From NCBI RefSeq assembly GCF_000971235.1, contig NZ_BBMB01000004.1:86988-150987 (forward strand): 64,000 bases of DNA, in the 5' to 3' direction. The stretch comes from Demequina subtropica. GTDB lineage: Bacteria > Actinomycetota > Actinomycetes > Actinomycetales > Demequinaceae. The notes beneath the pieces are model-generated. The model was not told the DNA's origin. It saw only the letters and a list, made by a program, of their open reading frames with translations, and did not search any database. How positions within the stretch are numbered: position 1 is the first letter of the stretch; each line of letters starts with the position of its first letter. Made by a program: the position numbers and the translations under genes. Of the stretch, positions 1 through 64,000 are shown one piece after another.

Positions 1-2380
1 GCCCGCCGAGCGGCCCCGCCTGCGCGTAGGCGGGAGCCGAGAGGTCCTGAGGCGGATACCCGGCGCCAGGCGCGGGCTCCGCCTGCGGCGCATCGTGCGC
101 GCCCACTCGGAACGGGGCGTCTCCTGCGCGGCGGCCGTACCGGGGCTCGTCGGCGGGGGTCGGCTCAGGCGCGCTGATCGGTGCCACAGGCGCGTCGACC
201 GGCGCGGGCTTGGGCTCCGGCTCGACGACGGCCGCGGGGTTCGGTGCCGGTCCAGCGTCCACCGCGGGCGCTGGCGCGGGCTCCGGCGCGGGTTCGGGGT
301 CGACGGCCGCGTCGGCGCTGTCGCCCGCGTCGCGGTTGGCGGACGCCGCGGGGCCGCTCGCCGGAGCGGCGTCGGGGCCGGGCGCGGCCTGCTCGTCCGC
401 GGAGGGCCGGTCCTCGCCGACGGTCCCGGCCGCGGTGTCCCCGGCCACGGTGTCCCCGGCCACGGTGTCCTCGGCCGCGGTGTCCTCGACCACCACGGCA
501 TCGTCGCCGACCGATGCCGTGCCGCCCGAGGGGCCGGCCGCGACGACGGGCGCCGTCATGGGGGCCGCCTCAAGCGGCGCGGCGCCCACCGGCGAGGCGA
601 CAGGGGCGGGCGCGGGCGCAGCGATCGCGACCGGCGCGAGCGACGGCATGGGAAGCTGCAGCTGCTGCTGCGGCGCCGGCGAGCCGAGGCTCCGCTGGAC
701 GCCCACCATCGCGAACGCCTCGGCGGGCAGCGTCGAGGCGGCGACGAGCGCGGCGAGCTCGCCGTCGAGGTCGTCGTCCTCGACGGCCTCATCGTCGTCG
801 CGCTCCTTGCTGCTGAGGCGCGGCTTGAGGTTCAGGCCGGCGGAGACCACGAAGGCGCCGAGGATCACGGTGTTGAGCAGGTTCCACATCGTCGCGAGGG
901 TGAGGAACCCGTTGCCGACGTCGCGCCAGATCGCGACGGCCGAGGCGATCAGCAGGAAGGCGAGGAACAGCATCTGCGGGATCATGAAGTTGAACGGCGA
1001 GCTCTGCTTGAGCGTGCCCGTCGCCTGCCAGCCGACGTCCTTGCCCCGCAGGACGTTGAACAGCGCCTTCGTGTAGATGGGGAAGGACACGGTGGCAAGC
1101 GTCAGCGTCTCCCACTTGTAGGTCCCGAGCGTGAACCACGCGAGCGCGATCTGCATCGCGTAGAAGCCCGCGTAGTACAGCGTCCACTCGAGCATCGAGA
1201 TCGACAGCGACACGGGCCGGAGGTCGAAGAAGATCTCGAGCGGCGGCACCAGCAGCAGCGGCAGGGGCGCGATGCCGGTGAGGTAGAACGATGCCGTGGT
1301 GAAGTACTGGAGCCGTTGGTCGAGAGTGAGCTTGGACCTGCGCGAGAACAGCGGGTGGGTGAAGAGGATCTCGAAGCCGCCGGTGGCCCACCGGAGCTGC
1401 TGCTTGGAGAAGGCCTCGACGTTGTCGGGCGCGTCGCCCACCGCGAGGACCTCGGGGATGAAGATCGACTTCCAGCCGCGCTCGTGCATCATGAGCGACG
1501 TCCAGACGTCCTCCGACTTCGAGTCCGTGTAGATGCCGTTGACGTCGAGCACGGCCTCGCGCCGGAACATCACGTTGGTGCCCACGCAGAACGCGGCGTT
1601 GAAGCGGTTCTTGCCTGGCTGGACGAAGCGATAGAAGACCGTCTGCATGTAGGCGGCGCCCTTGGCGATGACCGAGTGCGCCTCGTTGCCGTAGCTCTGG
1701 GGGGTCTGCACGAACGCGAGCTTGGGATCGATGAAGAACGGAAGCGTGTGCTCGATGAAGTCGGGCCGGGGGACGAAGTCCGCGTCGAACACCGCGAAGC
1801 ACTCGCCCTTGGCGAGCGTCAGCGCGTGGTTGATGTTGCCCGCCTTCGCGCCGTGCGAGCTCAGGCGGCGGACGTAGCGCACGCCGATGCGGGCCGCGAG
1901 GTCGCGGACGTCGTCGCTGCGGCCATCGTCGAGGATCCAGGTGCGGTGCTCGCCGCGCATGTCGCGCGCGGCGGTCGCGGTGCGCTCGATCACCTCGAGC
2001 GGCTCGCCGTACACCGTGATGAGGATGTCCACCACGATCGGGCGGCCGCCGAGCAGGAGCGGCCACGTGGTGGGGTCGCCCTGGAGGTGCGCGTAAAGCC
2101 CGGCACGCGCCTGGTGCACCGCGAACGTCCGGGGGTTCTGGCCGCCCGCAAGGATGGTCCACATCGTCATGAGCGAGTGGAAGACCAGCACCAGCTCCGC
2201 CGACAGCACCATGACGTACGGCAGCGTGTCTCCGCGGTTGTCGGGGTTGAGCAGGAAGAGCGTGTACGCGAGGACCCCGATGGTCGCGATGATGACCAAC
2301 GTGATGAGCACCGGCGACTGCTCTGAACCCATGTGCTGGTGGTCCGAGCGTGGCTCGGCGCGAGACGCGAGGGGATTCAT
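1..2380 (-). CDS. Processive GT2 glycosyltransferase (cellulose synthase-like), C-terminus cut by window edge
   Basis: Membrane family 2 glycosyltransferase that should polymerise a beta-linked glucan from a nucleotide sugar and pass it across the membrane. The first 793 codons are visible and remain open at position 1. Two membrane segments lie near residues 18-70. The catalytic set follows: LDDGRSD (about residue 150), FDADF (about 197), SKSEDVW (about 289) and QQLRWATGG (about 328), then about five more membrane segments. The family core ends near residue 520; the rest is an Ala/Pro/acid-rich tail. The start at 2380 has AGGAG 7 nt upstream; an in-frame ATG at 2332 is a weaker choice. It is a paralogue of the GT2 at 5351-7204 and lies 278 bp downstream of the GH81 gene. 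The polymer is not determined by sequence; a beta-glucan is inferred from the neighbours. Confidence 0.9.
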   Translation of the reverse strand, partial: MNPLASRAEPRSDHQHMGSEQSPVLITLVIIATIGVLAYTLFLLNPDNRGDTLPYVMVLSAELVLVFHSLMTMWTILAGGQNPRTFAVHQARAGLYAHLQGDPTTWPLLLGGRPIVVDILITVYGEPLEVIERTATAARDMRGEHRTWILDDGRSDDVRDLAARIGVRYVRRLSSHGAKAGNINHALTLAKGECFAVFDADFVPRPDFIEHTLPFFIDPKLAFVQTPQSYGNEAHSVIAKGAAYMQTVFYRFVQPGKNRFNAAFCVGTNVMFRREAVLDVNGIYTDSKSEDVWTSLMMHERGWKSIFIPEVLAVGDAPDNVEAFSKQQLRWATGGFEILFTHPLFSRRSKLTLDQRLQYFTTASFYLTGIAPLPLLLVPPLEIFFDLRPVSLSISMLEWTLYYAGFYAMQIALAWFTLGTYKWETLTLATVSFPIYTKALFNVLRGKDVGWQATGTLKQSSPFNFMIPQMLFLAFLLIASAVAIWRDVGNGFLTLATMWNLLNTVILGAFVVSAGLNLKPRLSSKERDDDEAVEDDDLDGELAALVAASTLPAEAFAMVGVQRSLGSPAPQQQLQLPMPSLAPVAIAAPAPAPVASPVGAAPLEAAPMTAPVVAAGPSGGTASVGDDAVVVEDTAAEDTVAGDTVAGDTAAGTVGEDRPSADEQAAPGPDAAPASGPAASANRDAGDSADAAVDPEPAPEPAPAPAVDAGPAPNPAAVVEPEPKPAPVDAPVAPISAPEPTPADEPRYGRRAGDAPFRVGAHDAPQAEPAPGAGYPPQDLSAPAYAQAGPLGG
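428..487 (-). repeat. 15-bp tandem repeat in the GT2 tail
   Basis: Four consecutive 15-bp units (ggccgcggtgtcccc and close variants) encode a D-T-(A/V)-A-(G/E) pentapeptide repeat in the low-complexity C-terminal tail of the GT2 gene. It keeps frame, so it is part of the coding sequence and could vary in length between strains. Confidence 0.8.
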
Positions 2381-2542
2381 CGGGGGCTCCTGGGGGACGG
2401 GCAACGTGTGCGTGTCGTATGGGGGGAGACGGCTACGCTGCCTGTCGCGGGATCCGCGGTCCGCCGATCGTCAAGGCGGGCCGGTCGACCTGGGTCCGGT
2501 CGACCTGCCCGACGTCCTCACACGCCCGGCGCACCCTCATGG

Positions 2543-2558
2543 TGTCGGATATCTCACA
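2543..2558 (-). promoter_or_regulatory. CRP/GlxR-like site upstream of the second GT2 gene
   Basis: On the minus strand the sequence reads TGTGA-GATATC-CGACA, matching 8 of the 10 defined bases of the CRP-family consensus TGTGA-N6-TCACA. It lies about 165 bp upstream of the GT2 start at 2380. A separate palindrome, TTTAC-G-GTAAA, is at 2595-2605 in the same gap. Both are candidate sites only. Confidence 0.35.
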
Positions 2559-2658
2559 ACCTCTACAAGGGTTTTCGGCCAACTCCCAGCCATCTTTACG
2601 GTAAAGGCGGAGGGTAAAATCCCACGTAGACGACAGAACGGGGCAAACTGTCGGCGCC

Positions 2659-4632
2659 TCAGCCCGCCGCGGCGATCCACGCGAGCAGCCAGGTGCGCGT
2701 GTCGCCGTCATCGATCGCGTCGTCCGGAAGGGAGATCGCGGCCTCCCAGGCCTCGGCGCGCTCCTCGTCACCCGCGAGCGCGCGGTACATGAGGAGGTAG
2801 TCGGCGAACATCGCGGGAAGGTTCGCGTCCCCCCACGCCTCATCGACCGCGGCGACGATGCTCTCGGCCGGCACCGCGGCGAGCGGGTCCATCGCTGCGG
2901 GCTGGCCGGGGATGATCTGGATGCCGAGCATCGCCGCAGGCTCGGCGCTGAACCACGTCGCGTAGTCGCGCTTCGCCCCCCACTCGATCGCGACGATGCC
3001 GTGCGCGAACTCGGGGAACTCCGACAGGTCGGGCGCGAGCCAGAGCCGCGTTGCGGCCTCGGACTCCGCGGACAGCATCCACCGCGCCGAGTCGCCCAAG
3101 GCGTCGTCGTCGGTCACCGCCGCCCACAGCGCCACGGCGTTCCAGGCGAGCACCGCCTCGGAGCTCGACTCCTGGTTGTTGCCATCCGCGAACGGGCTGA
3201 TCCCGCTGGCCCACGAGTGTCCCGCGACGGGGTCGAAGGCGCGTCGCACCGGGAACGCCTCCGATGTCCCTGGCGCCGCGATGTCCTCCGCGACCAGGTC
3301 CATCACCGGAGCGATCCGCTCGGCCAGCTCGGAGTCGCGCGCGCCCGCGACCGCGGCGGCGTAGAGCAGGTAGCCGTAGTGGAAGTGATGATCGTTGAAC
3401 TGCTCGGAGCCGAAGGCGGTGGCGAGGCCCACGACCCCCCGGAGGGTGGGGTCGTAGGTGAAGCAGCGCTCCGCCCGCGCGGCACAGCCGTCGGCCTCGC
3501 CCCACAGGTCGAGCTGCTCGGCGAGGCTGCGCTGCAGCCGCGCGGCCACCTCATCCTCGCCCAGCGCATCGGCCACCTGCACCAGGTTGGCGAGCCGGTA
3601 CAGCGCCTTCGACCCGAAGTAGGTGTCCGCGGGGAGCTCGAGCGCGGCGTCGGCATCCGCGGCCAGCGCCTCCGCGATGGCCTCGCGCTCGGGGTCGGTG
3701 ATCCCCGACAGGTCCAGCGATGCCGAGGGCTCGACCAGCGAGACGTCCCAGGACGCCTCCGCGGCGGCGCACACGGAGTAGGTCCCGTGGATCGTCGCGT
3801 ACGTCCCGAGCGCGCACTCGAGGCCCTCCGCGCGGTCGGCGGGCACCGCGACCACGGTGGGCTCGTCCGCATAGGTCACCGTGGTGGTCGCCGCGTCGTC
3901 CAGGGTGAACGATGCGTCGGCGCCGCGCGCGAGCGGGCCCAGGGCGGCGGCGAACGCCGCGGCATCGCCGCCGTCGGGCACCGCGAACAGCTGCGCGGTG
4001 CCGCCGGGATCGAGCGACAGCGACGTGCCGTCCACCGAGCCCCCGTCGAGCGCGAGGCCGTAGGCGGTCTCGCCGACCGTCGCGGTCGCCACGCCGTCGC
4101 CCGCGTCCACGAAGGCCACGGAGAGGGTCGCCTCGGTCCCGCCGGCGGCCGTGAAGCCGATCACGGGAACGCCTTGCGCGAGCACCACGTCGACGGGTCC
4201 GAGCGTGAGCGTGGTCCCCACCGGGGTCGCCTCCGTCACCTCGCCGTAGCCGCTCGCGCCGGAGAACGTCACGGTGACGTCCGTGACGGCGGGCGCCACG
4301 ATCGCGTTCTCGGAGGCGACGGGCCGGGTGAGCCCCGCCGCGAAGCCGCCGTCGACCGCCTGGAAGGACAGCGGCGTGGGGAACACCGGCAGGCCGGGGT
4401 CCCCGAAGGCGAGAGCCGAGTACCAGCGGTTCGTCGGCGGCACCACGTCCTCTCCCACCCGGGTGGCGACGGCCGCATCGGCCGCCGCGGGCAGGATCGA
4501 GGGGTCCGGGCCGTCGACGCGGACGCCCGGGCCACCGGAGGCGGTGCCCGATGCGCCGGGCGCCGCGGCGCCCGAGCATGCCCCGAGCGCGAGGGCGGAG
4601 GCCGCGATGATCGCCACGATGCCGGCCCTCAC
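2659..4632 (-). CDS. GH81-family endo-beta-1,3-glucanase lipoprotein
   Basis: Predicted secreted endo-beta-1,3-glucanase anchored as a lipoprotein. The N-terminus carries a signal peptide with lipobox LGAC (Cys 19). GH81 hallmarks are NRWYSALAF and PTPLSFQ in the N-terminal beta-sandwich, NDHHFHYGY (about residue 413, including the conserved Asp), and NQESSSEA (about 487), whose two Glu four residues apart match the catalytic acid region of the family. At 657 residues it is slightly short for GH81. The GTG start at 4632 overlaps the stop of the adaptor gene (GTGA), so the two are translationally coupled. In this operon it may trim or release the glucan made by the GT2 enzymes, as BcsZ does in cellulose operons; that role is inferred. 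Confidence 0.88.
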   Translation of the reverse strand: MRAGIVAIIAASALALGACSGAAAPGASGTASGGPGVRVDGPDPSILPAAADAAVATRVGEDVVPPTNRWYSALAFGDPGLPVFPTPLSFQAVDGGFAAGLTRPVASENAIVAPAVTDVTVTFSGASGYGEVTEATPVGTTLTLGPVDVVLAQGVPVIGFTAAGGTEATLSVAFVDAGDGVATATVGETAYGLALDGGSVDGTSLSLDPGGTAQLFAVPDGGDAAAFAAALGPLARGADASFTLDDAATTTVTYADEPTVVAVPADRAEGLECALGTYATIHGTYSVCAAAEASWDVSLVEPSASLDLSGITDPEREAIAEALAADADAALELPADTYFGSKALYRLANLVQVADALGEDEVAARLQRSLAEQLDLWGEADGCAARAERCFTYDPTLRGVVGLATAFGSEQFNDHHFHYGYLLYAAAVAGARDSELAERIAPVMDLVAEDIAAPGTSEAFPVRRAFDPVAGHSWASGISPFADGNNQESSSEAVLAWNAVALWAAVTDDDALGDSARWMLSAESEAATRLWLAPDLSEFPEFAHGIVAIEWGAKRDYATWFSAEPAAMLGIQIIPGQPAAMDPLAAVPAESIVAAVDEAWGDANLPAMFADYLLMYRALAGDEERAEAWEAAISLPDDAIDDGDTRTWLLAWIAAAG

Positions 4633-5354
4633 AGGCCCACCCGCCTCGCCAGGTCGCCCAGGGCGGCGCTCACGTCCGCGAGCGGGCCGTCGTCACGCAG
4701 CTCCAAGGTCGCATCCAGCGGGGTGCCGGGCTGCAGCAGGGCGTCCGAGGCGACGGTGCCGAGGTCGCTCGACTCCACGCGCGCGGTCACGTAGGCGGCG
4801 CCGTCGACGGTCTCGACCTGGAGGTCCTCGATGGCTCCCGTCGCGGTGCTGCCGTCCGGCAGCCGCAGCCGCACCGACGCGTGGTCGGCCACCCGTCCGA
4901 AGTCGCGTGTGGTGAGCTCGAACTCCGCCTCGACGTACTCGCTCTCGGCGGCGTCGATGGTGGCGATGACGGCGCCGGTCCCGGCGTACCCGCCCGCGTC
5001 GACCTCGATGGCGGAGACGGTGCCGTCCACGGCCGCACGGACGGTGACGGTGCCGTCCTTGGCGAAGGACCCGGTGATGGGCGTCGCGAGACCCTGGCGG
5101 ATGTCGCGTGCGAGCGTGACGCTCTCGATGGTGAACAGGCGCTGCCCCTCGCGGACCAGGTCCCCCTCGTCGACGTAGCGTTCGAGCACGAGGCCACCGT
5201 AGTCGGTGCCCACGGCGTAGTGCTCCGTCTCGATCTGCGCCGAGGAGCTGAGCACCTGCGTCTGCCGGCGGTTGAACACGAGCGTCGCGGCGGCGACGAG
5301 CAGGAGCACGGCGAGCATGCCCGCGACCAGCTTGAATCGGTTGCCCCAGGTCAT
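4629..5354 (-). CDS. HlyD-like membrane-anchored adaptor
   Basis: A 241-residue protein with one N-terminal membrane segment (about residues 8-27, LVAGMLAVLLLVAAATLVF) followed by an extracytoplasmic region resembling HlyD/biotinyl-lipoyl barrel-sandwich adaptors: GLVLERYVDEGDLVREGQRL, then a second half-motif VSAIEVDAGGYAGTGAVIAT. It overlaps the upstream GT2 stop by ATGA and the downstream GH81 start by GTGA, so synthase, adaptor and hydrolase form one tightly coupled unit. By analogy with BgsB beside the BgsA synthase of Sinorhizobium meliloti, it probably helps the polymer cross the cell wall side; the analogy rests on domain type and position, not alignment. Confidence 0.75.
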   Translation of the reverse strand: MTWGNRFKLVAGMLAVLLLVAAATLVFNRRQTQVLSSSAQIETEHYAVGTDYGGLVLERYVDEGDLVREGQRLFTIESVTLARDIRQGLATPITGSFAKDGTVTVRAAVDGTVSAIEVDAGGYAGTGAVIATIDAAESEYVEAEFELTTRDFGRVADHASVRLRLPDGSTATGAIEDLQVETVDGAAYVTARVESSDLGTVASDALLQPGTPLDATLELRDDGPLADVSAALGDLARRVGL

Positions 5355-7204
5355 CGTCGTGCCTCCCTTCGTGCGCGGCGTCCCACGAGCGGCGCCGGCT
5401 CCTCGGCGGCCGGGGGACGATGCGCGAGCAGCGTGGTGGGCGGAGCATCGTGCACGCGGGTGGCCCCCGCATGCGCGGGCTCGGCGGAGCGGGTGCCGAC
5501 CGTTGCCCAGGCGGGCGCCCGGCGCCCCTCGGACTCGCGCGCGGCGATGCCCGCGGTGACCTGCTCGGGGCGGGCGACCACCGTGGCGGGCTCGCGCGGC
5601 GCATCGTCCGCGGGGGCCGTCGGCGGGGCCAGGTCGCGGCCCTTGCGCAGCGCGCGCGCCTCTCGCCGCGCCGCGAGCAGGAACGCCCCGAGGATCACCG
5701 TGTTGGTGACGTTCCATGCGGTCGCGAGCGTGGGCACGCGGTTGTCCCAGTCGCGCCACACCGCCACCACCGAGGTGAGCAGGAGGAACTCGAAGAAGAG
5801 CACCTGCGGCACGATGAAGTTGAACGGCGAGCGCGCCCGGGTGGACCCCGTGGACGTCCAGCCCACGTCCCGCTGCGTGAAGGCGTTGACGAAGGCCTTG
5901 AGGTAGATGGGGAAGGACACCGTCGACAGGGTCAGCGTCTGCCAGCGGAAGGACCCGAGCGTGAACCACGCGAGCCCGATCTGCATGAGGTAGAAGCCGG
6001 CGTAGAAGAACAGCCAGGTCCCCACCGAGATGGACAGCGCCATGGGGCGCAGGTCGAAGTAGATCTCGAGGGGCGGCACCAGGAGCAGGAGGAGCGGCGC
6101 GATGCCCGTGAGGTAGAACGTCGCCGTCACGAGGTACTGGATGCGCTGGTCCGCCGTGAGGTTGCGGCGCGGGCTCAGCGGGTTGTGGGTGAGCAGGATC
6201 TCGAAGCCCCCGGTCGCCCAGCGCAGCTGCTGCTTCGCGTATGCCTCGACGGTGTCGGGCGCGTCCCCGACGGCGAGCACGGTGGGGATGTAGACGGACC
6301 GCCACCCTCGCTCGTGCATGAGGATCGACGTCCACACGTCCTCGGACTTCGAGTCGGTGTAGATGCCGCCTACGTCCTCGACCGCGGCGCGGCGGAACAC
6401 CACGTTGGTGCCGACGCAGAACGCGGCGTTGAAGCGGTTCCGGCCCGGCTGCACGAAGCGGTAGAAGACGGCCTGCATGTAGCCCGCGCCCTTGGCGATG
6501 GTGGTGTGGAGGTTGCCGTACGTCTGCGGCGTCTGCACGAAGGCGACGTCGTCGTCGACGAAGAACGGCACCGTCTCGAGCAGGAAGCGCGGGTCCGGGA
6601 CGAAGTCGGCGTCGAAGATCGCGAACAGCTCGCCCTTGGCCAGCGTGAGCGCGTGGTTGACGTTGCCCGCCTTCTGGCCGCCCGAGCTGAGGCGGCGCAC
6701 GTAGCGCGCGCCGAGCTCCTCGGCGAGGTCCCGGACCTGGTCGCTGCGGCCGTCGTCGAGCACCCACGTCCGGTGCCTGCCGTGCAGCGCGACCGCCGCG
6801 GCGACGGTGCGCCGGATGGTCTCGATGGGCTCGCCGTAGACGGTGATGAACACGTCGACCGTGATGCGCCGCCCTCCGAGCTGGAAGGGCCAGGCGGTCG
6901 GCGCGCCGGCGGCGGAGCGACCGAGCAGGTGCTCGCGTGCCTGGTGGAACGAGTAGCCGCGCGGGTCGACGGCGCCCGCCAGGATGGTCCACATCGACAG
7001 GAGCGCGTGGAACACGAGCACGGACTCCGCCGAGATGACGAGCACCCACGGGATCACGTCGCCGCGGTTCGCAGGGTTCAGCAGGAACCCGGAGTAGACC
7101 AGGATCCCGAGCGTGGCGAGCACCACGAGCAGGGTGAGGACGGGGGAGTGGCCCGTCGCGCGGTCCCGGGAGACCGGCGGCGGTGAGGCGTCGAGCGATC
7201 GCAT
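5351..7204 (-). CDS. Processive GT2 glycosyltransferase (cellulose/beta-glucan synthase-like)
   Basis: First gene of the polysaccharide operon, 617 residues. Two membrane segments (about 20-75), then the processive GT2 signature: LDDGRSD (about residue 149), FDADF, SKSEDVW, QQLRWATGG, then about five C-terminal membrane segments and a basic cytoplasmic tail. No PilZ domain is visible, so no direct c-di-GMP control is evident. The start at 7204 is preceded by GAGAGGAG at good spacing; upstream in-frame codons are non-coding in character. Highly similar to the GT2 at 1-2380 through the catalytic core but with a shorter tail. The two GT2 proteins may make different linkages or form a pair. Confidence 0.93.
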   Translation of the reverse strand: MRSLDASPPPVSRDRATGHSPVLTLLVVLATLGILVYSGFLLNPANRGDVIPWVLVISAESVLVFHALLSMWTILAGAVDPRGYSFHQAREHLLGRSAAGAPTAWPFQLGGRRITVDVFITVYGEPIETIRRTVAAAVALHGRHRTWVLDDGRSDQVRDLAEELGARYVRRLSSGGQKAGNVNHALTLAKGELFAIFDADFVPDPRFLLETVPFFVDDDVAFVQTPQTYGNLHTTIAKGAGYMQAVFYRFVQPGRNRFNAAFCVGTNVVFRRAAVEDVGGIYTDSKSEDVWTSILMHERGWRSVYIPTVLAVGDAPDTVEAYAKQQLRWATGGFEILLTHNPLSPRRNLTADQRIQYLVTATFYLTGIAPLLLLLVPPLEIYFDLRPMALSISVGTWLFFYAGFYLMQIGLAWFTLGSFRWQTLTLSTVSFPIYLKAFVNAFTQRDVGWTSTGSTRARSPFNFIVPQVLFFEFLLLTSVVAVWRDWDNRVPTLATAWNVTNTVILGAFLLAARREARALRKGRDLAPPTAPADDAPREPATVVARPEQVTAGIAARESEGRRAPAWATVGTRSAEPAHAGATRVHDAPPTTLLAHRPPAAEEPAPLVGRRARREARR

Positions 7205-7326
7205 GATCGGCTCCTCTCGGCGCAGGCGAGCATTCGCGTGGGTGCGGGAGGTGAGGATCGGCGGCGTTGGCGGCGGCGCTCCCGTGCGGGGCGCCCTGCG
7301 GTGCAACTGCGGGTCGATGCGTGGCC

Positions 7327-7372
7327 ACTGTAGGCACGGCGGCGCAGAGATGGTCAAGTGCAAACGATCTGT
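7327..7372 (-). promoter_or_regulatory. Candidate promoter and half-operator of the GT2 operon
   Basis: Minus-strand -35 TTGACC (7352-7357) and -10 TACAGT (7327-7332), separated by 19 nt, slightly long. Just upstream at 7359-7372 plus-strand TGCAAACGATCTGT resembles one half of the LacI-type operator at 7408-7421. The remainder of the 7205-7512 gap shows no gene. Confidence 0.4.
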
Positions 7373-7406
7373 TCGCGGTGCCTGCGGTCGGATTCGAGGC
7401 TTCCTG

Positions 7407-7435
7407 TTGCAAGCGTTTACATCGCCCGCTACGCT
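7407..7435 (+). promoter_or_regulatory. Amylopullulanase promoter with LacI-type operator
   Basis: The -35 TTGCAA (7407-7412) and -10 TACGCT (7430-7435) have a 17-nt spacer. Overlapping the -35, TGCAAGCGTTTACA (7408-7421) fits the catabolite-responsive/LacI-family consensus TGNAANCGNTNNCA at every defined position. Repression by a LacI-type maltose or glucan regulator is the natural reading; that regulator is not obviously in this window. Confidence 0.65.
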
Positions 7436-7512
7436 CGCGCACATTCGGACATCTCGCATCACAACGTCGTGAACCGGCCACACCGACGTGGCCCCGAACC
7501 AGGGAGTACCCC

Positions 7513-13338
<5,826 letters not shown>

Positions 13339-13343
13339 GACGT

Positions 13344-13385
13344 GCGGGGCCCCTCGGGGGAGTGTCCGCTCCCGGGGCGCCCCGC
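13344..13385. terminator. Bidirectional terminator between amylopullulanase and cysH
   Basis: A strong GC hairpin (GCGGGGC arm pairing with GCCCCGC, inner GGGAG/CTCCC) lies between two convergent genes. There is no T-tract. Confidence 0.6.
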
Positions 13386-13441
13386 GCATCGTCCCCCATG
13401 GGGTCCCGCCCCGGCCCGCCTCTGCCTCGTGGGAGGCGTGG

Positions 13442-14176
13442 TCAGCCCACGTGGATGCCGCACTCCGTCTTGCCCTGGCCGGCCCAGCGGCCCGAGCGCG
13501 GGTCCTCGCCCGGCGCGACGGGCTTGGTGCAGGGAAGGCAGCCGATGCTCGGGTAGCCCTGCGCGACCAGGGGGTTCCGCGGGAGGGCGTGCGCCTCCTG
13601 GTAGGCCTCGACCGCCGCATCGTCCCACAGCGCGAGCGGGTTGATCTTGACCAGCCCGTGCTTGGCGTCCCAGGACACCACCGGCATCTCGGAGCGGGTG
13701 AGCGCGTCGACGCGGCGCGCACCCGTCACCCACGCGGCGTATCCGCCGAGCGCCTTCTTCAGCGGGTCCACCTTGCGCATCTGGCAGCACAGCCCGGGAT
13801 CGCGCGCGAACAGGTCCTTGCCGTAGGCCGCATCCTGCTGCTCGACCGTGAGCTCGGGCGTCACGTCGACGATCGTCACGGGGAAGGCCGCGGCCGCCGC
13901 GTCGCGCGTGGCCACGGTCTCGGCGAAGTGGTACCCCGTCTCGAGGAACAGCACGTCGACGCCCTCGAGCCGCGTGCCGAACAGGTGCGGCAGGATCGTG
14001 TCCTGCATCGACGCCGCGATCGCGAGCCCATGGCCGAAGGTCGCGACCGCCCAGTCGGCGATGTGCGAGGCGCTCGCGGTGAGCAGGCGCTCGTTGACCT
14101 CCGCGCACGTCTCGGGCGTCCACTCCGCGGGGTTGAGGAGGGTGAGCGACGCGGCGCCCAACCCTGGCAGCGTCAT
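13442..14176 (-). CDS. cysH: Adenylylsulfate (APS/PAPS) reductase
   Basis: Reduces activated sulfate to sulfite in cytoplasmic assimilation. It is 244 residues and carries the PP-loop-type CysH fold with LETGYHFAET. Four cysteines, CCQMRK (about 129-130) and CLPC (about 211-214), are the [4Fe-4S] ligands that mark APS-preferring enzymes; the catalytic ECGIH is near residue 237. The ATG overlaps the stop of sir (ATGA), so the two reductases that make sulfite and then sulfide are co-translated. The sulfurylase genes (cysD/cysN) are not in the window. Confidence 0.93.
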   Translation of the reverse strand: MTLPGLGAASLTLLNPAEWTPETCAEVNERLLTASASHIADWAVATFGHGLAIAASMQDTILPHLFGTRLEGVDVLFLETGYHFAETVATRDAAAAAFPVTIVDVTPELTVEQQDAAYGKDLFARDPGLCCQMRKVDPLKKALGGYAAWVTGARRVDALTRSEMPVVSWDAKHGLVKINPLALWDDAAVEAYQEAHALPRNPLVAQGYPSIGCLPCTKPVAPGEDPRSGRWAGQGKTECGIHVG

Positions 14177-15960
14177 CGGATCAGCTCCTCGTCGACCCGG
14201 AAGGCCCAGTCCGCGAACTGCTCGCCGTCCTCGCGCGTGTCCAGGTAGTTCTGGGTGACGCGCTCGACGTACTCGGGCATGCCCTTCTCGGTGACCTTGT
14301 GCGCGCGGATCTTGCGCCCGAAGTCGTTGTCCTCGCCGCGGCCCAGGCGTCCGCCCAGGTGGACCTGGAAGCCGGGGACCTGCTCGCCCGACTCCTCGTC
14401 CAGCACCAGCTGGCCCTTGAAGCCGATGTCCGCGATCTGCACGCGGGCGCACGAGTTCGGGCAGCCGTTGACATGCACGGTGATGGGGTTGTCGAGCGTG
14501 GGGAACTTCTGGTCGAGCACCTTCACCACCTCGCGTGCGGTGGCCTTGGTCTCGACGATCGCGAGCTTGCAGTACTCGATTCCGGTGCACGCGATGACGT
14601 TGCGGTGGAACTCGCCGGGATCAGACTCGAGCTCGAGCGCGCGCAGGCCGTTGACCACGTCGGAGACCCGGTCCTCGGGGATGTCGAGGATGAGGATCTT
14701 CTGGAGCGGCGTGAGGCGGATGCGGTCCGAGCCTACGGACTCCGCGATCTCCGCGATGCGCTGGAGCTTGGTGCCGGAGATGCGGCCGGCGACCGGCGCC
14801 ACGCCCACGTACCAGCGGCCGTCCTTCTGCTGGTGGATGCCCACGTGGTCGCCGCGATCGCCCGGCGTCGCGGTCCGGGGGGCGGGGCCCTCGGGGAGCT
14901 CGTAGCCCAGGTAGTCGTCCTGGAGCACCTGGAGGAACTTCTCCGGGCCCCAGGCCTTGAGCACGAACTTGAGGCGGGCGCGGGTGCGAAGGCGTCGGTA
15001 GCCGTGGTCGCGGAAGATGCTGACCACGCCCTTCCAGACCTCGTGCGCGATCTCGGGCTTCACGAACACGCCCAGACGGGCCCCGAGCATCGGGTTCACC
15101 GAGAGCCCGCCGCCCACCCACAGGTCGTAGCCGATGCCCAGCTCGGGGTGCTCGACGGCGCAGAACGCGATGTCCTGGACCTCGTGCAGGATGTCCGGGA
15201 CCGGCTGCCCCGTGAAGGCGGTCTTGAACTTGCGCGGCAGGTTCGAGAACTCGGGGGAGCCGATGTAGAGCTCCTTGATCTGCTCGATCTGCGGGGTCGG
15301 GTCGATGAGCTCGTCCTTCGAGACCCCCGCGACGGGCGAGGCGAGGATCACGCGCGGGACGTCGCCGCAGGCCTCCTCGGAGCCGAGCCCCACGGCCTCG
15401 GTGCGGCGGAAGATCTCCGGCACGTCCTCGATGCGGATCCAGTGGAGCTGGATGTTCTGGCGGTCGGAGACGTCGGCGGTCTCGCGGCCGAACTCGCTCG
15501 AGATGAGGCCGATCTCGCGGGCCTGGGCGACCGAGAGCTGGCCGCCGTCCGACCGGACCCGGAGCATGAAGTACTCGTCGTCCAGCTGGTGGGGCTCGAG
15601 GATCGCGGTCTTGCCGCCGTCGATCCCCGGGCGGCGCTGCGTGTACAGGCCCCACCAGCGGAAGCGGCCGCGGAGGTCGGTGGGCGGGATCGACCAGAAG
15701 CCCCACTTCGAGTAGAGGTTCTCGATGCGACCGCGGACCTCGAGCGGGTCGCCGGTCGACTTGAACTCCTCGTTGGGGTTGAGGGGCGTGCGGTCGCCCG
15801 CGGCCCACTGGCCGTCCTTCGACGCGGTGTTCTTGCGCGCGGCGGCCTCGCGGGTGCGGATGAGGCGCGCCTCCTCGCGGTGGCGGCGGCGCTCCTCGGC
15901 GTCGCTCAGCGCCTGAGGGGCTGGGGCGTTGGCCCCGGTCTGCTCGGTGGTGGTGCTCAC
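14173..15960 (-). CDS. sir: Ferredoxin-dependent sulfite (nitrite/sulfite) reductase
   Basis: Siroheme and [4Fe-4S] enzyme of 595 residues that reduces sulfite to sulfide by six electrons from ferredoxin. The cofactor ligands are visible as C458-x5-C464 (ACTGIEYCKLA) and C500-x3-C504 (NGCPNSCAR). Its pairing with cysH argues for sulfite rather than nitrite as the substrate. The GTG start at 15960 has GGAG 5 nt upstream. A leader peptide with four cysteine codons lies about 100 bp upstream. The ferredoxin reductase at 19085-20479 may supply electrons. Confidence 0.93.
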   Translation of the reverse strand: MSTTTEQTGANAPAPQALSDAEERRRHREEARLIRTREAAARKNTASKDGQWAAGDRTPLNPNEEFKSTGDPLEVRGRIENLYSKWGFWSIPPTDLRGRFRWWGLYTQRRPGIDGGKTAILEPHQLDDEYFMLRVRSDGGQLSVAQAREIGLISSEFGRETADVSDRQNIQLHWIRIEDVPEIFRRTEAVGLGSEEACGDVPRVILASPVAGVSKDELIDPTPQIEQIKELYIGSPEFSNLPRKFKTAFTGQPVPDILHEVQDIAFCAVEHPELGIGYDLWVGGGLSVNPMLGARLGVFVKPEIAHEVWKGVVSIFRDHGYRRLRTRARLKFVLKAWGPEKFLQVLQDDYLGYELPEGPAPRTATPGDRGDHVGIHQQKDGRWYVGVAPVAGRISGTKLQRIAEIAESVGSDRIRLTPLQKILILDIPEDRVSDVVNGLRALELESDPGEFHRNVIACTGIEYCKLAIVETKATAREVVKVLDQKFPTLDNPITVHVNGCPNSCARVQIADIGFKGQLVLDEESGEQVPGFQVHLGGRLGRGEDNDFGRKIRAHKVTEKGMPEYVERVTQNYLDTREDGEQFADWAFRVDEELIR

Positions 15961-16061
15961 AGCGGCTCCAGGAGTGTTCAGGAGGGGGAGCTACGGCGTG
16001 GCGAGATAGCGCTCGTCAGGCCGAGCGCCCTGGGGATGGTTGGGGACGATCCGTGGGCGAC

Positions 16062-16130
16062 TCAGGCCGACAGACACATGGCACAGCAAACGCGGCACCG
16101 GGGTGCCGAGACGTTCGCCGAGGTAGCCAT
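16062..16130 (-). CDS. Cysteine-rich leader peptide of the sir-cysH operon
   Basis: A 22-codon upstream frame, too short for routine gene calling, encodes MATSANVSAPR followed by CRVCCAMCLSA and stop. Its four cysteines fall in the last eleven residues. It ends 101 nt before sir. Actinobacteria are known to use cysteine-codon leader peptides to couple sulfur-assimilation genes to cysteinyl-tRNA supply, and this fits. No clear ribosome site precedes it, so it is likely leaderless. The inner ATG would still give MCLSA. Confidence 0.7.
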   Translation of the reverse strand: MATSANVSAPRCRVCCAMCLSA

Positions 16131-16136
16131 GGCGGC

Positions 16137-16153
16137 GATGATGACACATCATC
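16137..16153. promoter_or_regulatory. Inverted repeat at the leader-peptide promoter
   Basis: GATGAT-GACAC-ATCATC is a perfect 6-bp inverted repeat 6 nt upstream of the leader ATG (16130), where the -10 of a leaderless promoter would lie. It is a candidate repressor operator for the sir-cysH operon. Confidence 0.45.
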
Positions 16154-16205
16154 CGCTCGGTTGTGAACCCCTTTCGGGCGATTCGGCCAGGGACCAGGGT
16201 CCTGG

Positions 16206-16230
16206 TTACCAGGCGCTATGCCCCCGGGGG
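16206..16230 (+). repeat. TTACCAGGCG-type element, copy 1
   Basis: TTACCAGGCG-CTATGCCCCCGGGGG. A near-identical 24-nt copy is at 18927-18950 and a 14-nt core at 56494-56507. It lies about 50 nt before the -10 TACCCT (16280-16285) of the DUF4037 gene. Confidence 0.6.
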
Positions 16231-16279
16231 TGTCGGCGCTCGGGGCCTTTCGGCCCGACCTCGAGGACGATGCGGTGCC

Positions 16280-16285
16280 TACCCT
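16280..16285 (+). promoter_or_regulatory. -10 element of the DUF4037/DUF4125 operon
   Basis: TACCCT, 40 nt before the chosen start codon. No convincing -35 was found. Confidence 0.4.
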
Positions 16286-16325
16286 GGCGCGAGGGCGGCC
16301 GCACGTGCCGCGATCGGGAGGCCGC

Positions 16326-18227
16326 ATGTGCGGGCAGGATCGCTTCGACGTCGCCGGATTCCTGCGCGACCTCGACCGGGTCTTCGCCGAGCATCGCGGC
16401 GCCGCCGATGCCGAGCCTCTCGTCGTCGCCGCCCTTGCCGGGTGCCGCGCGCGCGGCGACAGCGCCGCCGAGCTCACCGTCGTGAACGAGGCGATGGGGT
16501 TCTACCGCTCGGTGAGCAGGCACGACGATGCGCTCGCGATGGCCGCGCGTGCCTCGGACCTGGTCGCCGAGCTGGGCCTCGCGGGCACGGAGGCGGCCGC
16601 GACCACGCGCATCAACGTCGCGACCGCGCAGCGTGCGGCGGGAAGGTTCGCGGAGGCGCGCGAGAGCTACGACCGTGCGCTGAGCGATGCGACGGCGGTC
16701 ATGGGGCCGCGCGACCGGCGCCTCGCCGCGCTCCGCAACAACCTCGCGCTGCTGCACTCCGACCTCGGCGACCACGCGGCTGCCGCGCGGGAGCTCGAGG
16801 CGGCGATCGCGATCCTCGAGGCATCCTCCGTCAATCCCGGCTCGGACCTCGACCTCGCGTCGAGCCGCACCAACCTCGCGCTCGAGCTCTTCCGGGTCGG
16901 GCGCACCGAGGAGGCCGCGGCGCATGCCGGGTCGGCGATGGAGATCTACCGCCGCGGCGCGCATGAGCGCGACCCGCACTATGCCGCCGCGCTCGCCGGG
17001 CACGCCGAGGCGAGCCTGCGGCTCGGCCGCGCGGCCGATGCGGTCGACGCCTATGCCCGCGTCCTCGAGGTGGTCGAGGAGTGCTACGGGCGCGGTTCCG
17101 AGGCGTACGCCGTGACCGCCGACAACCTCGCCGAGGCGCGCGCCGCGCTCGCGGCGGGCCCGGAGGCGTCGCCCGCGGAGCGGACACCCGCGCCCGCGCC
17201 GGCGGCTCCTTCCGACGTCCCCGAGCCTCTCACCGGTCTCGAGCTCGCGCGCTCCTACTGGGAGCACGTGGGCCTTCCGATGCTCGAGGAGCGTCATCCC
17301 GGGCTGATGGCACGCGCGGCGGTGGGCCTCGTGGGGCACGGCTCGGACCGCTACGGCTTCGACGATGCGCTGTCGCGCGATCATGACTGGGGCCCGGGCT
17401 TCTGCGTCTGGCTCACCGACGACGACCTGGCGCGGCACGGCGAGCGCCTTCAGGCCGACTACGACGCGCTGCCGCGCGAGCACCGCGGGCACGTCTGGGC
17501 GGCCGAGACGTCCCGCGCCGCGGACCGGCGCGTCGGGGTGTTCGGGATCGGGGACTTCTTCGAGGGCCTCACCGGGCATCGTGAGGCGCCCGCCCCGGAT
17601 CAGGCGCACGCGTGGCTGCTGCTCGACGAGGCGACGCTCGCGGCTGCGACCAACGGCGCAGTGTTCCGCGACCCGCTGGGCGCGTTCTCGCGGGTGCGGG
17701 ACGGCTTCCGCCGGATGCCCGACGACGTCCGGGTCGCGCTGATCTCTCGACGCCTCGGGATGATGGCGCAGGCGGGGCAGTACAACGTGCCGCGCATGCT
17801 CGCCCGCGGCGACGGCGAGGCCGCGTGGCTGTCCGTGGCCGAGTTCGTGGCGGCCGCATCGTCCGCCGTGTACCTGCTCAACCGGCCCTCCGCGGTCGGC
17901 TACCTGCCGTACTACAAGTGGCGCTTCGCGGCGCTGCGCGCGCTCGCGGCGCGGCCCGCATCGCGCCTTCCGGGGGTGCACGAGACGCTGTCCGACGCGG
18001 TGAGGCTCGCGTCCGCGGCGTGCCTGGGCGGGGCGGGCTTCGGGGAGGGCGGCGCCGGGTCGGGCCCCGCGCGCGAGCGGCTCGAGGCGGCGATCGCGGA
18101 GGCATGCGCGCAGGTGGCGGCCGAGCTGCGCGTGCAGGGGCTGTCGCGCTCGGGGGCCGAGTTCCTCGAGGACCACCGGGCCGAGCTGCGCGCCCGCATC
18201 CGCGACCCGTGGCTGCGGGACCTGTGA
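16326..18227 (+). CDS. TPR plus DUF4037 nucleotidyltransferase-like protein
   Basis: A 633-residue protein. The first half is a helical TPR-like array (repeats with A-x-x-L-N-N-L-A-L and tandem Ala/Glu helices, about residues 40-270). The second half (about 300-620) is a DUF4037 domain, whose HGSDRYGFDDALSRDHDW stretch has the G-S and D-x-D pattern of the nucleotidyltransferase fold. The substrate is unknown. ATG 16326 is chosen because GGGAGG stands 4 nt upstream; the open frame extends to 16218 but that part overlaps the repeat element and promoter. The DUF4125 gene follows 10 nt later, a pairing I recall from other Gram-positive bacteria. Confidence 0.8.
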   Translation: MCGQDRFDVAGFLRDLDRVFAEHRGAADAEPLVVAALAGCRARGDSAAELTVVNEAMGFYRSVSRHDDALAMAARASDLVAELGLAGTEAAATTRINVATAQRAAGRFAEARESYDRALSDATAVMGPRDRRLAALRNNLALLHSDLGDHAAAARELEAAIAILEASSVNPGSDLDLASSRTNLALELFRVGRTEEAAAHAGSAMEIYRRGAHERDPHYAAALAGHAEASLRLGRAADAVDAYARVLEVVEECYGRGSEAYAVTADNLAEARAALAAGPEASPAERTPAPAPAAPSDVPEPLTGLELARSYWEHVGLPMLEERHPGLMARAAVGLVGHGSDRYGFDDALSRDHDWGPGFCVWLTDDDLARHGERLQADYDALPREHRGHVWAAETSRAADRRVGVFGIGDFFEGLTGHREAPAPDQAHAWLLLDEATLAAATNGAVFRDPLGAFSRVRDGFRRMPDDVRVALISRRLGMMAQAGQYNVPRMLARGDGEAAWLSVAEFVAAASSAVYLLNRPSAVGYLPYYKWRFAALRALAARPASRLPGVHETLSDAVRLASAACLGGAGFGEGGAGSGPARERLEAAIAEACAQVAAELRVQGLSRSGAEFLEDHRAELRARIRDPWLRDL

Positions 18228-18237
18228 GGACGGTGGC

Positions 18238-18879
18238 ATGACCGAGACCTACGAGGAGCGCGCCGCGCGGCTCGAGCGGGCGCGCGAGGTGGTCGCGCTC
18301 GAGTGGGAGCAGTTCCAGCGGGTGCGCGGCGAGGACGGCCGCGCCTCGTGCCAGGACAACCCCGCGGAGTTCGAGGTCCAGCGGCTGGGGCAGTTCATGA
18401 CCTGGCCGATGCCGCTGCTGGACTCGTACCTGGCCGACCTGGCCGATGCCGAGCGTCGCGGGAGGAACCTGCTCACCGAGAAGTACGCCCGGATGATGGA
18501 GCCGGTCGAGCCCGAGCGCTACGCGCGCGAGCTCGCGCCCCACCTGCCGGTGCTCGATGCGGGGCGCATCGCGGCGCAGGAGCGGATCGTGGGGCGTCAG
18601 GTCGCATGGGCGCGCGACTTCCACGCGCGCTATCCCGCGCTCGGATCGGGGATGCGGGTGATCGCGACCGTCGAGGACACGCGCGACGCGACGTCGTTCG
18701 AGACGTACCTGCGGGGCGAGCTGGGGACGTACTCGGACGCGACCCTCGCGCTCTACGCCGCGCTGGTCGAGGACCTCGCGGCGACGGGCCAGAACCTCAC
18801 GTGGCGCACCGTCGCGTACACGGCGATCCTCGCCGGCTACGAGGATCTTGACGCCGCCGAGGCGGCGCACCGGCGGTAG
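18238..18879 (+). CDS. DUF4125 family protein
   Basis: A 213-residue cytoplasmic protein with no signal peptide or membrane segment. It matches DUF4125 by features such as EWEQFQRVR, SCQDNPAEFEVQR and SQF-like QFMTWP near the N-terminus. It starts 10 nt after the DUF4037 gene, so the two are one operon. Function unknown; a partner or target of the nucleotidyltransferase-like protein is a guess from the pairing. Confidence 0.8.
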   Translation: MTETYEERAARLERAREVVALEWEQFQRVRGEDGRASCQDNPAEFEVQRLGQFMTWPMPLLDSYLADLADAERRGRNLLTEKYARMMEPVEPERYARELAPHLPVLDAGRIAAQERIVGRQVAWARDFHARYPALGSGMRVIATVEDTRDATSFETYLRGELGTYSDATLALYAALVEDLAATGQNLTWRTVAYTAILAGYEDLDAAEAAHRR

Positions 18880-18926
18880 CGCCCGCATCGGCCGGACGGC
18901 ACCCGGTCGCATACCCCGGAGGGCAT

Positions 18927-18950
18927 TTACCAGGCGTGATGCCCCGGGGG
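18927..18950 (+). repeat. TTACCAGGCG-type element, copy 2
   Basis: TTACCAGGCG-TGATGCCCCGGGGG. It differs from copy 1 (16206-16230) by two substitutions and one base of the C-run. It lies 43 nt before the -10 TATACT of fprA. Confidence 0.6.
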
Positions 18951-18993
18951 GTACCTGTCGTGGGGTGCTGGTGGGACGCTCGCATGACGTGTC

Positions 18994-18999
18994 TATACT
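18994..18999 (+). promoter_or_regulatory. -10 element of fprA
   Basis: TATACT, a near-consensus -10, about 86 nt upstream of the fprA start. No clear -35 is visible. Confidence 0.5.
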
Positions 19000-19084
19000 C
19001 TGGTGCCGTTCGCCGGGCCCGGGAGTGGCGGACCTTGTCCCCCTCCCCGGATGCACCTGCACGCAAGCACCTGAGGAGATCGCT

Positions 19085-20479
19085 GTGACGACCGAACGCC
19101 CGCTCCGGATCGCCATCATCGGCGCCGGTCCGGCCGGCACCTATGCCGCCGACATCCTGTCCAAGACCGACCTCAACGTGTCGATCGACATCATCGAGCG
19201 CCTGCCCGCGCCCTTCGGCCTGGTCCGCTACGGCGTGGCCCCGGACCACCCGCGCATCAAGCAGATCATCGTCGCGCTCGCGAACGTCATCGGCCGCGGC
19301 GACATCCGCCTGCTGGCCAACGTCGACGTGGGCACGGACATCACCCTCGAGGAGCTCCGCGAGCACTATGACGCGGTGATCTTCGCGACCGGCTCCTTCA
19401 AGGATGCGGACCTCGACATCCCTGGTATCGAGCTGGAGGGCTCGTTCGGCGCCGCCGACTTCGTGTCCTGGTACGACGGCCACCCGGACGTGCCCCGTAC
19501 CTGGCCGCTCGAGGCCAAGGAGGTCGCCGTTGTGGGCGTCGGCAACGTCGCGCTCGACGTCGCCCGGATCCTCGCGAAGCACGTCAAGGACCTCATGCCG
19601 ACGGAGATCCCGGCGAACGTGGTGAAGACGCTCGAGGCGTCGCCCGTCACCGATGTCCACGTGTTCGGCCGCCGCGGGCCGGCGCAGGTGAAGTTCTCGC
19701 CGCTCGAGCTGCGCGAGCTGGGCCACGTGCCCGACGTCGACATCGTCGTGTACCCGGAGACGGACTACGAGTTCGACGAGGCCTCGATGGAGGTCGCGGA
19801 GAACAACAAGCAGCAGAAGCAGGTGGTGAAGACGCTCACCGACTACGCGCTCAAGGAGCCCGGCACCGCGTCGCGCCGCATCCACCTGCACTTCCTCCAG
19901 AGCCCGACCGAGGTGCTCGGCGAGGACGGCAAGGTGGTCGGCATCCGGATGGAGCGCACCGCGCTCCAGGGCGACGGCAACGTCAAGGGCACGGGCGAGC
20001 TCATCGACTACCCGGTGCAGGCCGTGTACCGCGCCGTCGGCTACTGGGGCACCGAGATCGAGGGCATCCCGTTCAACGACGCCAAGGGCACCATCCGCAA
20101 CGAGGGCGGCCGCGTGGTCGACGAGTCGGGCGAGCGGCTCCAGGGCTACTACGCGACCGGCTGGATCAAGCGCGGCCCGGTAGGGCTCATCGGCCACACC
20201 AAGTCCGACGCCTCGGAGACCATCGCGAACCTGGTCGAGGACGCCCCGGGCCTGTACGCCGAGTCCAAGGCGACGCCCGCCGGCCTCAGCCCCGACAACG
20301 TGCTGCGGCTGCTCAAGTCGCGCGGCGTGCCGGTGGTCCAGTGGGAGGACTGGGAGATCCTCGACGCCCACGAGCGTGCGATCGGCGAGCCGCACGGCCG
20401 CGAGCGCATCAAGGTGGTCCCGCGCGAGGAGATGACCGAGATCGCGCTGAGCCGCGCGGTCCACAACGTCTCGCCCTGA
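19085..20479 (+). CDS. fprA: Ferredoxin/ferredoxin-NADP reductase, FprA type
   Basis: A 464-residue flavoprotein that moves electrons between NADPH and ferredoxin. It has an N-terminal FAD GxGxxG (IIGAGPAGTYAA), the adrenodoxin-reductase-type PAPFGLVRYGVAPDHP motif, an NADP-binding VVGVGNVALDVARIL near residue 155, and the C-terminal GWIKRGPVGLIGHTKSDA region. The GTG start has GAGGAG 6 nt upstream. It could feed the sulfite reductase of the nearby sir-cysH operon. Confidence 0.95.
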   Translation: MTTERPLRIAIIGAGPAGTYAADILSKTDLNVSIDIIERLPAPFGLVRYGVAPDHPRIKQIIVALANVIGRGDIRLLANVDVGTDITLEELREHYDAVIFATGSFKDADLDIPGIELEGSFGAADFVSWYDGHPDVPRTWPLEAKEVAVVGVGNVALDVARILAKHVKDLMPTEIPANVVKTLEASPVTDVHVFGRRGPAQVKFSPLELRELGHVPDVDIVVYPETDYEFDEASMEVAENNKQQKQVVKTLTDYALKEPGTASRRIHLHFLQSPTEVLGEDGKVVGIRMERTALQGDGNVKGTGELIDYPVQAVYRAVGYWGTEIEGIPFNDAKGTIRNEGGRVVDESGERLQGYYATGWIKRGPVGLIGHTKSDASETIANLVEDAPGLYAESKATPAGLSPDNVLRLLKSRGVPVVQWEDWEILDAHERAIGEPHGRERIKVVPREEMTEIALSRAVHNVSP

Positions 20480-20501
20480 GATCGACCCCGGCAGGGGTGG
20501 C

Positions 20502-20543
20502 GTGAGGCCGGCGCGACGGGGATTGCCGTCGCGCCGGCCTCAC
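20502..20543 (+). terminator. Terminator hairpin after fprA
   Basis: A perfect 18-bp stem (arms 20502-20519 and 20526-20543, beginning GTGAGGCCGGCGCG) with a 6-nt loop GGATTG, 22 nt after the fprA stop. No T-tract. Confidence 0.75.
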
Positions 20544-20662
20544 GCGTCTCCCCGGGCGGCGCGTAGCGGCACCGCGTGCCTTTGCAACGTGGCAGGATTC
20601 CCCGCAGGGGGGAACCGGGGCGCGCCTGCGTCCGTTCTCCGTCCGAGGGAAACGGAGGACAC

Positions 20663-21538
20663 GTGGGCAGGAAGTACTTCAACGGGCTGAAGACCACCGG
20701 TCTGTTCGTCGCGCTGTGGGCGGTGATGCTCACGCTCGGCACGTTCATCGGCAACGGCCAGTACCTGTGGATGTTCGCCCTGTTCTCGGTCTTCGGTACG
20801 GCCTTCGGTTACTGGAACTCCGCGACGCTCGCGATCCGCGCGATGCATGCGCGCCCCGTCACCGAGGTCGAGCAGCCCGCGATGTACCGCATCGTCCGAG
20901 AGCTCAGCCAGCAGGCCAACCAGCCGATGCCGCAGCTGTACGTCTCGCCCACCGCGGCCCCGAACGCCTTCGCGACGGGACGCAACCCGCAGAACTCCGC
21001 GGTGTGCTGCACCGAGGGCATCCTCGAGCTCCTCGACGAGCGCGAGCTGCGAGGCGTCCTGGGCCACGAGCTCATGCACGTCTACAACCGCGACATCCTC
21101 ATCGGCTCGGTCGCGGCGGCCTTCGCGGGCATGATCACCGCGGTGGCGCAGATGCTCTTCTTCTTCGGGGGCGGCCGCGACAGCCGGGACAACCCGCTGG
21201 GCATCTTCGGCCTGCTCGCGATGCTCATCCTCGCGCCCATCGCCGCGAGCCTCATCCGCATGGCGATCTCCCGCACTCGCGAGTACGACGCGGACGAGGA
21301 CGGCTCGACGCTCACCGGCGACCCGCTCGCGCTCGCCTCGGCCCTGCGCAAGCTCGAGCAGGGCACCAAGGCGCGTCCGCTCAAGGACACCCCGCAGCTC
21401 GAGAACGTCTCGCACATGATGATCGCGAACCCGTTCCGGGGCGAGGGCGTGGCGAACCTGTTCGCGACGCACCCGCCCATGGACCAGCGCATCGCGCGTC
21501 TCGAGGAGATGGCGCGCTCGCGCGGCTACCTGCGCTGA
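20663..21538 (+). CDS. htpX: HtpX-type membrane zinc metalloprotease
   Basis: Membrane-quality-control M48 protease of 291 residues. Membrane segments lie near residues 12-55 and 155-210. The zinc site is LGHELMHVYNRD (HExxH about residue 136), with the third ligand in the SRTREYDADEDG region. The GTG start at 20663 has GGAGG 4 nt upstream. It is monocistronic between the fprA terminator and a leaderless remnant gene. Confidence 0.92.
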   Translation: MGRKYFNGLKTTGLFVALWAVMLTLGTFIGNGQYLWMFALFSVFGTAFGYWNSATLAIRAMHARPVTEVEQPAMYRIVRELSQQANQPMPQLYVSPTAAPNAFATGRNPQNSAVCCTEGILELLDERELRGVLGHELMHVYNRDILIGSVAAAFAGMITAVAQMLFFFGGGRDSRDNPLGIFGLLAMLILAPIAASLIRMAISRTREYDADEDGSTLTGDPLALASALRKLEQGTKARPLKDTPQLENVSHMMIANPFRGEGVANLFATHPPMDQRIARLEEMARSRGYLR

Positions 21539-21572
21539 CGCATCGTTCGGCGGGGCTGTCGGACCCCCGGCC

Positions 21573-21578
21573 TAGCGT
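21573..21578 (+). promoter_or_regulatory. Leaderless -10 of the isochorismatase remnant
   Basis: TAGCGT followed after 6 nt by ATG 21585, the leaderless pattern recurring in this window. Confidence 0.5.
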
Positions 21579-21584
21579 GGGCCC

Positions 21585-21767
21585 ATGAGCACCCTCGAAG
21601 GGCGCGGCGGCACCGCGCTCTTGGTCATCGACATGCAGGTCGACGTGGTCGCGCAGGCCGTCGACCGTGACGGCGTGATCGCGCACACCAGCCTGTACTG
21701 GCGCTATCAGAGCGCGCCGGGCAAGGAGGCGAGCGTGAGGGACGCCGCGGAGGTCGCGTTCGGCTAG
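21585..21767 (+). pseudogene. Isochorismatase-family cysteine hydrolase with in-frame internal deletion
   Basis: The 60-residue frame joins the family N-terminus (TALLVIDMQVDVV, with the catalytic Asp) directly to the family C-terminus (HTSLYWRYQSAPGKEASV). Complete members are about 180-200 residues, so about two thirds, including the active-site Lys and Cys, is missing. The join falls at VIA, where normal members have one VIA near residue 30 and another just before HTNLYW, so deletion between short repeats is likely. The leaderless promoter remains. No enzyme activity is expected. Confidence 0.75.
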
Positions 21768-21773
21768 CGGGGG

Positions 21774-22412
21774 CTACCCGCGGCGCGTGAAGGTCACGTG
21801 CGTGACCCCGCTCGGCGTGCTGGTCGCGCTCGTCTCGAAGCGCGCCTCGAGCCCTTCGAGGCCTTGCCACAGGCTCACGCCGCGGCCGAGGACGATCGGC
21901 ACCACGACCACGTGAAGGTGGTCCACCAGGTCCTCGGCCAGAAACTCCTTGACCGAGGTCGGCCCGCCTCCTAGGCGCACGTCGAGGCCGCCCGCGAGGA
22001 CACGTGCCTCGGCGAGCGCGTCGGCGGGGGCCGCGTTGCGGAACAGGAACGTCGTCTCCCCGAGCACCAGGGGATCGCGCGGCCGGTGCGTGAGCACGAT
22101 CACCGGCGTGTGGAACGGCGGCTCGTCGCCCCACCAGCCGCGCCAGCCCGCATCGTCCTGCCAGCCCGGCGGCCCGAACTTCCTCGCCCCCATGATCTCC
22201 GCGCCGATGCCCTCGAAGGACCGCCGGGCGAACGCATCGTCCGGAGTCTCCGGCGCATCGTCGCCTTGGAGCGACGCCCACGTGGCGGTGTCCTTGAACC
22301 ACTCCATGAGCCGCATCCCGGCGTGCCCGAACGGCGCGTCGAGGCTCTGATCGACGCCCGTGGCGAAGCCGTCGAGGGAGACCGCGAGGTTGTGCACCCG
22401 CACCAGGGACAT
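21774..22412 (-). CDS. RibD C-terminal / dihydrofolate reductase-like protein
   Basis: A 212-residue soluble reductase of the RibD_C family, with a Rossmann-like NADPH fold. It begins VRVHNLAVSLDGFATG and has the family EIMGARKF stretch near residue 73 and GGGPTSVKEFL near 147. It runs against the isochorismatase remnant, 6 nt from its end. The substrate is unknown; relatives are often only annotated as dihydrofolate reductase family. Confidence 0.88.
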   Translation of the reverse strand: MSLVRVHNLAVSLDGFATGVDQSLDAPFGHAGMRLMEWFKDTATWASLQGDDAPETPDDAFARRSFEGIGAEIMGARKFGPPGWQDDAGWRGWWGDEPPFHTPVIVLTHRPRDPLVLGETTFLFRNAAPADALAEARVLAGGLDVRLGGGPTSVKEFLAEDLVDHLHVVVVPIVLGRGVSLWQGLEGLEARFETSATSTPSGVTHVTFTRRG

Positions 22413-22479
22413 GGGGGCAGTCTCGCATCGGGCGGGGTCCCGCGCGCGGGGTGCCCTTCACACGTGTGCGCGGTTCGCG

Positions 22480-22485
22480 TAGTTT
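22480..22485 (+). promoter_or_regulatory. Leaderless -10 of the MpaB-type gene
   Basis: TAGTTT, then 7 nt, then the GTG start at 22493. No ribosome site is present. This decides the start over GTG 22451. Confidence 0.5.
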
Positions 22486-22492
22486 GCGACGG

Positions 22493-23380
22493 GTGAGGCG
22501 AGACCACTGGAGGCGTGTCAACGCGGCGCTCGACCCCGAGCGCGACTTCGTCGAGATCTACCGGAACCTGGTCATGCACGAGTTCCCGTGGGACATGAAC
22601 CAGTCGCTCAGCTTCGCGCTGTTCCGCACCTACGCCGTGCCGGGCATCGGGCGGCTGCTCGATCAGACCGGCGAGTTCACGTCGCGCGCGCAGAAGCGCT
22701 ACGACGACACGGCGCTGCTGCTCGAGACGCCCACCCGGCTGGGCTTCGGCGACCCCGAGGCGCGTGCCGCGATCCGGCGCGTCAACCAGATGCATCGCGC
22801 GTACGACATCCCCGACCACGAGTTCCGCTACGTGCTCTCCACCTTCGTGGTGGTGCCGGCGAGGTGGATGGAGGCGTACGGGAAGAGGCCGTTCTCGCCC
22901 GCGGAGGTGGAGGCGTCGGTGCGCTACTACCGCGAGCTCGGGCGGCACATGGGCATCCCGGACGTGCCTGAGACGTACGACGGCTTCGCAACGCTCATGG
23001 ATGGCTACGAGTCGGAGCACTTCGCCTTCGACGAGGGTGCCCGGCGCGCGGCCGATGCGACCCTTGCGCTCATGCTGACGTTCCGCCCGCGCGTGCCCGC
23101 CCGGGTGATGGAGCCGTTCAGCCGCGCGCTCATGGACGATGCGCTCCTCGACGCCTTCCGCTACCGGAAGCCGTCGCGCGTGGTCGTCGCCGCGGCGCGC
23201 GGCGGGGTGCGGCTGCGCGGTCGGCTCGCCGGGCTCATGCCCGCGCGAGCGAAGGCGACGCAGGTGGCCGACCTCCCCTGGATCCGCAGCTACCCCGACG
23301 GGTATCGGGTCGAGGATCTCGGGACGTTCCCGAGCGGCTGCCCGGTCCACCGCGACGAGGCCGAGCGCCCGTCAGCGTGA
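22493..23380 (+). CDS. MpaB-type (DUF2236) oxygenase
   Basis: A 295-residue protein resembling the oxygenase MpaB / DUF2236 family, which includes latex-clearing-like haem proteins. Its mostly helical sequence contains HEFPWDMNQSLSFALFRT, ALLLETPTRLGFGD and a YRELGRHMGIPD region typical of this group. No signal peptide is seen. The physiological substrate is unknown. Its 3' end overlaps that of the convergent YdeI-type gene by 9 bp. Confidence 0.78.
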   Translation: MRRDHWRRVNAALDPERDFVEIYRNLVMHEFPWDMNQSLSFALFRTYAVPGIGRLLDQTGEFTSRAQKRYDDTALLLETPTRLGFGDPEARAAIRRVNQMHRAYDIPDHEFRYVLSTFVVVPARWMEAYGKRPFSPAEVEASVRYYRELGRHMGIPDVPETYDGFATLMDGYESEHFAFDEGARRAADATLALMLTFRPRVPARVMEPFSRALMDDALLDAFRYRKPSRVVVAAARGGVRLRGRLAGLMPARAKATQVADLPWIRSYPDGYRVEDLGTFPSGCPVHRDEAERPSA

Positions 23381-23818
23381 TCCGCGCGCCCGCGCCTCGT
23401 CGACCACCTTGCCGATGCGCCGTGCGCGCGTATCCGCGCCCTTGGCCTGCTCGATCACGCGGATGTGCTGGCGGCGTTGGCTGACGGTGAGCGAGTCGAA
23501 GGCCGCACGCGCGGCCGGCTCGGCGTCGAGTGCATCCGCGAGGTCCTGCGGCTCGTCCGCGGCGAGCGGCTCGAGATCGAGCGCCACGTCCACCTCGACC
23601 TGGTCGCCGGTGGCCACGCCCGCGGCGGCACGGTTCGCGGTGCTCAGGCCGATGAGGTGCCGGCCGCGCATCTTCGCGATCGCGGTGCGCCAGGCATGGC
23701 CGTTGACGGTGACCACCACCCGCGGACGGGCCCCGCCGCCGAGGTCGTCGACCACGGCGGCGGGCACCTCGAGCCCTTTCATGGGCTCGAGCGGCTCGAC
23801 GGTCGCGTGGAACCGCAT
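23372..23818 (-). CDS. DUF1905 / YdeI-type protein
   Basis: A 148-residue protein with an N-terminal DUF1905 barrel (MRFHATVEPLEPMKGLEV, VTVNGHAWRTAIAKM) and a C-terminal helical YdeI/OmpD-associated segment (DALDAEPAARAAFDSLTVSQ). This family is labelled bacteriocin-protection in places, but the biochemical role is unknown. Confidence 0.82.
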   Translation of the reverse strand: MRFHATVEPLEPMKGLEVPAAVVDDLGGGARPRVVVTVNGHAWRTAIAKMRGRHLIGLSTANRAAAGVATGDQVEVDVALDLEPLAADEPQDLADALDAEPAARAAFDSLTVSQRRQHIRVIEQAKGADTRARRIGKVVDEARARGSR

Positions 23819-23831
23819 CGTCCCGTGACCG

Positions 23832-24323
23832 TCAGCGGAAGTTGACGAACTGCAGCGCGGCGTCCACGTCCGCGCCCTTGAGCAGCGCGATGGTCGCCTG
23901 GAGGTCGTCGCGCGACTTCGAGGTGACGCGCAGCTCGTCGCCCTGGATGAGCGCCTTGACGGACTTGGGGCCCTCGTCGCGGACCAGCTTGGTGAGCTTC
24001 TTCGCGACGTCCTGCGCGATGCCCTCCTTGACCTTCGCGACCAGGCGGAACTCCTTGCCCGACGGCTGGGGCTCGCCCCACTCGAGCGCCTTCATCTCGA
24101 TCTGGCGCTTCGCGAGCTTCGCGATGAACACGTCGAGGACGGCCTTGACGCGCTCGGGGCTGTTGGCCTTCATGAGGACGTCCTCGCCCGAGAACTCGAT
24201 CGAGGCGCCCACGCCCTTGAAGTCGTAGCGCTGGTTGATCTCCTTGGCCGCCTGGTTGAGGGCGTTGTCGACCTCCTGGCGGTCCACCTTGGACACCACG
24301 TCGAAGCTGCTGTCGCCTGCCAT
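23832..24323 (-). CDS. yajQ: YajQ family nucleotide-binding protein
   Basis: A 163-residue cytoplasmic protein of the YajQ family, with [20 protein letters not shown] at the N-terminus and [20 protein letters not shown] toward the end. Family members bind RNA or nucleotides, and some homologues bind c-di-GMP. ATG 24323 is chosen over ATG 24335 because GGAGG lies just upstream of the former. Confidence 0.92.
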
Positions 24324-24446
24324 CTCATCCTCCATCTCGGCGCGACCGAGGCGCCGTGGTTGCTTGCGGGTGAGGGCCGCGGGACGCGATTCGCGTTCGG
24401 CCCTCGATCCTTGCTATCCTTCCATGCGCGCCGCTCGCGGCGCACT

Positions 24447-24531
24447 GGCGGGTTGCCCGAGCGGCCAAAGGGAGCTGACTGTAAATCAGCCGTCACTGAC
24501 TTCGGGGGTTCGAATCCCTCACCCGCCACCA
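24447..24531 (+). tRNA. tRNA-Tyr (GTA)
   Basis: An 85-nt class II tRNA with acceptor GGCGGGT/ACCCGCC, anticodon GTA at 24481-24483, a long variable arm, T-loop GGTTCGAATCC, and an encoded CCA (24529-24531). Confidence 0.97.
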
Positions 24532-24535
24532 GAAG

Positions 24536-24565
24536 AGCGCCCCTCCCGGGATCGGGAGGGGCGCT
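24536..24565 (+). terminator. Terminator after tRNA-Tyr
   Basis: A 13-bp perfect stem (AGCGCCCCTCCCG) with loop GGAT, followed by TT. Confidence 0.85.
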
Positions 24566-24578
24566 TTCGCGTCCCCCT

Positions 24579-24673
24579 GACAGTGCGGACGGAGCTCGCG
24601 GCGACACGCCGGGTCGCGGGGCACGATGCGCGAGTTCGCTCGGCGTGTCGGGACAAGCTCCGTTGGAGCTGTC
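24579..24673. repeat. 95-nt nested inverted-repeat element, copy A
   Basis: Outer arms GACAGTGCGGACGGAGC and GCTCCGTTGGAGCTGTC and inner arms CGACACGCCG and CGGCGTGTCG. The same architecture and length recur at 47796-47890. It fills most of the gap between tRNA-Tyr and the sugar porter. Confidence 0.65.
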
Positions 24674-24686
24674 GCGACGGGGAGGG

Positions 24687-26138
24687 CTACACGCCCGCGG
24701 CCGCATCCTCCTTGGTGTGCGCGTTCGCATCGTCGCGCATGTCCTCGAGCTCGACCCCGCGTGTCTCGGGGACCCTCGCGAGCACGAAGAAGAAGGACAG
24801 CAGCGCCATCGTGGCGTAGAAGCCGTACGCGAACACGAGCGAGATGTCCGCCATGCCGGGGAACGAGACGGTGATGAGGAAGTTCGCGAGCCACTGGGCG
24901 GCTGCCGCGACCGCCAGCGCGGTCGCGCGCATGTGGTTGGGGAACATCTCGCCCAGGAGCACCCAGACCACGGGGCCCCACGAGGCGGCGAAGAACACCA
25001 CGAACGTGTTCGCGGCCACGAGCGCGGCGGTCGCCCAGCCTCCCTCGAGCGCGGTCTCGCCCGCGGCATCGGTGGTCGCGTTCGCGAACGCGATCGCCAT
25101 GACCGCGAGCGACACGAACATGCCGGCGGAGCCGATGAGCAGCAGCAGGCGGCGGCCGATGCGGTCCACGAGCGAGATCGCGATGATGGTGGCGACGATG
25201 TTGGTGAGCGAGGTGATGGTCGACGTGGTGAACGCGTCGGACTCGTCGAAGCCCACCGACTTCCACAGCGTGGTCGAGTAGTAGAAGATCACGTTGATGC
25301 CCACGAACTGCTGGAACATCGACAGCAGGATGCCGGTCCACACGATCGGGTGGAGCCCCAGCGCATGGCCGCGGAGGTCGCGCATCGAGCGCTTCTCGTC
25401 CTTGCCCAGGGAGAAGCGGATCTGGGCGATCTTGTGGTGCGGGTCCGTCTCTCCCGTGTAGTCCGCGAGGATCTGCGCGGCCTTCTCGTCCTCGTGCTTG
25501 GTGACGAGGTAGCGGGGGGACTCGGGCAGCCGCAGCGCCGCCAGGCCGTAGATGAGCGCGGGCACGGCGGCGGCCAGGAACATCCAGCGCCACGCCTCGA
25601 GTCCGGCCCACAGCTCCTCGGAGGCGCCGCCGGCGGTCGAGGCGAAGAGCTCGTCGCTGAGGAGCGCGGCGAAGATGCCGAGCACGATCGCCATCTGCTG
25701 CAGCGAGCCCAGCCGGCCCCGGAACGTCGCGGGGGCGACCTCGGCGATGTACGCGGGTGCGATCACGGAGGCGGCACCGATCGCGAGGCCGCCGAGGATG
25801 CGCCATCCGACCAGGTCCCACACGCCGAACGCGAACCCGGAACCGAACGCGGAGACGAAGAAGAGGATCGCCGAGATCACCATGACCCGGATCCGGCCGT
25901 AGCGGTTCGCGAGCCCGCCGGCGAACCACGCGCCGACCGCGCAGCCGAGCAGCGCGGACGCGACGGCGAAGCCGGTCACGGCCTCGGACAGCTCGAACTC
26001 GCCTTCGATCGCGTCCACGGCGCCGTTGATGACGGACGAGTCGAAGCCGAAGAGGAATCCACCGAGCGCGGCGCCGATGCTGATGGCGACCACGCGACCA
26101 TGCAGCTTCGGGGGCGACGCGGGCGAGGTCTGTGACAT
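24687..26138 (-). CDS. Sugar porter (MFS) transporter
   Basis: A 483-residue 12-segment symporter of the MFS sugar porter family, likely importing a pentose or hexose with protons. Family signatures are GFLFGFDSSVINGA in TM1, NRYGRIR, LPESPRYL, the QQFVGINVIFYYS in TM7, DRIGRR and PETRG near the C-terminus. ATG 26138 has TTGGAG 5 nt upstream; the open frame further upstream is not typical of the family. The sugar is undetermined. Confidence 0.92.
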   Translation of the reverse strand: MSQTSPASPPKLHGRVVAISIGAALGGFLFGFDSSVINGAVDAIEGEFELSEAVTGFAVASALLGCAVGAWFAGGLANRYGRIRVMVISAILFFVSAFGSGFAFGVWDLVGWRILGGLAIGAASVIAPAYIAEVAPATFRGRLGSLQQMAIVLGIFAALLSDELFASTAGGASEELWAGLEAWRWMFLAAAVPALIYGLAALRLPESPRYLVTKHEDEKAAQILADYTGETDPHHKIAQIRFSLGKDEKRSMRDLRGHALGLHPIVWTGILLSMFQQFVGINVIFYYSTTLWKSVGFDESDAFTTSTITSLTNIVATIIAISLVDRIGRRLLLLIGSAGMFVSLAVMAIAFANATTDAAGETALEGGWATAALVAANTFVVFFAASWGPVVWVLLGEMFPNHMRATALAVAAAAQWLANFLITVSFPGMADISLVFAYGFYATMALLSFFFVLARVPETRGVELEDMRDDANAHTKEDAAAGV

Positions 26139-26297
26139 GTCGGCTCCAATCGCGGGTCGCGCCGTTGCGATCCTGGCTCCTCGCACCGGCGGCAGGCCGG
26201 TACGGCCTCTACAGGTGACGCTAACGCGAATGGAGGGACGCCGCCTTCCCAACGGCGCGAAACGCCGATGGTGACGGTGCCAGGGGATCCGTCGTCC

Positions 26298-27731
26298 TCA
26301 GTGCCCGCCCATGAAGGGCGCCATGACGCGCGCCGCGACGCTCTCCCGCCGGGTGAGCCGCTCCTCGGCATCGGCCGCGGTCATGGCCCGCAGGCCTGCG
26401 TTGACGCCCATCCAGCGCAGCGGCTCGGGCTCCCACCGCCGGGACCGATGCCCCACCCAGGGAAGCGCCGTGAGCTCGCTGTCGACGCCGAGCACCAGGT
26501 CGCGCAGCGTGCGCCCCGCGAGGTTGGTGGTGGTGACGCCGTCGCCCACGTAGCCGCCGGCCCATCCCAGGCCGGTCTCCGGGTCGAGGCCGACCGAGGC
26601 GTGCCAGTCGCGCGCGATCCCGAGCGCGCCTCCCCACGTGTGCGTGATCTCGACGTCCCGCAGCACCGGCAGGAGGTCGACGAGCGTCGCGTGAAGCTTG
26701 CGGTGGACGTCGCGGGCGCGGCCGCGGTGGAGCGCGACCGACGAGCCGAGCCGGTACGGCGCGCCACGCCCGCCGAAGACGATGCGGTCGTCGGCCGTGC
26801 GCTGCCCGTAGATCACCAGGTGCCGGCCGTCGGAGAAGGTCTCGCGTCTGGCCAGGCCGATCTGGTCCCACATCGCGGCGGGCAGCGGCGCGCTCGCGAT
26901 GATGAGGGAGTGGACGGGCACCACGTCGCGGCCGTGGCCCGGCAGCCCCGGGGTGTACCCCTCCGTCGCGCGGATCACATGCGCGGCGGTGAGGGTGCCG
27001 CGCTCCGTCTCGACGCGATGGGGGACGATGCGGGTGGCGGCCGTGAGCTCGTGGACGCGCACGCCGCGCTCGCGGACCGAGCGGACCAGCCCGCGTGCGA
27101 GGCGCCCCGGATGGATCGCCGCGCAGTCGGGCGTGTACGTCCCGCCGAGCACGCGCGTCGCGTTCAGATGGGCGCGGGCGCCGTCCGCGTCGAGCAGCGA
27201 CAGCTCGTGCGCGTCGCGGCCCCACCCACGCGCCTCCTCCACCTCGGCGCGGGCGCGCGCCAGCTGGGTCCCGGTGCGGGCGAGCACCACCGTGCCGCCC
27301 TTGGCGAGGCGCGCGTCGATGCCGGCGGCGGACGATGCGCGGATCACCTCGTCGACCGAGGCGCGCATGGCGGCGTGCTGGCGCAGGGCCGCGTCGCGGC
27401 CGGCGTCGCGCGCGAGGGTCCCGAGCGAGCTCGGGAACAGCGCCGAGGCCCAGCCGCCGTTGCGGCCCGACGCGCCGAAGCCCGCGATCTCGCGCTCGAC
27501 GATCGCGATGGTGAGGTCGGGGCGGGCCTCCGCGAGGTAGTACGCGGTCCACAGGCCGGTGAAGCCGGCTCCCACGATCGCGACGTCCACCTCGCGGTCG
27601 CCGTCGAGCGGGTCCTGCCCCACGAGGTCGTCCTCGGCGGTGGCGAGCCACAGGGAGATGCCCGCGTAGGCGCGGGCGCGCGCCGCCGGATCGGCCGGGG
27701 CTGGGACCCTCGCGCCACCTGGTCGATTCAT
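26298..27731 (-). CDS. FAD-dependent amine oxidoreductase (PuuB/DAO-like)
   Basis: A 477-residue DAO-family flavoprotein with N-terminal GxGxxG (VAIVGAGFTGLWTAYYLAE), a conserved GFGASGRNGGWASA and C-terminal GLGWAGGYVGDGVTTTN closing the FAD site, as in gamma-glutamylputrescine oxidase and related amine oxidases. It is divergent from the putrescine/spermidine ABC operon, with an aminotransferase beyond it, so oxidation of an imported polyamine or conjugate is inferred. No glutamylputrescine synthetase is in the window. Confidence 0.82.
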   Translation of the reverse strand: MNRPGGARVPAPADPAARARAYAGISLWLATAEDDLVGQDPLDGDREVDVAIVGAGFTGLWTAYYLAEARPDLTIAIVEREIAGFGASGRNGGWASALFPSSLGTLARDAGRDAALRQHAAMRASVDEVIRASSAAGIDARLAKGGTVVLARTGTQLARARAEVEEARGWGRDAHELSLLDADGARAHLNATRVLGGTYTPDCAAIHPGRLARGLVRSVRERGVRVHELTAATRIVPHRVETERGTLTAAHVIRATEGYTPGLPGHGRDVVPVHSLIIASAPLPAAMWDQIGLARRETFSDGRHLVIYGQRTADDRIVFGGRGAPYRLGSSVALHRGRARDVHRKLHATLVDLLPVLRDVEITHTWGGALGIARDWHASVGLDPETGLGWAGGYVGDGVTTTNLAGRTLRDLVLGVDSELTALPWVGHRSRRWEPEPLRWMGVNAGLRAMTAADAEERLTRRESVAARVMAPFMGGH

Positions 27732-27938
27732 GGATCAAGTGTGGTGCGCGTCACCTACGAAACATCGCTGCAATATCCCCGTCCGGACAACTCGTTTCGT
27801 GCGCGTAAATTCTCAGGCCAAAACGCCTGATTGCGCATTCCAATTTGATGAAGGCGTGCGGGATACCCGAGGCGGCATGCCACTATCTGGTCACTCGCTG
27901 TCAGCTGACCGGGTCCGCCCGGAGTCAAGGAGGTCGAC

Positions 27939-29120
27939 GTGTCCGAGGTCACGCCGCCGGAGGAAGTGAAGAAGAAGGGCGTCTCGCGCCGTGGGCTGAT
28001 GATCGGGGGCGCGGCCGGTGCCGCGGGCCTCGGCGCCGTCTACCTCATGGGCCGCGGCGGTGGCGGCGACGCATCCGCCGACTGCGTCACCACGGACCTC
28101 TCGGACACCGAGGCCGTGCTCAACGTCTCGAACTGGCCCGCGTACATCGACGAGGACGACGGCGACTACATCTCCACCCTCACGGCCTTCCAGGAGGAGT
28201 CCGGGCTCAAGGTCACCTACACGCCGGACGTCAACGACAACATCGAGTTCTTCGCGAAGGTGCGCAACCAGCTCGGCGCGTGCCAGCCGACCGGACGCGA
28301 CCTGTTCGTGCTCACCGACTGGATGGCCGCGCGCATGATCGACGCCGGCTGGATCCAGAAGCTCGACAAGGCGAACGTCCCGAACCTCGACAAGAACCTG
28401 CTCTCGTCGCTCCAGGGCGTCGGCTGGGACCCGAACCGCGAGTACTCGGCGCCGTGGCAGTCGGGCTTCTCCGGCATCGCCTACAACAAGTCCCTCGTCG
28501 GCGAGGTCTCGACCATCGACGAGCTGCTCACGCGCTCGGACCTCAAGGGCAAGGTCACCCTGCTCACCGAGATGCGCGACACCATGGGCCTGCTCCTGCT
28601 CGCCGATGGCGCGGACCCGTCGAACTTCAGCGACGACGAGTGGGGCAACGCCCTCGAGAAGATCTCGAAGGCGCGCTCGGACGGTCAGATCCGTGCGTTC
28701 ACCGGCAACGAGTACATCAACGACCTCGCCAACGGCAACATCGCGGCGTGCGTCGCGTGGTCGGGCGACGTCGCGGCCGCCGAGGACGAGAACCTGGTCT
28801 TCCTGCCCCCGCAGGAGGGCATGATGATCTGGTCCGACAACATGCTCGTGCCGGTCCAGGGCACCCACAAGGCCAACGCCGAGAAGTGGATCGACTACTA
28901 CTACGACCCGGCCGTGGCCGCGAAGCTCGCCGCCTACGTCTGGTACGTGTGCCCCGTCGAGGGTGCGCAGGCGGAGATGGAGAAGATCGACCCGTCGCTG
29001 GTCGACAACCCGCTCATCTTCCCGACCGCCGACTACCTCGCGCAGACGCACTCCTTCATGGCGCTCGACGAGGCGAAGGCGTCGCAGTACGAGAAGGACT
29101 TCGCAGATGTCACTGGCTGA
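27939..29120 (+). CDS. potD: Spermidine/putrescine-binding protein, Tat-exported
   Basis: Extracytoplasmic substrate-binding protein of 393 residues. The N-terminus has a twin-arginine motif (SRRGLM, residues 16-21) and a hydrophobic segment, so export is by Tat. The mature part resembles PotD: LNVSNWPAYID, a TDWMAARMI region, WSGD and GMMIWSDNMLVP. The GTG start has a perfect AAGGAGG 5 nt upstream. Its end overlaps potA by 14 nt. Confidence 0.92.
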   Translation: MSEVTPPEEVKKKGVSRRGLMIGGAAGAAGLGAVYLMGRGGGGDASADCVTTDLSDTEAVLNVSNWPAYIDEDDGDYISTLTAFQEESGLKVTYTPDVNDNIEFFAKVRNQLGACQPTGRDLFVLTDWMAARMIDAGWIQKLDKANVPNLDKNLLSSLQGVGWDPNREYSAPWQSGFSGIAYNKSLVGEVSTIDELLTRSDLKGKVTLLTEMRDTMGLLLLADGADPSNFSDDEWGNALEKISKARSDGQIRAFTGNEYINDLANGNIAACVAWSGDVAAAEDENLVFLPPQEGMMIWSDNMLVPVQGTHKANAEKWIDYYYDPAVAAKLAAYVWYVCPVEGAQAEMEKIDPSLVDNPLIFPTADYLAQTHSFMALDEAKASQYEKDFADVTG

Positions 29121-30255
29121 CCAGGCCCGTGGGGACCTCAAGCTCACCGGTCTCCACAAGCGCTACCCCAACGGCTTCGTGGCCGTGGAGTCGCTCGACC
29201 TGGTGATCCCGCAGGGCTCCTTCTTCGCGCTGCTGGGCCCCTCGGGCTGCGGCAAGACCACGACGCTGCGGATGGTCGCCGGCCTCGAGGAGGCCACCAA
29301 GGGGACCATCCACATCGGCGACCAGGACATCACGGACGCCAAGCCCTACAAGCGGCCCGTCAACACGGTGTTCCAGAACTACGCCCTGTTCCCGCACCTC
29401 ACCATCGCGGAGAACGTCGCGTTCGGCCCCAAGCGCCGTGGCGCGAAGGATCCCGCGCAGGAGGTCAAGGAGATCCTCGCGCTGACGGAGCTCACCGAGC
29501 AGGCGAACAAGAAGCCGACGCAGCTGTCGGGTGGTCAGCAGCAGCGCGTCGCGCTGGCTCGCGCGATCATCAACCGGCCCGACGTGCTGCTGCTCGACGA
29601 GCCGCTCGGCGCGCTGGATCTCAAGCTCCGTCGCGCGATGCAGATCGAGCTCAAGCGCATCCAGGAGGAGGTGGGCCTCACCTTCGTGCACGTCACGCAC
29701 GACCAGGAGGAGGCCATGACGATGGCCGACACGGTCGCCGTCATGAACAAGGGCCGCATCGAGCAGATGGGCGCGCCCTACGACCTCTACACGAACCCGC
29801 AGACGACGTTCGTGGCGAACTTCCTGGGCCGCTCGAACCTCATCAAGGGCACGGTCGTGGGCCGCGAGGGCTCGGGCGCCGATGCCGTGGTGAAGGTCGA
29901 CATGCACGGCACGATCGCGACGATCAAGGCGAGCAAGGTCCACACCGACTCCGACCACGGCTGGGTGGGCATCCGGCCCGAGAAGGTCCTCATCCAGCCC
30001 GAGGGCCAGGCCATCGACGCTCCGGGAGCCGCGCTCTCCGGCGCGGTGGTGGTCGACGCGAGCTACATCGGCGTCTCCACCGACTACACGCTGCGGATGC
30101 CGTGGGGCCAGGAGATCACCTGCTTCGAGCAGAACACGGGCCGCCGCGGCGGGCTCATCCCGGTGGGCACCAAGGTCGACGTGTCCTGGCGTCCCGAGTT
30201 CGCGTTCCTCCTCGACTCCGCCCAGGACGCCGAGGCAGGGCTCGAGGAGGACTGA
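29107..30255 (+). CDS. potA: Spermidine/putrescine ABC transporter ATPase
   Basis: A 382-residue ATPase. Walker A is GPSGCGKTT, followed by a Q-loop FQNYALFPH, signature LSGGQQQR, Walker B LLLDEPLGALD and the H-loop HVTHD, then a C-terminal TOBE domain (about residues 290-375). It powers polyamine import with PotB and PotC. ATG 29107 is chosen because it begins the family N-terminus inside the potD 3' end. Confidence 0.95.
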   Translation: MSLADQARGDLKLTGLHKRYPNGFVAVESLDLVIPQGSFFALLGPSGCGKTTTLRMVAGLEEATKGTIHIGDQDITDAKPYKRPVNTVFQNYALFPHLTIAENVAFGPKRRGAKDPAQEVKEILALTELTEQANKKPTQLSGGQQQRVALARAIINRPDVLLLDEPLGALDLKLRRAMQIELKRIQEEVGLTFVHVTHDQEEAMTMADTVAVMNKGRIEQMGAPYDLYTNPQTTFVANFLGRSNLIKGTVVGREGSGADAVVKVDMHGTIATIKASKVHTDSDHGWVGIRPEKVLIQPEGQAIDAPGAALSGAVVVDASYIGVSTDYTLRMPWGQEITCFEQNTGRRGGLIPVGTKVDVSWRPEFAFLLDSAQDAEAGLEED

Positions 30256-31122
30256 ATGGAGGCGCTCCAGCGGGTGTTCGGCAAGAACGCCGCCTATCTC
30301 CTCATCGGGCCGGCCGCGATCTGGCTCGCGGTCTTCTTCCTGTTCCCGATGCTGTCACTGCTCACCACGTCGCTGTCGGACCCGGCGACGGGCTCGCCGA
30401 TCAACGGCTACACGCTCACGTGGCGCGTCGACAACTACGTCGAGGCGCTCGGCGAGTACTGGCCGTACATGATGCGCTCGCTCCTCTACGCCGGCATCGC
30501 CACGCTGGGGTGCCTGGTGCTGGGCTACGTGCTGGCGTACGCGATCGCGTTCAAGGCGGGACGGTGGAAGACGGTGATGCTCGTGCTCGTCATCGCGCCG
30601 TTCTTCACGTCCTTCCTGGTGCGCACGCTGTCCTGGAAGCTCATCCTCGCGGACAACGGGTTCATCGTGAACACCCTCCAGACGCTGCACATCCTGGGGG
30701 AGGACGGGCGCCTGCTCGCCACGCCGTTCGCGGTGATCATGGGCCTGACGTACAACTTCCTGCCCTTCATGATCCTCCCGCTCTACACGAGCCTCGAGAA
30801 GATCGACCCGAAGCTCAACGAGGCCGCGGCAGATCTGTACGCGAGCCCGTGGCAGCGCTTCACCAAGGTGATCTGGCCGCTCTCGCTGCCGGGCGTCGTC
30901 GGCGGCACGCTGCTGACGTTCATCCCGGCCACCGGCGACTACATCAACGCCTCGCTGCTCGGCAGCCCCAACACCCAGATGGTCGGCAACAAGATCCAGC
31001 AGCTGTTCACCACCGCGGGCGACTACCCGCACGCCTCCGCGCTGTCCGTGATCCTCATGGTGCTCATCGTCGCCATGGTGCTCTTCTACGTGCGCCGCGC
31101 AGGAACGGAGGAGCTGCTGTGA
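30256..31122 (+). CDS. potB: Spermidine/putrescine ABC permease PotB
   Basis: A 288-residue inner-membrane permease with six predicted segments and the EAA loop (NEAAADLYASPWQRFTKVIW). It begins immediately after the potA stop and its own stop overlaps potC (GTGA). Confidence 0.95.
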   Translation: MEALQRVFGKNAAYLLIGPAAIWLAVFFLFPMLSLLTTSLSDPATGSPINGYTLTWRVDNYVEALGEYWPYMMRSLLYAGIATLGCLVLGYVLAYAIAFKAGRWKTVMLVLVIAPFFTSFLVRTLSWKLILADNGFIVNTLQTLHILGEDGRLLATPFAVIMGLTYNFLPFMILPLYTSLEKIDPKLNEAAADLYASPWQRFTKVIWPLSLPGVVGGTLLTFIPATGDYINASLLGSPNTQMVGNKIQQLFTTAGDYPHASALSVILMVLIVAMVLFYVRRAGTEELL

Positions 31123-31943
31123 TCACCCGCGTCGGCAACTGGATCGGCAAGCACCTCATGCTCACGCTGGGCATCCTGGTGCTGCTGTACATGTACATCC
31201 CGAACTTCATCGTCGCGTTGATGTCCTTCAACGACTCGTCGGAGTCGCGCAACCTCTACCAGTTCCAGTCCTTCACGTGGGACAACTGGCTGAACCCGTG
31301 TGCGCCTCAGGGCATGTGCGAGTCGCTCCGGGTGAGCATCAGCATCGGGCTGCTGGCGACGCTCGTCGCCACGATCATCGGCACGCTCGCCGCGTTCGCG
31401 CTCGTGCGCCACCGCTTCGAGGGCCGGTCCACCATGAACCTGGTGCTGTTCCTGCCGATGGCCACGCCCGAGATCGTCATGGGCTCGTCGCTCCTCGCGC
31501 TCTTCGTCGCGGCAGGCTTCGGCGGGCAGCTCGGCTTCTGGACGGTGTTGATCGCGCACATCATGTTCTGCATCTCGTTCGTGGTGGTGACGGTCCGCTC
31601 GCGCCTCGCGGGCCTCGACTCGAACCTCGAGAAGGCGGCGTCGGACCTCTACGCCAACGAGTGGCAGACCTTCTGGAGGATCACGTTCCCGCTGGTCTTC
31701 CCGGGCATCCTGTCCGCGGCGCTGCTCGCGTTCTCGCTGTCCTTCGACGACTTCATCATCACGAACCTCAACTCGGGCACCACGGTGACCTTCCCGATGT
31801 TCGTGTGGGGCGCCGCTCAGCGCGGCGTGCCGATGCAGGTCAACGTCATCGGCACGCTGATGTTCCTGCTCGCGCTCGGCATCGTCATCGGCGGCGAGGT
31901 GCTCTCCCGCCGTCGCGCCAAGGGCAAGGCCGTCACGCTCTGA
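31119..31943 (+). CDS. potC: Spermidine/putrescine ABC permease PotC
   Basis: A 274-residue permease with six segments and an EAA loop (EKAASDLYANEWQTFWRITF). The GTG start overlaps the potB stop, so potDABC is a coupled operon ending in a terminator. Confidence 0.95.
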   Translation: MITRVGNWIGKHLMLTLGILVLLYMYIPNFIVALMSFNDSSESRNLYQFQSFTWDNWLNPCAPQGMCESLRVSISIGLLATLVATIIGTLAAFALVRHRFEGRSTMNLVLFLPMATPEIVMGSSLLALFVAAGFGGQLGFWTVLIAHIMFCISFVVVTVRSRLAGLDSNLEKAASDLYANEWQTFWRITFPLVFPGILSAALLAFSLSFDDFIITNLNSGTTVTFPMFVWGAAQRGVPMQVNVIGTLMFLLALGIVIGGEVLSRRRAKGKAVTL

Positions 31944-31952
31944 ACCAGGCAT

Positions 31953-31990
31953 GAGAAGGGCCCCGATCCGCGTGGATCGGGGACCTTCTC
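31953..31990 (+). terminator. Terminator of potDABC
   Basis: A 16-bp stem with one internal mismatch (GAGAAGG-g-CCCCGATCC, loop GCGT), 10 nt after the potC stop. Confidence 0.85.
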
Positions 31991-32047
31991 GCGTCCCCGC
32001 TCGATCCGAAAATGGTGCCTCACTGTCGCGTTTCGGGAATCCCCGCC

Positions 32048-32106
32048 TCGCAGTGGTCGGTGGTTGTCGCTGCGGCGGGACCGCCGACAACCACCGACCA
32101 CTGCGA
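32048..32106. repeat. Perfect 22-bp inverted repeat
   Basis: Arms 32048-32069 and 32085-32106 are exact reverse complements (left arm begins TCGCAGTGGTCGGTGGTTGT) with a 15-nt spacer. It is between the potDABC terminator and the end of the convergent aminotransferase gene. Too strong for chance. Confidence 0.85.
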
Positions 32107-32193
32107 AGCCGCGACCTCCCAGAACCGACCAGGGGCTACCACTTCCCCAGGGGCGCGGCCCGAGCGCGCGGGCGACCCGGGCGCGTGACGCGA

Positions 32194-33576
32194 CTACAGC
32201 AGCGCGTGAGCCCGCGAGATCACGTCGCGCAGGATGCGCTCCATCTCGTCGAACTCGGGCTGGCCGATGGTGAGCGGCGGCGAGAGCTGGATGACCGGGT
32301 CGCCGCGGTCGTCGGCGCGGCAGTACAGGCCCGCCGCGTAGAGCTCCTTCGACAGGAAGCCGTGCAGCACGCGCTCGCACTCGTCGGCCGTGAGCGACTC
32401 CTTGGTCTCCCTGTCCTTCACCAGCTCGACGCCGTAGAAGTAGCCGTCGCCGCGGACGTCGCCCACCATCGGCAGGTCGAGCAGCCGCTCGAGCGTCGCG
32501 CGGAAGGCCGGAGCGTTCTCGCGGACGTGCTCGAGCACGCCCTCGGTCTCGAAGATCTCGAGGTTGCGCAGCGCCACCGCGGCGGCGACCGGGTGGCCGC
32601 CGAACGTGTAGCCGTGCGCGAACATCTCGCCGCTCTCGAGGAACGGCGCCATGAGCCTGTCCGAGGCGATCATCGCGCCCATGGGCGCGTAGCCCGAGGT
32701 GAGGCCCTTGGCGGAGGTGATGATGTCGGGGACGTAGCCGTAGCGCGTGGCGCCGAACATCTCTCCCAGCCGGCCGTACGCGCAGATGGTCTCGTCCGAG
32801 ACCAGCAGCACGTCGTAGCGGTCGCAGATCTCGCGCACGCGCTGCCAGTAGCCCTCCGGCGGCGGGAAGCAGCCGCCCGCGTTCTGCACGGGCTCGAGAA
32901 ACACCGCGGCGACGGTGTCGGCGCCCTCGTTGAGGATCGCGACCTCGATCTGATCCGCGGCCCAGCGTCCGAAGGCCTCCGGATCGGTGCCGTCGTGCAG
33001 GCCGTGCGTGATCTCGGCGGCGCGGTAGAGGTTCGTGTTGGGCACACGGAACGTCGACGGCACGAGCGGCTCGAACTGCTGCTTGAGGCCCGGCAGGCCG
33101 GTGATGGACAGCGCGCCGTGCGGGGTGCCGTGGTAGGCGACGTTGCGGCTGATCACCTTGTGCTTGAGGGGCTTGCCCACGAGCTTGAAGTAGTTCTTCG
33201 CGAGCTTCCACGCGGACTCGACGGAGTCGCCGCCGCCGCTGGTGAAGAACACGCGGTTGAGGTCGCCCGGGGCGAGCGCCGCGAGCTTCGCGGCCAGCTC
33301 GATCGCGGGCGGGGTGGCGTACGACCACAGCGGGTGGAAGGCGAGCTCCTTCGCCTGCGCCGCGGCAGCCTCGGCGAGGTCCTCGCGGCCGTGTCCCAGC
33401 TGGTTGACGAACAGCCCGCCCAGGCCGTCCAGATAGCGCCGGCCCTCGGCGTCGAAGATGTACGCGCCCTCACCGCGGACGATGATCGGCACGTCCTCCG
33501 TGTCGTAGCGCGAGTGCTGGGTGAAGTGCATCCACAGGTGGTCCTTGGCTGCACGCTGCATCTGTTGCGGATCCAT
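32194..33576 (-). CDS. Class III omega-aminotransferase (putrescine/diamine aminotransferase-like)
   Basis: A 460-residue PLP enzyme that moves an amino group from an amine such as putrescine or GABA to pyruvate or 2-oxoglutarate. Motifs are DGLGGLFVNQLGHG, the cofactor-contacting FTSGGGDSVESA, DE in LLVSDETICAYGR and the PLP Lys in TSAKGLTSGYAP. ATG 33576 begins the family N-terminus (DHLWMHFTQHSRY follows); its ribosome site AGGGAAG is rather far upstream. Its place beside potDABC and an amine oxidase supports polyamine breakdown. Confidence 0.9.
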   Translation of the reverse strand: MDPQQMQRAAKDHLWMHFTQHSRYDTEDVPIIVRGEGAYIFDAEGRRYLDGLGGLFVNQLGHGREDLAEAAAAQAKELAFHPLWSYATPPAIELAAKLAALAPGDLNRVFFTSGGGDSVESAWKLAKNYFKLVGKPLKHKVISRNVAYHGTPHGALSITGLPGLKQQFEPLVPSTFRVPNTNLYRAAEITHGLHDGTDPEAFGRWAADQIEVAILNEGADTVAAVFLEPVQNAGGCFPPPEGYWQRVREICDRYDVLLVSDETICAYGRLGEMFGATRYGYVPDIITSAKGLTSGYAPMGAMIASDRLMAPFLESGEMFAHGYTFGGHPVAAAVALRNLEIFETEGVLEHVRENAPAFRATLERLLDLPMVGDVRGDGYFYGVELVKDRETKESLTADECERVLHGFLSKELYAAGLYCRADDRGDPVIQLSPPLTIGQPEFDEMERILRDVISRAHALL

Positions 33577-33626
33577 CCGGACATGCTTCCCTGCCGACCA
33601 TGCGCGCGGCAACTCGCTTCCGCCGG

Positions 33627-33642
33627 GGATCCACGTGGATCC
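33627..33642. promoter_or_regulatory. 16-bp perfect palindrome upstream of the aminotransferase
   Basis: GGATCCACGTGGATCC, about 50 nt upstream of the aminotransferase start and between two same-strand genes. A candidate operator for a dimeric regulator of amine catabolism. Confidence 0.45.
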
Positions 33643-33662
33643 GCACGGATCGTCCGGAAGGC

Positions 33663-34931
33663 TCAGCCGGTGGCGAGGGCCGCCACCGGCGCCGCGAGGT
33701 CGCCACGCGAGGCGACCTCGACCTCGTCCAGCCCCAGCCACGCCGCCAGGGTGCGCAGCTCGGCTGCGAGGGCCGCGGCGACCTCGGCCTCGGGCCGGCG
33801 CCGCGAACCCGGCGCGCGACCCGGCTCTCGCCACGCGGCCTCGACCGACAGCACGCCCTCGCGACGAAGCGCCTTGAGGTCCACGCGTGCCTCGAAGCGG
33901 TCGCCCAGCAGGAACAGCAGGCAGTAGTAGCCGAACACCCGCTTGGGGGCGGGCGTGTAGATCTCGATGCGGTAGTCGACGCCGAACATCCGCAGGAGCC
34001 GCGGCCGGTACCAGCACACGGGGTCGAAGGGGCTCAGCAGGGCCGATGCGGTGGCCCGGCGAGGATCTGCGGCGCCCGTCGCGAGCAGCGCGGGCTCCTT
34101 CCAGCCCTCGACGGCCGCCCACGACGCGAGACCTCGCTCCACCGCCGACTCCGCCCACGCGGCGGCGCCCGCCGCGGCGCCCTTGCGATGCGCATCGTCC
34201 CGCGCGGAGCGGGGCAGGCGGAAGTGGTCGGCGATGTCGGCGGGCGTGCCGATGCCCGTCGCCGCGAGGCCATGGTCGAACAGCGCCTGCTGGCCCTCGT
34301 CCGCGGACAGTCCCCATCCGCCCGCGGACGCGCGCGGCAGACCCCACTCGCGCATCGGCGAGTCGTAGGTCCGCCGGAAATGGGGGCCGCGCGAGGCGGC
34401 GACCTCGCCCGTGATGAAGAGGTACTCGAGCGCGTCCTTGACGTGCGACGTGTCCCACCACGTGCCGCGGGCGCCCTCGCGCGGTGCGAGGTGCTCGAGA
34501 GCGGACGCCGTGACGGGGCCGTTCTCCTCGACCGCGTCGCGCACCTGGGCGATGAGGCCCGGGCGCTCGCGCTCGAGCCGCTCGCGGTGCCGGCCCTGCC
34601 ATGACGCGTACTCCGTCATGCGGTGGTGCATCGCAGGCAGGAGGGCGTGCGGCATCACCGAGGCCTCGTGGCCCCAGTGCTCGAACGCGTGCTCGCCGGA
34701 CCACAGCCAGCGGTCCAGCCGGTCGCGGTCGTAGGGCCCGAACCGCGAGTACACGGGGAGGTGGTGCGCCCGCGCGAGGACGTTGACGGAGTCGAGCTGG
34801 AGCACGCCCTGTCGCTCCAGGTAGTCCCGGAAACGTGCGGGTCCCGGCCGGCCCGCGGGGCGGCGGCGCGCGAGCGACTGCGCCGCGAGGTGGATGCGGC
34901 GCGCCTCCGCGGCGCTCAGGGAGTCCGTCAC
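33663..34931 (-). CDS. YcaQ/AlkZ-like winged-helix DNA glycosylase
   Basis: A 422-residue HTH_42 protein. Members AlkZ and YcaQ unhook DNA interstrand crosslinks. The catalytic QxD-type motif is in GVLQLDSVNVLARAHHLPVY (about residues 43-62), followed by SRFGPYD and, near the C-terminus, LLSPFDPVCWYRPR. The GTG start at 34931 is chosen because a -10 TAGAGT stands 7 nt upstream (leaderless); GTG 34961 would place the promoter inside the gene. Confidence 0.88.
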   Translation of the reverse strand: MTDSLSAAEARRIHLAAQSLARRRPAGRPGPARFRDYLERQGVLQLDSVNVLARAHHLPVYSRFGPYDRDRLDRWLWSGEHAFEHWGHEASVMPHALLPAMHHRMTEYASWQGRHRERLERERPGLIAQVRDAVEENGPVTASALEHLAPREGARGTWWDTSHVKDALEYLFITGEVAASRGPHFRRTYDSPMREWGLPRASAGGWGLSADEGQQALFDHGLAATGIGTPADIADHFRLPRSARDDAHRKGAAAGAAAWAESAVERGLASWAAVEGWKEPALLATGAADPRRATASALLSPFDPVCWYRPRLLRMFGVDYRIEIYTPAPKRVFGYYCLLFLLGDRFEARVDLKALRREGVLSVEAAWREPGRAPGSRRRPEAEVAAALAAELRTLAAWLGLDEVEVASRGDLAAPVAALATG

Positions 34932-34938
34932 GCGGCTC

Positions 34939-34944
34939 ACTCTA
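34939..34944 (-). promoter_or_regulatory. Leaderless -10 of the YcaQ-like gene
   Basis: TAGAGT on the minus strand, 7 nt from GTG 34931; sets the start. Confidence 0.5.
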
Positions 34945-35025
34945 GGGCCGCCCACCGACATCGATCAGGGGGTCCCGGCGCCGATTTTTGTTTTCGGGCC
35001 GATGGCGTGTAACCTATTCCGGCTG

Positions 35026-35101
35026 GCCCCGATAGCTCAGTCGGCAGAGCGTTTCCATGGTAAGGAAAAGGTCCAGGGTTCGATTCCCTGTCGGGGCTCC
35101 A
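35026..35101 (+). tRNA. tRNA-Thr (GGT)
   Basis: A 76-nt cloverleaf with acceptor GCCCCGA/TCGGGGC, anticodon loop ATGGTAA (GGT), T-loop GGTTCGATTCC, and encoded CCA. Confidence 0.97.
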
Positions 35102-35146
35102 AGTCCATCGTCATGTACGGTGGATCGCCGCCATCTGGCGGCTCGC

Positions 35147-35220
35147 GGCGGGGTAGCTCAGCTGGTTAGAGCGCACGACTCATAATCGTGAGGTCGCGGG
35201 TTCGAGCCCCGCCCTCGCTA
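35147..35220 (+). tRNA. tRNA-Met (CAT)
   Basis: A 74-nt cloverleaf with acceptor GGCGGGG/CCTCGCT (two G-U pairs), anticodon CAT in GACTCATAATC and T-loop GGTTCGAGCCC. No CCA is encoded. Elongator Met is most likely from its place before rpmG; a lysidine-modified Ile tRNA is less likely. Confidence 0.92.
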
Positions 35221-35287
35221 CGGATTCAGGCATGAGCCTGATCATGCGCCTTCGCAAGGCGCGTCCCTACAAGGCTGGGAGAGAACC

Positions 35288-35452
35288 ATGGCCAAGAACG
35301 ACGTTCGTCCGAAGATCACGCTCGCGTGCACCGAGTGCAAGGACCGCAACTACATCACGCGCAAGAACCGCCGCAACAACCCTGACCGTGTGGAGCTCTC
35401 CAAGTTCTGCCGGAAGTGCGGCAAGCACACCGCGCACCGCGAGACGCGCTAA
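35288..35452 (+). CDS. rpmG: 50S ribosomal protein L33, zinc-binding form
   Basis: A 54-residue ribosomal protein, too short for a 60-residue cutoff. It has the two Cys pairs of the C+ (zinc) form, CTEC and CRKC, and the basic [20 protein letters not shown] core. GGGAG stands 7 nt before the ATG. It follows tRNA-Thr and tRNA-Met, the usual actinobacterial arrangement. Confidence 0.97.
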
Positions 35453-35471
35453 GCAGCAGCTTCGAACGCAG

Positions 35472-35498
35472 GCCCGTCGCCCCTCTGGGGCGGCGGGC
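35472..35498 (+). terminator. Terminator after rpmG
   Basis: An 11-bp stem GCCCGTCGCCC/GGGCGGCGGGC (one G-U) with 5-nt loop, then TT; 19 nt after the rpmG stop. Confidence 0.75.
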
Positions 35499-35563
35499 TT
35501 GCGCCGTTCCCGGGGGAGATCGCCCCTGGACGATGCGGGGTGGTCCCGTGCGAGACTGGCGCG

Positions 35564-36598
35564 ATGGGGGAGCCGGGGGAGGGCGCGCGGGTCGTCGGCG
35601 CATCGACGCCCCGGGAGACCGCCGTGCGGGTGCTCGCCTTCATCGCGCGCGTGATCGCGTGGGCGCTCCTTCTGGCTGCGCTCGTCCCGGTGCTGGTGCG
35701 GCTCACGGGCTTCGAGGCCGGGCCGCTCGCGATCGCGGTCTCGATGCTCCCGTGGGCGACGCTCGCGGCGCTGATCGCCGTGATGCTCGCGGCGGCGGCG
35801 CGCGCATGGAACCTGATGGTCGCGGCACTGGTGACGTGGGGTCTCGGCGTCCTCTGGATGGCACCGCTGTTCACCGGGCCCGCCGCATCGGGCGAACCTG
35901 TGCTGACGGTTGCCACGGTGAGCCTCGCCAACAACGGGGTGCGCACCGACGAGGTCCTCGCTCTGGCGCGGGAGGGGGACGTCGACCTGCTCGCAGCGAC
36001 CGAGCTCACGCCGCTCATGCTCGAGTGGCTGCGTGAGAAGGGGATCGACGACCTCATGCCCTACAGCGCCGTCTACCCCGAGGACGGCAAGTTCGGCACC
36101 GGGTTGTGGTCGACCCTGCCGATCGAGGACGCGACGCTCGAGACGGCGCTCACCGCCGCGACGGTACGCGCGGAGATCGCCTTCGGTACCGGGCGGATCA
36201 CCGTCGTCGTCCCTCATCCCGAGTCGCCTGGGCTGCTCGAGCACGGCGTCTGGGAGGACGACCTCGAGGCCCTGCAGGCACTTCTCGAGTCCGAAGAGGG
36301 CACGGTGATCGTCGCGGGAGACCTCAACACGACCCGCGACCACCGCGCCTTCCGGGAGATCGAGGCGCTCGGCTACGTCGACGCGGTCGACTCCGCCGGA
36401 GCGGGTTTCATGGGGACGTACCCCGACGGGCTCGTCGTCTCGAGGGTGTGGCCGGGGCCGGCATGGGTCACCACGCCCCTGGTCGCCATCGATCACGTGC
36501 TCGTGCGCGGATCGACGCTGCAGGCCGTTGAAGCGCACACGGTGTCGCTCCAGGGCAGCGATCATCGAGCACTGGTGGTCCGCCTCGCGAGCGGGTGA
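35564..36598 (+). CDS. Membrane endonuclease/exonuclease/phosphatase (EEP) family protein
   Basis: A 344-residue protein with three membrane segments in the first 105 residues, then an EEP domain outside the membrane. The catalytic set is complete: Asn in SLANNG, Glu in AATELT, HPESPG, GDLNTT, IDHVL and GSDHR. The family cleaves phosphodiester or phosphate esters of nucleic acids, lipids or nucleotides; the substrate here is unknown. It sits between rpmG and the hadA-like gene, which are usually neighbours, so it is an insertion. ATG 35564 is preferred over GTG 35540; no strong ribosome site supports either. Confidence 0.82.
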   Translation: MGEPGEGARVVGASTPRETAVRVLAFIARVIAWALLLAALVPVLVRLTGFEAGPLAIAVSMLPWATLAALIAVMLAAAARAWNLMVAALVTWGLGVLWMAPLFTGPAASGEPVLTVATVSLANNGVRTDEVLALAREGDVDLLAATELTPLMLEWLREKGIDDLMPYSAVYPEDGKFGTGLWSTLPIEDATLETALTAATVRAEIAFGTGRITVVVPHPESPGLLEHGVWEDDLEALQALLESEEGTVIVAGDLNTTRDHRAFREIEALGYVDAVDSAGAGFMGTYPDGLVVSRVWPGPAWVTTPLVAIDHVLVRGSTLQAVEAHTVSLQGSDHRALVVRLASG

Positions 36599-36624
36599 CG
36601 CGCGCCTGGCATCGGCATCCTGGA

Positions 36625-36630
36625 TAGGGT
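36625..36630 (+). promoter_or_regulatory. Leaderless -10 of the HadA-like gene
   Basis: TAGGGT, then 6 nt, then GTG 36637. No ribosome site. Confidence 0.5.
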
Positions 36631-36636
36631 GGCGAT

Positions 36637-37083
36637 GTGCCAGTGAACACCGAAGCCGTGGGCCGCGCTTACGGCCCCCATGAGCCCTACGAGGTCACGC
36701 GGGTCAAGATCCGCGAGTTCGCCGACGCCGTCGACGCGTACTCGTTCGCGCATCGCAGCGAGGAGGCCGCCCGGGCCGAGGGGTTCCCCGACGTGGTCGC
36801 GCCCACGACCTTCGCGGTGGTCATCGCTCAGCAGGCCGAGTTCCACGTGGTGGTCGACCCTGAGGTCGGCGTCGACTTCTCCCGCGTGGTCCACGCGGAC
36901 GAGCGCTTCGCCCACCATCGTCCGATCATCGCGGGCGACCTCATCTCCGCCACCGTCCACATCGACGACATCAAGCAGCGCGGGGGCATCTCGACCGTCA
37001 CCACACGCACCGAGCTCACCGACGAGGACGGCTCACCCGTGTCGACCGTGATCAGCACCCTCGCGGTGCGCGAGGAGGCCTGA
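36637..37083 (+). CDS. HadA-like MaoC-type N-terminal dehydratase subunit
   Basis: A 148-residue hot-dog fold protein of the FAS1_DH/MaoC-N family (VKIREFADAVDAYSFAH, APTTFAVVIAQQAEF, ERFAHHRPIIAGDLISA). With the next gene it resembles the HadA-HadB (3R)-hydroxyacyl dehydratase of Mycobacterium, encoded beside rpmG and murB across actinobacteria. The substrate in a non-mycolate organism is unclear. Its stop overlaps the next start (TGATG). Confidence 0.88.
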   Translation: MPVNTEAVGRAYGPHEPYEVTRVKIREFADAVDAYSFAHRSEEAARAEGFPDVVAPTTFAVVIAQQAEFHVVVDPEVGVDFSRVVHADERFAHHRPIIAGDLISATVHIDDIKQRGGISTVTTRTELTDEDGSPVSTVISTLAVREEA

Positions 37084-37514
37084 TGAGCGCCGAGAACCGT
37101 CCGTCGTTCGCGGGCCTCGAGGTGGGCCAGGTGGTCGCCGAGCGCGAGGTCGCCTTCAGCCGCGACTCGCTCGTGCGCTACGCGGGCGCCTCTGGGGACT
37201 TCAACCCGATCCACTACAACGACGCGTTCGCCGAGTCCGTCGGGCTTCCCGGTGTGATCGCGCACGGCATGCTGACGATGGGCACCGCCGCCTCTGTGGT
37301 CGAGGAGTGGGCCGGGCCCGGCAACATCGTCGACCTGCAGACGCGGTTCGCGCGCCCGATCCCGGTCCCCGCGATGGGCGAGGCCGAGGTCGCGATCACG
37401 GCGAAGGTCGGGGCGCTCGACGCCGAGGCGACCACCGCGCGCATCGACATCCTCGTGGAGTTCGAGGGACAGAAGATCCTGGCGAAGGCCCAGGCAGTCG
37501 TCGCCTGCGCGTAG
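37083..37514 (+). CDS. HadB-like MaoC dehydratase catalytic subunit
   Basis: A 143-residue MaoC hot-dog protein. The hydratase motif is intact: ASGDFNPIHYNDAFAESVGL with catalytic Asp and His, then GVIAHGMLTMG. Co-translated with the HadA-like subunit, forming the expected heterodimer. Confidence 0.9.
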   Translation: MSAENRPSFAGLEVGQVVAEREVAFSRDSLVRYAGASGDFNPIHYNDAFAESVGLPGVIAHGMLTMGTAASVVEEWAGPGNIVDLQTRFARPIPVPAMGEAEVAITAKVGALDAEATTARIDILVEFEGQKILAKAQAVVACA

Positions 37515-37637
37515 CCGCGGGCGGGCGCGGCGCCCGAGCGCAACGTCCGGTGGTCAGGAAACGCTCCCGCGTGCCTATAGGGTGACGCTCGCGAGATCCC
37601 GTCGTGCGCCCCGAGCGTAAGGCGTTAGCGTCGCTAG

Positions 37638-37667
37638 CCCGAGGGGTTCGCACCCACAACCCCCGGG
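37638..37667 (+). promoter_or_regulatory. Leader hairpin upstream of the purine permease
   Basis: CCCGAGGGGTT pairs with AACCCCCGGG across a 9-nt loop, in the 5' leader between a -10-like TATAGG (37576-37581) and the permease start at 37714. It does not match the purine riboswitch core as far as I can see. Confidence 0.4.
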
Positions 37668-37713
37668 AGAGCTTGACGCTGCGCGCGTCCTCCCGCCATC
37701 CGAGAGAGGACGT

Positions 37714-39171
37714 ATGAGCGTCAGCACCGAGGAGCGGACCGGTTTCGCCGGCAAGATCGACTCCTACTTCGAGATCACCAAGCGCGGCTCGACCTTCGGC
37801 CGCGAGATCCGTGGTGGTCTCACCACCTTCTTCACCATGGCGTACATCGTCGTGCTGAACCCGCTCATCATCGGCACGGTCGCCGACGGCACGGGCAAGT
37901 ACCTGGGCGGCGGCGACGCGCCGAACACCGCGCTCGTCGCTGCCGCTACCGCGCTGGTCGCGGGCCTCCTGTCGATCCTCATGGGCGTGTGGGCGCGGTT
38001 CCCGCTCGCCATGGCCGCAGGGCTGGGCATCAACGCCTTTCTCGCGTACGGCATCGCGTCGCGCGAGGGCATGACCTGGCCCGAGGCGATGGGCTTCGTG
38101 GTCCTCGAGGGCGTGGTCATCACGGTCCTGGTGCTGTCGGGATTCCGCAAGGCGGTCTTCGCCGCGGTCCCCGCGTTCCTCAAGCAGGCCATCGCGGTCG
38201 GCATCGGCCTCTTCCTCGCCTTCATCGGCCTGTACGACGCGGGCATCGTCCGCTCGGGCGCAGGCACCCCCACGCAGTTCGGCGACGGCGGCTACATCTC
38301 GACGTGGCCGATGGTCGTGTTCGTGGTCGGCCTCTTCACCGCGATCGTCCTCATGGTGAAGAAGGTGCGCGGCGCGCTGCTCATCTCGATCGTGGTCGCC
38401 ACCGTGCTCGCGGTGGTCCTCGAGTCGGCGCTGTCGCTCGGCTCCTCCGTCGACAACCCGTCGGGCTGGGCGCTCGTGGTGCCCGCGATCCCCGACACGC
38501 TGGTCTCCGCCCCGGACTTCTCGCTCATCGGCCAGGTCGACCTCTTCGGCGGCTTCACCACGTTGCCCGTGCTCACCGCGCTGCTGCTGGTGTTCTCGCT
38601 GCTCATCACCGACTTCTTCGACACCATGGGCACCATGACCGCCGTCGGTGCCGAGGCGGAGCTCAACGACGAGGACGGCAACCCGCCGCGCGCCCAGGAG
38701 GTGCTGCTGGTGGACTCGGTCGGCGCCGTGGCCGGTGGCCTGGGCTCGGTGTCCTCGAACACCTCGTACATCGAGTCCGCCGCGGGCGTGGGCGACGGTG
38801 CGCGCACCGGTCTGGCCTCCGTGGTGACCGGCATCGCGTTCCTGCTGTCGACGTTCCTCACGCCGCTGTACGCGCTGGTGCCCTTCGAGGCCGCCACCCC
38901 CGTGCTCGTGGTTGTCGGTTTCCTCATGGTGTCGCAGGTCGCTGGCATCGACTGGAAGGACTACCGGATCGCGATCCCGGCCTTCCTCACGTTCATCATC
39001 ATGCCGTTCGGCTACTCGATCTCCGCCGGCATCGGCGTGGGCTTCATCTCGTACGTCGTGCTGCAGGTGGTCGCCGGCGGTGCGAAGAAGATCCACCCGC
39101 TCATGTGGGGCACCGCGGCGGCCTTCGTCGTGTACTTCGCGATGGGCCCGATCATCAACGCGCTCGGCTGA
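37714..39171 (+). CDS. NCS2-family adenine/guanine/hypoxanthine permease (AzgA type)
   Basis: A 485-residue transporter with about 13-14 membrane segments importing purine bases. AzgA/PbuG features are GGLTTFFTMAYIVVLNP near the N-terminus, GLGINAFLAYG, ITDFFDTMGTMTAVG and the SSNTSYIESAAGVGDGARTG motif. GAGAGGA precedes the ATG. It stands alone between the HadB-like gene and a convergent LacI regulator. Confidence 0.93.
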   Translation: MSVSTEERTGFAGKIDSYFEITKRGSTFGREIRGGLTTFFTMAYIVVLNPLIIGTVADGTGKYLGGGDAPNTALVAAATALVAGLLSILMGVWARFPLAMAAGLGINAFLAYGIASREGMTWPEAMGFVVLEGVVITVLVLSGFRKAVFAAVPAFLKQAIAVGIGLFLAFIGLYDAGIVRSGAGTPTQFGDGGYISTWPMVVFVVGLFTAIVLMVKKVRGALLISIVVATVLAVVLESALSLGSSVDNPSGWALVVPAIPDTLVSAPDFSLIGQVDLFGGFTTLPVLTALLLVFSLLITDFFDTMGTMTAVGAEAELNDEDGNPPRAQEVLLVDSVGAVAGGLGSVSSNTSYIESAAGVGDGARTGLASVVTGIAFLLSTFLTPLYALVPFEAATPVLVVVGFLMVSQVAGIDWKDYRIAIPAFLTFIIMPFGYSISAGIGVGFISYVVLQVVAGGAKKIHPLMWGTAAAFVVYFAMGPIINALG

Positions 39172-39192
39172 CCCACCCGACCCCATCCCTGC

Positions 39193-39306
39193 GGCTCCGC
39201 CACACCGGATCGCGGCTCCGCCACGCACGCCTCGGCGTGTCGGCGGCGCGTCGCGGCTCGCAGCGCTCCTCCGAGCGCCTCGAGCAGGATCTGGTGTGGC
39301 GGAGCC
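39193..39306. repeat. Long inverted repeat between convergent genes
   Basis: GGCTCCGCCACACCGGATC (39193-39211) and GATCTGGTGTGGCGGAGCC (39288-39306) are complementary except for one base. A second GCGGCTCCGCCAC lies at 39212-39224. It may terminate both the purine permease and lacI transcripts, but it looks like a dispersed palindromic unit. Confidence 0.6.
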
Positions 39307-39330
39307 GTTGCGTGGGGGAAGCGGGGCGCC

Positions 39331-40395
39331 TCAGCGCGGCGCGCGGGCCGTCGTCGAGCCGAGTCGCAGCTCGAGCGGCATCACCACCGGCTCGGGGGAC
39401 TCGCCTGCGAGCAGCGCCTTGACCTCGGCGGCCAGCGCATGGCCCTTCGCCTCGGCGTCCTGCACCTGCGTCGTGAGCTCGTGCGGCGCGATCCACGGGA
39501 TGTCGATCCCGTCGAAGCCCGTGACCGACAGCTGCTGAGGCACGGGGATGTCGAGCTCGCGCGCCGCCAGGATCGCGCCCCCCGCGAGGAGGTCGGACTG
39601 GCACACCAGGGCGGTGGGGCGGGGCTCCGAGGCGAGCGCGAGGTGCGCGGCCGCGATCCCCTCGGCGACGATCGACGCGCGCGCCTCGACCACCACGCAC
39701 GGCTCGATGCCCGCATCCGCGAAGGCCTCGAGGCGCCGGTGCACGGGCGTCCATGCGGTCTGAGCGAGCGCCTCCTCGAGCGTGAGGACGCGGGTCTCGC
39801 CGTCGAGCCCCGACGGCAGCGTGATGGTGCCGATGCGCTCGTGGCCCAGGTCCCTCAGGTGGCGGATGAGCGCCGCGGTGGCGGCGCGGTCGTCGATCTC
39901 GAGCACCCCGGCGCCGGCAGGGGCCTCTCCCTCCATCACGACGACCGGCAGCCCGCGGCGGCGGGCGATCTCGATCGCCGGCTCGTCGTCGTGGTCGCGC
40001 ACGCGCAGCAGCACCGCGGCGTCCATCGCGGCGGTCTCGAGCAGGCTGCGCTCCCCGGGCTCGCCGGTAGGCGTCGGGATCAGCAGGACGCCGAGCCCCA
40101 TCTGCCCCAGATCGCCCACCAGCCCGTCCATGATGCGGAGCATGAGCGGGTCGCGGAAGGACAGCTGCAGGCGCTCGTGGATCACCACGCCGACCACGCC
40201 GGTGCGGCCCGAGCGCAGCGCGCGCGCATGCGGCGCGGGCCCGGCGTAGCCGAGGTGCTCGGCGGCGCGCTCGACCTTGGCGCGCGTCTCCGGTGACAGC
40301 GGGCCGGCGCCGGAGTAGGCGAGCGACACGGTCGACACGGAGACGCCCGCGTGCGCGGCCACATCGGCCATGGTGGGGCGACGCGTGCGCGACAC
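39331..40395 (-). CDS. LacI-family transcriptional regulator
   Basis: A 354-residue repressor type protein with an N-terminal helix-turn-helix (TMADVAAHAGVSVSTVSLAY), hinge helix region, and a periplasmic-binding-like effector domain ending in the FDGIDIPWIAPHELTTQVQ region. The GTG start at 40395 has GGGAGAG 5 nt upstream. It is divergent from two MFS transporter genes, which it probably controls; the effector is unknown. It could also be the regulator of the LacI-type site at 7408-7421, but distance argues against it. Confidence 0.92.
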   Translation of the reverse strand: MSRTRRPTMADVAAHAGVSVSTVSLAYSGAGPLSPETRAKVERAAEHLGYAGPAPHARALRSGRTGVVGVVIHERLQLSFRDPLMLRIMDGLVGDLGQMGLGVLLIPTPTGEPGERSLLETAAMDAAVLLRVRDHDDEPAIEIARRRGLPVVVMEGEAPAGAGVLEIDDRAATAALIRHLRDLGHERIGTITLPSGLDGETRVLTLEEALAQTAWTPVHRRLEAFADAGIEPCVVVEARASIVAEGIAAAHLALASEPRPTALVCQSDLLAGGAILAARELDIPVPQQLSVTGFDGIDIPWIAPHELTTQVQDAEAKGHALAAEVKALLAGESPEPVVMPLELRLGSTTARAPR

Positions 40396-40497
40396 TTGCT
40401 CTCCCTCGGCTCGGTTGGAGGTCAGCGTAGCGCCGGACCATGCCGATGCAGGGCATAGCCTGGGATGCCGCCCACCCGCGGCCTGTCAGGAGGAGAA

Positions 40498-41832
40498 GTG
40501 GCACACGCCCCCGCCGGGCTCAGCCCCGCCCGCATCGCCGCCGCGCGCCGCGGCGTGCTCGCGATCTTCTGGATCATGGGCGTCTTCATGGCGACGCAGG
40601 TCTCGCGCTACCCGACCATCACCGAGCTGCTCGACGTCTCGACCGGCGAGCTGGCGCGGCTGCTGCTGTTCGGCGCGCTCGGCGCGCTGTGCGCGCTGCT
40701 CGTGACGGGCTGGTCCGTGGCGCGCTTCGGGACGCGTGAGCTCCTGTGGTGGTCGTCCTTCGGCTTCCTCGCGGCGATCGCGCTGCTGGGCGCCGCGACC
40801 GCGTGGGCCTCCCAGCCGCTCTTCGCCGTCGCATCGTTCCTGGTGTCGGTCGGTTTCGCGGTGACCAACGTGAGCATGAACGCCGAGGCCGCCGCGGTGG
40901 AGCGGGCGATGGAGCGCGCCGTGCTCCCGCAGTTCCACGCGGCGTTCTCCGTCGGCATGGCGATGGGGCTCGCGCTCGGCGCCGCGGTCTCCCACCTGGG
41001 CGTCGCGCCCGTGTGGCACTTCCTCGGGGTGGGCGTGGTGCTCACCGCGCTGCGGCTCGCGGTGCTCCCGGCCGCCGTCATGGACGGGCGCCCGCGGCCG
41101 GACGATGCGCGCCCCGGGCTGGGCGGCCCCTTCGCGGCCGCGCGCGACGAGTACCGCGACCGCCGCGTGGTGCTCATCGGCCTCATCGTGTTCTCCGCGT
41201 CGACCATCGAGGGGGCCGCCGCGCAGTGGGCGTCGCTCGCCGTGGTGGAGGCGTTCGACCAGCCCGAGGCGGTCGGCGACCTCCTCTACTGGGTGTTCGT
41301 GGTCGCGATGGTGACGCTTCGGTGGGGCGGCGCCGCGGTCATCGGCCGGCTGGGCCGTGTGGTCGCGCTACGGGCCTCCGCCGCGCTGGTGATCGCGGGC
41401 GTCGCGATCTTCGCGTTCGCGCCCGCGCTCGCGCTCGTGCCGGTGGGCATGGTGCTGTGGGGGCTCGGCGCCGCGCTCGGCGTGCCGATCGGCTTCTCCG
41501 CGGCCTCGGACGAGCCCGACAAGGCCGCGGCGCGCGTGGCGGCCGTGTCCTCGTTCTCGACCATCGCGGGCCTCGTGATGCCGCAGGTGATCGGCCACCT
41601 GGGCGACCTGGTCGAGCTGCGCAAGGCGCTCCTCGTCACCGTGCCGGCGGCGGTGCTGTCCTTCCTGATCGCGCGCGCGGTGCGACGCGAGGGCCCGCTG
41701 TTCCGGTCGCATCGTGCCCTCGCGCGCCGCGTCGAGGACGAGGCGGCGCGTGACGAGGCCGCGGCCGTGGTCGCCGACGGTCTCGAGCCCGTCCAGGCGC
41801 TCCCGGAGGAGGACGCCCCGGTCGAGCGATGA
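40498..41832 (+). CDS. MFS transporter (YbjJ-like), paralogue 1
   Basis: A 444-residue 12-segment MFS protein. The NVSMNAEAAAVERAMERAVL and QFHAAFSVGMAMG motifs place it near YbjJ-type exporters. The GTG start has AGGAGGAG just upstream; a -10 TAGCCT lies at 40456-40461. It shares several motifs with the next gene, so the two are tandem paralogues. Substrate unknown. Confidence 0.87.
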   Translation: MAHAPAGLSPARIAAARRGVLAIFWIMGVFMATQVSRYPTITELLDVSTGELARLLLFGALGALCALLVTGWSVARFGTRELLWWSSFGFLAAIALLGAATAWASQPLFAVASFLVSVGFAVTNVSMNAEAAAVERAMERAVLPQFHAAFSVGMAMGLALGAAVSHLGVAPVWHFLGVGVVLTALRLAVLPAAVMDGRPRPDDARPGLGGPFAAARDEYRDRRVVLIGLIVFSASTIEGAAAQWASLAVVEAFDQPEAVGDLLYWVFVVAMVTLRWGGAAVIGRLGRVVALRASAALVIAGVAIFAFAPALALVPVGMVLWGLGAALGVPIGFSAASDEPDKAAARVAAVSSFSTIAGLVMPQVIGHLGDLVELRKALLVTVPAAVLSFLIARAVRREGPLFRSHRALARRVEDEAARDEAAAVVADGLEPVQALPEEDAPVER

Positions 41833-41914
41833 GGCGCCCCTGCCACGGTGTCGGTCCCCGGTGCTAGCGTCGGGAGGGTCCTGGCGCTGAGGGACGATGC
41901 GGAGGGGGAGCCGC

Positions 41915-43204
41915 ATGGAGGCATCGTCGGTCGATGCGCGCCGCGTGCGTGCAGCGCGCGTGGGCGTGCTCGTGCTGTTCGTCGGCATGGGGATCATGCT
42001 GGGCACGCACGTGTCGCGCGTCCCCAGCATCCGCGACGCGCTCGGGCTCACGCCGGCCGGCCTCGCCGCGCTGTTCATCATCGGGTCGGTCGGCGGGCTC
42101 GTCGCCTTCGCGCTGCTCGGCGGCCTGGTCGCGCGCATGGGCTCGCTCGCGCTCATCCGCCTGGCCTCGGGGGCGACCATCGTGGGGTTCTGGGCGATGG
42201 GGTACGCCGCGCATCTGGGCACGTCGCTCGGCTTCGCCCTCGCGCTGTTCGTGACGCTCGGCGCGTTCGAGACCGTCAACGCGCTCGCGAACGCCGAGGC
42301 CGCGACCGTCGAACGCCTCGTGGGGCGCTCGATCATGTCGCAGTTCCACGCCGCGTTCTCGCTCGCGCTGCTCGCGGGCGTGGGCATCGGTGCGCTGTAC
42401 TCGCACGCGGGCGTGGCGGTAGGCGTGCACTTCGCGGTCAACGTCGCGGTGGTCGGCGCGGCGTTCCTCGCGGTGGCGGCCGTCGCGATCATCGACGGTC
42501 GCCCGCCGCCCGCGGACAGCGTCGAGAGCAAGGACGGGCTGTTCGTCACGCTCAAGGTGGCGGGGCGGGAGCCGCGCACGCTCGCGCTCGGCTTCATCCT
42601 GTTCTGCGCGTTCACGGTCGAGATGGGCGCCGCGGACTGGGTGCCGCTCGCGATCGTCGACGACTTCGGTCGCACCGAGGCGCTAGCGGCCGCGCTCTAC
42701 GCCGTCCTGGTGGTCGCGCAGAGCGTGATCCGGATGATGGGCGCGCCGCTCATCGACAGGCTCGGCCGCGTGACCGTGCTGCGGGCCTGCGCGGTGCTCG
42801 TCGCCGCGGGCGCCGTGGTCTTCGCGTTCACGCCGGCCTTCTGGGGGGTGCCGCTCGCGCTGCTGATCTGGGGTTGCGGCGTCTCGTTCGGATACCCGCT
42901 CGCGATCTCGGCCGCCGGCGACGACCGCACCCACGCGACCGCCCGCGTGGCCGCCGTCGCGGCCTTCGGCACCATCGCGGGCCTCACGATGCCGCAGGTC
43001 ATCGGGTTCATCGCGGAGCACATCGAGCTCCGCAAGGCGCTCCTCGTGACGGTGGTCGCGGCCGTGGCCATGTTCGCTCTCGCGCCGGCCGCGCGGCCGC
43101 TCGTCGCTGCGCCCGGGGCCCTGGGGGCGGGGGCCGGGGCCGGCGCCGGTGCGACCGAGCGGGACCGGGAGGAGGCGCGGGACGCCGATACCCTGGGACC
43201 ATGA
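41915..43204 (+). CDS. MFS transporter (YbjJ-like), paralogue 2
   Basis: A 429-residue MFS protein. NALANAEAATVERLVGRSIM, SQFHAAFSLALLAG and TMPQVIGFIAEHIELRKALL echo paralogue 1. The chosen ATG 41915 has GGAGGGGGAG upstream; ATG 41897 lacks one. Its stop overlaps murB (ATGA), and the Gly/Ala-rich C-terminus hosts the murB -10. Confidence 0.87.
   Translation: MEASSVDARRVRAARVGVLVLFVGMGIMLGTHVSRVPSIRDALGLTPAGLAALFIIGSVGGLVAFALLGGLVARMGSLALIRLASGATIVGFWAMGYAAHLGTSLGFALALFVTLGAFETVNALANAEAATVERLVGRSIMSQFHAAFSLALLAGVGIGALYSHAGVAVGVHFAVNVAVVGAAFLAVAAVAIIDGRPPPADSVESKDGLFVTLKVAGREPRTLALGFILFCAFTVEMGAADWVPLAIVDDFGRTEALAAALYAVLVVAQSVIRMMGAPLIDRLGRVTVLRACAVLVAAGAVVFAFTPAFWGVPLALLIWGCGVSFGYPLAISAAGDDRTHATARVAAVAAFGTIAGLTMPQVIGFIAEHIELRKALLVTVVAAVAMFALAPAARPLVAAPGALGAGAGAGAGATERDREEARDADTLGP
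43189..43194 (+). promoter_or_regulatory. Leaderless -10 of murB
   Basis: TACCCT, then 6 nt, then ATG 43201; lies inside the end of the MFS gene, giving murB a promoter of its own. Confidence 0.45.
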
Positions 43205-44250
43205 ACCTCGCCTCGCTGACCACCCTCCGTGTCGGCGGCCCGGCGCATGAGCTGCGCGAGGCGGAGAGCGAGGGTGACCTCATCGACGCGGTGCGGTCGG
43301 CGGACGCGGGCGGCACCCCGTTGCTCGTGGTCGGCGGAGGTTCGAACCTCCTGGTCTCGGACGAGGGCTTCGACGGCGTGGTGGTCCGGGACGCCCGCGC
43401 CGAGGTGAGCCTGGTCAACGACGGCGCCTGCGGCGGGCTGTCCATCACGGCGACCGCGGGCACGCCGTGGGACGCGCTCGTCGCGCAGGCGGTGGAGTCC
43501 GAGTGGAGCGGCTTCGAGGCGTTGTCCGGCATCCCGGGCTCCGCGGGCGCGACCCCGGTGCAGAACGTCGGCGCGTACGGCGCGGAGGTCAAGGACATCG
43601 TCGCGTCGGTGCGCACGTGGGACCGCGAGGCGGGCGCCGTGGCCACGCTGCCGCTGGTCAAGGCCGAGTTCGGCTACCGCGACTCGATGTTGAAGCGCAC
43701 GATGACCCACGGCCCGTGGGGCCCCACGCCCCGGTACGTCGTCATGGACGTGACGTTCCACACGCGGATGGCAAGCCTCTCTGCGCCCGTGCGCTACCAG
43801 CAGCTCGCGACCGCGCTCGGCGTCGAGCTCGGGGCCCGCGTGCCCATCACGGAGGTGCGCGCCGCGGTGCTCGAGCTGCGCGCCTCCAAGGGCATGGTGC
43901 TCGACCCGGCCGACCACGACACCTGGAGCGCCGGGTCCTTCTTCACCAACCCCATCGTCCCCGAGGCTGCGGTGCCCGTCGACGCCCCGCGCTATCCGGC
44001 CGCCGGCGACGGCCTGGTCAAGACGTCGGCGGCGTGGCTCATCGAGCACGCCGGCTTCGCGAAGGGCTTCGGCGTGGTCGACGATGCGCGGGCCACGCTG
44101 TCGACCAAGCACACGCTCGCGCTCACCAACCGGGGCGACGCGACGGCGGCGGACGTGGTCGAGCTCGCGCGCGCGGTCCGCGACGGCGTGCGCGAGGCGT
44201 TCGGGATCACCCTGGTCCCGGAGCCGGTGACCGTCGGCATCGAGATCTAG
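43201..44250 (+). CDS. murB: UDP-N-acetylenolpyruvoylglucosamine reductase
   Basis: A 349-residue FAD enzyme that makes UDP-MurNAc for peptidoglycan. The family core is TTLRVGGPA, VVGGGSNLLVSDEGFDG, GIPGSAGATPVQNVGAYG, EFGYRDSMLK and the SAGSFFTNPI active-site serine; KTSAAWLIEHAGFAKGF follows. It has the longer type I-like C-terminal region. Confidence 0.96.
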   Translation: MNLASLTTLRVGGPAHELREAESEGDLIDAVRSADAGGTPLLVVGGGSNLLVSDEGFDGVVVRDARAEVSLVNDGACGGLSITATAGTPWDALVAQAVESEWSGFEALSGIPGSAGATPVQNVGAYGAEVKDIVASVRTWDREAGAVATLPLVKAEFGYRDSMLKRTMTHGPWGPTPRYVVMDVTFHTRMASLSAPVRYQQLATALGVELGARVPITEVRAAVLELRASKGMVLDPADHDTWSAGSFFTNPIVPEAAVPVDAPRYPAAGDGLVKTSAAWLIEHAGFAKGFGVVDDARATLSTKHTLALTNRGDATAADVVELARAVRDGVREAFGITLVPEPVTVGIEI

Positions 44251-44268
44251 CCTCCGACCGTTCCCGCG

Positions 44269-44306
44269 GCGCGACGCCCGGAGGTCGGGACCCCCGGGCG
44301 TCGCGC
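44269..44306. terminator. Bidirectional terminator after murB
   Basis: A perfect 13-bp stem GCGCGACGCCCGG/CCGGGCGTCGCGC with a 12-nt loop, between murB and the convergent ABC permease. Confidence 0.8.
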
Positions 44307-44322
44307 ATCGTCCGCGCGTCCG

Positions 44323-46872
44323 TCAGCCGTCGAACGCGATCGCCTCGAGCACGTCGAGCTTCGCGGCGCGGCGAGCCGGCCACCAGGCCGCGACGATGCC
44401 CGCGACGATCGCCAGCGCCGTGTAGACGGCGAGCAGGCCCCACGGGACGGCCACGGTGTCGAAGCCGAACTCCTCGAGAGCGCGGATCAGCGCGATGCCG
44501 AGCGCGACGCCCAGGATGATCCCGAGGACCGCGCCGAACACGCTCATCACCACGGACTCGATCCGGATCATCCGGCGCACGGAGCGGCGCCGCGAGCCCA
44601 CGGCCCGGAGCAGCCCGATCTCGCGAGTCCGCTCCGTCACCGACAGCATCAGGGTGTTGGCCACGCCCAGGACGGCGATCACGAGCGCTCCGGACAGCAG
44701 CGCGGTGATGACCGCGAGCATGAGGTCGATGAGCTGGTTCGCGAGCTCGAGCAGGTCGTCCGGCGTCTGCAGGGCGAACAGCGGGAGCTCCTCGGCGGTC
44801 CAGGCCTCGAGGTCCGTCCCCATCTGGGCGAGGTCCGCGCCGGCCTCCGCGGTGATCATGTACTGCCAGATCTCGACATCGTCGGAGAGCTGCTCCGCCT
44901 GGGCGAAGTCGATGAAGTACTGGCCGTCGCCCTCGACCGTGTACTCGCCGGTGACCTCGAGCGTGAGGCTGCCGTCGGGTCCGTCGAAGGTGAGCGTGTC
45001 GCCGATCGCGGTGCCGGCCTCGAGCACGGACGAGGCCACGAAGACGCCGCCGTCGATCTCCGCCAGCGAGGGCTCGGTCTCGTACGCGTAGCCCTCCTCG
45101 GCGGTGGCGGTGTCGAGCACGGTGATCTCGGCGGGAGCGCCGTCGACATCGGCCTCGACGTAGCCGCCGCGGGTGACGGTGTCGACGCCCGCGACGTCCT
45201 TCAGGCCGGAGACGTACGCTGCGTCGTCCGGGCCGGGGATGGTCGTCGCGACCACCAGGTAGTCGGCGCGGAGCTGGCCCGCCACCGCATCGTTCGCCAC
45301 GGCCTTGACCGTCTGCGTCACGGTGGCGGTCATGGCGAGGAGCATCACGCCGATCATGAGCGCGGCCGCGGTGTTGGCGCTGCGGCGAGGCTCGCGGTGG
45401 ATGTTGGTCGCGGCGAGCTTGCCGTCGACCCGCCACACCCGCGCGAGCAGGTCGCGCATCCCGAACGCGAGCGGCACTAGCAGCTGCGCCGCGAGCAGGG
45501 TCACGCCGAGCACGAGCAGCACCGCGCCCGCGCCCACGTAGACGTACGGTCGCTCGAGTCCCGCATAGAGTCCCACCGCGGTGAGGCCCGCGCCGGCCAG
45601 CGCGAGGGCGCCGCCCACGATGTTGCGCATCGTGAGACCCCGCCGGTTCTGCACGGCCGCGTCCCGCATGGCCTCCATCGGGGAGATGCGCGAGGCGTGG
45701 ATGGCGGGCAGCAGGGCCGACGCGACGGTCACCAGGATGCCGACCGCGAAGCCCCACACGATCGCGTCGAGCGGGATGATCGGCGCGGCGAACGACTCGC
45801 CCGGGCCGAGCGCCTTGAGGAGCCAGATGATGCCGCCCGCGAGCGCGTAGCCCAGGAGGATGCCGGTGACCGACGCGACGATGCCGATGAGCAGCGCTTC
45901 GCCGAGCACCATGCTGCGGACCTGCTGGCCCTTCACACCGACCGCCCGCAGCAGGCCGAACTCGCGGGTGCGCTGCGTGACGATGATCCGGAACGTGTTC
46001 GCGATGATGTACGCGCCGACGAACAGCGCGACGAACGCGAACGCGAGCGTGAAGACGTCGACCGCCTTGAGGGCCTCGCCGAGCGACTGAGCCTGCTCCT
46101 CCGCCTTCGCGGCGCCGGTGAGCGCGCGGGCACCGTCGGGGAGCGCGGCGTCGATCGCGGTGGCCACGGCCGCCGCGTCGGCGCCGTCCTCGATGCGCAC
46201 GTGGATGACCGACCACCCGTGGTCGCCGCCAGCGATGGCATGCACGCCCTCGAGGGTGGTCCAGACGAGCGTCGCGCCCTGGGTGTTGTTGCTGTCTCCC
46301 CACGTGGCGGTGCCGACCACGGTCGCGGAGGTGGTGCCCGCGACGCCGCCGACCACCAGCTGCTGGCCCACGGAGATCCCCGCGTTCTCGGCGGTGTCGA
46401 CGTCGACCACCAGCTCGTCCGCCGCCTCGGGGGCGCGGCCGTCGACGATGGTCGCGGAGTCGAAGTCCTCGACGCCGGTCCAGTTGAAGAACAGCGTGGG
46501 CGGGCCGAAGCCGCCGCCTCCCGAGAGGGTCTCGCCGTCCGTGTCGATGAGCGCGCCCATCGCCTCGGTCGAGCCCATCGCGAGGTCCACGCCCGCCGTG
46601 CTCTGCGCGGTCTGGACCACCGCGTCGTCGAGGCCGTCGGCCAGGCTCTCGCCCGAGGTCGGGTCGCCGACCTCTCCGTCATCGGTGACGGGTTCGACGA
46701 TGACGTCGACGCCGTCGTAGATCTCGCCGAACAGCTGGGTGAAGCCCCGATCGAGCGAGTCGGTGAAGATGTGCGTCGCCGCGATGAGCCCCACGCCGAG
46801 CGCGACCGCGAACGCGGTCAGCATGAGCCGCTTGGGGTTGTGCCGGACGGACTTGGCTGCCAGGCGGAACAT
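44323..46872 (-). CDS. FtsX/MacB-type ABC exporter permease 1
   Basis: An 849-residue permease with two MacB-like halves. TM1 (residues 18-40) is followed by an extracytoplasmic domain, then FtsX segments near 265-400 (TFRIIVTQRTREFGLLRAVG) and a second half with TNIHREPRRSANTAAALMIG, another extracytoplasmic domain and C-terminal FtsX segments. It overlaps its ATPase gene (ATGA). Close paralogue of permease 2. The cargo is unknown; lipids, peptides or antimicrobial export are typical. Confidence 0.92.
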   Translation of the reverse strand: MFRLAAKSVRHNPKRLMLTAFAVALGVGLIAATHIFTDSLDRGFTQLFGEIYDGVDVIVEPVTDDGEVGDPTSGESLADGLDDAVVQTAQSTAGVDLAMGSTEAMGALIDTDGETLSGGGGFGPPTLFFNWTGVEDFDSATIVDGRAPEAADELVVDVDTAENAGISVGQQLVVGGVAGTTSATVVGTATWGDSNNTQGATLVWTTLEGVHAIAGGDHGWSVIHVRIEDGADAAAVATAIDAALPDGARALTGAAKAEEQAQSLGEALKAVDVFTLAFAFVALFVGAYIIANTFRIIVTQRTREFGLLRAVGVKGQQVRSMVLGEALLIGIVASVTGILLGYALAGGIIWLLKALGPGESFAAPIIPLDAIVWGFAVGILVTVASALLPAIHASRISPMEAMRDAAVQNRRGLTMRNIVGGALALAGAGLTAVGLYAGLERPYVYVGAGAVLLVLGVTLLAAQLLVPLAFGMRDLLARVWRVDGKLAATNIHREPRRSANTAAALMIGVMLLAMTATVTQTVKAVANDAVAGQLRADYLVVATTIPGPDDAAYVSGLKDVAGVDTVTRGGYVEADVDGAPAEITVLDTATAEEGYAYETEPSLAEIDGGVFVASSVLEAGTAIGDTLTFDGPDGSLTLEVTGEYTVEGDGQYFIDFAQAEQLSDDVEIWQYMITAEAGADLAQMGTDLEAWTAEELPLFALQTPDDLLELANQLIDLMLAVITALLSGALVIAVLGVANTLMLSVTERTREIGLLRAVGSRRRSVRRMIRIESVVMSVFGAVLGIILGVALGIALIRALEEFGFDTVAVPWGLLAVYTALAIVAGIVAAWWPARRAAKLDVLEAIAFDG

Positions 46873-47633
46873 CAGTGCCCCATCTCCTTCATGCGGTCGA
46901 GGACGCGCTCCGCGCTCGGCTCACGCATCTGGTCGACGATGCGGCCGTCCGCGAGGAACAGGACGCGGTCCGCGTACGACGCGGCCGACGGGTCATGCGT
47001 GACCATGACGATGGTCTGACCGAACTCCTTCACGGCGCGCTGCATGAAGCCCAGCAGCTCGGCGCCCGAGCGGGAGTCGAGGTTGCCCGACGGCTCGTCC
47101 GCGAAGATGAGCTCGGGGCGGGCGACGAGCGCGCGGGCGACCGCGACGCGCTGCTGCTGGCCGCCCGAGAGCTCGGCGGGAAGGTGCGTGAGGCGGTCGG
47201 CGAGGCCCAGGATGCCGATGATCTCGTCGAACCACGCGGGGTCGACCGGGCGGCCCGAGATGTCGAGCGGGAGCGTGATGTTCTCGCGCGCGGTGAGCGC
47301 CGGGATGAGGTTGAAGGCCTGGAAGACGAACCCGATCTTGTCGCGGCGGACCTGCGTGACCTTGTCCTCGGAGAGGCTCGTGATGACGGTGTCGCCGATG
47401 GTGGAGAGCCCTGCGGTGAGCCGGTCGAGACCCGCGAGCGTGTGCAGCAGCGTCGACTTGCCCGAGCCGGACGGGCCCATGATCGCGGTGAACTCGGCGG
47501 CGGCGATGTCGACGTCGATGCCGTCGAGCGCGCGGACGGCCGCGTCGCCGGTGCCGTAGTCCTTGGTGCCGCCGCGCATGGACGCGGCGACGGCGACGCT
47601 GGTCTCGGCGATCGTGGTGATGGTGGTGGTCAT
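46872..47633 (-). CDS. MacB-type ABC exporter ATPase 1
   Basis: A 253-residue LolD/MacB-type ATPase: Walker A GPSGSGKST, Q-loop FQAFNLIP, signature LSGGQQQR, Walker B LIFADEPSGNLDS, H-loop MVTHD. From residue about 15 it is nearly identical to ATPase 2. ATG 47633 has GGGAGG at good spacing. Confidence 0.95.
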   Translation of the reverse strand: MTTTITTIAETSVAVAASMRGGTKDYGTGDAAVRALDGIDVDIAAAEFTAIMGPSGSGKSTLLHTLAGLDRLTAGLSTIGDTVITSLSEDKVTQVRRDKIGFVFQAFNLIPALTARENITLPLDISGRPVDPAWFDEIIGILGLADRLTHLPAELSGGQQQRVAVARALVARPELIFADEPSGNLDSRSGAELLGFMQRAVKEFGQTIVMVTHDPSAASYADRVLFLADGRIVDQMREPSAERVLDRMKEMGH

Positions 47634-47718
47634 GGTGTCCTCCCGATGATGTCTGCCTCGGTCATCGTCGGTCGGAGGGGGTGGTCGGCACATCGGCCGC
47701 GCGCACGGTTTGTCCGGA

Positions 47719-47734
47719 TCGTCCGCATGGGGGA
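47719..47734. promoter_or_regulatory. Degenerate half-site of the LuxR-type motif
   Basis: TCGTCCGCATGGGGGA shares the left half TCGTCCGCA of the palindrome before exporter 2. It lies about 86 nt upstream of exporter 1 but lacks the right half and the 23-nt spacing. Confidence 0.25.
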
Positions 47735-47795
47735 AGGCCGGGGGTGTCGTGGGGGTTCTCCCTGCCCCCAGACATGGGGGGCGACCCCCACCGCC

Positions 47796-47890
47796 CGACA
47801 GTGCCAACGGATCCCGGACGGACGATGCGGCGTGTCGCCCGAGTTCCGTGCGACACGCCGGCGGCCCGGGACAAGGTCCGTTGGCGTTGT
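47796..47890. repeat. 95-nt nested inverted-repeat element, copy B
   Basis: Outer arms GACAGTGCCAACGGATC and GGTCCGTTGGCGTTGTC, inner arms GGCGTGTCGC and GCGACACGCC. It matches copy A (24579-24673) in length and plan. It occupies the middle of the 339-bp gap between the exporter gene pairs (47634-47972), which holds no gene. Confidence 0.65.
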
Positions 47891-47916
47891 CAGAGGGAGG
47901 GGAGGGGGTGGGGAGC

Positions 47917-47957
47917 GCGAAGGCCCCCGGGGAGCCGGGCTCCTCGGGGGCCTTCGC
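47917..47957 (-). terminator. Terminator of exporter 2
   Basis: A 20-bp stem (GCGAAGGCCCCCG with matching arm, one mismatch), 15 nt past the permease 2 stop on the minus strand. Confidence 0.85.
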
Positions 47958-47972
47958 CTTGTGCCGGCAGGC

Positions 47973-50507
47973 TCAGCCGTCGAAGGCGATGGCCTGCAGG
48001 ATGTCGAGCTTCGCCGCACGGCGCGCGGGCGACATCGCGGCCACCACGCCCGCGATGATGGCGAGCACCATGTAGATGCCCAGCCACGCCCACGGGATCG
48101 CCACGGAGCTGAACCCGAACTCCGCGAGCGCCTTCACGAGCGCGACGCCGAGGCCCACGCCCAGGATCATGCCGAGGATGGTGCCGAAGATCGCCATCAC
48201 CAACGACTCGATGCGGATCATGCGGCGCACCGACCTCCGCCGCACGCCGACGGCACGCAGCAGCCCGATCTCGCGGGTGCGCTCCGTCACGGACAGCAGC
48301 AGCGTGTTGGCCACGCCGAGGACCGCGATGATGAGCGCCGCGCCGAGCATGGCCGAGATCACACCGAGCAGCAGATCGATGAACTGGTTGGCGAACTGCG
48401 CGAGCTGGTCGGGGCTCGACAGGACCACGAGCGGGAAGTCCGCGGCGAGCGCCGACGTGAGCTGCTCCTCGGCGTCCGCCGGGTCGATGCCGTCGTCGAG
48501 GACCACCATCGCCTGGATGTAGTCGAGCTCGCCGAGCAGCTCCTCGCCCGTGGCCAGGTCGACCCACAGCGCCGCGTCGCCCTCGTTGAGGTACAGGCCG
48601 GTGACGGGAAGCGTGAGCGTCGCCTCGGGCCCCTCGATCGTCAGCTCGTCGCCCACCACGACCCCCAGCTCCTGGATGGTCGGGTCGATGAAGACGCCTC
48701 CGTCCATCGCATCGAAGTCGGGCTCGTTGTTGGAGTCGAACGCGGCGTCCGCGGTCTCCGGGTCGATGACCCCGAGCGCCCGCTTCTGCCCGTCGAGCAG
48801 CACGTTGCCCGTGGCGACCTCGGTGACGAAGTCGACGCCGTCCTGCTCGCGCAGGAGCTCGAGGGCGCCGTCCGGGATCGCTCCCTGCGTCGACAGCACG
48901 AAGAAGTCCGCCTCGGTCGTCGCGAACTGGTCGGTGACCACGCTCTTGAGCGACTCGGTGAAGGTCGACACCAGGGCGAGCAGCATGACGCCGATCATGA
49001 GCGCTGCGGCCGTGTTGGCGCTGCGACGCGGCTCGCGGCGGATGTTGTTCGCCGCGAGCTTGCCGTCGACGCGGAACACGCGCGTGAGGAACGCCTTGAG
49101 CCCGTAGGCGAGGGGCACGAGCACCTGCGCCGCGAGCAGCGTCACGCCGATGACCAGGACCATCGCGCCTGCGCCCACGAAGACGTAGGGCTTGGCCACG
49201 TCCATGTAGAGGCCGACGACGATCGCGAGCACGCCGAGCAGCGTGAGCGCGCCGCCGACGATGTTGCGCAGCCGCAGCGGCTTCTTGGACTCGGTCGCGG
49301 ACTCGCGAAGCGCCTCCATCGGGGAGATGGTCGAGGCGTGGATCGCCGGCATGAGCGCCGCGACGAGGGTCACGAGCGCGCCCAGCGTGTAGCCCCACAG
49401 GAGGGCGTCCAGGGGGAGCGTGACGGTGCCGAAGATGTTGCCCGACAGGGCCTCGACGAGCGCGGACAGGCCGAGCGCGCCGAGGTAGCCCAGCAGGATG
49501 CCCACCGTGGAGGCGACCACCGCGACGACGAGCGCCTCGAGCAGGATCATCGTGCGCAGCTGACGCCCGCTCACGCCGATGGCGCGCAGCAGGCCGAACT
49601 CGCGCGTGCGCTGCGTCACGATGATGCGGAACGTGTTGACGATGATGTACGAGCCGACGAACAGCGCGATGAGCGCGAAGGCGATCGCGAAGATGTCGAC
49701 GTACTGGAGGATGTCGTCGAGCTGCTCAGCCTGCTCCGCGGCCTTCGCCTCGCCGGTGAGCGCGCGCGTGTCCTCGGGGATCACCTCGGAGATCGCCTCG
49801 GCGACCTGCTCGCTGTCGGCGCCCTCGGCGGTGACCACGCTGATGGTCTGGAAGTCCTCGGAGCCCGCCAGCGTGGCGGCGTCCGCCTCCGTCATGTAGC
49901 CGAGCGTCGCCCCCTGGAGGGAGTTCGTCTCGCCGAACCGGACCAGGCCGACCAGCTCGAGCTCGGTGACACCGGTGTCGGTCGCGACCGCGACCCGGTC
50001 GCCGATCTCGTAGCCGAGCCGGGGCGCGGAGTCGAGGTCGAGCACGATCTGACCGTCGGACTCTGGCCCCTGGCCCTCGACGAGCGTCGCCTGATCGAGC
50101 TTCGGTTCGCCCGCCCAGTTGAAGAGCTGGCTCGGTGCGCCGCCGCCGGCCATGAGGTCCCCGGTGGGCTCGAAGTCCTTCGGGAGCACCGCGCCCATCA
50201 CCTGGATGGTGCCCTCCGCCCTCGCGACGCCGTCGACGGCCCGGACCGCCGCAAGGTCGTCGTGCGTGAAGACGGCGTCGGGCGCGGCGAACTGGTCGCC
50301 GTCCTCATCGGTCTCGGTCGGTGCCGGCTCGACGATGACGTCGGTGCCGGCGTAGATCTCGTCGAACAGCTGGTGGAAGCCGCCGGACAGGGCGTTCGTG
50401 AGCGTGAACGTCGCCGAGGCGAGCGCGACGCCGAGCGCGACCGCCACGGCGCTCAGGATGAGCCGCTTGGGGTTGTGCTTGACGGACTTGACTGCGAGGC
50501 GGAACAT
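47973..50507 (-). CDS. FtsX/MacB-type ABC exporter permease 2
   Basis: An 844-residue permease with the same plan as permease 1: N-terminal FRLAVKSVKHNPKRLILSAV, FtsX motif TFRIIVTQRTREFGLLRAIG, second-half RREPRRSANTAAALMIGVML, and C-terminal SVTERTREIGLLRAVGVRRR. ATGA overlap with ATPase 2. The extracytoplasmic domains diverge from permease 1 more than the membrane parts, suggesting different cargo. Confidence 0.92.
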   Translation of the reverse strand: MFRLAVKSVKHNPKRLILSAVAVALGVALASATFTLTNALSGGFHQLFDEIYAGTDVIVEPAPTETDEDGDQFAAPDAVFTHDDLAAVRAVDGVARAEGTIQVMGAVLPKDFEPTGDLMAGGGAPSQLFNWAGEPKLDQATLVEGQGPESDGQIVLDLDSAPRLGYEIGDRVAVATDTGVTELELVGLVRFGETNSLQGATLGYMTEADAATLAGSEDFQTISVVTAEGADSEQVAEAISEVIPEDTRALTGEAKAAEQAEQLDDILQYVDIFAIAFALIALFVGSYIIVNTFRIIVTQRTREFGLLRAIGVSGRQLRTMILLEALVVAVVASTVGILLGYLGALGLSALVEALSGNIFGTVTLPLDALLWGYTLGALVTLVAALMPAIHASTISPMEALRESATESKKPLRLRNIVGGALTLLGVLAIVVGLYMDVAKPYVFVGAGAMVLVIGVTLLAAQVLVPLAYGLKAFLTRVFRVDGKLAANNIRREPRRSANTAAALMIGVMLLALVSTFTESLKSVVTDQFATTEADFFVLSTQGAIPDGALELLREQDGVDFVTEVATGNVLLDGQKRALGVIDPETADAAFDSNNEPDFDAMDGGVFIDPTIQELGVVVGDELTIEGPEATLTLPVTGLYLNEGDAALWVDLATGEELLGELDYIQAMVVLDDGIDPADAEEQLTSALAADFPLVVLSSPDQLAQFANQFIDLLLGVISAMLGAALIIAVLGVANTLLLSVTERTREIGLLRAVGVRRRSVRRMIRIESLVMAIFGTILGMILGVGLGVALVKALAEFGFSSVAIPWAWLGIYMVLAIIAGVVAAMSPARRAAKLDILQAIAFDG

Positions 50508-51244
50508 CAGTGCCCCATCTGCTTCATGCGGTCGAGCACGCGGTCCGCGGTGGGCTCGCGCATCTCGTCGACGATGCGGCCGTCCGCGAGGAACAGGACG
50601 CGGTCCGAGTAGGACGCCGCCGACGGGTCGTGGGTCACCATCGCGATGGTCTGGCCGAACTCCTTGACGGCACGGCGCATGAAGCCGAGCAGCTCGGCGC
50701 CCGAGCGGGAGTCGAGGTTCCCGGAGGGCTCGTCGGCGAAGATGAGCTCGGGGCGTGCGACGAGCGCGCGGGCGACCGCGACGCGCTGCTGCTGGCCGCC
50801 GGAGAGCTCGGCGGGAAGGTGCGTGAGGCGGTCCGCGAGGCCCAGGATGCCGATGATCTCGTCGAACCAGGCGGGATCCACCTCGCGGCCTGAGATGTCG
50901 AGCGGCAGGGTGATGTTCTCCTTCGCGCTGAGCGACGGGATGAGGTTGAAGGCCTGGAAGACGAACCCGATCTTGTCGCGGCGCACCTGCGTGATCTTGT
51001 CCTCGGACAGGCTCGAGATCTGCTGCTCGCCGATCCACGAGTCGCCGGCGGTGAGCCGGTCGAGGCCCGCGAGCGTGTGCAGCAGGGTCGACTTGCCCGA
51101 GCCGGACGGGCCCATGATCGCGGTGAACTCGGCCGCGGCGATGTCGACGTCGATGCCGTCGAGCGCGCGGACGGCCGCGTCGCCGGTGCCGTAGTCCTTG
51201 GTGCCGCCGCGCATGGATGCGGCGAGCGTGACGGTGGTGGTCAT
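50507..51244 (-). CDS. MacB-type ABC exporter ATPase 2
   Basis: A 245-residue ATPase with Walker A GPSGSGKST, LSGGQQQR, LIFADEPSGNLDS and MVTHD. Nearly identical to ATPase 1 in protein and DNA over most of its length, a sign of recent duplication or gene conversion. GAGGGG precedes the ATG. Confidence 0.95.
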   Translation of the reverse strand: MTTTVTLAASMRGGTKDYGTGDAAVRALDGIDVDIAAAEFTAIMGPSGSGKSTLLHTLAGLDRLTAGDSWIGEQQISSLSEDKITQVRRDKIGFVFQAFNLIPSLSAKENITLPLDISGREVDPAWFDEIIGILGLADRLTHLPAELSGGQQQRVAVARALVARPELIFADEPSGNLDSRSGAELLGFMRRAVKEFGQTIAMVTHDPSAASYSDRVLFLADGRIVDEMREPTADRVLDRMKQMGH

Positions 51245-51281
51245 GACGTTTTCCCCTCGTAGGTCAGGACGTGCTCGCGTC

Positions 51282-51326
51282 AGTCTGTCGGAGCGCGCTC
51301 CCGGGAGGCATCGTCCGCAAGGACGG
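51282..51326 (-). promoter_or_regulatory. Exporter 2 promoter with LuxR-type operator
   Basis: Palindrome TCGTCCGCAAGGACGG (51311-51326), 23 nt, then a minus-strand -10 CAGACT (51282-51287). The same arrangement occurs before the histidine kinase gene (53249-53293). It lies 67-82 bp upstream of ATPase 2. Confidence 0.5.
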
Positions 51327-51356
51327 TTCTCGCCCCTCCCTCTCGGGGATGACCCG

Positions 51357-52019
51357 CTACGGACGCGGCGCGACGATGCCCGAGTCGTAGGCCTCGACCA
51401 CCGCCTGGACGCGATCGCGCACCCCCAGCTTGGTGAGGATGTGGCTCACGTGCGTCTTCACCGTGGTCGAGGACACGTAGAGCTCGGAGGCGATCTCCTG
51501 GTTGGACAGCCCGCGCGCCATGAGCCGCAGGACCTCGACCTCGCGGTCCGACAGGTCGCCGACCGCCTCGGGCGACGGCGCGGGATCCTCCACGGGAGGG
51601 GTGCGCGCGAACTGCTCGATCACGCGCCGCGTGACCTCGGGGGCGAGGAGCGCGTCCCCGGAGGCGACCACGCGCACCGCCGACACGAGCGCGTCGCCGT
51701 CGACGCTCTTGAGGAGGAACCCGGACGCTCCCGCGCGCAGCGCCTCGTAGACGTACTCGTCGTCATCGAACGTGGTGAGGATGACGATGCGCGCGCCGGG
51801 GTGCGCGGTCAGCACCTCGCGCGTCGCTGTCAGGCCGTCCATGCCCGGCATGCGGACGTCCATGAGGACCACGTCGGGTGCGTGCTCGGCGACGATGCGC
51901 GCCGCATCGGCGCCCGAGGTCGCCTCCGCGACCACCTCGATGTCGTCCTCGGACTCGAGGATCATCCTCAGACCCACCCGCACCATCGCCTGGTCATCCA
52001 CCAGCGCCACCCGGATCAT
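51357..52019 (-). CDS. NarL/LuxR-type response regulator
   Basis: A 220-residue regulator. The receiver domain has phosphorylated Asp in VVLMDVRMPGMDG (about residue 54) and the Lys near 105; the C-terminal LuxR helix-turn-helix is LSNQEIASELYVSSTTVKTH. Its ATG overlaps the kinase stop (ATGA). Immediately upstream of the exporter genes in direction of transcription, it likely controls them. Confidence 0.94.
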   Translation of the reverse strand: MIRVALVDDQAMVRVGLRMILESEDDIEVVAEATSGADAARIVAEHAPDVVLMDVRMPGMDGLTATREVLTAHPGARIVILTTFDDDEYVYEALRAGASGFLLKSVDGDALVSAVRVVASGDALLAPEVTRRVIEQFARTPPVEDPAPSPEAVGDLSDREVEVLRLMARGLSNQEIASELYVSSTTVKTHVSHILTKLGVRDRVQAVVEAYDSGIVAPRP

Positions 52020-53242
52020 CGTCCGCCCTTCGTCGTGGTGGTGGGCCGGTGGCCCACCTGGTCGTCGGTCGAGGGCAGCGTGGCGCGCACGCGGAACCCC
52101 CCGCCGGTCCGGGGCCCGTACTCGAGCGTGCCCCCGAGCGCGTGGACGCGCTCGGCCATGCCGCGGAGCCCGTGGCCCCCGCTGTGACGGGCGGCCTCGG
52201 AGATCACGCCACGGCCGTCGTCCTCGACCACCACCAGGACCCGGTCGGGCTCGCGCTCGACCCGGACCGTCGCCCGTGCGCCGGGCCCCGCGTGCTTCAT
52301 CGCGTTGGTGAGCGCCTCCTGCACCACGCGGTAAGCGTTGAGCTCCACGCCGGCGGGCACATGCGACGTGCCCACGATGCTGAGCTCGACCGGCAGGCCC
52401 GCGTCCTCGACGTGCTGGGTCAGGGCGGGGATCGCGGCCAACGCGGGCATCGGCTGCATCTCCGCGACCGCGAGGTCGCGCTCGGCGGTGTCGACGGCCT
52501 CCTGCTCGGTCGCGCGCAGCACGCCGATCATGCGCTGCATCTCCGACAGCCCGGTGCGGCCCGATGCCGCGATCGTCGCGAGTGCCTCGAGCACCCGCGC
52601 GTCGGAGTCCTTCGCGAGCCTGCGCGCGCCCTCGGCCTGGAGCGTCATCACGGTGATCTCATGCGCCACCACGTCGTGCAGCTCGCGCGCGATGCGGGCC
52701 CGCTCGGCGCGCACGGCGTCCTGTGCGACCACGCGCTGCGCCTGCTCGCGGCGCTCATGCTCGAGCTCGAGCACGGTGAGGCGCTCGCGGCGACGGAAGT
52801 CGACGAAGCCGAGCATCATGGGGACGATCACGGCGAGCGCGACGGCCACCAGCGACGTCCACGGGACGTGGTCCGTGTACAGCAGGCCCACCACGGTCCA
52901 GGCGAGGGCGATGGCCAGGACGGCGCCGCCATGCCTGAGAGCCGTCCGCCGCGGGGTGTACGCGGCGATGCCGTAGAGCGCGAGGTAGAGCGCGAACATC
53001 GCGGGCGTGTCCGCGTACCCGATGCCGACGGTCGCGGCCCACGGCAGCAGGATCGCCCAGAGCACGATGCGCGGGTACTGCTGGCGCCATGCGACGGGCG
53101 CGATCTGCGCGAGGATCAGCAGGAAGCCCCAGGAGTCGTAGGCATGGGCGGTGTCGGGGGCGGCGTGGACCCCGATGAGCGCGAGGATCAGCAACGCTGC
53201 CGCGATCGCGATGTCCCCCCAGCGAGGCGCCCTCACATCCAT
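52016..53242 (-). CDS. HisKA_3-type sensor histidine kinase
   Basis: A 408-residue kinase with about six membrane segments in the first 165 residues and no large outer domain, then the HisKA_3 site RARIARELHDVVAHE (phosphorylated His) and a HATPase domain (NAMKHAGPGA, VEDDGRG, GHGLRGMAERV). This intramembrane-sensing layout is like LiaS/DesK kinases. The leaderless ATG 53242 follows -10 TACGCT by 6 nt. Confidence 0.92.
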   Translation of the reverse strand: MDVRAPRWGDIAIAAALLILALIGVHAAPDTAHAYDSWGFLLILAQIAPVAWRQQYPRIVLWAILLPWAATVGIGYADTPAMFALYLALYGIAAYTPRRTALRHGGAVLAIALAWTVVGLLYTDHVPWTSLVAVALAVIVPMMLGFVDFRRRERLTVLELEHERREQAQRVVAQDAVRAERARIARELHDVVAHEITVMTLQAEGARRLAKDSDARVLEALATIAASGRTGLSEMQRMIGVLRATEQEAVDTAERDLAVAEMQPMPALAAIPALTQHVEDAGLPVELSIVGTSHVPAGVELNAYRVVQEALTNAMKHAGPGARATVRVEREPDRVLVVVEDDGRGVISEAARHSGGHGLRGMAERVHALGGTLEYGPRTGGGFRVRATLPSTDDQVGHRPTTTTKGGR

Positions 53243-53248
53243 CCGGCC

Positions 53249-53293
53249 AGCGTAGGGCGGGGAGGGCGGCAGGGGAATCGTCCGTACGGACGA
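53249..53293 (-). promoter_or_regulatory. Promoter of the NarL-type two-component system with palindromic operator
   Basis: A perfect 16-bp palindrome TCGTCCGTACGGACGA (53278-53293), 23 nt, then -10 TACGCT (53249-53254), then ATG 53242. Autoregulation by the co-encoded LuxR-type regulator is the simplest reading. It might instead help end the OmpR-type operon, which stops at 53299. Confidence 0.55.
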
Positions 53294-53298
53294 CCCGC

Positions 53299-53952
53299 TC
53301 AGCCGAGGAAGCGGTAGCCGACGCCGCGGACGGTCGTGATGGCGTCCGCGCCGAGGTGGGTGCGCAGATAGCGGATGTACACGTCGAGCACGTTGTCGCG
53401 TGCCGCCGAGCCCCACACCGCCTCGAGCGCCTCGCGGCGGGTGACGACCCGGTCCGCATGCGACATCAGCAGGTGCGCGAGCTGGAGCTCGCGCGGGCTC
53501 AGCGGTACGGGCTCTCCGTCGCATGCGAGCTCGCGCGCGACGGGGTCGAGCACGCATCGGCCGACGCGGAGCGTCGTGTCCTCCTCAGCGTCGTCCCGTC
53601 GGCGCGCGCGCAGCCGTATGCGCGCGATGAGCTCGTCGAAGGAGAACGGCTTGGGCATGTAGTCGTCCGCCCCGCGCTCGAGCCCTCGCACCGTGTCCTC
53701 GGCCGAGGTCCGCGCCGTGAGGATGATGACGGGCACGTCCGATCCGGCGGCCCGCAGCCGGCGGAGCACGGTGAAGCCTTCCTGGTCAGGCAGGCCGATG
53801 TCGAGGATCACCGCGTCGTGATCCGAGCCGAGGGCGGCGGCGAGGCCCTCGCGGCCGGTACGGGCATGGTCCATCGTGATGCCTGCGGTCCGCAGCCCGT
53901 CGCGCAGCGTCGCGACCAGGCGGTCCTCGTCCTCGATGAGCAGCACATGCAT
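53299..53952 (-). CDS. OmpR/PhoB-type response regulator
   Basis: A 217-residue regulator with receiver Asp in DAVILDIGLPDQEG (about residue 51), the IILTARTS strand and a C-terminal winged helix (DNVLDVYIRYLRTHLGADAI, TTVRGVGYRFL). ATG overlaps the kinase stop. Confidence 0.95.
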   Translation of the reverse strand: MHVLLIEDEDRLVATLRDGLRTAGITMDHARTGREGLAAALGSDHDAVILDIGLPDQEGFTVLRRLRAAGSDVPVIILTARTSAEDTVRGLERGADDYMPKPFSFDELIARIRLRARRRDDAEEDTTLRVGRCVLDPVARELACDGEPVPLSPRELQLAHLLMSHADRVVTRREALEAVWGSAARDNVLDVYIRYLRTHLGADAITTVRGVGYRFLG

Positions 53953-55355
53953 CAGGGCTCCCTCCAGGGGACTCGGATCCTGAACGTCGATCCCCGACCC
54001 GGCATCGAGTCGATATCGAGCGAGCCGCCGTGCGCATGAGCGATCGCGCCGACGATCGGCAGGCCCAGGCCGAGCCCCTCGGCGGAGGGATCGAGGCGGA
54101 CGAATCGCTCGCGGACGCGGAGGAGATCCTCGGGCGCGATCCCGCAGCCCTCGTCAGACACCCACAGGAGCAGCTCCTCGCCCAGGCGTGCGCTCCCGAG
54201 GCGCACGGTGGACCCCGGCTCCGAGAACTTCGCGGCGTTGGCGCCGAGCTGCAACCATGCCTGGGTCAGGCGCTGAGCATCGACGAGAGCATCGCCCGTG
54301 GCGCGCGCCTCGACGGTCCAGTCGCGACCGCCGAGCGCCGCCAGCCGTGCGGCGGCGGTATCGGTGAGGTCACCGATCGAGGCGGGGGCCAGGCGCAGGA
54401 ACTCGGGGCGGTCGGCCTTCGCGAGCGTCACGAGGTCCTCCACGAGCCGCGACATGTCCTCCGCGACGTCGAGCAGCTCGTCTCGCGTGGCCTCCACCTG
54501 CGTCGGATCGCGTGGCTCGAGGAGCTCGAGGCGCGCCCGGATCACGGTGAGCGGGGTGCGGAGCTCATGCGAGGCATCGTCGAGCATGCGGCGTTCGTCC
54601 ACGAACGCCTGCTCGAGGCGATCGAGCATCGCGTTCACCGTCTGCGAGAGACGCGCGAGATCGTCATCGCCCACGATCGGGACCCGTTGGCTGAGGTCGG
54701 TCTCCGTGATCCGTCGCGCGGTCCGTTCGAGCAGCCCGATCGGCTCGAGGAGGCGTCCGACCGTGAAGAAGCCGATCGCGCCGATCGCGCCCAGCGCGAG
54801 CGCCGCGACAATCGCGTAGACCGCGAACGTCTCCCGGAGCTCGCCGATGCGCGCACCCTCGTCGATCGCGAGGGCGAACACCGCGACGCGTTCGCCGTCG
54901 GCATCGAGGAAGGGGATCCCGGCGTACGCGTACGAGCCGCCCGAGGTCTGCGTGCGAACGGCCTTGACCTCGGTCGTGGTGTCCGTCCAGATGCGGTCGA
55001 CGAGCTCCGGGTCGTCCTCCAGGCGCAGCGTGCCCTCGCTTGCAGGGACGTACCGCGCGCGTCCGTCGATGATGGCGACCGCGCCCTCGTCGGCGGTGCC
55101 GGTGTACCGGCCGACGGCCTCGCGCATGAGCAGGTCGATGCCGGTCGGGTCGTTCTCGGCGATCCACCGCAGGTAGTCGTCGGCCTGTGCCGTGAGCTCG
55201 TCCACGGTGGCCTGCTCGACCACGTCGCGCTCGATGAGGAAGGCCGTGGTGCCGGCGACAGCGAGCGCGACCGCCGTGAGCGTCAGGAGGTAGACGATGA
55301 CCCGCGCACGGACGGATCCTGCGCGCGGGTGAGGCTGCCGGTCGCCTGAGGTCAT
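53952..55355 (-). CDS. Sensor histidine kinase, HAMP type
   Basis: A 467-residue kinase with two membrane segments (near residues 18-38 and 170-190) around an extracytoplasmic sensor, then HAMP, HisKA (MLDDASHELRTPLTVIRARL) and HATPase (DEGCGIAPEDL, GLGLGLPIVGAIAHAHGG). ATG 55355 has GGAAGG 5 nt upstream; GTG 55361 is the alternative start. Paired with the OmpR-type regulator and followed upstream by the acidic protein. Confidence 0.93.
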   Translation of the reverse strand: MTSGDRQPHPRAGSVRARVIVYLLTLTAVALAVAGTTAFLIERDVVEQATVDELTAQADDYLRWIAENDPTGIDLLMREAVGRYTGTADEGAVAIIDGRARYVPASEGTLRLEDDPELVDRIWTDTTTEVKAVRTQTSGGSYAYAGIPFLDADGERVAVFALAIDEGARIGELRETFAVYAIVAALALGAIGAIGFFTVGRLLEPIGLLERTARRITETDLSQRVPIVGDDDLARLSQTVNAMLDRLEQAFVDERRMLDDASHELRTPLTVIRARLELLEPRDPTQVEATRDELLDVAEDMSRLVEDLVTLAKADRPEFLRLAPASIGDLTDTAAARLAALGGRDWTVEARATGDALVDAQRLTQAWLQLGANAAKFSEPGSTVRLGSARLGEELLLWVSDEGCGIAPEDLLRVRERFVRLDPSAEGLGLGLPIVGAIAHAHGGSLDIDSMPGRGSTFRIRVPWREP

Positions 55356-55383
55356 CGTCACCTTCCGGCGTCACGCTACCGGC

Positions 55384-56025
55384 TCAGTCGTCCTCCTGCT
55401 CGTGCTCGCTGTCCGCGTCCTCCTGCTCGTGCTCGCCTGCCGAGGCGTCGTCCGAGATCGCGTGGTCGTCGTCTCCCGAGCCCTCCCGGTCGGCGTCCTC
55501 GGAGGCGTCCTCGGACTCGTCCGCTTCGCCGGCGGAGTCGTCCGAGCGAGGCACGGTGCCCAGCGTGGCGCTCGGCGGCGTCGCAGCAGCGTCGTGCTCG
55601 GCGCTGTCCTCGGAGGTGTCGTGCCCTCGCGAGCCGTCGTCGTCGGACTCGTCGTCCTCGCCTCCGGTCGGGCTCGGCACGGTTCCCAGACGCGTGTCGC
55701 CCGGGGGCAGCGCGACGCTGTCGTCCGCGGTGTCGTGGCCGCGAGCGTCGTCGTCGGCATCGTGATCGGGGCCGTCATCGTCGACGTCGTCGACCTCGGA
55801 GCTGTGCCGGATCTGCGTGGGGTCGTCGTTTGTCGCGTCGTCGGATCCCGTCGGCAGGGGAGAGGCGACGACGGCGTCGTCGAGGACGATGGCGCCGCCG
55901 ACCGTGGTGTCGGGCGACGGCTGCGAGCCGGCGCGGGACAGCGCGGTCGCGCCGACCCCGACGCCGACGAGGACCGCTGAGGCTGTGGCGATGGTCGCCG
56001 CGAATCGTGCCGCTGAGGTGTTCAT
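55384..56025 (-). CDS. Secreted, extremely acidic Asp/Glu/His-rich protein
   Basis: A 213-residue protein with an N-terminal signal or anchor segment (AATIATASAVLVGVGVGATA), then an acid-rich chain with His. An internal duplication is visible: ARGHDTADDS...RLGTVPS and SRGHDTSEDS...TLGTVPR, and EHEQED occurs twice at the end. No known domain. Such composition suggests binding of Ca2+ or other metal outside the cell. It precedes the OmpR-type kinase and regulator on the same strand with a 28-nt gap, so may be the target or sensor partner of that system. CTGGAG precedes the ATG. Confidence 0.82.
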   Translation of the reverse strand: MNTSAARFAATIATASAVLVGVGVGATALSRAGSQPSPDTTVGGAIVLDDAVVASPLPTGSDDATNDDPTQIRHSSEVDDVDDDGPDHDADDDARGHDTADDSVALPPGDTRLGTVPSPTGGEDDESDDDGSRGHDTSEDSAEHDAAATPPSATLGTVPRSDDSAGEADESEDASEDADREGSGDDDHAISDDASAGEHEQEDADSEHEQEDD

Positions 56026-56047
56026 AGCTCCAGCATCTGCTCGCTGG

Positions 56048-56065
56048 TCTGAGTGCGTCCTCAGA
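56048..56065. promoter_or_regulatory. Palindrome upstream of the acidic protein
   Basis: TCTGAG-TGCGTC-CTCAGA, a 6-bp perfect inverted repeat with 6-nt spacer, 22 nt before the acidic-protein start. Candidate binding site for the OmpR-type regulator, though these often bind direct repeats. Confidence 0.45.
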
Positions 56066-56110
56066 TTGCGGCGAGCGCGGCGTGCGACCGAGGTCCCGGG
56101 TGCGCGCTAC

Positions 56111-56126
56111 TGTGAGCCACATCACA
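56111..56126. promoter_or_regulatory. Perfect CRP/GlxR-type site
   Basis: TGTGA-GCCACA-TCACA, a perfect match to TGTGA-N6-TCACA, in the divergent gap between the acidic protein and the small ORF at 56161. Overlaps a plus-strand -10-like TACTGT. Confidence 0.65.
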
Positions 56127-56160
56127 CGCAGTGAGGGCTGCGTGGCTGAGGGGGTCCTTG

Positions 56161-56454
56161 ATGCGCAGGCGTCGATCGCATGCGGAGGCGATGGAGCGCG
56201 CCTGGGCGCGTCTGCATCAGCTGACGGCCGCGCATCGTGCCGAGGACGGCGCCCCGGTCCGCGTCGCCGTGCCGCTGCGTGCGGCCGCGGCGCTCGCAGC
56301 GGGGCACGCGAGCCGGGTGGACGCCGCGACGCTCGCCTCGCAGGCCTCGTCCACGTTCGCCGGGAAGGCGCCCGCGCCCGCGCCTGTGCCCGAGCAGGCG
56401 GCATCGCGACCGGCACCACCCGCCGGTACCGAGTGGACCGCGCGGGCCCGCTGA
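56161..56454 (+). CDS. Small hypothetical protein
   Basis: A 97-residue protein with a basic N-terminus (MRRRRSHAEAMERAWARLHQ) and Ala/Pro-rich C-terminus. No recognised domain. GAGGGGG stands 6 nt before the ATG and GC-rich wobble bases support coding. GTG 56131 is an alternative start. Confidence 0.55.
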   Translation: MRRRRSHAEAMERAWARLHQLTAAHRAEDGAPVRVAVPLRAAAALAAGHASRVDAATLASQASSTFAGKAPAPAPVPEQAASRPAPPAGTEWTARAR

Positions 56455-56493
56455 CCGATGCATCGCCGGGCATAAGCCTGACAAACCGGACAC

Positions 56494-56507
56494 TACCAGG
56501 CGTGATG
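56494..56507 (+). repeat. TACCAGGCGTGATG core, third copy
   Basis: Matches the 14-nt core of copy 2 (18928-18941) exactly; about 36 nt before a -10-like TAGGGT (56544-56549) of the kinase gene. Confidence 0.5.
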
Positions 56508-56627
56508 TGCGCCACATGTGCGCCCGCGCGGTCTCGGCTCCATTAGGGTACGGAGCACCGCTTGCCCGCGCGCTGCGCGCGGCGCGCGGTCGAGTCTTGG
56601 TGACCGTTCCTGCTGAGGGGGGAAGGA

Positions 56628-57719
56628 ATGGCGAAGCGCAGCCCGCTCGCGCCTCCGGTGCTGCCGGGGTACTCCTACGTGCGCGCCCTGGGGTCCGGCG
56701 GCTTCGCCGACGTGTTCCTGTACCGCCAGGACATGCCGCGCCGCGAGGTGGCCGTCAAGGTGCTCGAGAGCTCCGCCGTGAGCGCCGAGCTGCTCGACAA
56801 CGAGGTCGACGTGATGGCGAGCCTCAGCGCGCACCCGTCGATCCTCACCGTCTACGAGGCCTCCATCTCCGCGGATGGTCGGCCGTACATGGTGATGGAG
56901 TTCTGCCCGGGCTCGCTGAGCTCGCGCTACCGCGCCGAGCAGATCCCGATCGCGGAGGTGCTGTCGATCGGCATCCGCGTGGCGTCCGCGGTGGAGGCCG
57001 CGCATCGCGTGGGAGTGCTGCACCGCGACATCAAGCCGTCGAACATCCTCACCACCCAGTTCGGCCACCCGGTGCTCGCCGACTTCGGCGTCGCGGCGAT
57101 GATCGCGACCGTCGAGTCGGAGGACGTCGCGATGTCCGTGCCGTGGTCGGCGCCCGAGCTGGTCGCGCGCACGAGCTCCGGCTCGGTCGCCACCGAGGTG
57201 TGGGCCCTCGCCGCGACGGTCTACACGCTCGCCGCCGGGCGCACGCCGTTCCAGTCGCTCGACGGCAGGCGCGACGAGGCCTCGCATCGTGACCGGATCT
57301 CCAAGGCGAGGTACACGCCGCTGGGCCGTCCGGACGTCCCTCCGGCGCTCGACGCGGTGCTCGCGGGCGGCATGCGCCGCCTGCCGGGCGACCGCTACGC
57401 GAGCGCCGGGGCGTTCGCGGAGGCGCTCCAGCAGGTCGAGCGGGAGCTGGGGCTGCCCGTGACGTCGCTCGACATCCCCTCGAGCGGATGGGCGCAGCCC
57501 GCCCGGTCCGCCGGGGCCGGCGAGGCGCCCCGCGGTCCCGTCCGCTCCACCGTGCAGGTCGAGTCCAGGCGTACGCGCGTCGCGACCGGCGGCTCGGCGA
57601 GCGCGACCGAGCGCCCGCACCGCGCGTCGGGCCGCCGCGGCATGGTCGCGGGCACCGCGACGGGCGCGGCGATCGCTGCCGCGGGCCTCGCGGCGGCCGC
57701 ATGGTGGGTCCTGCTGTGA
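56628..57719 (+). CDS. Serine/threonine protein kinase
   Basis: A 363-residue Hanks-type kinase. P-loop GSGGFADVF, Lys in VAVKVL (about 44), catalytic HRDIKPSNIL (about 132), ADFGVA and APE are all present, so it should be active. A Pro/Arg-rich linker leads to one C-terminal membrane segment with almost nothing outside, so it lacks PASTA sensor repeats. GGGGGAAGGA precedes the ATG. Overlaps the next gene (GTGA), indicating a signalling link to the giant Ig-like protein and MoxR. Confidence 0.94.
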   Translation: MAKRSPLAPPVLPGYSYVRALGSGGFADVFLYRQDMPRREVAVKVLESSAVSAELLDNEVDVMASLSAHPSILTVYEASISADGRPYMVMEFCPGSLSSRYRAEQIPIAEVLSIGIRVASAVEAAHRVGVLHRDIKPSNILTTQFGHPVLADFGVAAMIATVESEDVAMSVPWSAPELVARTSSGSVATEVWALAATVYTLAAGRTPFQSLDGRRDEASHRDRISKARYTPLGRPDVPPALDAVLAGGMRRLPGDRYASAGAFAEALQQVERELGLPVTSLDIPSSGWAQPARSAGAGEAPRGPVRSTVQVESRRTRVATGGSASATERPHRASGRRGMVAGTATGAAIAAAGLAAAAWWVLL

Positions 57720-60700
57720 CGGAGCCCGCTGTCGGCCGCTACTCCGCGGCGCGCCGGGCGCGCGCCTGGCGTATCGGCGGCGGTGCGGCGTGCGTGGCGC
57801 TGGCAGCGGGCGTGGTGCTCGGTCCGGACTTCGACCAGCGCGAGGTCGAGTCCGTCGACCCCGGGGTCTGGGTGCTGAAGGGGGACGGGGACCACGCGCA
57901 GTACGGGCGGGTCAACACCACGCTCGGGGAGCTCGACACCTACAAGACCGTGGCGAACCCGGATCAGCTGGTGCAGCACGGGTCCGACCTGCTGGTCTAC
58001 TCGGAGCACCTCACGGCTGTGACGACCGTGGACCCGGGCCGGGCGACGGACATCGGTGAGGGCGCGACCACGGAGATGCCGGCCGGGGTCGCCGAGGTGC
58101 TGCACAGCGGCGACTTCGTGGCGTACCTCACCGAGGGCGGGGAGCTCTGGGGCGGCCGCGTCTCCACGATGCCCGACTCGCCGCCCGCGCAGGTCCAGGT
58201 GCCGGTGGGCGAGGACGAGGAGGCGTTCGCGGCCACCGCGGTCGCGCTGCGCGCGGACGGAACGTTGCTCGCGTACGCGCCGAGCGGGACGGGCGAGCGC
58301 GTCGCGCGCGCGTGGCTGGACGACCCGTCGCGGACGCCCGAGGTCACCGAGGTGTCGTACGGGCTCACCGAGCCCGGCACGGCGATGACGTTCGTCGGCG
58401 ACGGCTACGCGCTGTGGGAGCCGCCCGGCGAGGGCCAGGACAAGGGCGAGCTGTGGTTCGAGGACGCCGCCGGCCCGGTGGCCGTGGGCTCGGAGGGCGC
58501 CGTGCTCCAGCGGGACGGCGCCGAGGGGTCGGTCGTCGTCGCGGACAGCGAGGACCTCTGGCGGGTCGAGGTCGACGGCTCCACCGCGACGGGGTTGGAG
58601 GTCGGCTCCGACGAGTCCCTGGGCACCCCCGCGCGCCCGACCCTGGTCGACGGCGTCCTGACGGCGGCATGGGTCAAGGAGGGCACGGCCGGCGGCCTCG
58701 TCTGGCAGGCGGGAGGCGTCGAGAAGCCCCTCGAGGACGCGGCCACGCTCACGACCGGCGTCCGGCCCGTGATCCAGTCGAACGGGACGCGCGCCGTGCT
58801 CAACGAGACGGCATCGGGGTACGTCTGGACGCTCCCGGACGGCGACCTGGTCGAGTCCACCCTCGCGTGGGACCGCTCCGACAACGACGATCTCCCGAGC
58901 GAGGAGACCAAGGAGACCACGGAGCGGGTCCAGCAGGAGGAGGCCCCGGTCGCGGTGGCCGACTCGTTCGGCGTCCGCGCTGGACGGCAGGTCCGTCTGC
59001 CGGTGCTGCTCAACGACCACGATGCCAACGATGGCGACGTCCTGGCGGTGGACCCCGCATCGATCGACGGCACGCTCGACCCGGCCTTCGGTACGGTCGC
59101 GCTCGCCGAGGACGGCCAGGCACTGGTGGTCTCCGTCGCCGACACGGCGCCCGACGATGCGACCTTCACGTACCGGATCACCGATGGCGCGCTCTCGAGC
59201 CAGACGGCGGTGGTCACGCTGAAGGTCTCGCCCGAGGGGACGAACTCGCCGCCCTTGTGGTGCGGGGACGATCCGGGGTGCCTTGCCCTTGCCCCTGACC
59301 CCTCCGCATCCGTGCCCGAGGGGGGCTCGGCGCGCATCGCCGTCCTCGACGCGTGGGTCGATCCCGACGGCGACCCGGTCTACCTGGCGGCGGCCTCCGT
59401 GGACGAGCCCGGCGTGAGCGTCGTCGCGGCCAGCGACGGCACGCTCGCGGTCACGAACGCTCAGACGGACCTCGAGGCGGACTCCGCGGTGATCCAGTAC
59501 GAGGTCGCCGACGCGCGCGGAGAGGTGGGTCGGGGATCCGTGCCGCTCGCGCTCATGGCGCCGGCGTCGATCGCGACGGAGACCCTTGCGGTCCAGATCG
59601 CGGCTGGCACCTCGAGGACGGTCGACCTCGCCGGCCAGATCGCCGGCGCGATCGGGCCGGTCTCCGTCAAGCCCGGCAAGGCCGAGCTCAAGGGAGTGAA
59701 GGTCGCGAACGCGCATGGCGTGGTCGGGCTGAGGATCGACGTCGCGGAGTCCGCGTCCCTCGGGAGCTACGAGGTCGCGTACACGGCCTCCGATGGCGGG
59801 CCCGAGGTCGACGGTGTGCTCCGGGTCGACGTCGTCGATCCCGCGAAGGCGCTGATCTCCACCGTTCCTCTCACCGCCTTCGTCCGCGCCGGAGAGGACG
59901 TCACGATCGATGTCGCCGGGTCGGCCATCGACCCGCTGGGCCGGGTCCTCCTCGTGGAGGAGGTGGAGGCCGCGCCCCTCGAGTACACCGGCGCCTCGGA
60001 GGCGGGCGCGGTGCTGCAGACGACGCTGGGCCACTCCGTCGTGGACCTCGAGGCGGTGCGGGTCTGGGGCGCGAGGCCGGACGGATCCGCCGGCGTGCTC
60101 GGGACCGTGGCGTACACCGTGAAGGACGGGGAGCGCGAGGCTCGCGGCGAGATCACGGTCGTGCTGATCGATACCCCGGTCGAGGCGCCCGTGGCGGTCG
60201 CCGACGCCTTCACCGTCCGCGCGGGCACGCAGATGGACCTCACCGTCCTTGCGAACGATGCGGGCGCGCCGGGCACCGTGGTGGCGCTCACGGCTGGCTC
60301 CGTCGAGATCCCGGCCGAGAACGGCCTCGCCTTCACCTCCGGACGCGTGGTGCGCTATCTGGCGCCGCAGACCGCTGTCGCGCCGTTCGAGCTCACCTAC
60401 GAGACCTACGCCGTGGGCTCGCCGTCCAAGACGAGCACCGCGACGGTCACCATCACGGTGGTCTCGCAGAGCGACACCAACCACCCCCCCACGCCCAACG
60501 GCGTCTCGTCGCGGGTCAACGTGCGGCAGAGCGTCACCATCCCGGTGCCGACGGCCGGGCAGGACGTCGACGGTGATCGCGTGCGCCTGGTGAGCGTCGC
60601 CACGCAGCCGGAGCACGGCACCGCGACGCTCTCGGCGGACGGCAAGGCGCTGGTCTACACCTCCACGGGGGACAGCGCGGGACAGGACGGCTTCGACTAC

Positions 60701-63700
60701 CAGGTGACCGACGGGCTGGGCGAACCGGTCGTCGCTCACGCGAGCGTCGCGATCTCTGACTCCCCGCTCGGGGCGACCCCGATCACGTACACCGACTACG
60801 TCCAGGTCCAGGCGGGAGACGGCAACAAGGTGGTCGTCGAGCCCACGGCGAACGACACCGACCCGTTCGGCGGCGCGCTCACGCTCACCAGCATCGTGCC
60901 CGATGTGAGCGAGGCCCTCGACGAGTACGAGGAGCTCGCGGGCCACCTGACGACGGAACCAGGGTCCGAGCTGGTCACCTTCACCGCGGGGGACGAGCCC
61001 GCCACCTACTCGTACGTCTACGAGGCGCGGAGCGAGAGCGGCTCGGCCAAGGGCCGCGTGGTGGTCAAGGTCGTGCGTGATCCGATCCCGGACCTGCCGG
61101 TGGTCCAGGACACCGCGCTCTCCTTCCAGAACCGCGCCGACTTCGTGGGCGGCACGGACGTGCTCTCCGGCAAGGCCACGTGGGCGACGGGAGACGTGAA
61201 CCGGCTCGGCACCAGCGTGTACGCCGTGTACCAGGCCGCTGGTGAGACCACGGATGCCGCGTCGGTGACCGCGACGGACCGCACGCTCAGCGGCGCGCTG
61301 CCCGACCGCGACCTGCTGGTCGTGTTCGAGGTGACCGGCGTGGACTTCGCCGACGAGCCGACCGTCACCTACGGCTTCCTCAAGGTGCCGGGCGCGGCCG
61401 ACTACGTGCCGGCGCTCGACGCCGACGCCGAACCGGTGCAGGTCGACGAGGGCGCGACCGCGCCGTTCGACCTCGCCGCCATGGTGACCACCCCGCCAGG
61501 AGCGGACCTGTTCATCGTGGGTGCGGGCACCACCGGGACGCGTGGGGAGGCGGCCTGCGGCCGCGACCCCGAGAAGGGGGACACCTGGCTGACGTATGCG
61601 GCGGGCAAGGGCTCGCCGTACACGGACAACTGCGTCGTGTCGGTGCGCGTCGCGCTGACGGACGGCAGGAACGTGACCGGGGACATCGCCGTCCCGATCG
61701 TGGTGACGCCCGAGGACCCGGTGCCGACACTCGAGGGGTCGTCGGAGACGGTCGCCCTGGGTGATTCCGTGGGTCTGGACCTCGCGTCGCTGGTCACGTG
61801 GTCGGACGGCAAGGACCACGATCTCGCGCTCGTCCTCGACCCGTCGCCGAGCGACGACGTCACCTACGTGCGCCGGGAAGACCTCGTGACCTTTACGGTG
61901 GACGCCTCGGCCGCTCCGGAGTCGCAGGTGTCCCTGAACCTCACGGCGCAGGGGTACGAGGACGCGCGTGCGGTGGTCGCCGTGATCGTGGGCCCGGCAC
62001 CCACCACGCTCCCCAAGGGCGACGCCGTCGAGGCGACGTGCAGCGCCGACACGGGGAACCAGTGCGACGTCACGGTCATCGGCGGTCCCGGCGAGGTCAA
62101 CCCGCTGCCGACCACGGCGCTGGTGCTCGACGCCGTCTCCGGTGCGACGGGTGCGGACGCCTGCACGGGGGTGAGCTTCGCGAAGGTCCCCGGATCGACC
62201 ACGGCCATCCGCATGGCGTGGCAGGACCAGGCCCCCGGTGGGGACTGCGTCGCGCGCTTCAAGGTCCGTGACGCGCAGGGCCGGGTCTCGACCGATGCGC
62301 GCGACGGCACCCTGACCGTGCACTTCAGGGGCAGGCCCGCCGCCCCGACCGCGCTCACGCAGACCGCCTTCGCGGACGGATCGCTCACGCTCAAGGTGAC
62401 GGGGTCCACGGTCGAGTCCGTGCCGGCCGTCACGCACTTCCTCATCCGCGAGGGCGGCAACGAGGTCGCGCAGTGCGAGCCCGCCGGTGGCGAATGCACG
62501 GTGACGGTCGGCGGCCTCGTGAACGGCGATCGGCACGTGTACTCCGTGGTCGCGGTGAACCCGGTCGGCGAGTCGACGAAGGTGACCGCGGCCGCGGCGT
62601 GGTCGTATGCACCGCCGACGAGCATCGCGGAGGGTTCGATCGCGTGGGAGCCGACCGGCGACGGCACGGTCGACGTCACCGTCACCGTGGCGGATGCCTC
62701 GACGTCGCGCGTGCGGCTCTCCTGGTCCCACGGCGAGGTCTACGCGCCCGTGAACGGCAAGAAGGCGCAGTTCGACGGCATCGTGGTCGGCACGAACAGC
62801 CCCACCACCGTGAGCATCACGCCGGTCAACGACGGAGACGTCCCCGACGCCGCCGGCGACACCAACCCCTCGACCACCCCCGTGCCGATGCACGGCATCG
62901 GTGCCCCGAGGCTCGAGGTCGCCAAGACCGCCGACGGAGGCGCGGATGGCAAGGCGACATTCACGGTCACCGTGAGCGGGGGCGGCACCGATGCCAAGCT
63001 CTACTACGGCTGGAAGACCGGCGGCGGGGAGTGCACGCCGTCGCTGCAAGCATCCGCGGGCCAGGCCATCGCCGGGGTGGCGGTGCAGGGCTCGGTCAAC
63101 GAGGACAACACGGTCACCTTCTGCGCGGAGGCGCGGTGGAAGGCCGAAGGGAAGGCGCTCGGCACCGCCGCGCCCGTGTCCCACACGTTCTTCCCCAAGG
63201 ACGTCGAGGCGCCGGTGCTGTCGCAGTACAGCTGGGGCGTGCGGTGCGAGGGCGCCAGGTGCTGGACGGTCGCGGGCGGGACGGTCGCGGGCGGGACGGG
63301 CTCCGGCGGTGCGGCGCCCACGATCGTCGGTGACAAGCCCTCCGGGTACTCGTCCTACAAGCTCACCTACTTCGTCGACGGTGCCTCGACCGGCAGCAAG
63401 GACTTCCCGTGGGGGAGCATCGGTCCCACGACCGTCATCACGGCGCAGTACTGCCACACCGGCGGGAGCAAACCGATCTGCTCTGAGGACTCGGCGCCGG
63501 TGACCGCCGCCGTCCTCAACGGTGGGGCCGCCGAGGAGTTCGACTTCACGCTCGCGTGCGCGATGGAGCAGACCGCGCCCGCGGACGACGTCGCCGGCAC
63601 GCCGGCCTTCTTCGCGGCGGTCCTCACCCCGCAGACCATCACGAGCCCCTCCGGCACCACCGTCGCGTGGCGCTCCTACACCGACACGTTCGGCGCCGCG

Positions 63701-63853
63701 ACCGACGGCGGCGACTTCGCCGACCCGGGCGGACCCATCGCGGCGCTGCTCGACGTCACATTCGATCCGACGGTGGTCGGCAAGGGCGCCCAGGCCCTCA
63801 CCGTCACCTGCACCTATCCCGAGAGCACCGGCACCGAGGAGATCACGCCATGA
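57716..63853 (+). CDS. Giant membrane-anchored Ig-like/cadherin-like repeat protein
   Basis: A 2045-residue protein with one membrane segment (residues 18-36) and a long extracytoplasmic chain. The first 400 residues look like a beta-rich/propeller region. From about 410, repeated Ig-like (Big_9/cadherin-like) modules begin with APVAVADSFGVRAGRQ and recur as APVAVADAFTVRAGTQ and NHPPTPNGVSSRVNVRQ; a fibronectin III-like module lies near 1530-1640. Cysteine pairs occur in the C-terminal third. Starts and ends in overlaps (GTGA, ATGA) with the kinase and MoxR genes. Comparable genes head STPK-MoxR-DUF58-transglutaminase loci in other actinobacteria; function unproven, perhaps cell-wall sensing or adhesion. 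Confidence 0.88.
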   Translation: MTEPAVGRYSAARRARAWRIGGGAACVALAAGVVLGPDFDQREVESVDPGVWVLKGDGDHAQYGRVNTTLGELDTYKTVANPDQLVQHGSDLLVYSEHLTAVTTVDPGRATDIGEGATTEMPAGVAEVLHSGDFVAYLTEGGELWGGRVSTMPDSPPAQVQVPVGEDEEAFAATAVALRADGTLLAYAPSGTGERVARAWLDDPSRTPEVTEVSYGLTEPGTAMTFVGDGYALWEPPGEGQDKGELWFEDAAGPVAVGSEGAVLQRDGAEGSVVVADSEDLWRVEVDGSTATGLEVGSDESLGTPARPTLVDGVLTAAWVKEGTAGGLVWQAGGVEKPLEDAATLTTGVRPVIQSNGTRAVLNETASGYVWTLPDGDLVESTLAWDRSDNDDLPSEETKETTERVQQEEAPVAVADSFGVRAGRQVRLPVLLNDHDANDGDVLAVDPASIDGTLDPAFGTVALAEDGQALVVSVADTAPDDATFTYRITDGALSSQTAVVTLKVSPEGTNSPPLWCGDDPGCLALAPDPSASVPEGGSARIAVLDAWVDPDGDPVYLAAASVDEPGVSVVAASDGTLAVTNAQTDLEADSAVIQYEVADARGEVGRGSVPLALMAPASIATETLAVQIAAGTSRTVDLAGQIAGAIGPVSVKPGKAELKGVKVANAHGVVGLRIDVAESASLGSYEVAYTASDGGPEVDGVLRVDVVDPAKALISTVPLTAFVRAGEDVTIDVAGSAIDPLGRVLLVEEVEAAPLEYTGASEAGAVLQTTLGHSVVDLEAVRVWGARPDGSAGVLGTVAYTVKDGEREARGEITVVLIDTPVEAPVAVADAFTVRAGTQMDLTVLANDAGAPGTVVALTAGSVEIPAENGLAFTSGRVVRYLAPQTAVAPFELTYETYAVGSPSKTSTATVTITVVSQSDTNHPPTPNGVSSRVNVRQSVTIPVPTAGQDVDGDRVRLVSVATQPEHGTATLSADGKALVYTSTGDSAGQDGFDYQVTDGLGEPVVAHASVAISDSPLGATPITYTDYVQVQAGDGNKVVVEPTANDTDPFGGALTLTSIVPDVSEALDEYEELAGHLTTEPGSELVTFTAGDEPATYSYVYEARSESGSAKGRVVVKVVRDPIPDLPVVQDTALSFQNRADFVGGTDVLSGKATWATGDVNRLGTSVYAVYQAAGETTDAASVTATDRTLSGALPDRDLLVVFEVTGVDFADEPTVTYGFLKVPGAADYVPALDADAEPVQVDEGATAPFDLAAMVTTPPGADLFIVGAGTTGTRGEAACGRDPEKGDTWLTYAAGKGSPYTDNCVVSVRVALTDGRNVTGDIAVPIVVTPEDPVPTLEGSSETVALGDSVGLDLASLVTWSDGKDHDLALVLDPSPSDDVTYVRREDLVTFTVDASAAPESQVSLNLTAQGYEDARAVVAVIVGPAPTTLPKGDAVEATCSADTGNQCDVTVIGGPGEVNPLPTTALVLDAVSGATGADACTGVSFAKVPGSTTAIRMAWQDQAPGGDCVARFKVRDAQGRVSTDARDGTLTVHFRGRPAAPTALTQTAFADGSLTLKVTGSTVESVPAVTHFLIREGGNEVAQCEPAGGECTVTVGGLVNGDRHVYSVVAVNPVGESTKVTAAAAWSYAPPTSIAEGSIAWEPTGDGTVDVTVTVADASTSRVRLSWSHGEVYAPVNGKKAQFDGIVVGTNSPTTVSITPVNDGDVPDAAGDTNPSTTPVPMHGIGAPRLEVAKTADGGADGKATFTVTVSGGGTDAKLYYGWKTGGGECTPSLQASAGQAIAGVAVQGSVNEDNTVTFCAEARWKAEGKALGTAAPVSHTFFPKDVEAPVLSQYSWGVRCEGARCWTVAGGTVAGGTGSGGAAPTIVGDKPSGYSSYKLTYFVDGASTGSKDFPWGSIGPTTVITAQYCHTGGSKPICSEDSAPVTAAVLNGGAAEEFDFTLACAMEQTAPADDVAGTPAFFAAVLTPQTITSPSGTTVAWRSYTDTFGAATDGGDFADPGGPIAALLDVTFDPTVVGKGAQALTVTCTYPESTGTEEITP

Positions 63854-64000
63854 CCGCAGAGACCGCCGCCCAACAGGGCGTCACCCCCGACCAGGCGTCG
63901 TGGTTCGCCCAGCAGTTCGCGTCGCTCGTGGGCAACGTCGAGACCGCGGTGCTCGGCAAGCACCACGTGGTCGAGCTCGCCTTCACCGCGATGCTCAGCG
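63850..64000 (+). CDS. MoxR-type AAA+ ATPase, partial (right edge)
   Basis: The first 50 codons are visible: a helical N-terminus followed by NVETAVLGKHHVVELAFTAM, the characteristic MoxR/RavA region ahead of Walker A. It overlaps the stop of the Ig-like gene (ATGA). The downstream gene(s) are out of view; DUF58 and transglutaminase proteins are expected. Confidence 0.85.
   Translation, partial: MTAETAAQQGVTPDQASWFAQQFASLVGNVETAVLGKHHVVELAFTAMLS

Follow-up and report, generated by a model that had tools for sequence, protein, structure and literature searches.

Three overlapping genes at one end of a window from Demequina subtropica (genome 3.08 Mb) encode a GT2 membrane glycosyltransferase, a short HlyD-like protein and a GH81 lipoprotein. 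The question raised by this locus is which polymer such an assembly would make in a Gram-positive bacterium, and what part a hydrolase would play beside a synthase. The window, that is the whole stretch of DNA analysed, is 64,000 nucleotides long with about 71% G+C.

Layout of the locus and its duplicated module

The three genes are joined by 4-bp overlaps (Table 1), ATGA between GT2A and the HlyD-like adaptor and GTGA between the adaptor and GH81, with coordinates (7204 to 2659) and codons as read in a preliminary description made from the sequence alone. That description also placed a second GT2 with intact catalytic motifs at the end of the cluster. GT2B is present and keeps DD, DxD, ED and QxxRW, but it is cut by the window edge, stands 278 bp from GH81 and has a second HlyD-like gene after it. 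Because of this distance, GT2B probably belongs to a transcription unit separate from GT2A-HlyD-GH81, and since HlyD-like B lies 3' of it, the arrangement is that of a duplicated GT2-HlyD module, one copy of which carries GH81.

Table 1. Positions of the features of the GT2-HlyD-GH81 locus
Feature	Position in window	Strand	Remarks
GT2A, processive membrane glycosyltransferase, 617 aa	5351..7204	-	ATG 7204, stop 5351; Shine-Dalgarno-like AGGAG 5' of ATG
HlyD-like adaptor A, 241 aa	4629..5354	-	ATG 5354, stop 4629; ATGA overlap with GT2A
GH81 endo-beta-1,3-glucanase-family lipoprotein, 657 aa	2659..4632	-	GTG 4632, stop 2659; GTGA overlap with HlyD A
GH81-GT2B intergenic gap, 278 bp	2381..2658	-	possible own promoter for GT2B module
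GT2B, GT2A paralogue	1..2380	-	ATG 2380; gene extends past window edge
15-bp tandem repeat, 4.6 copies, in GT2B tail	425..493	-	encodes (D/E)TVAG-like units
HlyD-like B, 241 aa, 3' of GT2B	outside window		L002 7349-8074; G000 contig C20 85348-86073

GT2A and GT2B are 68% identical (blastp, 495 residues) and the two adaptors 45%; the duplicated pair, GT2B with adaptor B, probably forms a second synthase complex in this Demequina. GT2B is distinguished by a C-terminal tail of more than 430 residues (window 1-830, minus strand; L002 8090-9830), rich in P, A, G, Q and Y with GYPQQP-like repeats, which is probably disordered and cytoplasmic and is broken in the contig sequence by a run of 434 N just beyond the window. 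Its paralogue group occurs in five Demequina genomes and has long tails, the B-type proteins of the four other genomes being 924-1108 aa long. The twin synthase of the preliminary description is real here but limited to some Demequina; the operon of three genes, by contrast, is widespread.

A LacI-family operator-like palindrome, TGTAAACGCTTGCA, is located at 7405-7425, between the operon and a large divergent plus-strand gene (about 7500-13338) that resembles a secreted amylase/pullulanase; we take the palindrome to agree with a cre-type consensus at 13/14. Elsewhere in the window, the composition profile shows a local dip in G+C (66.7%) and a strong AT skew (-0.21) at 28001-32000 and 40001-44000.

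Conservation of the gene order

When named genomes were scanned with an alignment of Demequina GT2s, 78 loci were obtained, 76 of which show the GT2-HlyD-GH81 order on one strand, while the remaining two end at contig edges. The hosts include Demequina, Cellulomonas, Cellulosimicrobium, Isoptericola, Sanguibacter, Microbacterium, Frigoribacterium, Cryobacterium, Curtobacterium and Agromyces, among others, and outside the Micrococcales Microlunatus and Friedmanniella (Propionibacteriales) and one MAG labelled Acidobacteria. One of the 76, from D. salsinemoris, has its GH81 before rather than after the scanned gene, which is of the GT2B type. Overlaps of 4 bp are found at the GT2/HlyD junction in 70 of 75 complete loci and at the HlyD/GH81 junction in 48. 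Gene order repeated in this way in other species is not due to chance, and the idea of an oddity restricted to Demequina was discarded.

Within Demequinaceae, GT2 and GH81 occur in the identical 27 of 47 genomes and are adjacent in nearly all; one genome has the operon split between contigs (G015) and another is fragmentary (G011). In a wider sample of the order, GH81 was found in 45 of 297 genomes. The GH81-bearing genomes outside Demequina number 29; 20 of these also possess the GT2, in every case immediately upstream of a GH81 and on its strand. The preliminary description had proposed a search for the three-domain neighbourhood across Actinomycetota and had made its reading depend on GH81 being conserved beside GT2 in relatives, as it proves to be in both surveys. 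The GT2 orthologue was found in none of 40 genomes lacking GH81, four of which have distant paralogues (32-37%). Naive Fisher tests of co-occurrence, made without correction for kinship, give p of 1e-13 for Demequinaceae and 9e-11 for other families, values that are too small because the genomes are kin. A phylum-wide sample (n=60) yielded nothing beyond the home genome and a single paralogue of 41%, so that the operon appears concentrated near this order. In the papers searched, those open without subscription, no description of a GT2-HlyD-GH81 operon, or of any operon joining GH81 to a synthase, was found; within the same compass GH81 stands as the undescribed third partner that the preliminary description took it to be. 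The operon is real, conserved and apparently undescribed.

The distant GT2 paralogues (32-37%) in other Micrococcales adjoin neither GH81 nor HlyD. Two of them (36-37%; L240 3777-8215 and L241 4845-8575), from another family of the order, are followed instead by an overlapping PMT_2 membrane glycosyltransferase and are possibly a different exopolysaccharide system.

Characteristics of the three proteins

GT2A matches GT2 families of Pfam (E 4e-24), and its best named relatives are from Demequina (D. gelatinilytica, 96%). It contains DD150-151, DAD198-200, SED287-289, QQLRW325-329, KAG178-180 and QTPQ224-227, with the gating loop W449-x-x-T452-G453; the motifs DD, DxD, ED, QxxRW, KAG and QxPH/Q of the BcsA/CelA/CrdS/BgsA class are all found in GT2A, GT2B and their relatives. 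Among NCBIfam models CelA ranks first with 229 bits, PgaC and NodC reaching 57 and 39, and among solved structures those of BcsA are the best match (E about 1e-46). These comparisons support a place nearest to the CelA/BcsA class, of the beta-glucan synthase type. Identity as a hyaluronan, PNAG or chitin synthase was rejected on the scores of the PgaC and NodC models, in which the affiliation with hyaluronan or poly-GlcNAc clades that the preliminary description had named as fatal to its reading does not appear. Nor does GT2A have the characteristics of a cellulose synthase proper (BcsA, TIGR03030), as it reaches 229 of the 699 bits of the CelA cut-off, gave no PilZ match and carries QTPQ, as do CrdS and BgsA, instead of QTPH; no PilZ domain, the regulatory c-di-GMP-binding domain, was found at the locus in the Pfam search. 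The AlphaFold model of GT2A (pLDDT 61) is unreliable in its transmembrane part and was left out of the argument.

A tree of 74 rows, built by a quick method, with long branches and without CrdS, unites the operon GT2s in a single clade (branch length 2.68); BcsA falls outside it, as does BgsA with other HlyD-linked rhizobial GT2s. Core identity is about 60-80% within the clade and 25-32% to the BcsA and BgsA types; it is 28% to BgsA itself and 20% to E. coli PgaC. Sites that discriminate CrdS from BcsA have been published, together with a gating motif, FxVTxK, reported as fully conserved in BcsA, CrdS and BgsA (PMC6821405). Every operon GT2 in the alignment has W-x-[V/A/S]-T-G in place of this motif. 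Three discriminating sites are CrdS-like, with Q for H276, Q for N298 and R/K for L309 (Q, Q and K in CrdS), and Y302 is in the BcsA, or cellulose-synthase, state. At CrdS positions Q237, Q259, K270, H374 and H442 the operon GT2s have Q, Q, R/K, V/T and L/M, without His at the equivalents of H374 and H442, the transmembrane alignment being uncertain at 28% identity. Other residues stand, under the same uncertainty of alignment, where BcsA has its channel aromatics F419, F426 and Y433, a loss that would fit the wider channel proposed for beta-1,3-glucan.

Adaptor A possesses an HlyD_3 domain (Pfam, E 2e-11), and its predicted model (pLDDT 84) has one transmembrane helix with barrel-sandwich and beta-barrel domains, without a long coiled-coil hairpin; the nearest folds are ZneB, AcrA and MexA. 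Domain and predicted fold together place it in the HlyD/membrane fusion protein superfamily. The preliminary description was reminded by GT2 and adaptor of the BgsA/BgsB system. A beta-glucan-type GT2 with an HlyD partner, and QTPQ, are indeed common to this locus and to BgsBA of Sinorhizobium/Rhizobium, but close kinship was rejected. The two GT2s, at the 28% identity given above, belong to separate clades, and the adaptor, with 241 aa, lacks the BgsB insert and aligns to BgsB over residues 1-83 only. The gene order is reversed as well, the HlyD gene coming first in BgsBA and encoding about 400-410 aa with a long insert, and the BgsBA operon has no hydrolase.

The GH81 protein matches Glyco_hydro81C (Pfam, E 2.6e-51) and aligns with solved GH81 enzymes. 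D414 (NDHHFHYGY) and E488/E492 (QESSSEA) are invariant across 19 homologues, and presumably correspond to acid and base in GH81 of Bacillus halodurans; domain and conserved acidic residues indicate membership in the family. The N-terminus bears a lipobox, LGAC, with Cys19. A lipobox is present in 61 of 75 operon GH81s, and the majority of the remainder, nearly all from Cellulomonas, have an N-terminal hydrophobic helix, so that membrane tethering seems to be conserved despite its changing form.

Two kinds of GH81 are separated by a Demequina profile. Operon GH81s score at least 560 bits and all but two examined adjoin HlyD, while other GH81s reach at most 265 bits, have no HlyD neighbour and are large and multidomain where scanned. 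The GH81 tree likewise splits the operon clade from degradative GH81s (SH-aLRT 100), which weakens the view of the operon GH81 as an ordinary degradative enzyme. The two orphans of the operon type, in genomes G129 and G207, which lack the GT2, have neither GT2 nor HlyD nearby (L238 4703-6673, L239 5119-7284) and are possibly remnants after synthase loss.

The polymer and its possible producers

The explanation we favour, with a probability of about 0.6 from the comparisons above, is a synthase-dependent exopolysaccharide operon that would make mainly linear beta-1,3-glucan of the curdlan type. GT2A would polymerise UDP-glucose, its likely substrate, at the cytoplasmic side and extrude a mainly linear, probably beta-1,3-linked glucan through a transmembrane channel of its own. 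Beyond this channel no outer membrane has to be crossed, and the HlyD-like protein, short and anchored by its one transmembrane helix, may serve at the exit as a collar or scaffold on the extracytoplasmic side. At the same exit, GH81, itself membrane-anchored, may trim or release the polymer or control its length, in the manner of BcsZ for cellulose and CcsZ in Clostridia, and the three proteins may act as a complex. GH81 enzymes require at least two beta-1,3 bonds side by side, and barley mixed-linkage glucan was left uncut by one enzyme tested (PMC9609564); in the mixed-linkage polymer of Sinorhizobium, 1,3 and 1,4 bonds alternate (PMC9495663). A dedicated, membrane-tethered GH81 therefore suggests a polymer that contains stretches of 1,3-linked glucose, and the need for adjacent bonds favours the curdlan type over an alternating polymer. 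Of the two products allowed by the preliminary description, beta-1,3- and mixed-linkage glucan, the former is thus preferred and the latter weakened.

A synthase resembling BgsA or RiGT2 might instead produce a mixed-linkage (1,3;1,4)-beta-glucan whose 1,3 blocks are trimmed by GH81, but this is unlikely on account of the substrate requirement, of the low identity to BgsA, which falls in a different clade, and of the search for a PilZ domain that found none at the locus. It would, on the other hand, agree with the HlyD partner as in BgsBA, with QTPQ, Q298 and R/K309, which are also common to BgsA, and with the mixed-linkage synthase known from the Gram-positive Romboutsia. Cellulose (beta-1,4), with GH81 as a neighbour of unrelated role or altered specificity, could be argued from the rank of CelA among the models and of BcsA among the solved relatives. 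We consider it quite improbable in view of the CelA score below cut-off, the change of QTPH to QTPQ, the replaced channel aromatics, an operon devoid of BcsB, PilZ and GH8/GH5 partners, and a GH81 family reported as beta-1,3-glucanase only.

GH81 enzymes are usually degradative, and marine and soil hosts encounter laminarin and fungi; the operon GH81 might accordingly serve at the surface to digest beta-1,3-glucan of foreign origin, from fungal walls or as laminarin, and be linked by co-regulation only to an unrelated GT2-HlyD polymer. The two orphans, and a second GH81 of the degradative type just downstream in some Cellulomonas, could be read in this way. The near-perfect linkage of GT2 and GH81 in several families, the overlapping start and stop codons, and the distinct clade of the operon GH81 make such a role highly doubtful. 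A different product, of the hyaluronan, chitin or PNAG kind, is extremely improbable: the GT2 fold and QxxRW motif are held in common with such synthases, but the PgaC and NodC scores, the identity to E. coli PgaC and the beta-1,3-glucanase partner all argue against it.

Linear beta-1,3-glucan, the favoured product, would be shared with CrdASC of Agrobacterium, as are DD, DxD, ED and QxxRW and, as aligned, the Q/Q/basic residues at three sites. The Agrobacterium genes are arranged crdA-crdS-crdC, with auxiliary proteins of unknown function (PMC10819609), where the Demequina operon has HlyD and GH81; compared at the published sites, the operon GT2s also differ from CrdS in the missing equivalents of H374 and H442 and in the changed FxVTxK. 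The Bcs operon (bcsABZC) likewise unites a synthase of the same GT2 class, an extracytoplasmic partner and a cognate endoglucanase, but has BcsB rather than HlyD, GH8 rather than GH81, a PilZ domain, QTPH and a beta-1,4 product. Gram-positive GT2 synthases are represented by clostridial ccsZABHI and Romboutsia RiGT2, the former with a GH5 hydrolase, CcsZ, and a membrane partner (PMC7710045). These systems differ in a PilZ-bearing CcsA, a CBM11-like CcsB, O-acetylation genes and the lack of HlyD and GH81, and their reported or proposed products are acetylated cellulose or mixed-linkage glucan.

Cellulomonas flavigena is an abundant producer of curdlan, and four GT2s, Cfla_3154, Cfla_2615, Celf_3456 and Celf_3585, two per genome and with 35-39% identity to CrdS, have been proposed as curdlan synthase homologues; GH81 is found in Cellulomonas genomes, and reuse of the curdlan was called unclear (PMC3544764). 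These candidate GT2s, published without a description of their gene neighbourhood, come from the same bacterial order and from genomes with GH81. The operon itself occurs in several Cellulomonas species other than C. flavigena, C. uda and C. terrae among them, and for Gram-positives such as Cellulomonas it is the best candidate to explain the synthesis of a curdlan-like glucan. Curdlan of C. flavigena has been known for decades, with its genes guessed through low identity to CrdS, and the operon offers a concrete candidate for both synthesis and trimming. A fuller proposal, tentative and at slightly less than even odds, is that this is the first Gram-positive curdlan-type synthase operon to be identified. 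It would combine a separate, deep GT2 clade whose gating loop is remodelled, an HlyD collar that lacks the hairpin, and a membrane-tethered GH81 dedicated to editing, extend over several Micrococcales families and Propionibacteriales, and be the source of Cellulomonas curdlan. The operon, conserved in numerous actinobacteria from soil and the sea, suggests that surface polymers of beta-1,3-glucan may be common in Micrococcales. It would extend the pattern of a synthase with its cognate hydrolase to GH81, and its GT2s provide sequence material on what decides between beta-1,3 and beta-1,4 linkage in GT2 synthases.

In C. fimi, a GH81 that lacks a typical leader was detected in the culture supernatant (PMC4780727), as might be expected of the operon type found in Cellulomonas. 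The second, degradative-kind GH81 lies directly downstream of the operon in four Cellulomonas loci (L160 10950-13620, L161 10904-13557, L165 10739-13611 and L166 10572-13557); that of L160, the one scanned among the four, has an fn3 domain.

Follow-up and report, generated by a model that had tools for sequence, protein, structure and literature searches.

In a 64,000-nt stretch of the Demequina subtropica genome (hereafter the window), an operon on the minus strand encodes a predicted exported, extremely acidic protein together with a two-component system, and we lean towards the view that the three genes form a signalling module whose chief output would be the exported polyanion, adding negative charge at the cell surface. 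The acidic-protein gene (55384..56025, minus strand; 213 aa, exported, low-complexity) is the first gene of the operon. It is followed by an OmpR-type sensor histidine kinase (53952..55361, minus strand) with two transmembrane helices, an extracytoplasmic sCache/PAS-like domain, HAMP, HisKA and HATPase_c, and by a response regulator (53299..53952, minus strand) with a receiver and a winged-helix DNA-binding domain, whose gene has one nucleotide in common with the stop codon of the kinase. All five domains to be expected, namely HAMP, HisKA and HATPase_c in the kinase and Response_reg and Trans_reg_C in the regulator, scored above the Pfam gathering thresholds, which confirms the OmpR-type system proposed in a preliminary description of this DNA; the features of the locus named there were all found in place.

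The acidic gene recurs with this type of kinase. An acidic exported gene was located upstream of the kinase at 25/25 Demequina loci and at 49 of 69 loci across the class, as compared to none of four Demequina paralogs and one (L225) of 20 control kinases, strongly supporting the tie between the two genes. The operator described below was found at 23/25 Demequina and 38/69 class-wide loci and at none of the 20 controls. The class survey covered 69 of the 80 places listed besides that of the window itself (81 in all); L127 and L150 (contig ends, misplaced kinase frame) were scored as misses, L137 offers no room for an operator, and the 49 include one doubtful, lipoprotein-like frame (L177). The controls were picked by hand from six genomes harboring the module, with a preference for short open frames that left the kinase start unambiguous, and the acidity detector and its cut-offs were fixed after the first loci had been seen and then left unchanged for the controls and for a draw across the phylum. 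That draw gave a sensor match in 16 genomes, from which 11 regions were read; seven of these (six of the nine outside the class) carry an acidic gene and one more an acidic tail cut by the contig end. L255 comes from the genome that had been read under L194, and L254 is from the same class. The co-conservation of acidic gene and kinase extends through the Demequina, class and phylum loci. The association is not complete, as no acidic gene was detected at 20 of the 69 class loci, and 19 of the 49 class loci with an acidic gene lack an exact operator.

Upstream of the acidic gene, the preliminary description had noted an 18-bp palindrome, which is indeed present at 56048..56065 (TCTGAG-N6-CTCAGA, strandless; 6-bp arms, 6-bp spacer, core TGAG-N6-CTCA). 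On its own such a palindrome could be due to chance, but its conservation at a fixed spacing in relatives and its single occurrence in the window's genome, with one mismatch in 12 allowed, mark it as a conserved operator. A second CTGAG-N6-CTCAG in this genome was rejected as a target, as it lies inside a long reading frame, by eye that of a phosphofructokinase. In Demequina, the distance between operator and ATG is 38-40 nt at 25 of 27 loci (for L018, counted from a downstream in-frame ATG), the remaining two having a degenerate operator. A -10 box of the type NANNNT (A2, T6) occurs at a single fixed distance from the operator at all 25 Demequina loci; in the window it reads GATGCT (56032..56037, minus strand), 26 nt from the start of the operator core and 6 nt 5' of the ATG. 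Together, the fixed position of the -10 box and the short distance between operator and start suggest a regulator-driven promoter giving rise to a leaderless message, although at some loci, including that of the window, a GGAG or GAGG 2-4 nt 5' of the ATG speaks against a strictly leaderless one. The palindrome had been proposed as the binding site of the regulator, and as a predicted site it gains support from conservation, promoter geometry and covariation. Among the regulators retrieved from 54 of 58 loci, those of the Demequina operons (no DFD insert, NVLDVY) pair with CTGAG..CTCAG (23/23 exact sites), and those with a DFD insert (NVVDVY) pair with a left-side ATGAG (22 of the 22 class loci of this kind at which a site is present); the operator flanks change along with the recognition region of the regulator. 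We infer that the regulator binds TGAG-N6-CTCA and activates the acidic gene.

The acidic protein of the window comprises 44 Asp, 16 Glu, 8 Arg and no Lys residues, and the extreme acidity previously ascribed to it is borne out by a calculated charge of -51.7 at pH 7. A signal segment had likewise been proposed, and hydrophobicity and an AxA motif, both read by eye, are consistent with a signal peptide or membrane anchor at residues 1-28 (55942..56025, minus strand), ending in ATA (AxA-like) at a boundary placed by eye. An AxA pattern is matched by 64 of 67 assembled proteins (25 from Demequina and 42 hand-picked from class and phylum loci), but is too lax to tell a cleaved signal from an anchor. 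No Pfam or NCBIfam model matched the acidic protein at E<=0.001, and among the Pfam families this includes LTXXQ-type domains as well as RTX and EF-hand calcium-binding models. The protein is probably disordered. Three motifs occur twice each: RGHDT (55729..55743 and 55615..55629), LGTVP (55675..55689, in a VALPPGDTRLGTVP context found in some close relatives, and 55549..55563) and, at the C-terminus, EHEQED (55390..55434; all minus strand). In a k-mer test, four repeated 5-mers with at most three acidic letters were counted against a mean of 0.22 in shuffled sequences, a number reached in 3 of 5000 shuffles. The test was used to judge internal duplication in place of an ungapped self-alignment, a cruder score that was reached by 68 of 500 shuffles and is not significant. 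As to the internal duplication that had been claimed, the units do not share one register (the RGHDT copies are 38 and the LGTVP copies 42 residues apart), and the compared orthologs, on visual inspection, lack the second unit, so that the duplication appears to be local. In general, the acidic tails turn over freely in sequence (poly-Asp, DEP, SPD and W-D repeats) while the net charge remains negative. The charge is not equally strong everywhere, as five Demequina versions (L012, L014, L018, L024 and L026) are weakly acidic, with a net charge of -9 to -21 over 168-256 residues; the negative charge of 48/48 class-wide proteins (L177 excluded) is a circular result, since these were found by their acidity.

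Further operator sites point to the polyanion as an output of the system. In a set of 20 genomes selected because they possess the module, TGAGAN4TCTCATC was found in all 20, and its reversed control pattern in none. In all seven such operator-bearing regions that were read, a secreted low-complexity protein is encoded beyond the regulator. Operator-associated genes in relatives include those for a poly-D/G protein (two genomes), UDP-glucose dehydrogenase (three genomes, Pfam-checked in one) and a glycosyltransferase (one genome). Non-acidic products are also found behind the operator, namely proteins with Ser/Ala/Pro and Asn/Thr repeats, a subtilase, APH-type kinases and a LuxR/STAND-like ATPase. 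At tyrS-linked operators, a known leader RNA was considered and rejected, as no Rfam match at gathering scores was obtained in 5 of the 8 loci; in the comparison of -10 boxes, the tyrS-type sites were listed solely in the orientation whose box starts with TA. Based on these comparisons, we propose, as somewhat more likely than not, that the kinase senses an extracytoplasmic cue by its sCache/PAS-type domain and phosphorylates the regulator, which would then occupy TGAG-N6-CTCA at the -35 position and drive the acidic-gene promoter. Made from a probably leaderless message, the product would cross the membrane by means of its N-terminal signal or anchor and form a disordered polyanion on the outside. 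The acidic gene would be the chief output; in the window's genome, no other gene was found to have the strict operator. The likeliest role would be that of a fixed negative surface charge, which may serve to retain or fend off cations or cationic compounds, or to shield the envelope, and the polyanion might perhaps also feed back on the kinase.

Such feedback would be central if the acidic protein were instead a membrane-tethered partner of the kinase, with its transmembrane and juxtamembrane segments touching the kinase and its anionic tail sensing or titrating the signal, by analogy to MgrB-PhoQ, YycH/YycI-WalK and CpxP-CpxA. This reading, which we regard as rather unlikely, draws on the constant place of the gene before the kinase throughout the phylum and on the loop that regulator-driven expression would create. 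In addition, a hydrophobic-x-hydrophobic motif, located in the window within the conserved juxtamembrane segment TVGGAIVLDD (residues 41-50; 55876..55905, minus strand), occurs 10-21 residues past the end of the transmembrane segment in 66 of the 67 assembled proteins, compared to 45% of shuffled segments. The sensor domain also fits. It was modeled alone because a fold search with the full-length kinase returned kinase cores, and the AlphaFold model (pLDDT 91.7) predicts an sCache/extracytoplasmic PAS fold; an alignment of sensor segments comprised 21 of 31. The closest match was the WalK extracellular domain (PDB 9a5d, Z 11.0, 3.5 A over 125 residues), followed by TlpB (Z 10.6), KinD (Z 9.5) and CusS (Z 8.9); these Z scores exceed the best values of 7-8 usually quoted for the search, and at 7-11% identity the matches concern the fold only. 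WalK works with the membrane-anchored accessory proteins YycH and YycI, which are large folded proteins, unlike the low-complexity acidic protein. CpxP and ZraP, regulator-controlled exported (periplasmic) accessory proteins of two-component systems, are folded helical proteins of the LTXXQ type, in contrast to the acidic protein with its lack of a Pfam match. HbpS of streptomycetes is a folded redox/haem protein, unlike the low-complexity, acidic protein described here. In the HbpS-SenS-SenR system, an actinobacterial secreted protein likewise works with a sensor kinase and regulator (PMC4991794). MgrB, as described in PMC10576120 and PMC7808668, is a small membrane protein that is upregulated by an OmpR-family regulator and acts on PhoQ near the membrane; the acidic gene with its conserved operator and promoter geometry would be similarly controlled, but MgrB has 47 aa, while the acidic protein has a long variable acidic tail, is encoded in the kinase operon and has a putative kinase contact. 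Against an obligate partner, the operator also precedes, at a short distance, kinases for which no acidic gene was detected (8 of the 38 class loci that have an operator and 3 of 4 Demequina paralogs), indicating that this kinase type works without the acidic protein, and the unlinked operator genes include similar secreted low-complexity proteins, which better fits an output.

The preliminary description had suggested that the protein may buffer or sense a metal or cation for the kinase; in this reading, Ca, Mg, Zn or Mn would be bound by the tail and signalled to the kinase. With its 60 carboxylates and eight His residues, the window's protein would suit this role, CusS (silver bound) and CzcS sensor domains are among the fold matches, and the best curated model for the kinase is that of a heavy-metal sensor subfamily (CzcS/CusS/SilS; NCBIfam TIGR01386), albeit far below its cut-off (147 vs 293 bits). 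We consider it improbable, as the acidic protein matches no Pfam family, the tails vary freely in sequence and composition with neither His nor Cys common to all, and like-charged tails of unrelated sequence disfavor one defined metal site. Still less probable is a decoy for cationic antimicrobials, with the kinase sensing membrane-active cations that the polyanion soaks up: the net charge and the two sugar enzymes encoded behind the operator in relatives, which could yield an acidic polysaccharide, would be in line with it, but no resistance-type transporter was found among the operator genes read. A chance low-complexity frame, of the spurious kind that GC-rich DNA produces in large numbers, beside an ordinary two-component system is hardly credible given the N-terminus, position, promoter and charge kept across the phylum, the nearly all negative controls and the fixed -10 box.

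Returning to the polyanion as output, we tentatively extend this reading, with the chances rather against it, to an Actinomycetota-wide family of sCache kinases and OmpR-type regulators that would govern surface charge or the envelope through TGAG-N6-CTCA. Its outputs would be disordered exported proteins whose length, charge and disorder, and not their sequence, are under selection (poly-Asp, DEP, SPD and NTA repeats) and, in some lineages, anionic-sugar synthesis, with a membrane-tethered copy before the kinase closing the loop. If this is true, it would represent a widespread actinobacterial signalling system, with a simple single-promoter readout in the window's Demequina and regulons of small size in other families, and with stimulus and function open to direct test. 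It would also illustrate cleanly how selection can act on charge and disorder and not on sequence. The recurrence of similar arrangements in many actinobacteria would point to a little-noticed way for cells to handle charge or stress at their surface. Proteins of such low complexity, like that of the window with no Pfam or NCBIfam model, are easily overlooked by annotation; the conserved operator makes them findable and assigns them a regulator. Among the matches listed from the open-access literature, none linked, by title or abstract, an exported protein of acidic or Asp-rich composition to such a system, which is weak evidence for novelty in a body of literature lacking most subscription papers. 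The passages seen of PMC10433416 and PMC6629963 mention no accessory protein of the acidic exported kind. CutRS was rejected as the same system, its site being TAWATAAA (PMC12802291).

In the intergenic sequences separating acidic gene and kinase, a recurrent -10-like box, TAGCGT (55373..55378, minus strand), was recognized by eye and may mark a promoter of the kinase and regulator genes' own. The 7+4 bp half-site spacing of the operator would fit the direct repeats about 11 bp apart of OmpR/PhoB-type sites; its core is an inverted repeat. For PhoP of Mycobacterium tuberculosis, PMC4832192 describes 7-bp half-sites 4 bp apart, of which three in a row bind well. Those sites are direct repeats; in contrast, the Demequina sites are pseudo-palindromic (TCTGAGA-N4-TCTCAGA-like), and most non-Demequina sites read GATGAGA-N4-TCTCATC with an additional half-site 11 bp further on, which was observed at 32 of the 38 class loci with an operator as opposed to 0 of 23 in Demequina.

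In the 3.08-Mb source genome, the gene encoding the acidic protein (55384-56025) is the first of three consecutive genes on the minus strand; the second (53952-55361) encodes a histidine kinase and the third (53299-53952) an OmpR-type response regulator. HAMP, HisKA and HATPase_c in the kinase as well as Response_reg and Trans_reg_C in the regulator all score above the Pfam cut-offs, which, together with the gene order, agrees with the preliminary description of an OmpR-type two-component pair beside an acidic protein. The latter, which matches no Pfam or NCBIfam family at E<=0.001, is indeed extremely acidic, with 60 acidic versus 8 basic residues (all arginine, lysine being absent) and a calculated charge near -52. 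As to the internal duplication proposed in the same description, repeats exceed chance in a k-mer shuffle test (3/5000 shuffles), but a cruder repeat score does not (68/500 shuffles as high), and the second unit appears by eye to be restricted to D. subtropica. A TAGCGT box, also recognized by eye, recurs ahead of the kinase gene, suggesting that kinase and regulator may additionally own a separate promoter. CpxP and YycH/YycI are exported accessory or feedback proteins of two-component systems. MgrB (PMC10576120) and the HbpS-SenS-SenR system (PMC4991794) are further examples. This general arrangement is already known; our searches of an open-access library listed no account of an exported, Asp-rich protein controlled by an operator of the kind found here.

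Within the genus, the kinase is matched in 28 of 44 genomes (E<=1e-40), with 75-76% identity to the proteins of D. maris, D. rhizosphaerae and D. silvatica. The co-conservation with the kinase on which the preliminary description depended is present: in 25/25 Demequina loci (the window's own and 24 orthologs with kinase identities of 49-76%), the gene immediately upstream of the kinase encodes an acidic protein whose N-terminus is hydrophobic. No acidic protein precedes the paralogous kinases (40-44% identity) in the four loci read. As a direct query, the acidic protein finds matches in only 10 of 47 genomes, because the sequence following the N-terminus diverges rapidly; common to these proteins are the signal/anchor and the motif behind it, e.g. 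TVGGAIVL. A second Demequina form carries extra conserved cysteines (four invariant among 10 aligned sequences) and often a Trp/Asp-rich tail, and weakly charged versions occur in some Demequina. At one Demequina locus (L007:520-939), a shorter second acidic exported protein lies in tandem before the main one, with a degenerate operator.

Across the class, the kinase profile matches 72 of 246 genomes (E<=1e-75), and Geodermatophilus sp. DF01-2 may be named as one carrying the module. Upstream regions were read at 69 of the 80 places besides the window's own; 49 encode an acidic exported protein (L177 being a doubtful case), compared to one of 20 control kinases drawn from six of these same genomes. 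In the other 20 of the 69 places, the acidic gene went undetected. Long Asp runs are frequent in these proteins (45 in L140). Similarly, a sensor-domain profile matches 16 of 149 phylum genomes, 10 of them outside the class, and the acidic protein is present in 7 of 11 regions read (6/9 outside the class), an eighth showing an acidic tail interrupted by the contig end; some tails are built of DEP, SPD, SAQ or GDD repeats. A further acidic-protein gene of genome G180 (L303) has an operator to itself, and another operator is found ahead of a related response regulator; thus, the module can be duplicated within a single genome.

Judged from sequence, the palindrome before the acidic gene (56048-56065) is an operator and the predicted regulator site, as had been supposed. 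Its spacing was compared at 27 loci, the 25 Demequina loci plus L113 and L116. On the acidic gene's strand, 25 of them have TGAG-N6-CTCA 38, 39 or 40 nt upstream of the ATG; in L007 and L010, the corresponding position holds a copy with one mismatch. A box with A2 and T6 begins 26 nt past the start of the operator core in 25/25 loci. The 6-8 nt between box and ATG leave little room for a leader, so that the message is probably leaderless, although GGAG or GAGG just ahead of the ATG in some loci, including the window's, counts against this. The operator was found in 38 of the 69 class loci versus 0/20 controls, and 32 of these 38, all outside Demequina, have a third half-site 11 bp on. The full site there, GATGAGA-N4-TCTCATC-N4-TCTCATC, has the same 7+4 spacing as M. 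tuberculosis PhoP sites (PMC4832192). The strict Demequina form occurs once in the window's genome; a looser match elsewhere was rejected, as it falls within a coding frame resembling phosphofructokinase by eye.

Regulator and site vary together, by which the regulator is predicted to be tied to this operator. All 25 Demequina operon regulators lack the DFD insert, read NVLDVY and pair with CTGAG..CTCAG (23/23 exact sites), and class-wide regulators read VWG(Y/F)DFDPGSNVVDVY (DFDAQS in L141) and pair with left-side ATGAG in 22/22 class loci with a site, counts that are not independent because the rows are related by descent. The right flank of the class sites is T in 19/22 and C in L140, L147 and L148. 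Two paralog kinases (L030, L031), from Demequina genomes that also possess the main operon, are accompanied by a class-type regulator and right-flank CTCAT, and L114 has a hybrid site, CTGAG..CTCAT.

TGAGA-N4-TCTCATC is present in 20/20 genomes, picked because they contain the module, and the reversed control pattern in 0/20; 20 regions from 10 of these genomes were read. Within about 2 kb beyond the regulator, the site is followed by a secreted low-complexity protein in 7/7 such regions (L286, L292, L294, L295, L297, L298, L299). A poly-D/G protein is encoded at L291, where its C-terminus is a hydrophobic segment with RRFR as its tail, and also at L296, a relative; the 16-base site of L291 is listed unchanged in 7 of 8 g50 genomes, L296 having a variant. 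Behind the operator at L287 is a UDP-glucose dehydrogenase gene, checked against Pfam, with an APH-type gene in divergent orientation, and L304 and L305 contain the same frames. Other operators precede a family-2 glycosyltransferase gene (L289), a subtilase gene (L288), which is accompanied by a divergently oriented one for a small secreted protein, and a lipoprotein-like frame that includes a run of Asp (L293). An ATPase-like frame (L290) and the APH-type genes fit poorly, and the sites at L302 lack a convincing target gene.

It might be hypothesized, with a probability somewhat above even, that the main product of the regulator is an exported polyanion, which we regard as the most likely reading. 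Counting against it are the weakly charged Demequina versions, several operator-linked genes that are not acidic, and the 20/69 class loci without a detected acidic gene. The strongest rival, a feedback partner of the kinase, is rather unlikely: the position of the acidic gene ahead of the kinase and a juxtamembrane motif in 66/67 proteins (45% in shuffles) speak for it, but in 8 of the 38 operator-bearing class loci no acidic gene was detected and the operator lies a short distance ahead of the kinase itself, as it does at 3/4 paralog kinases. Polyanion output and feedback are compatible, and both can apply.

Structural modeling of the kinase (pLDDT 84.5; ectodomain alone 91.7) assigns the predicted ectodomain to the sCache/PAS fold, its closest solved folds. 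The top match is the S. aureus WalK extracellular domain (Z 11.0, 3.5 A, 125 residues, 7% identity), followed by TlpB and then KinD and CusS; the match speaks to fold, not ligand.

In eight Demequina genomes (L073-L080, ~1770-2050 each), the same operator is accompanied by a -10 box of the TA type with the same 26-nt spacing (8/8, counted in one orientation) and the leader after the box is alike; judged by eye, the following frame would encode tyrosyl-tRNA synthetase in L073, L076 and L077, and an Rfam scan of five of these loci gave no match. CTGAGCGATCGCTCAG is kept in six Demequina genomes (G010, G015, G019, G020, G023, G024; L090:1991) and is part of a longer hairpin in the single locus read, and is thus probably a terminator-like element rather than an operator. 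Immediately downstream of the acidic-protein operon is a NarL-type two-component pair (51357-53209), adjoined by two adjacent ABC transporter units with large FtsX-like permeases and ATPases (44323-51244, by eye). The divergent neighbor on the plus strand (56628-63853) comprises, by eye, a Ser/Thr protein kinase-like gene and a very long frame (57488-63853, 2121 aa) that resembles a surface protein.
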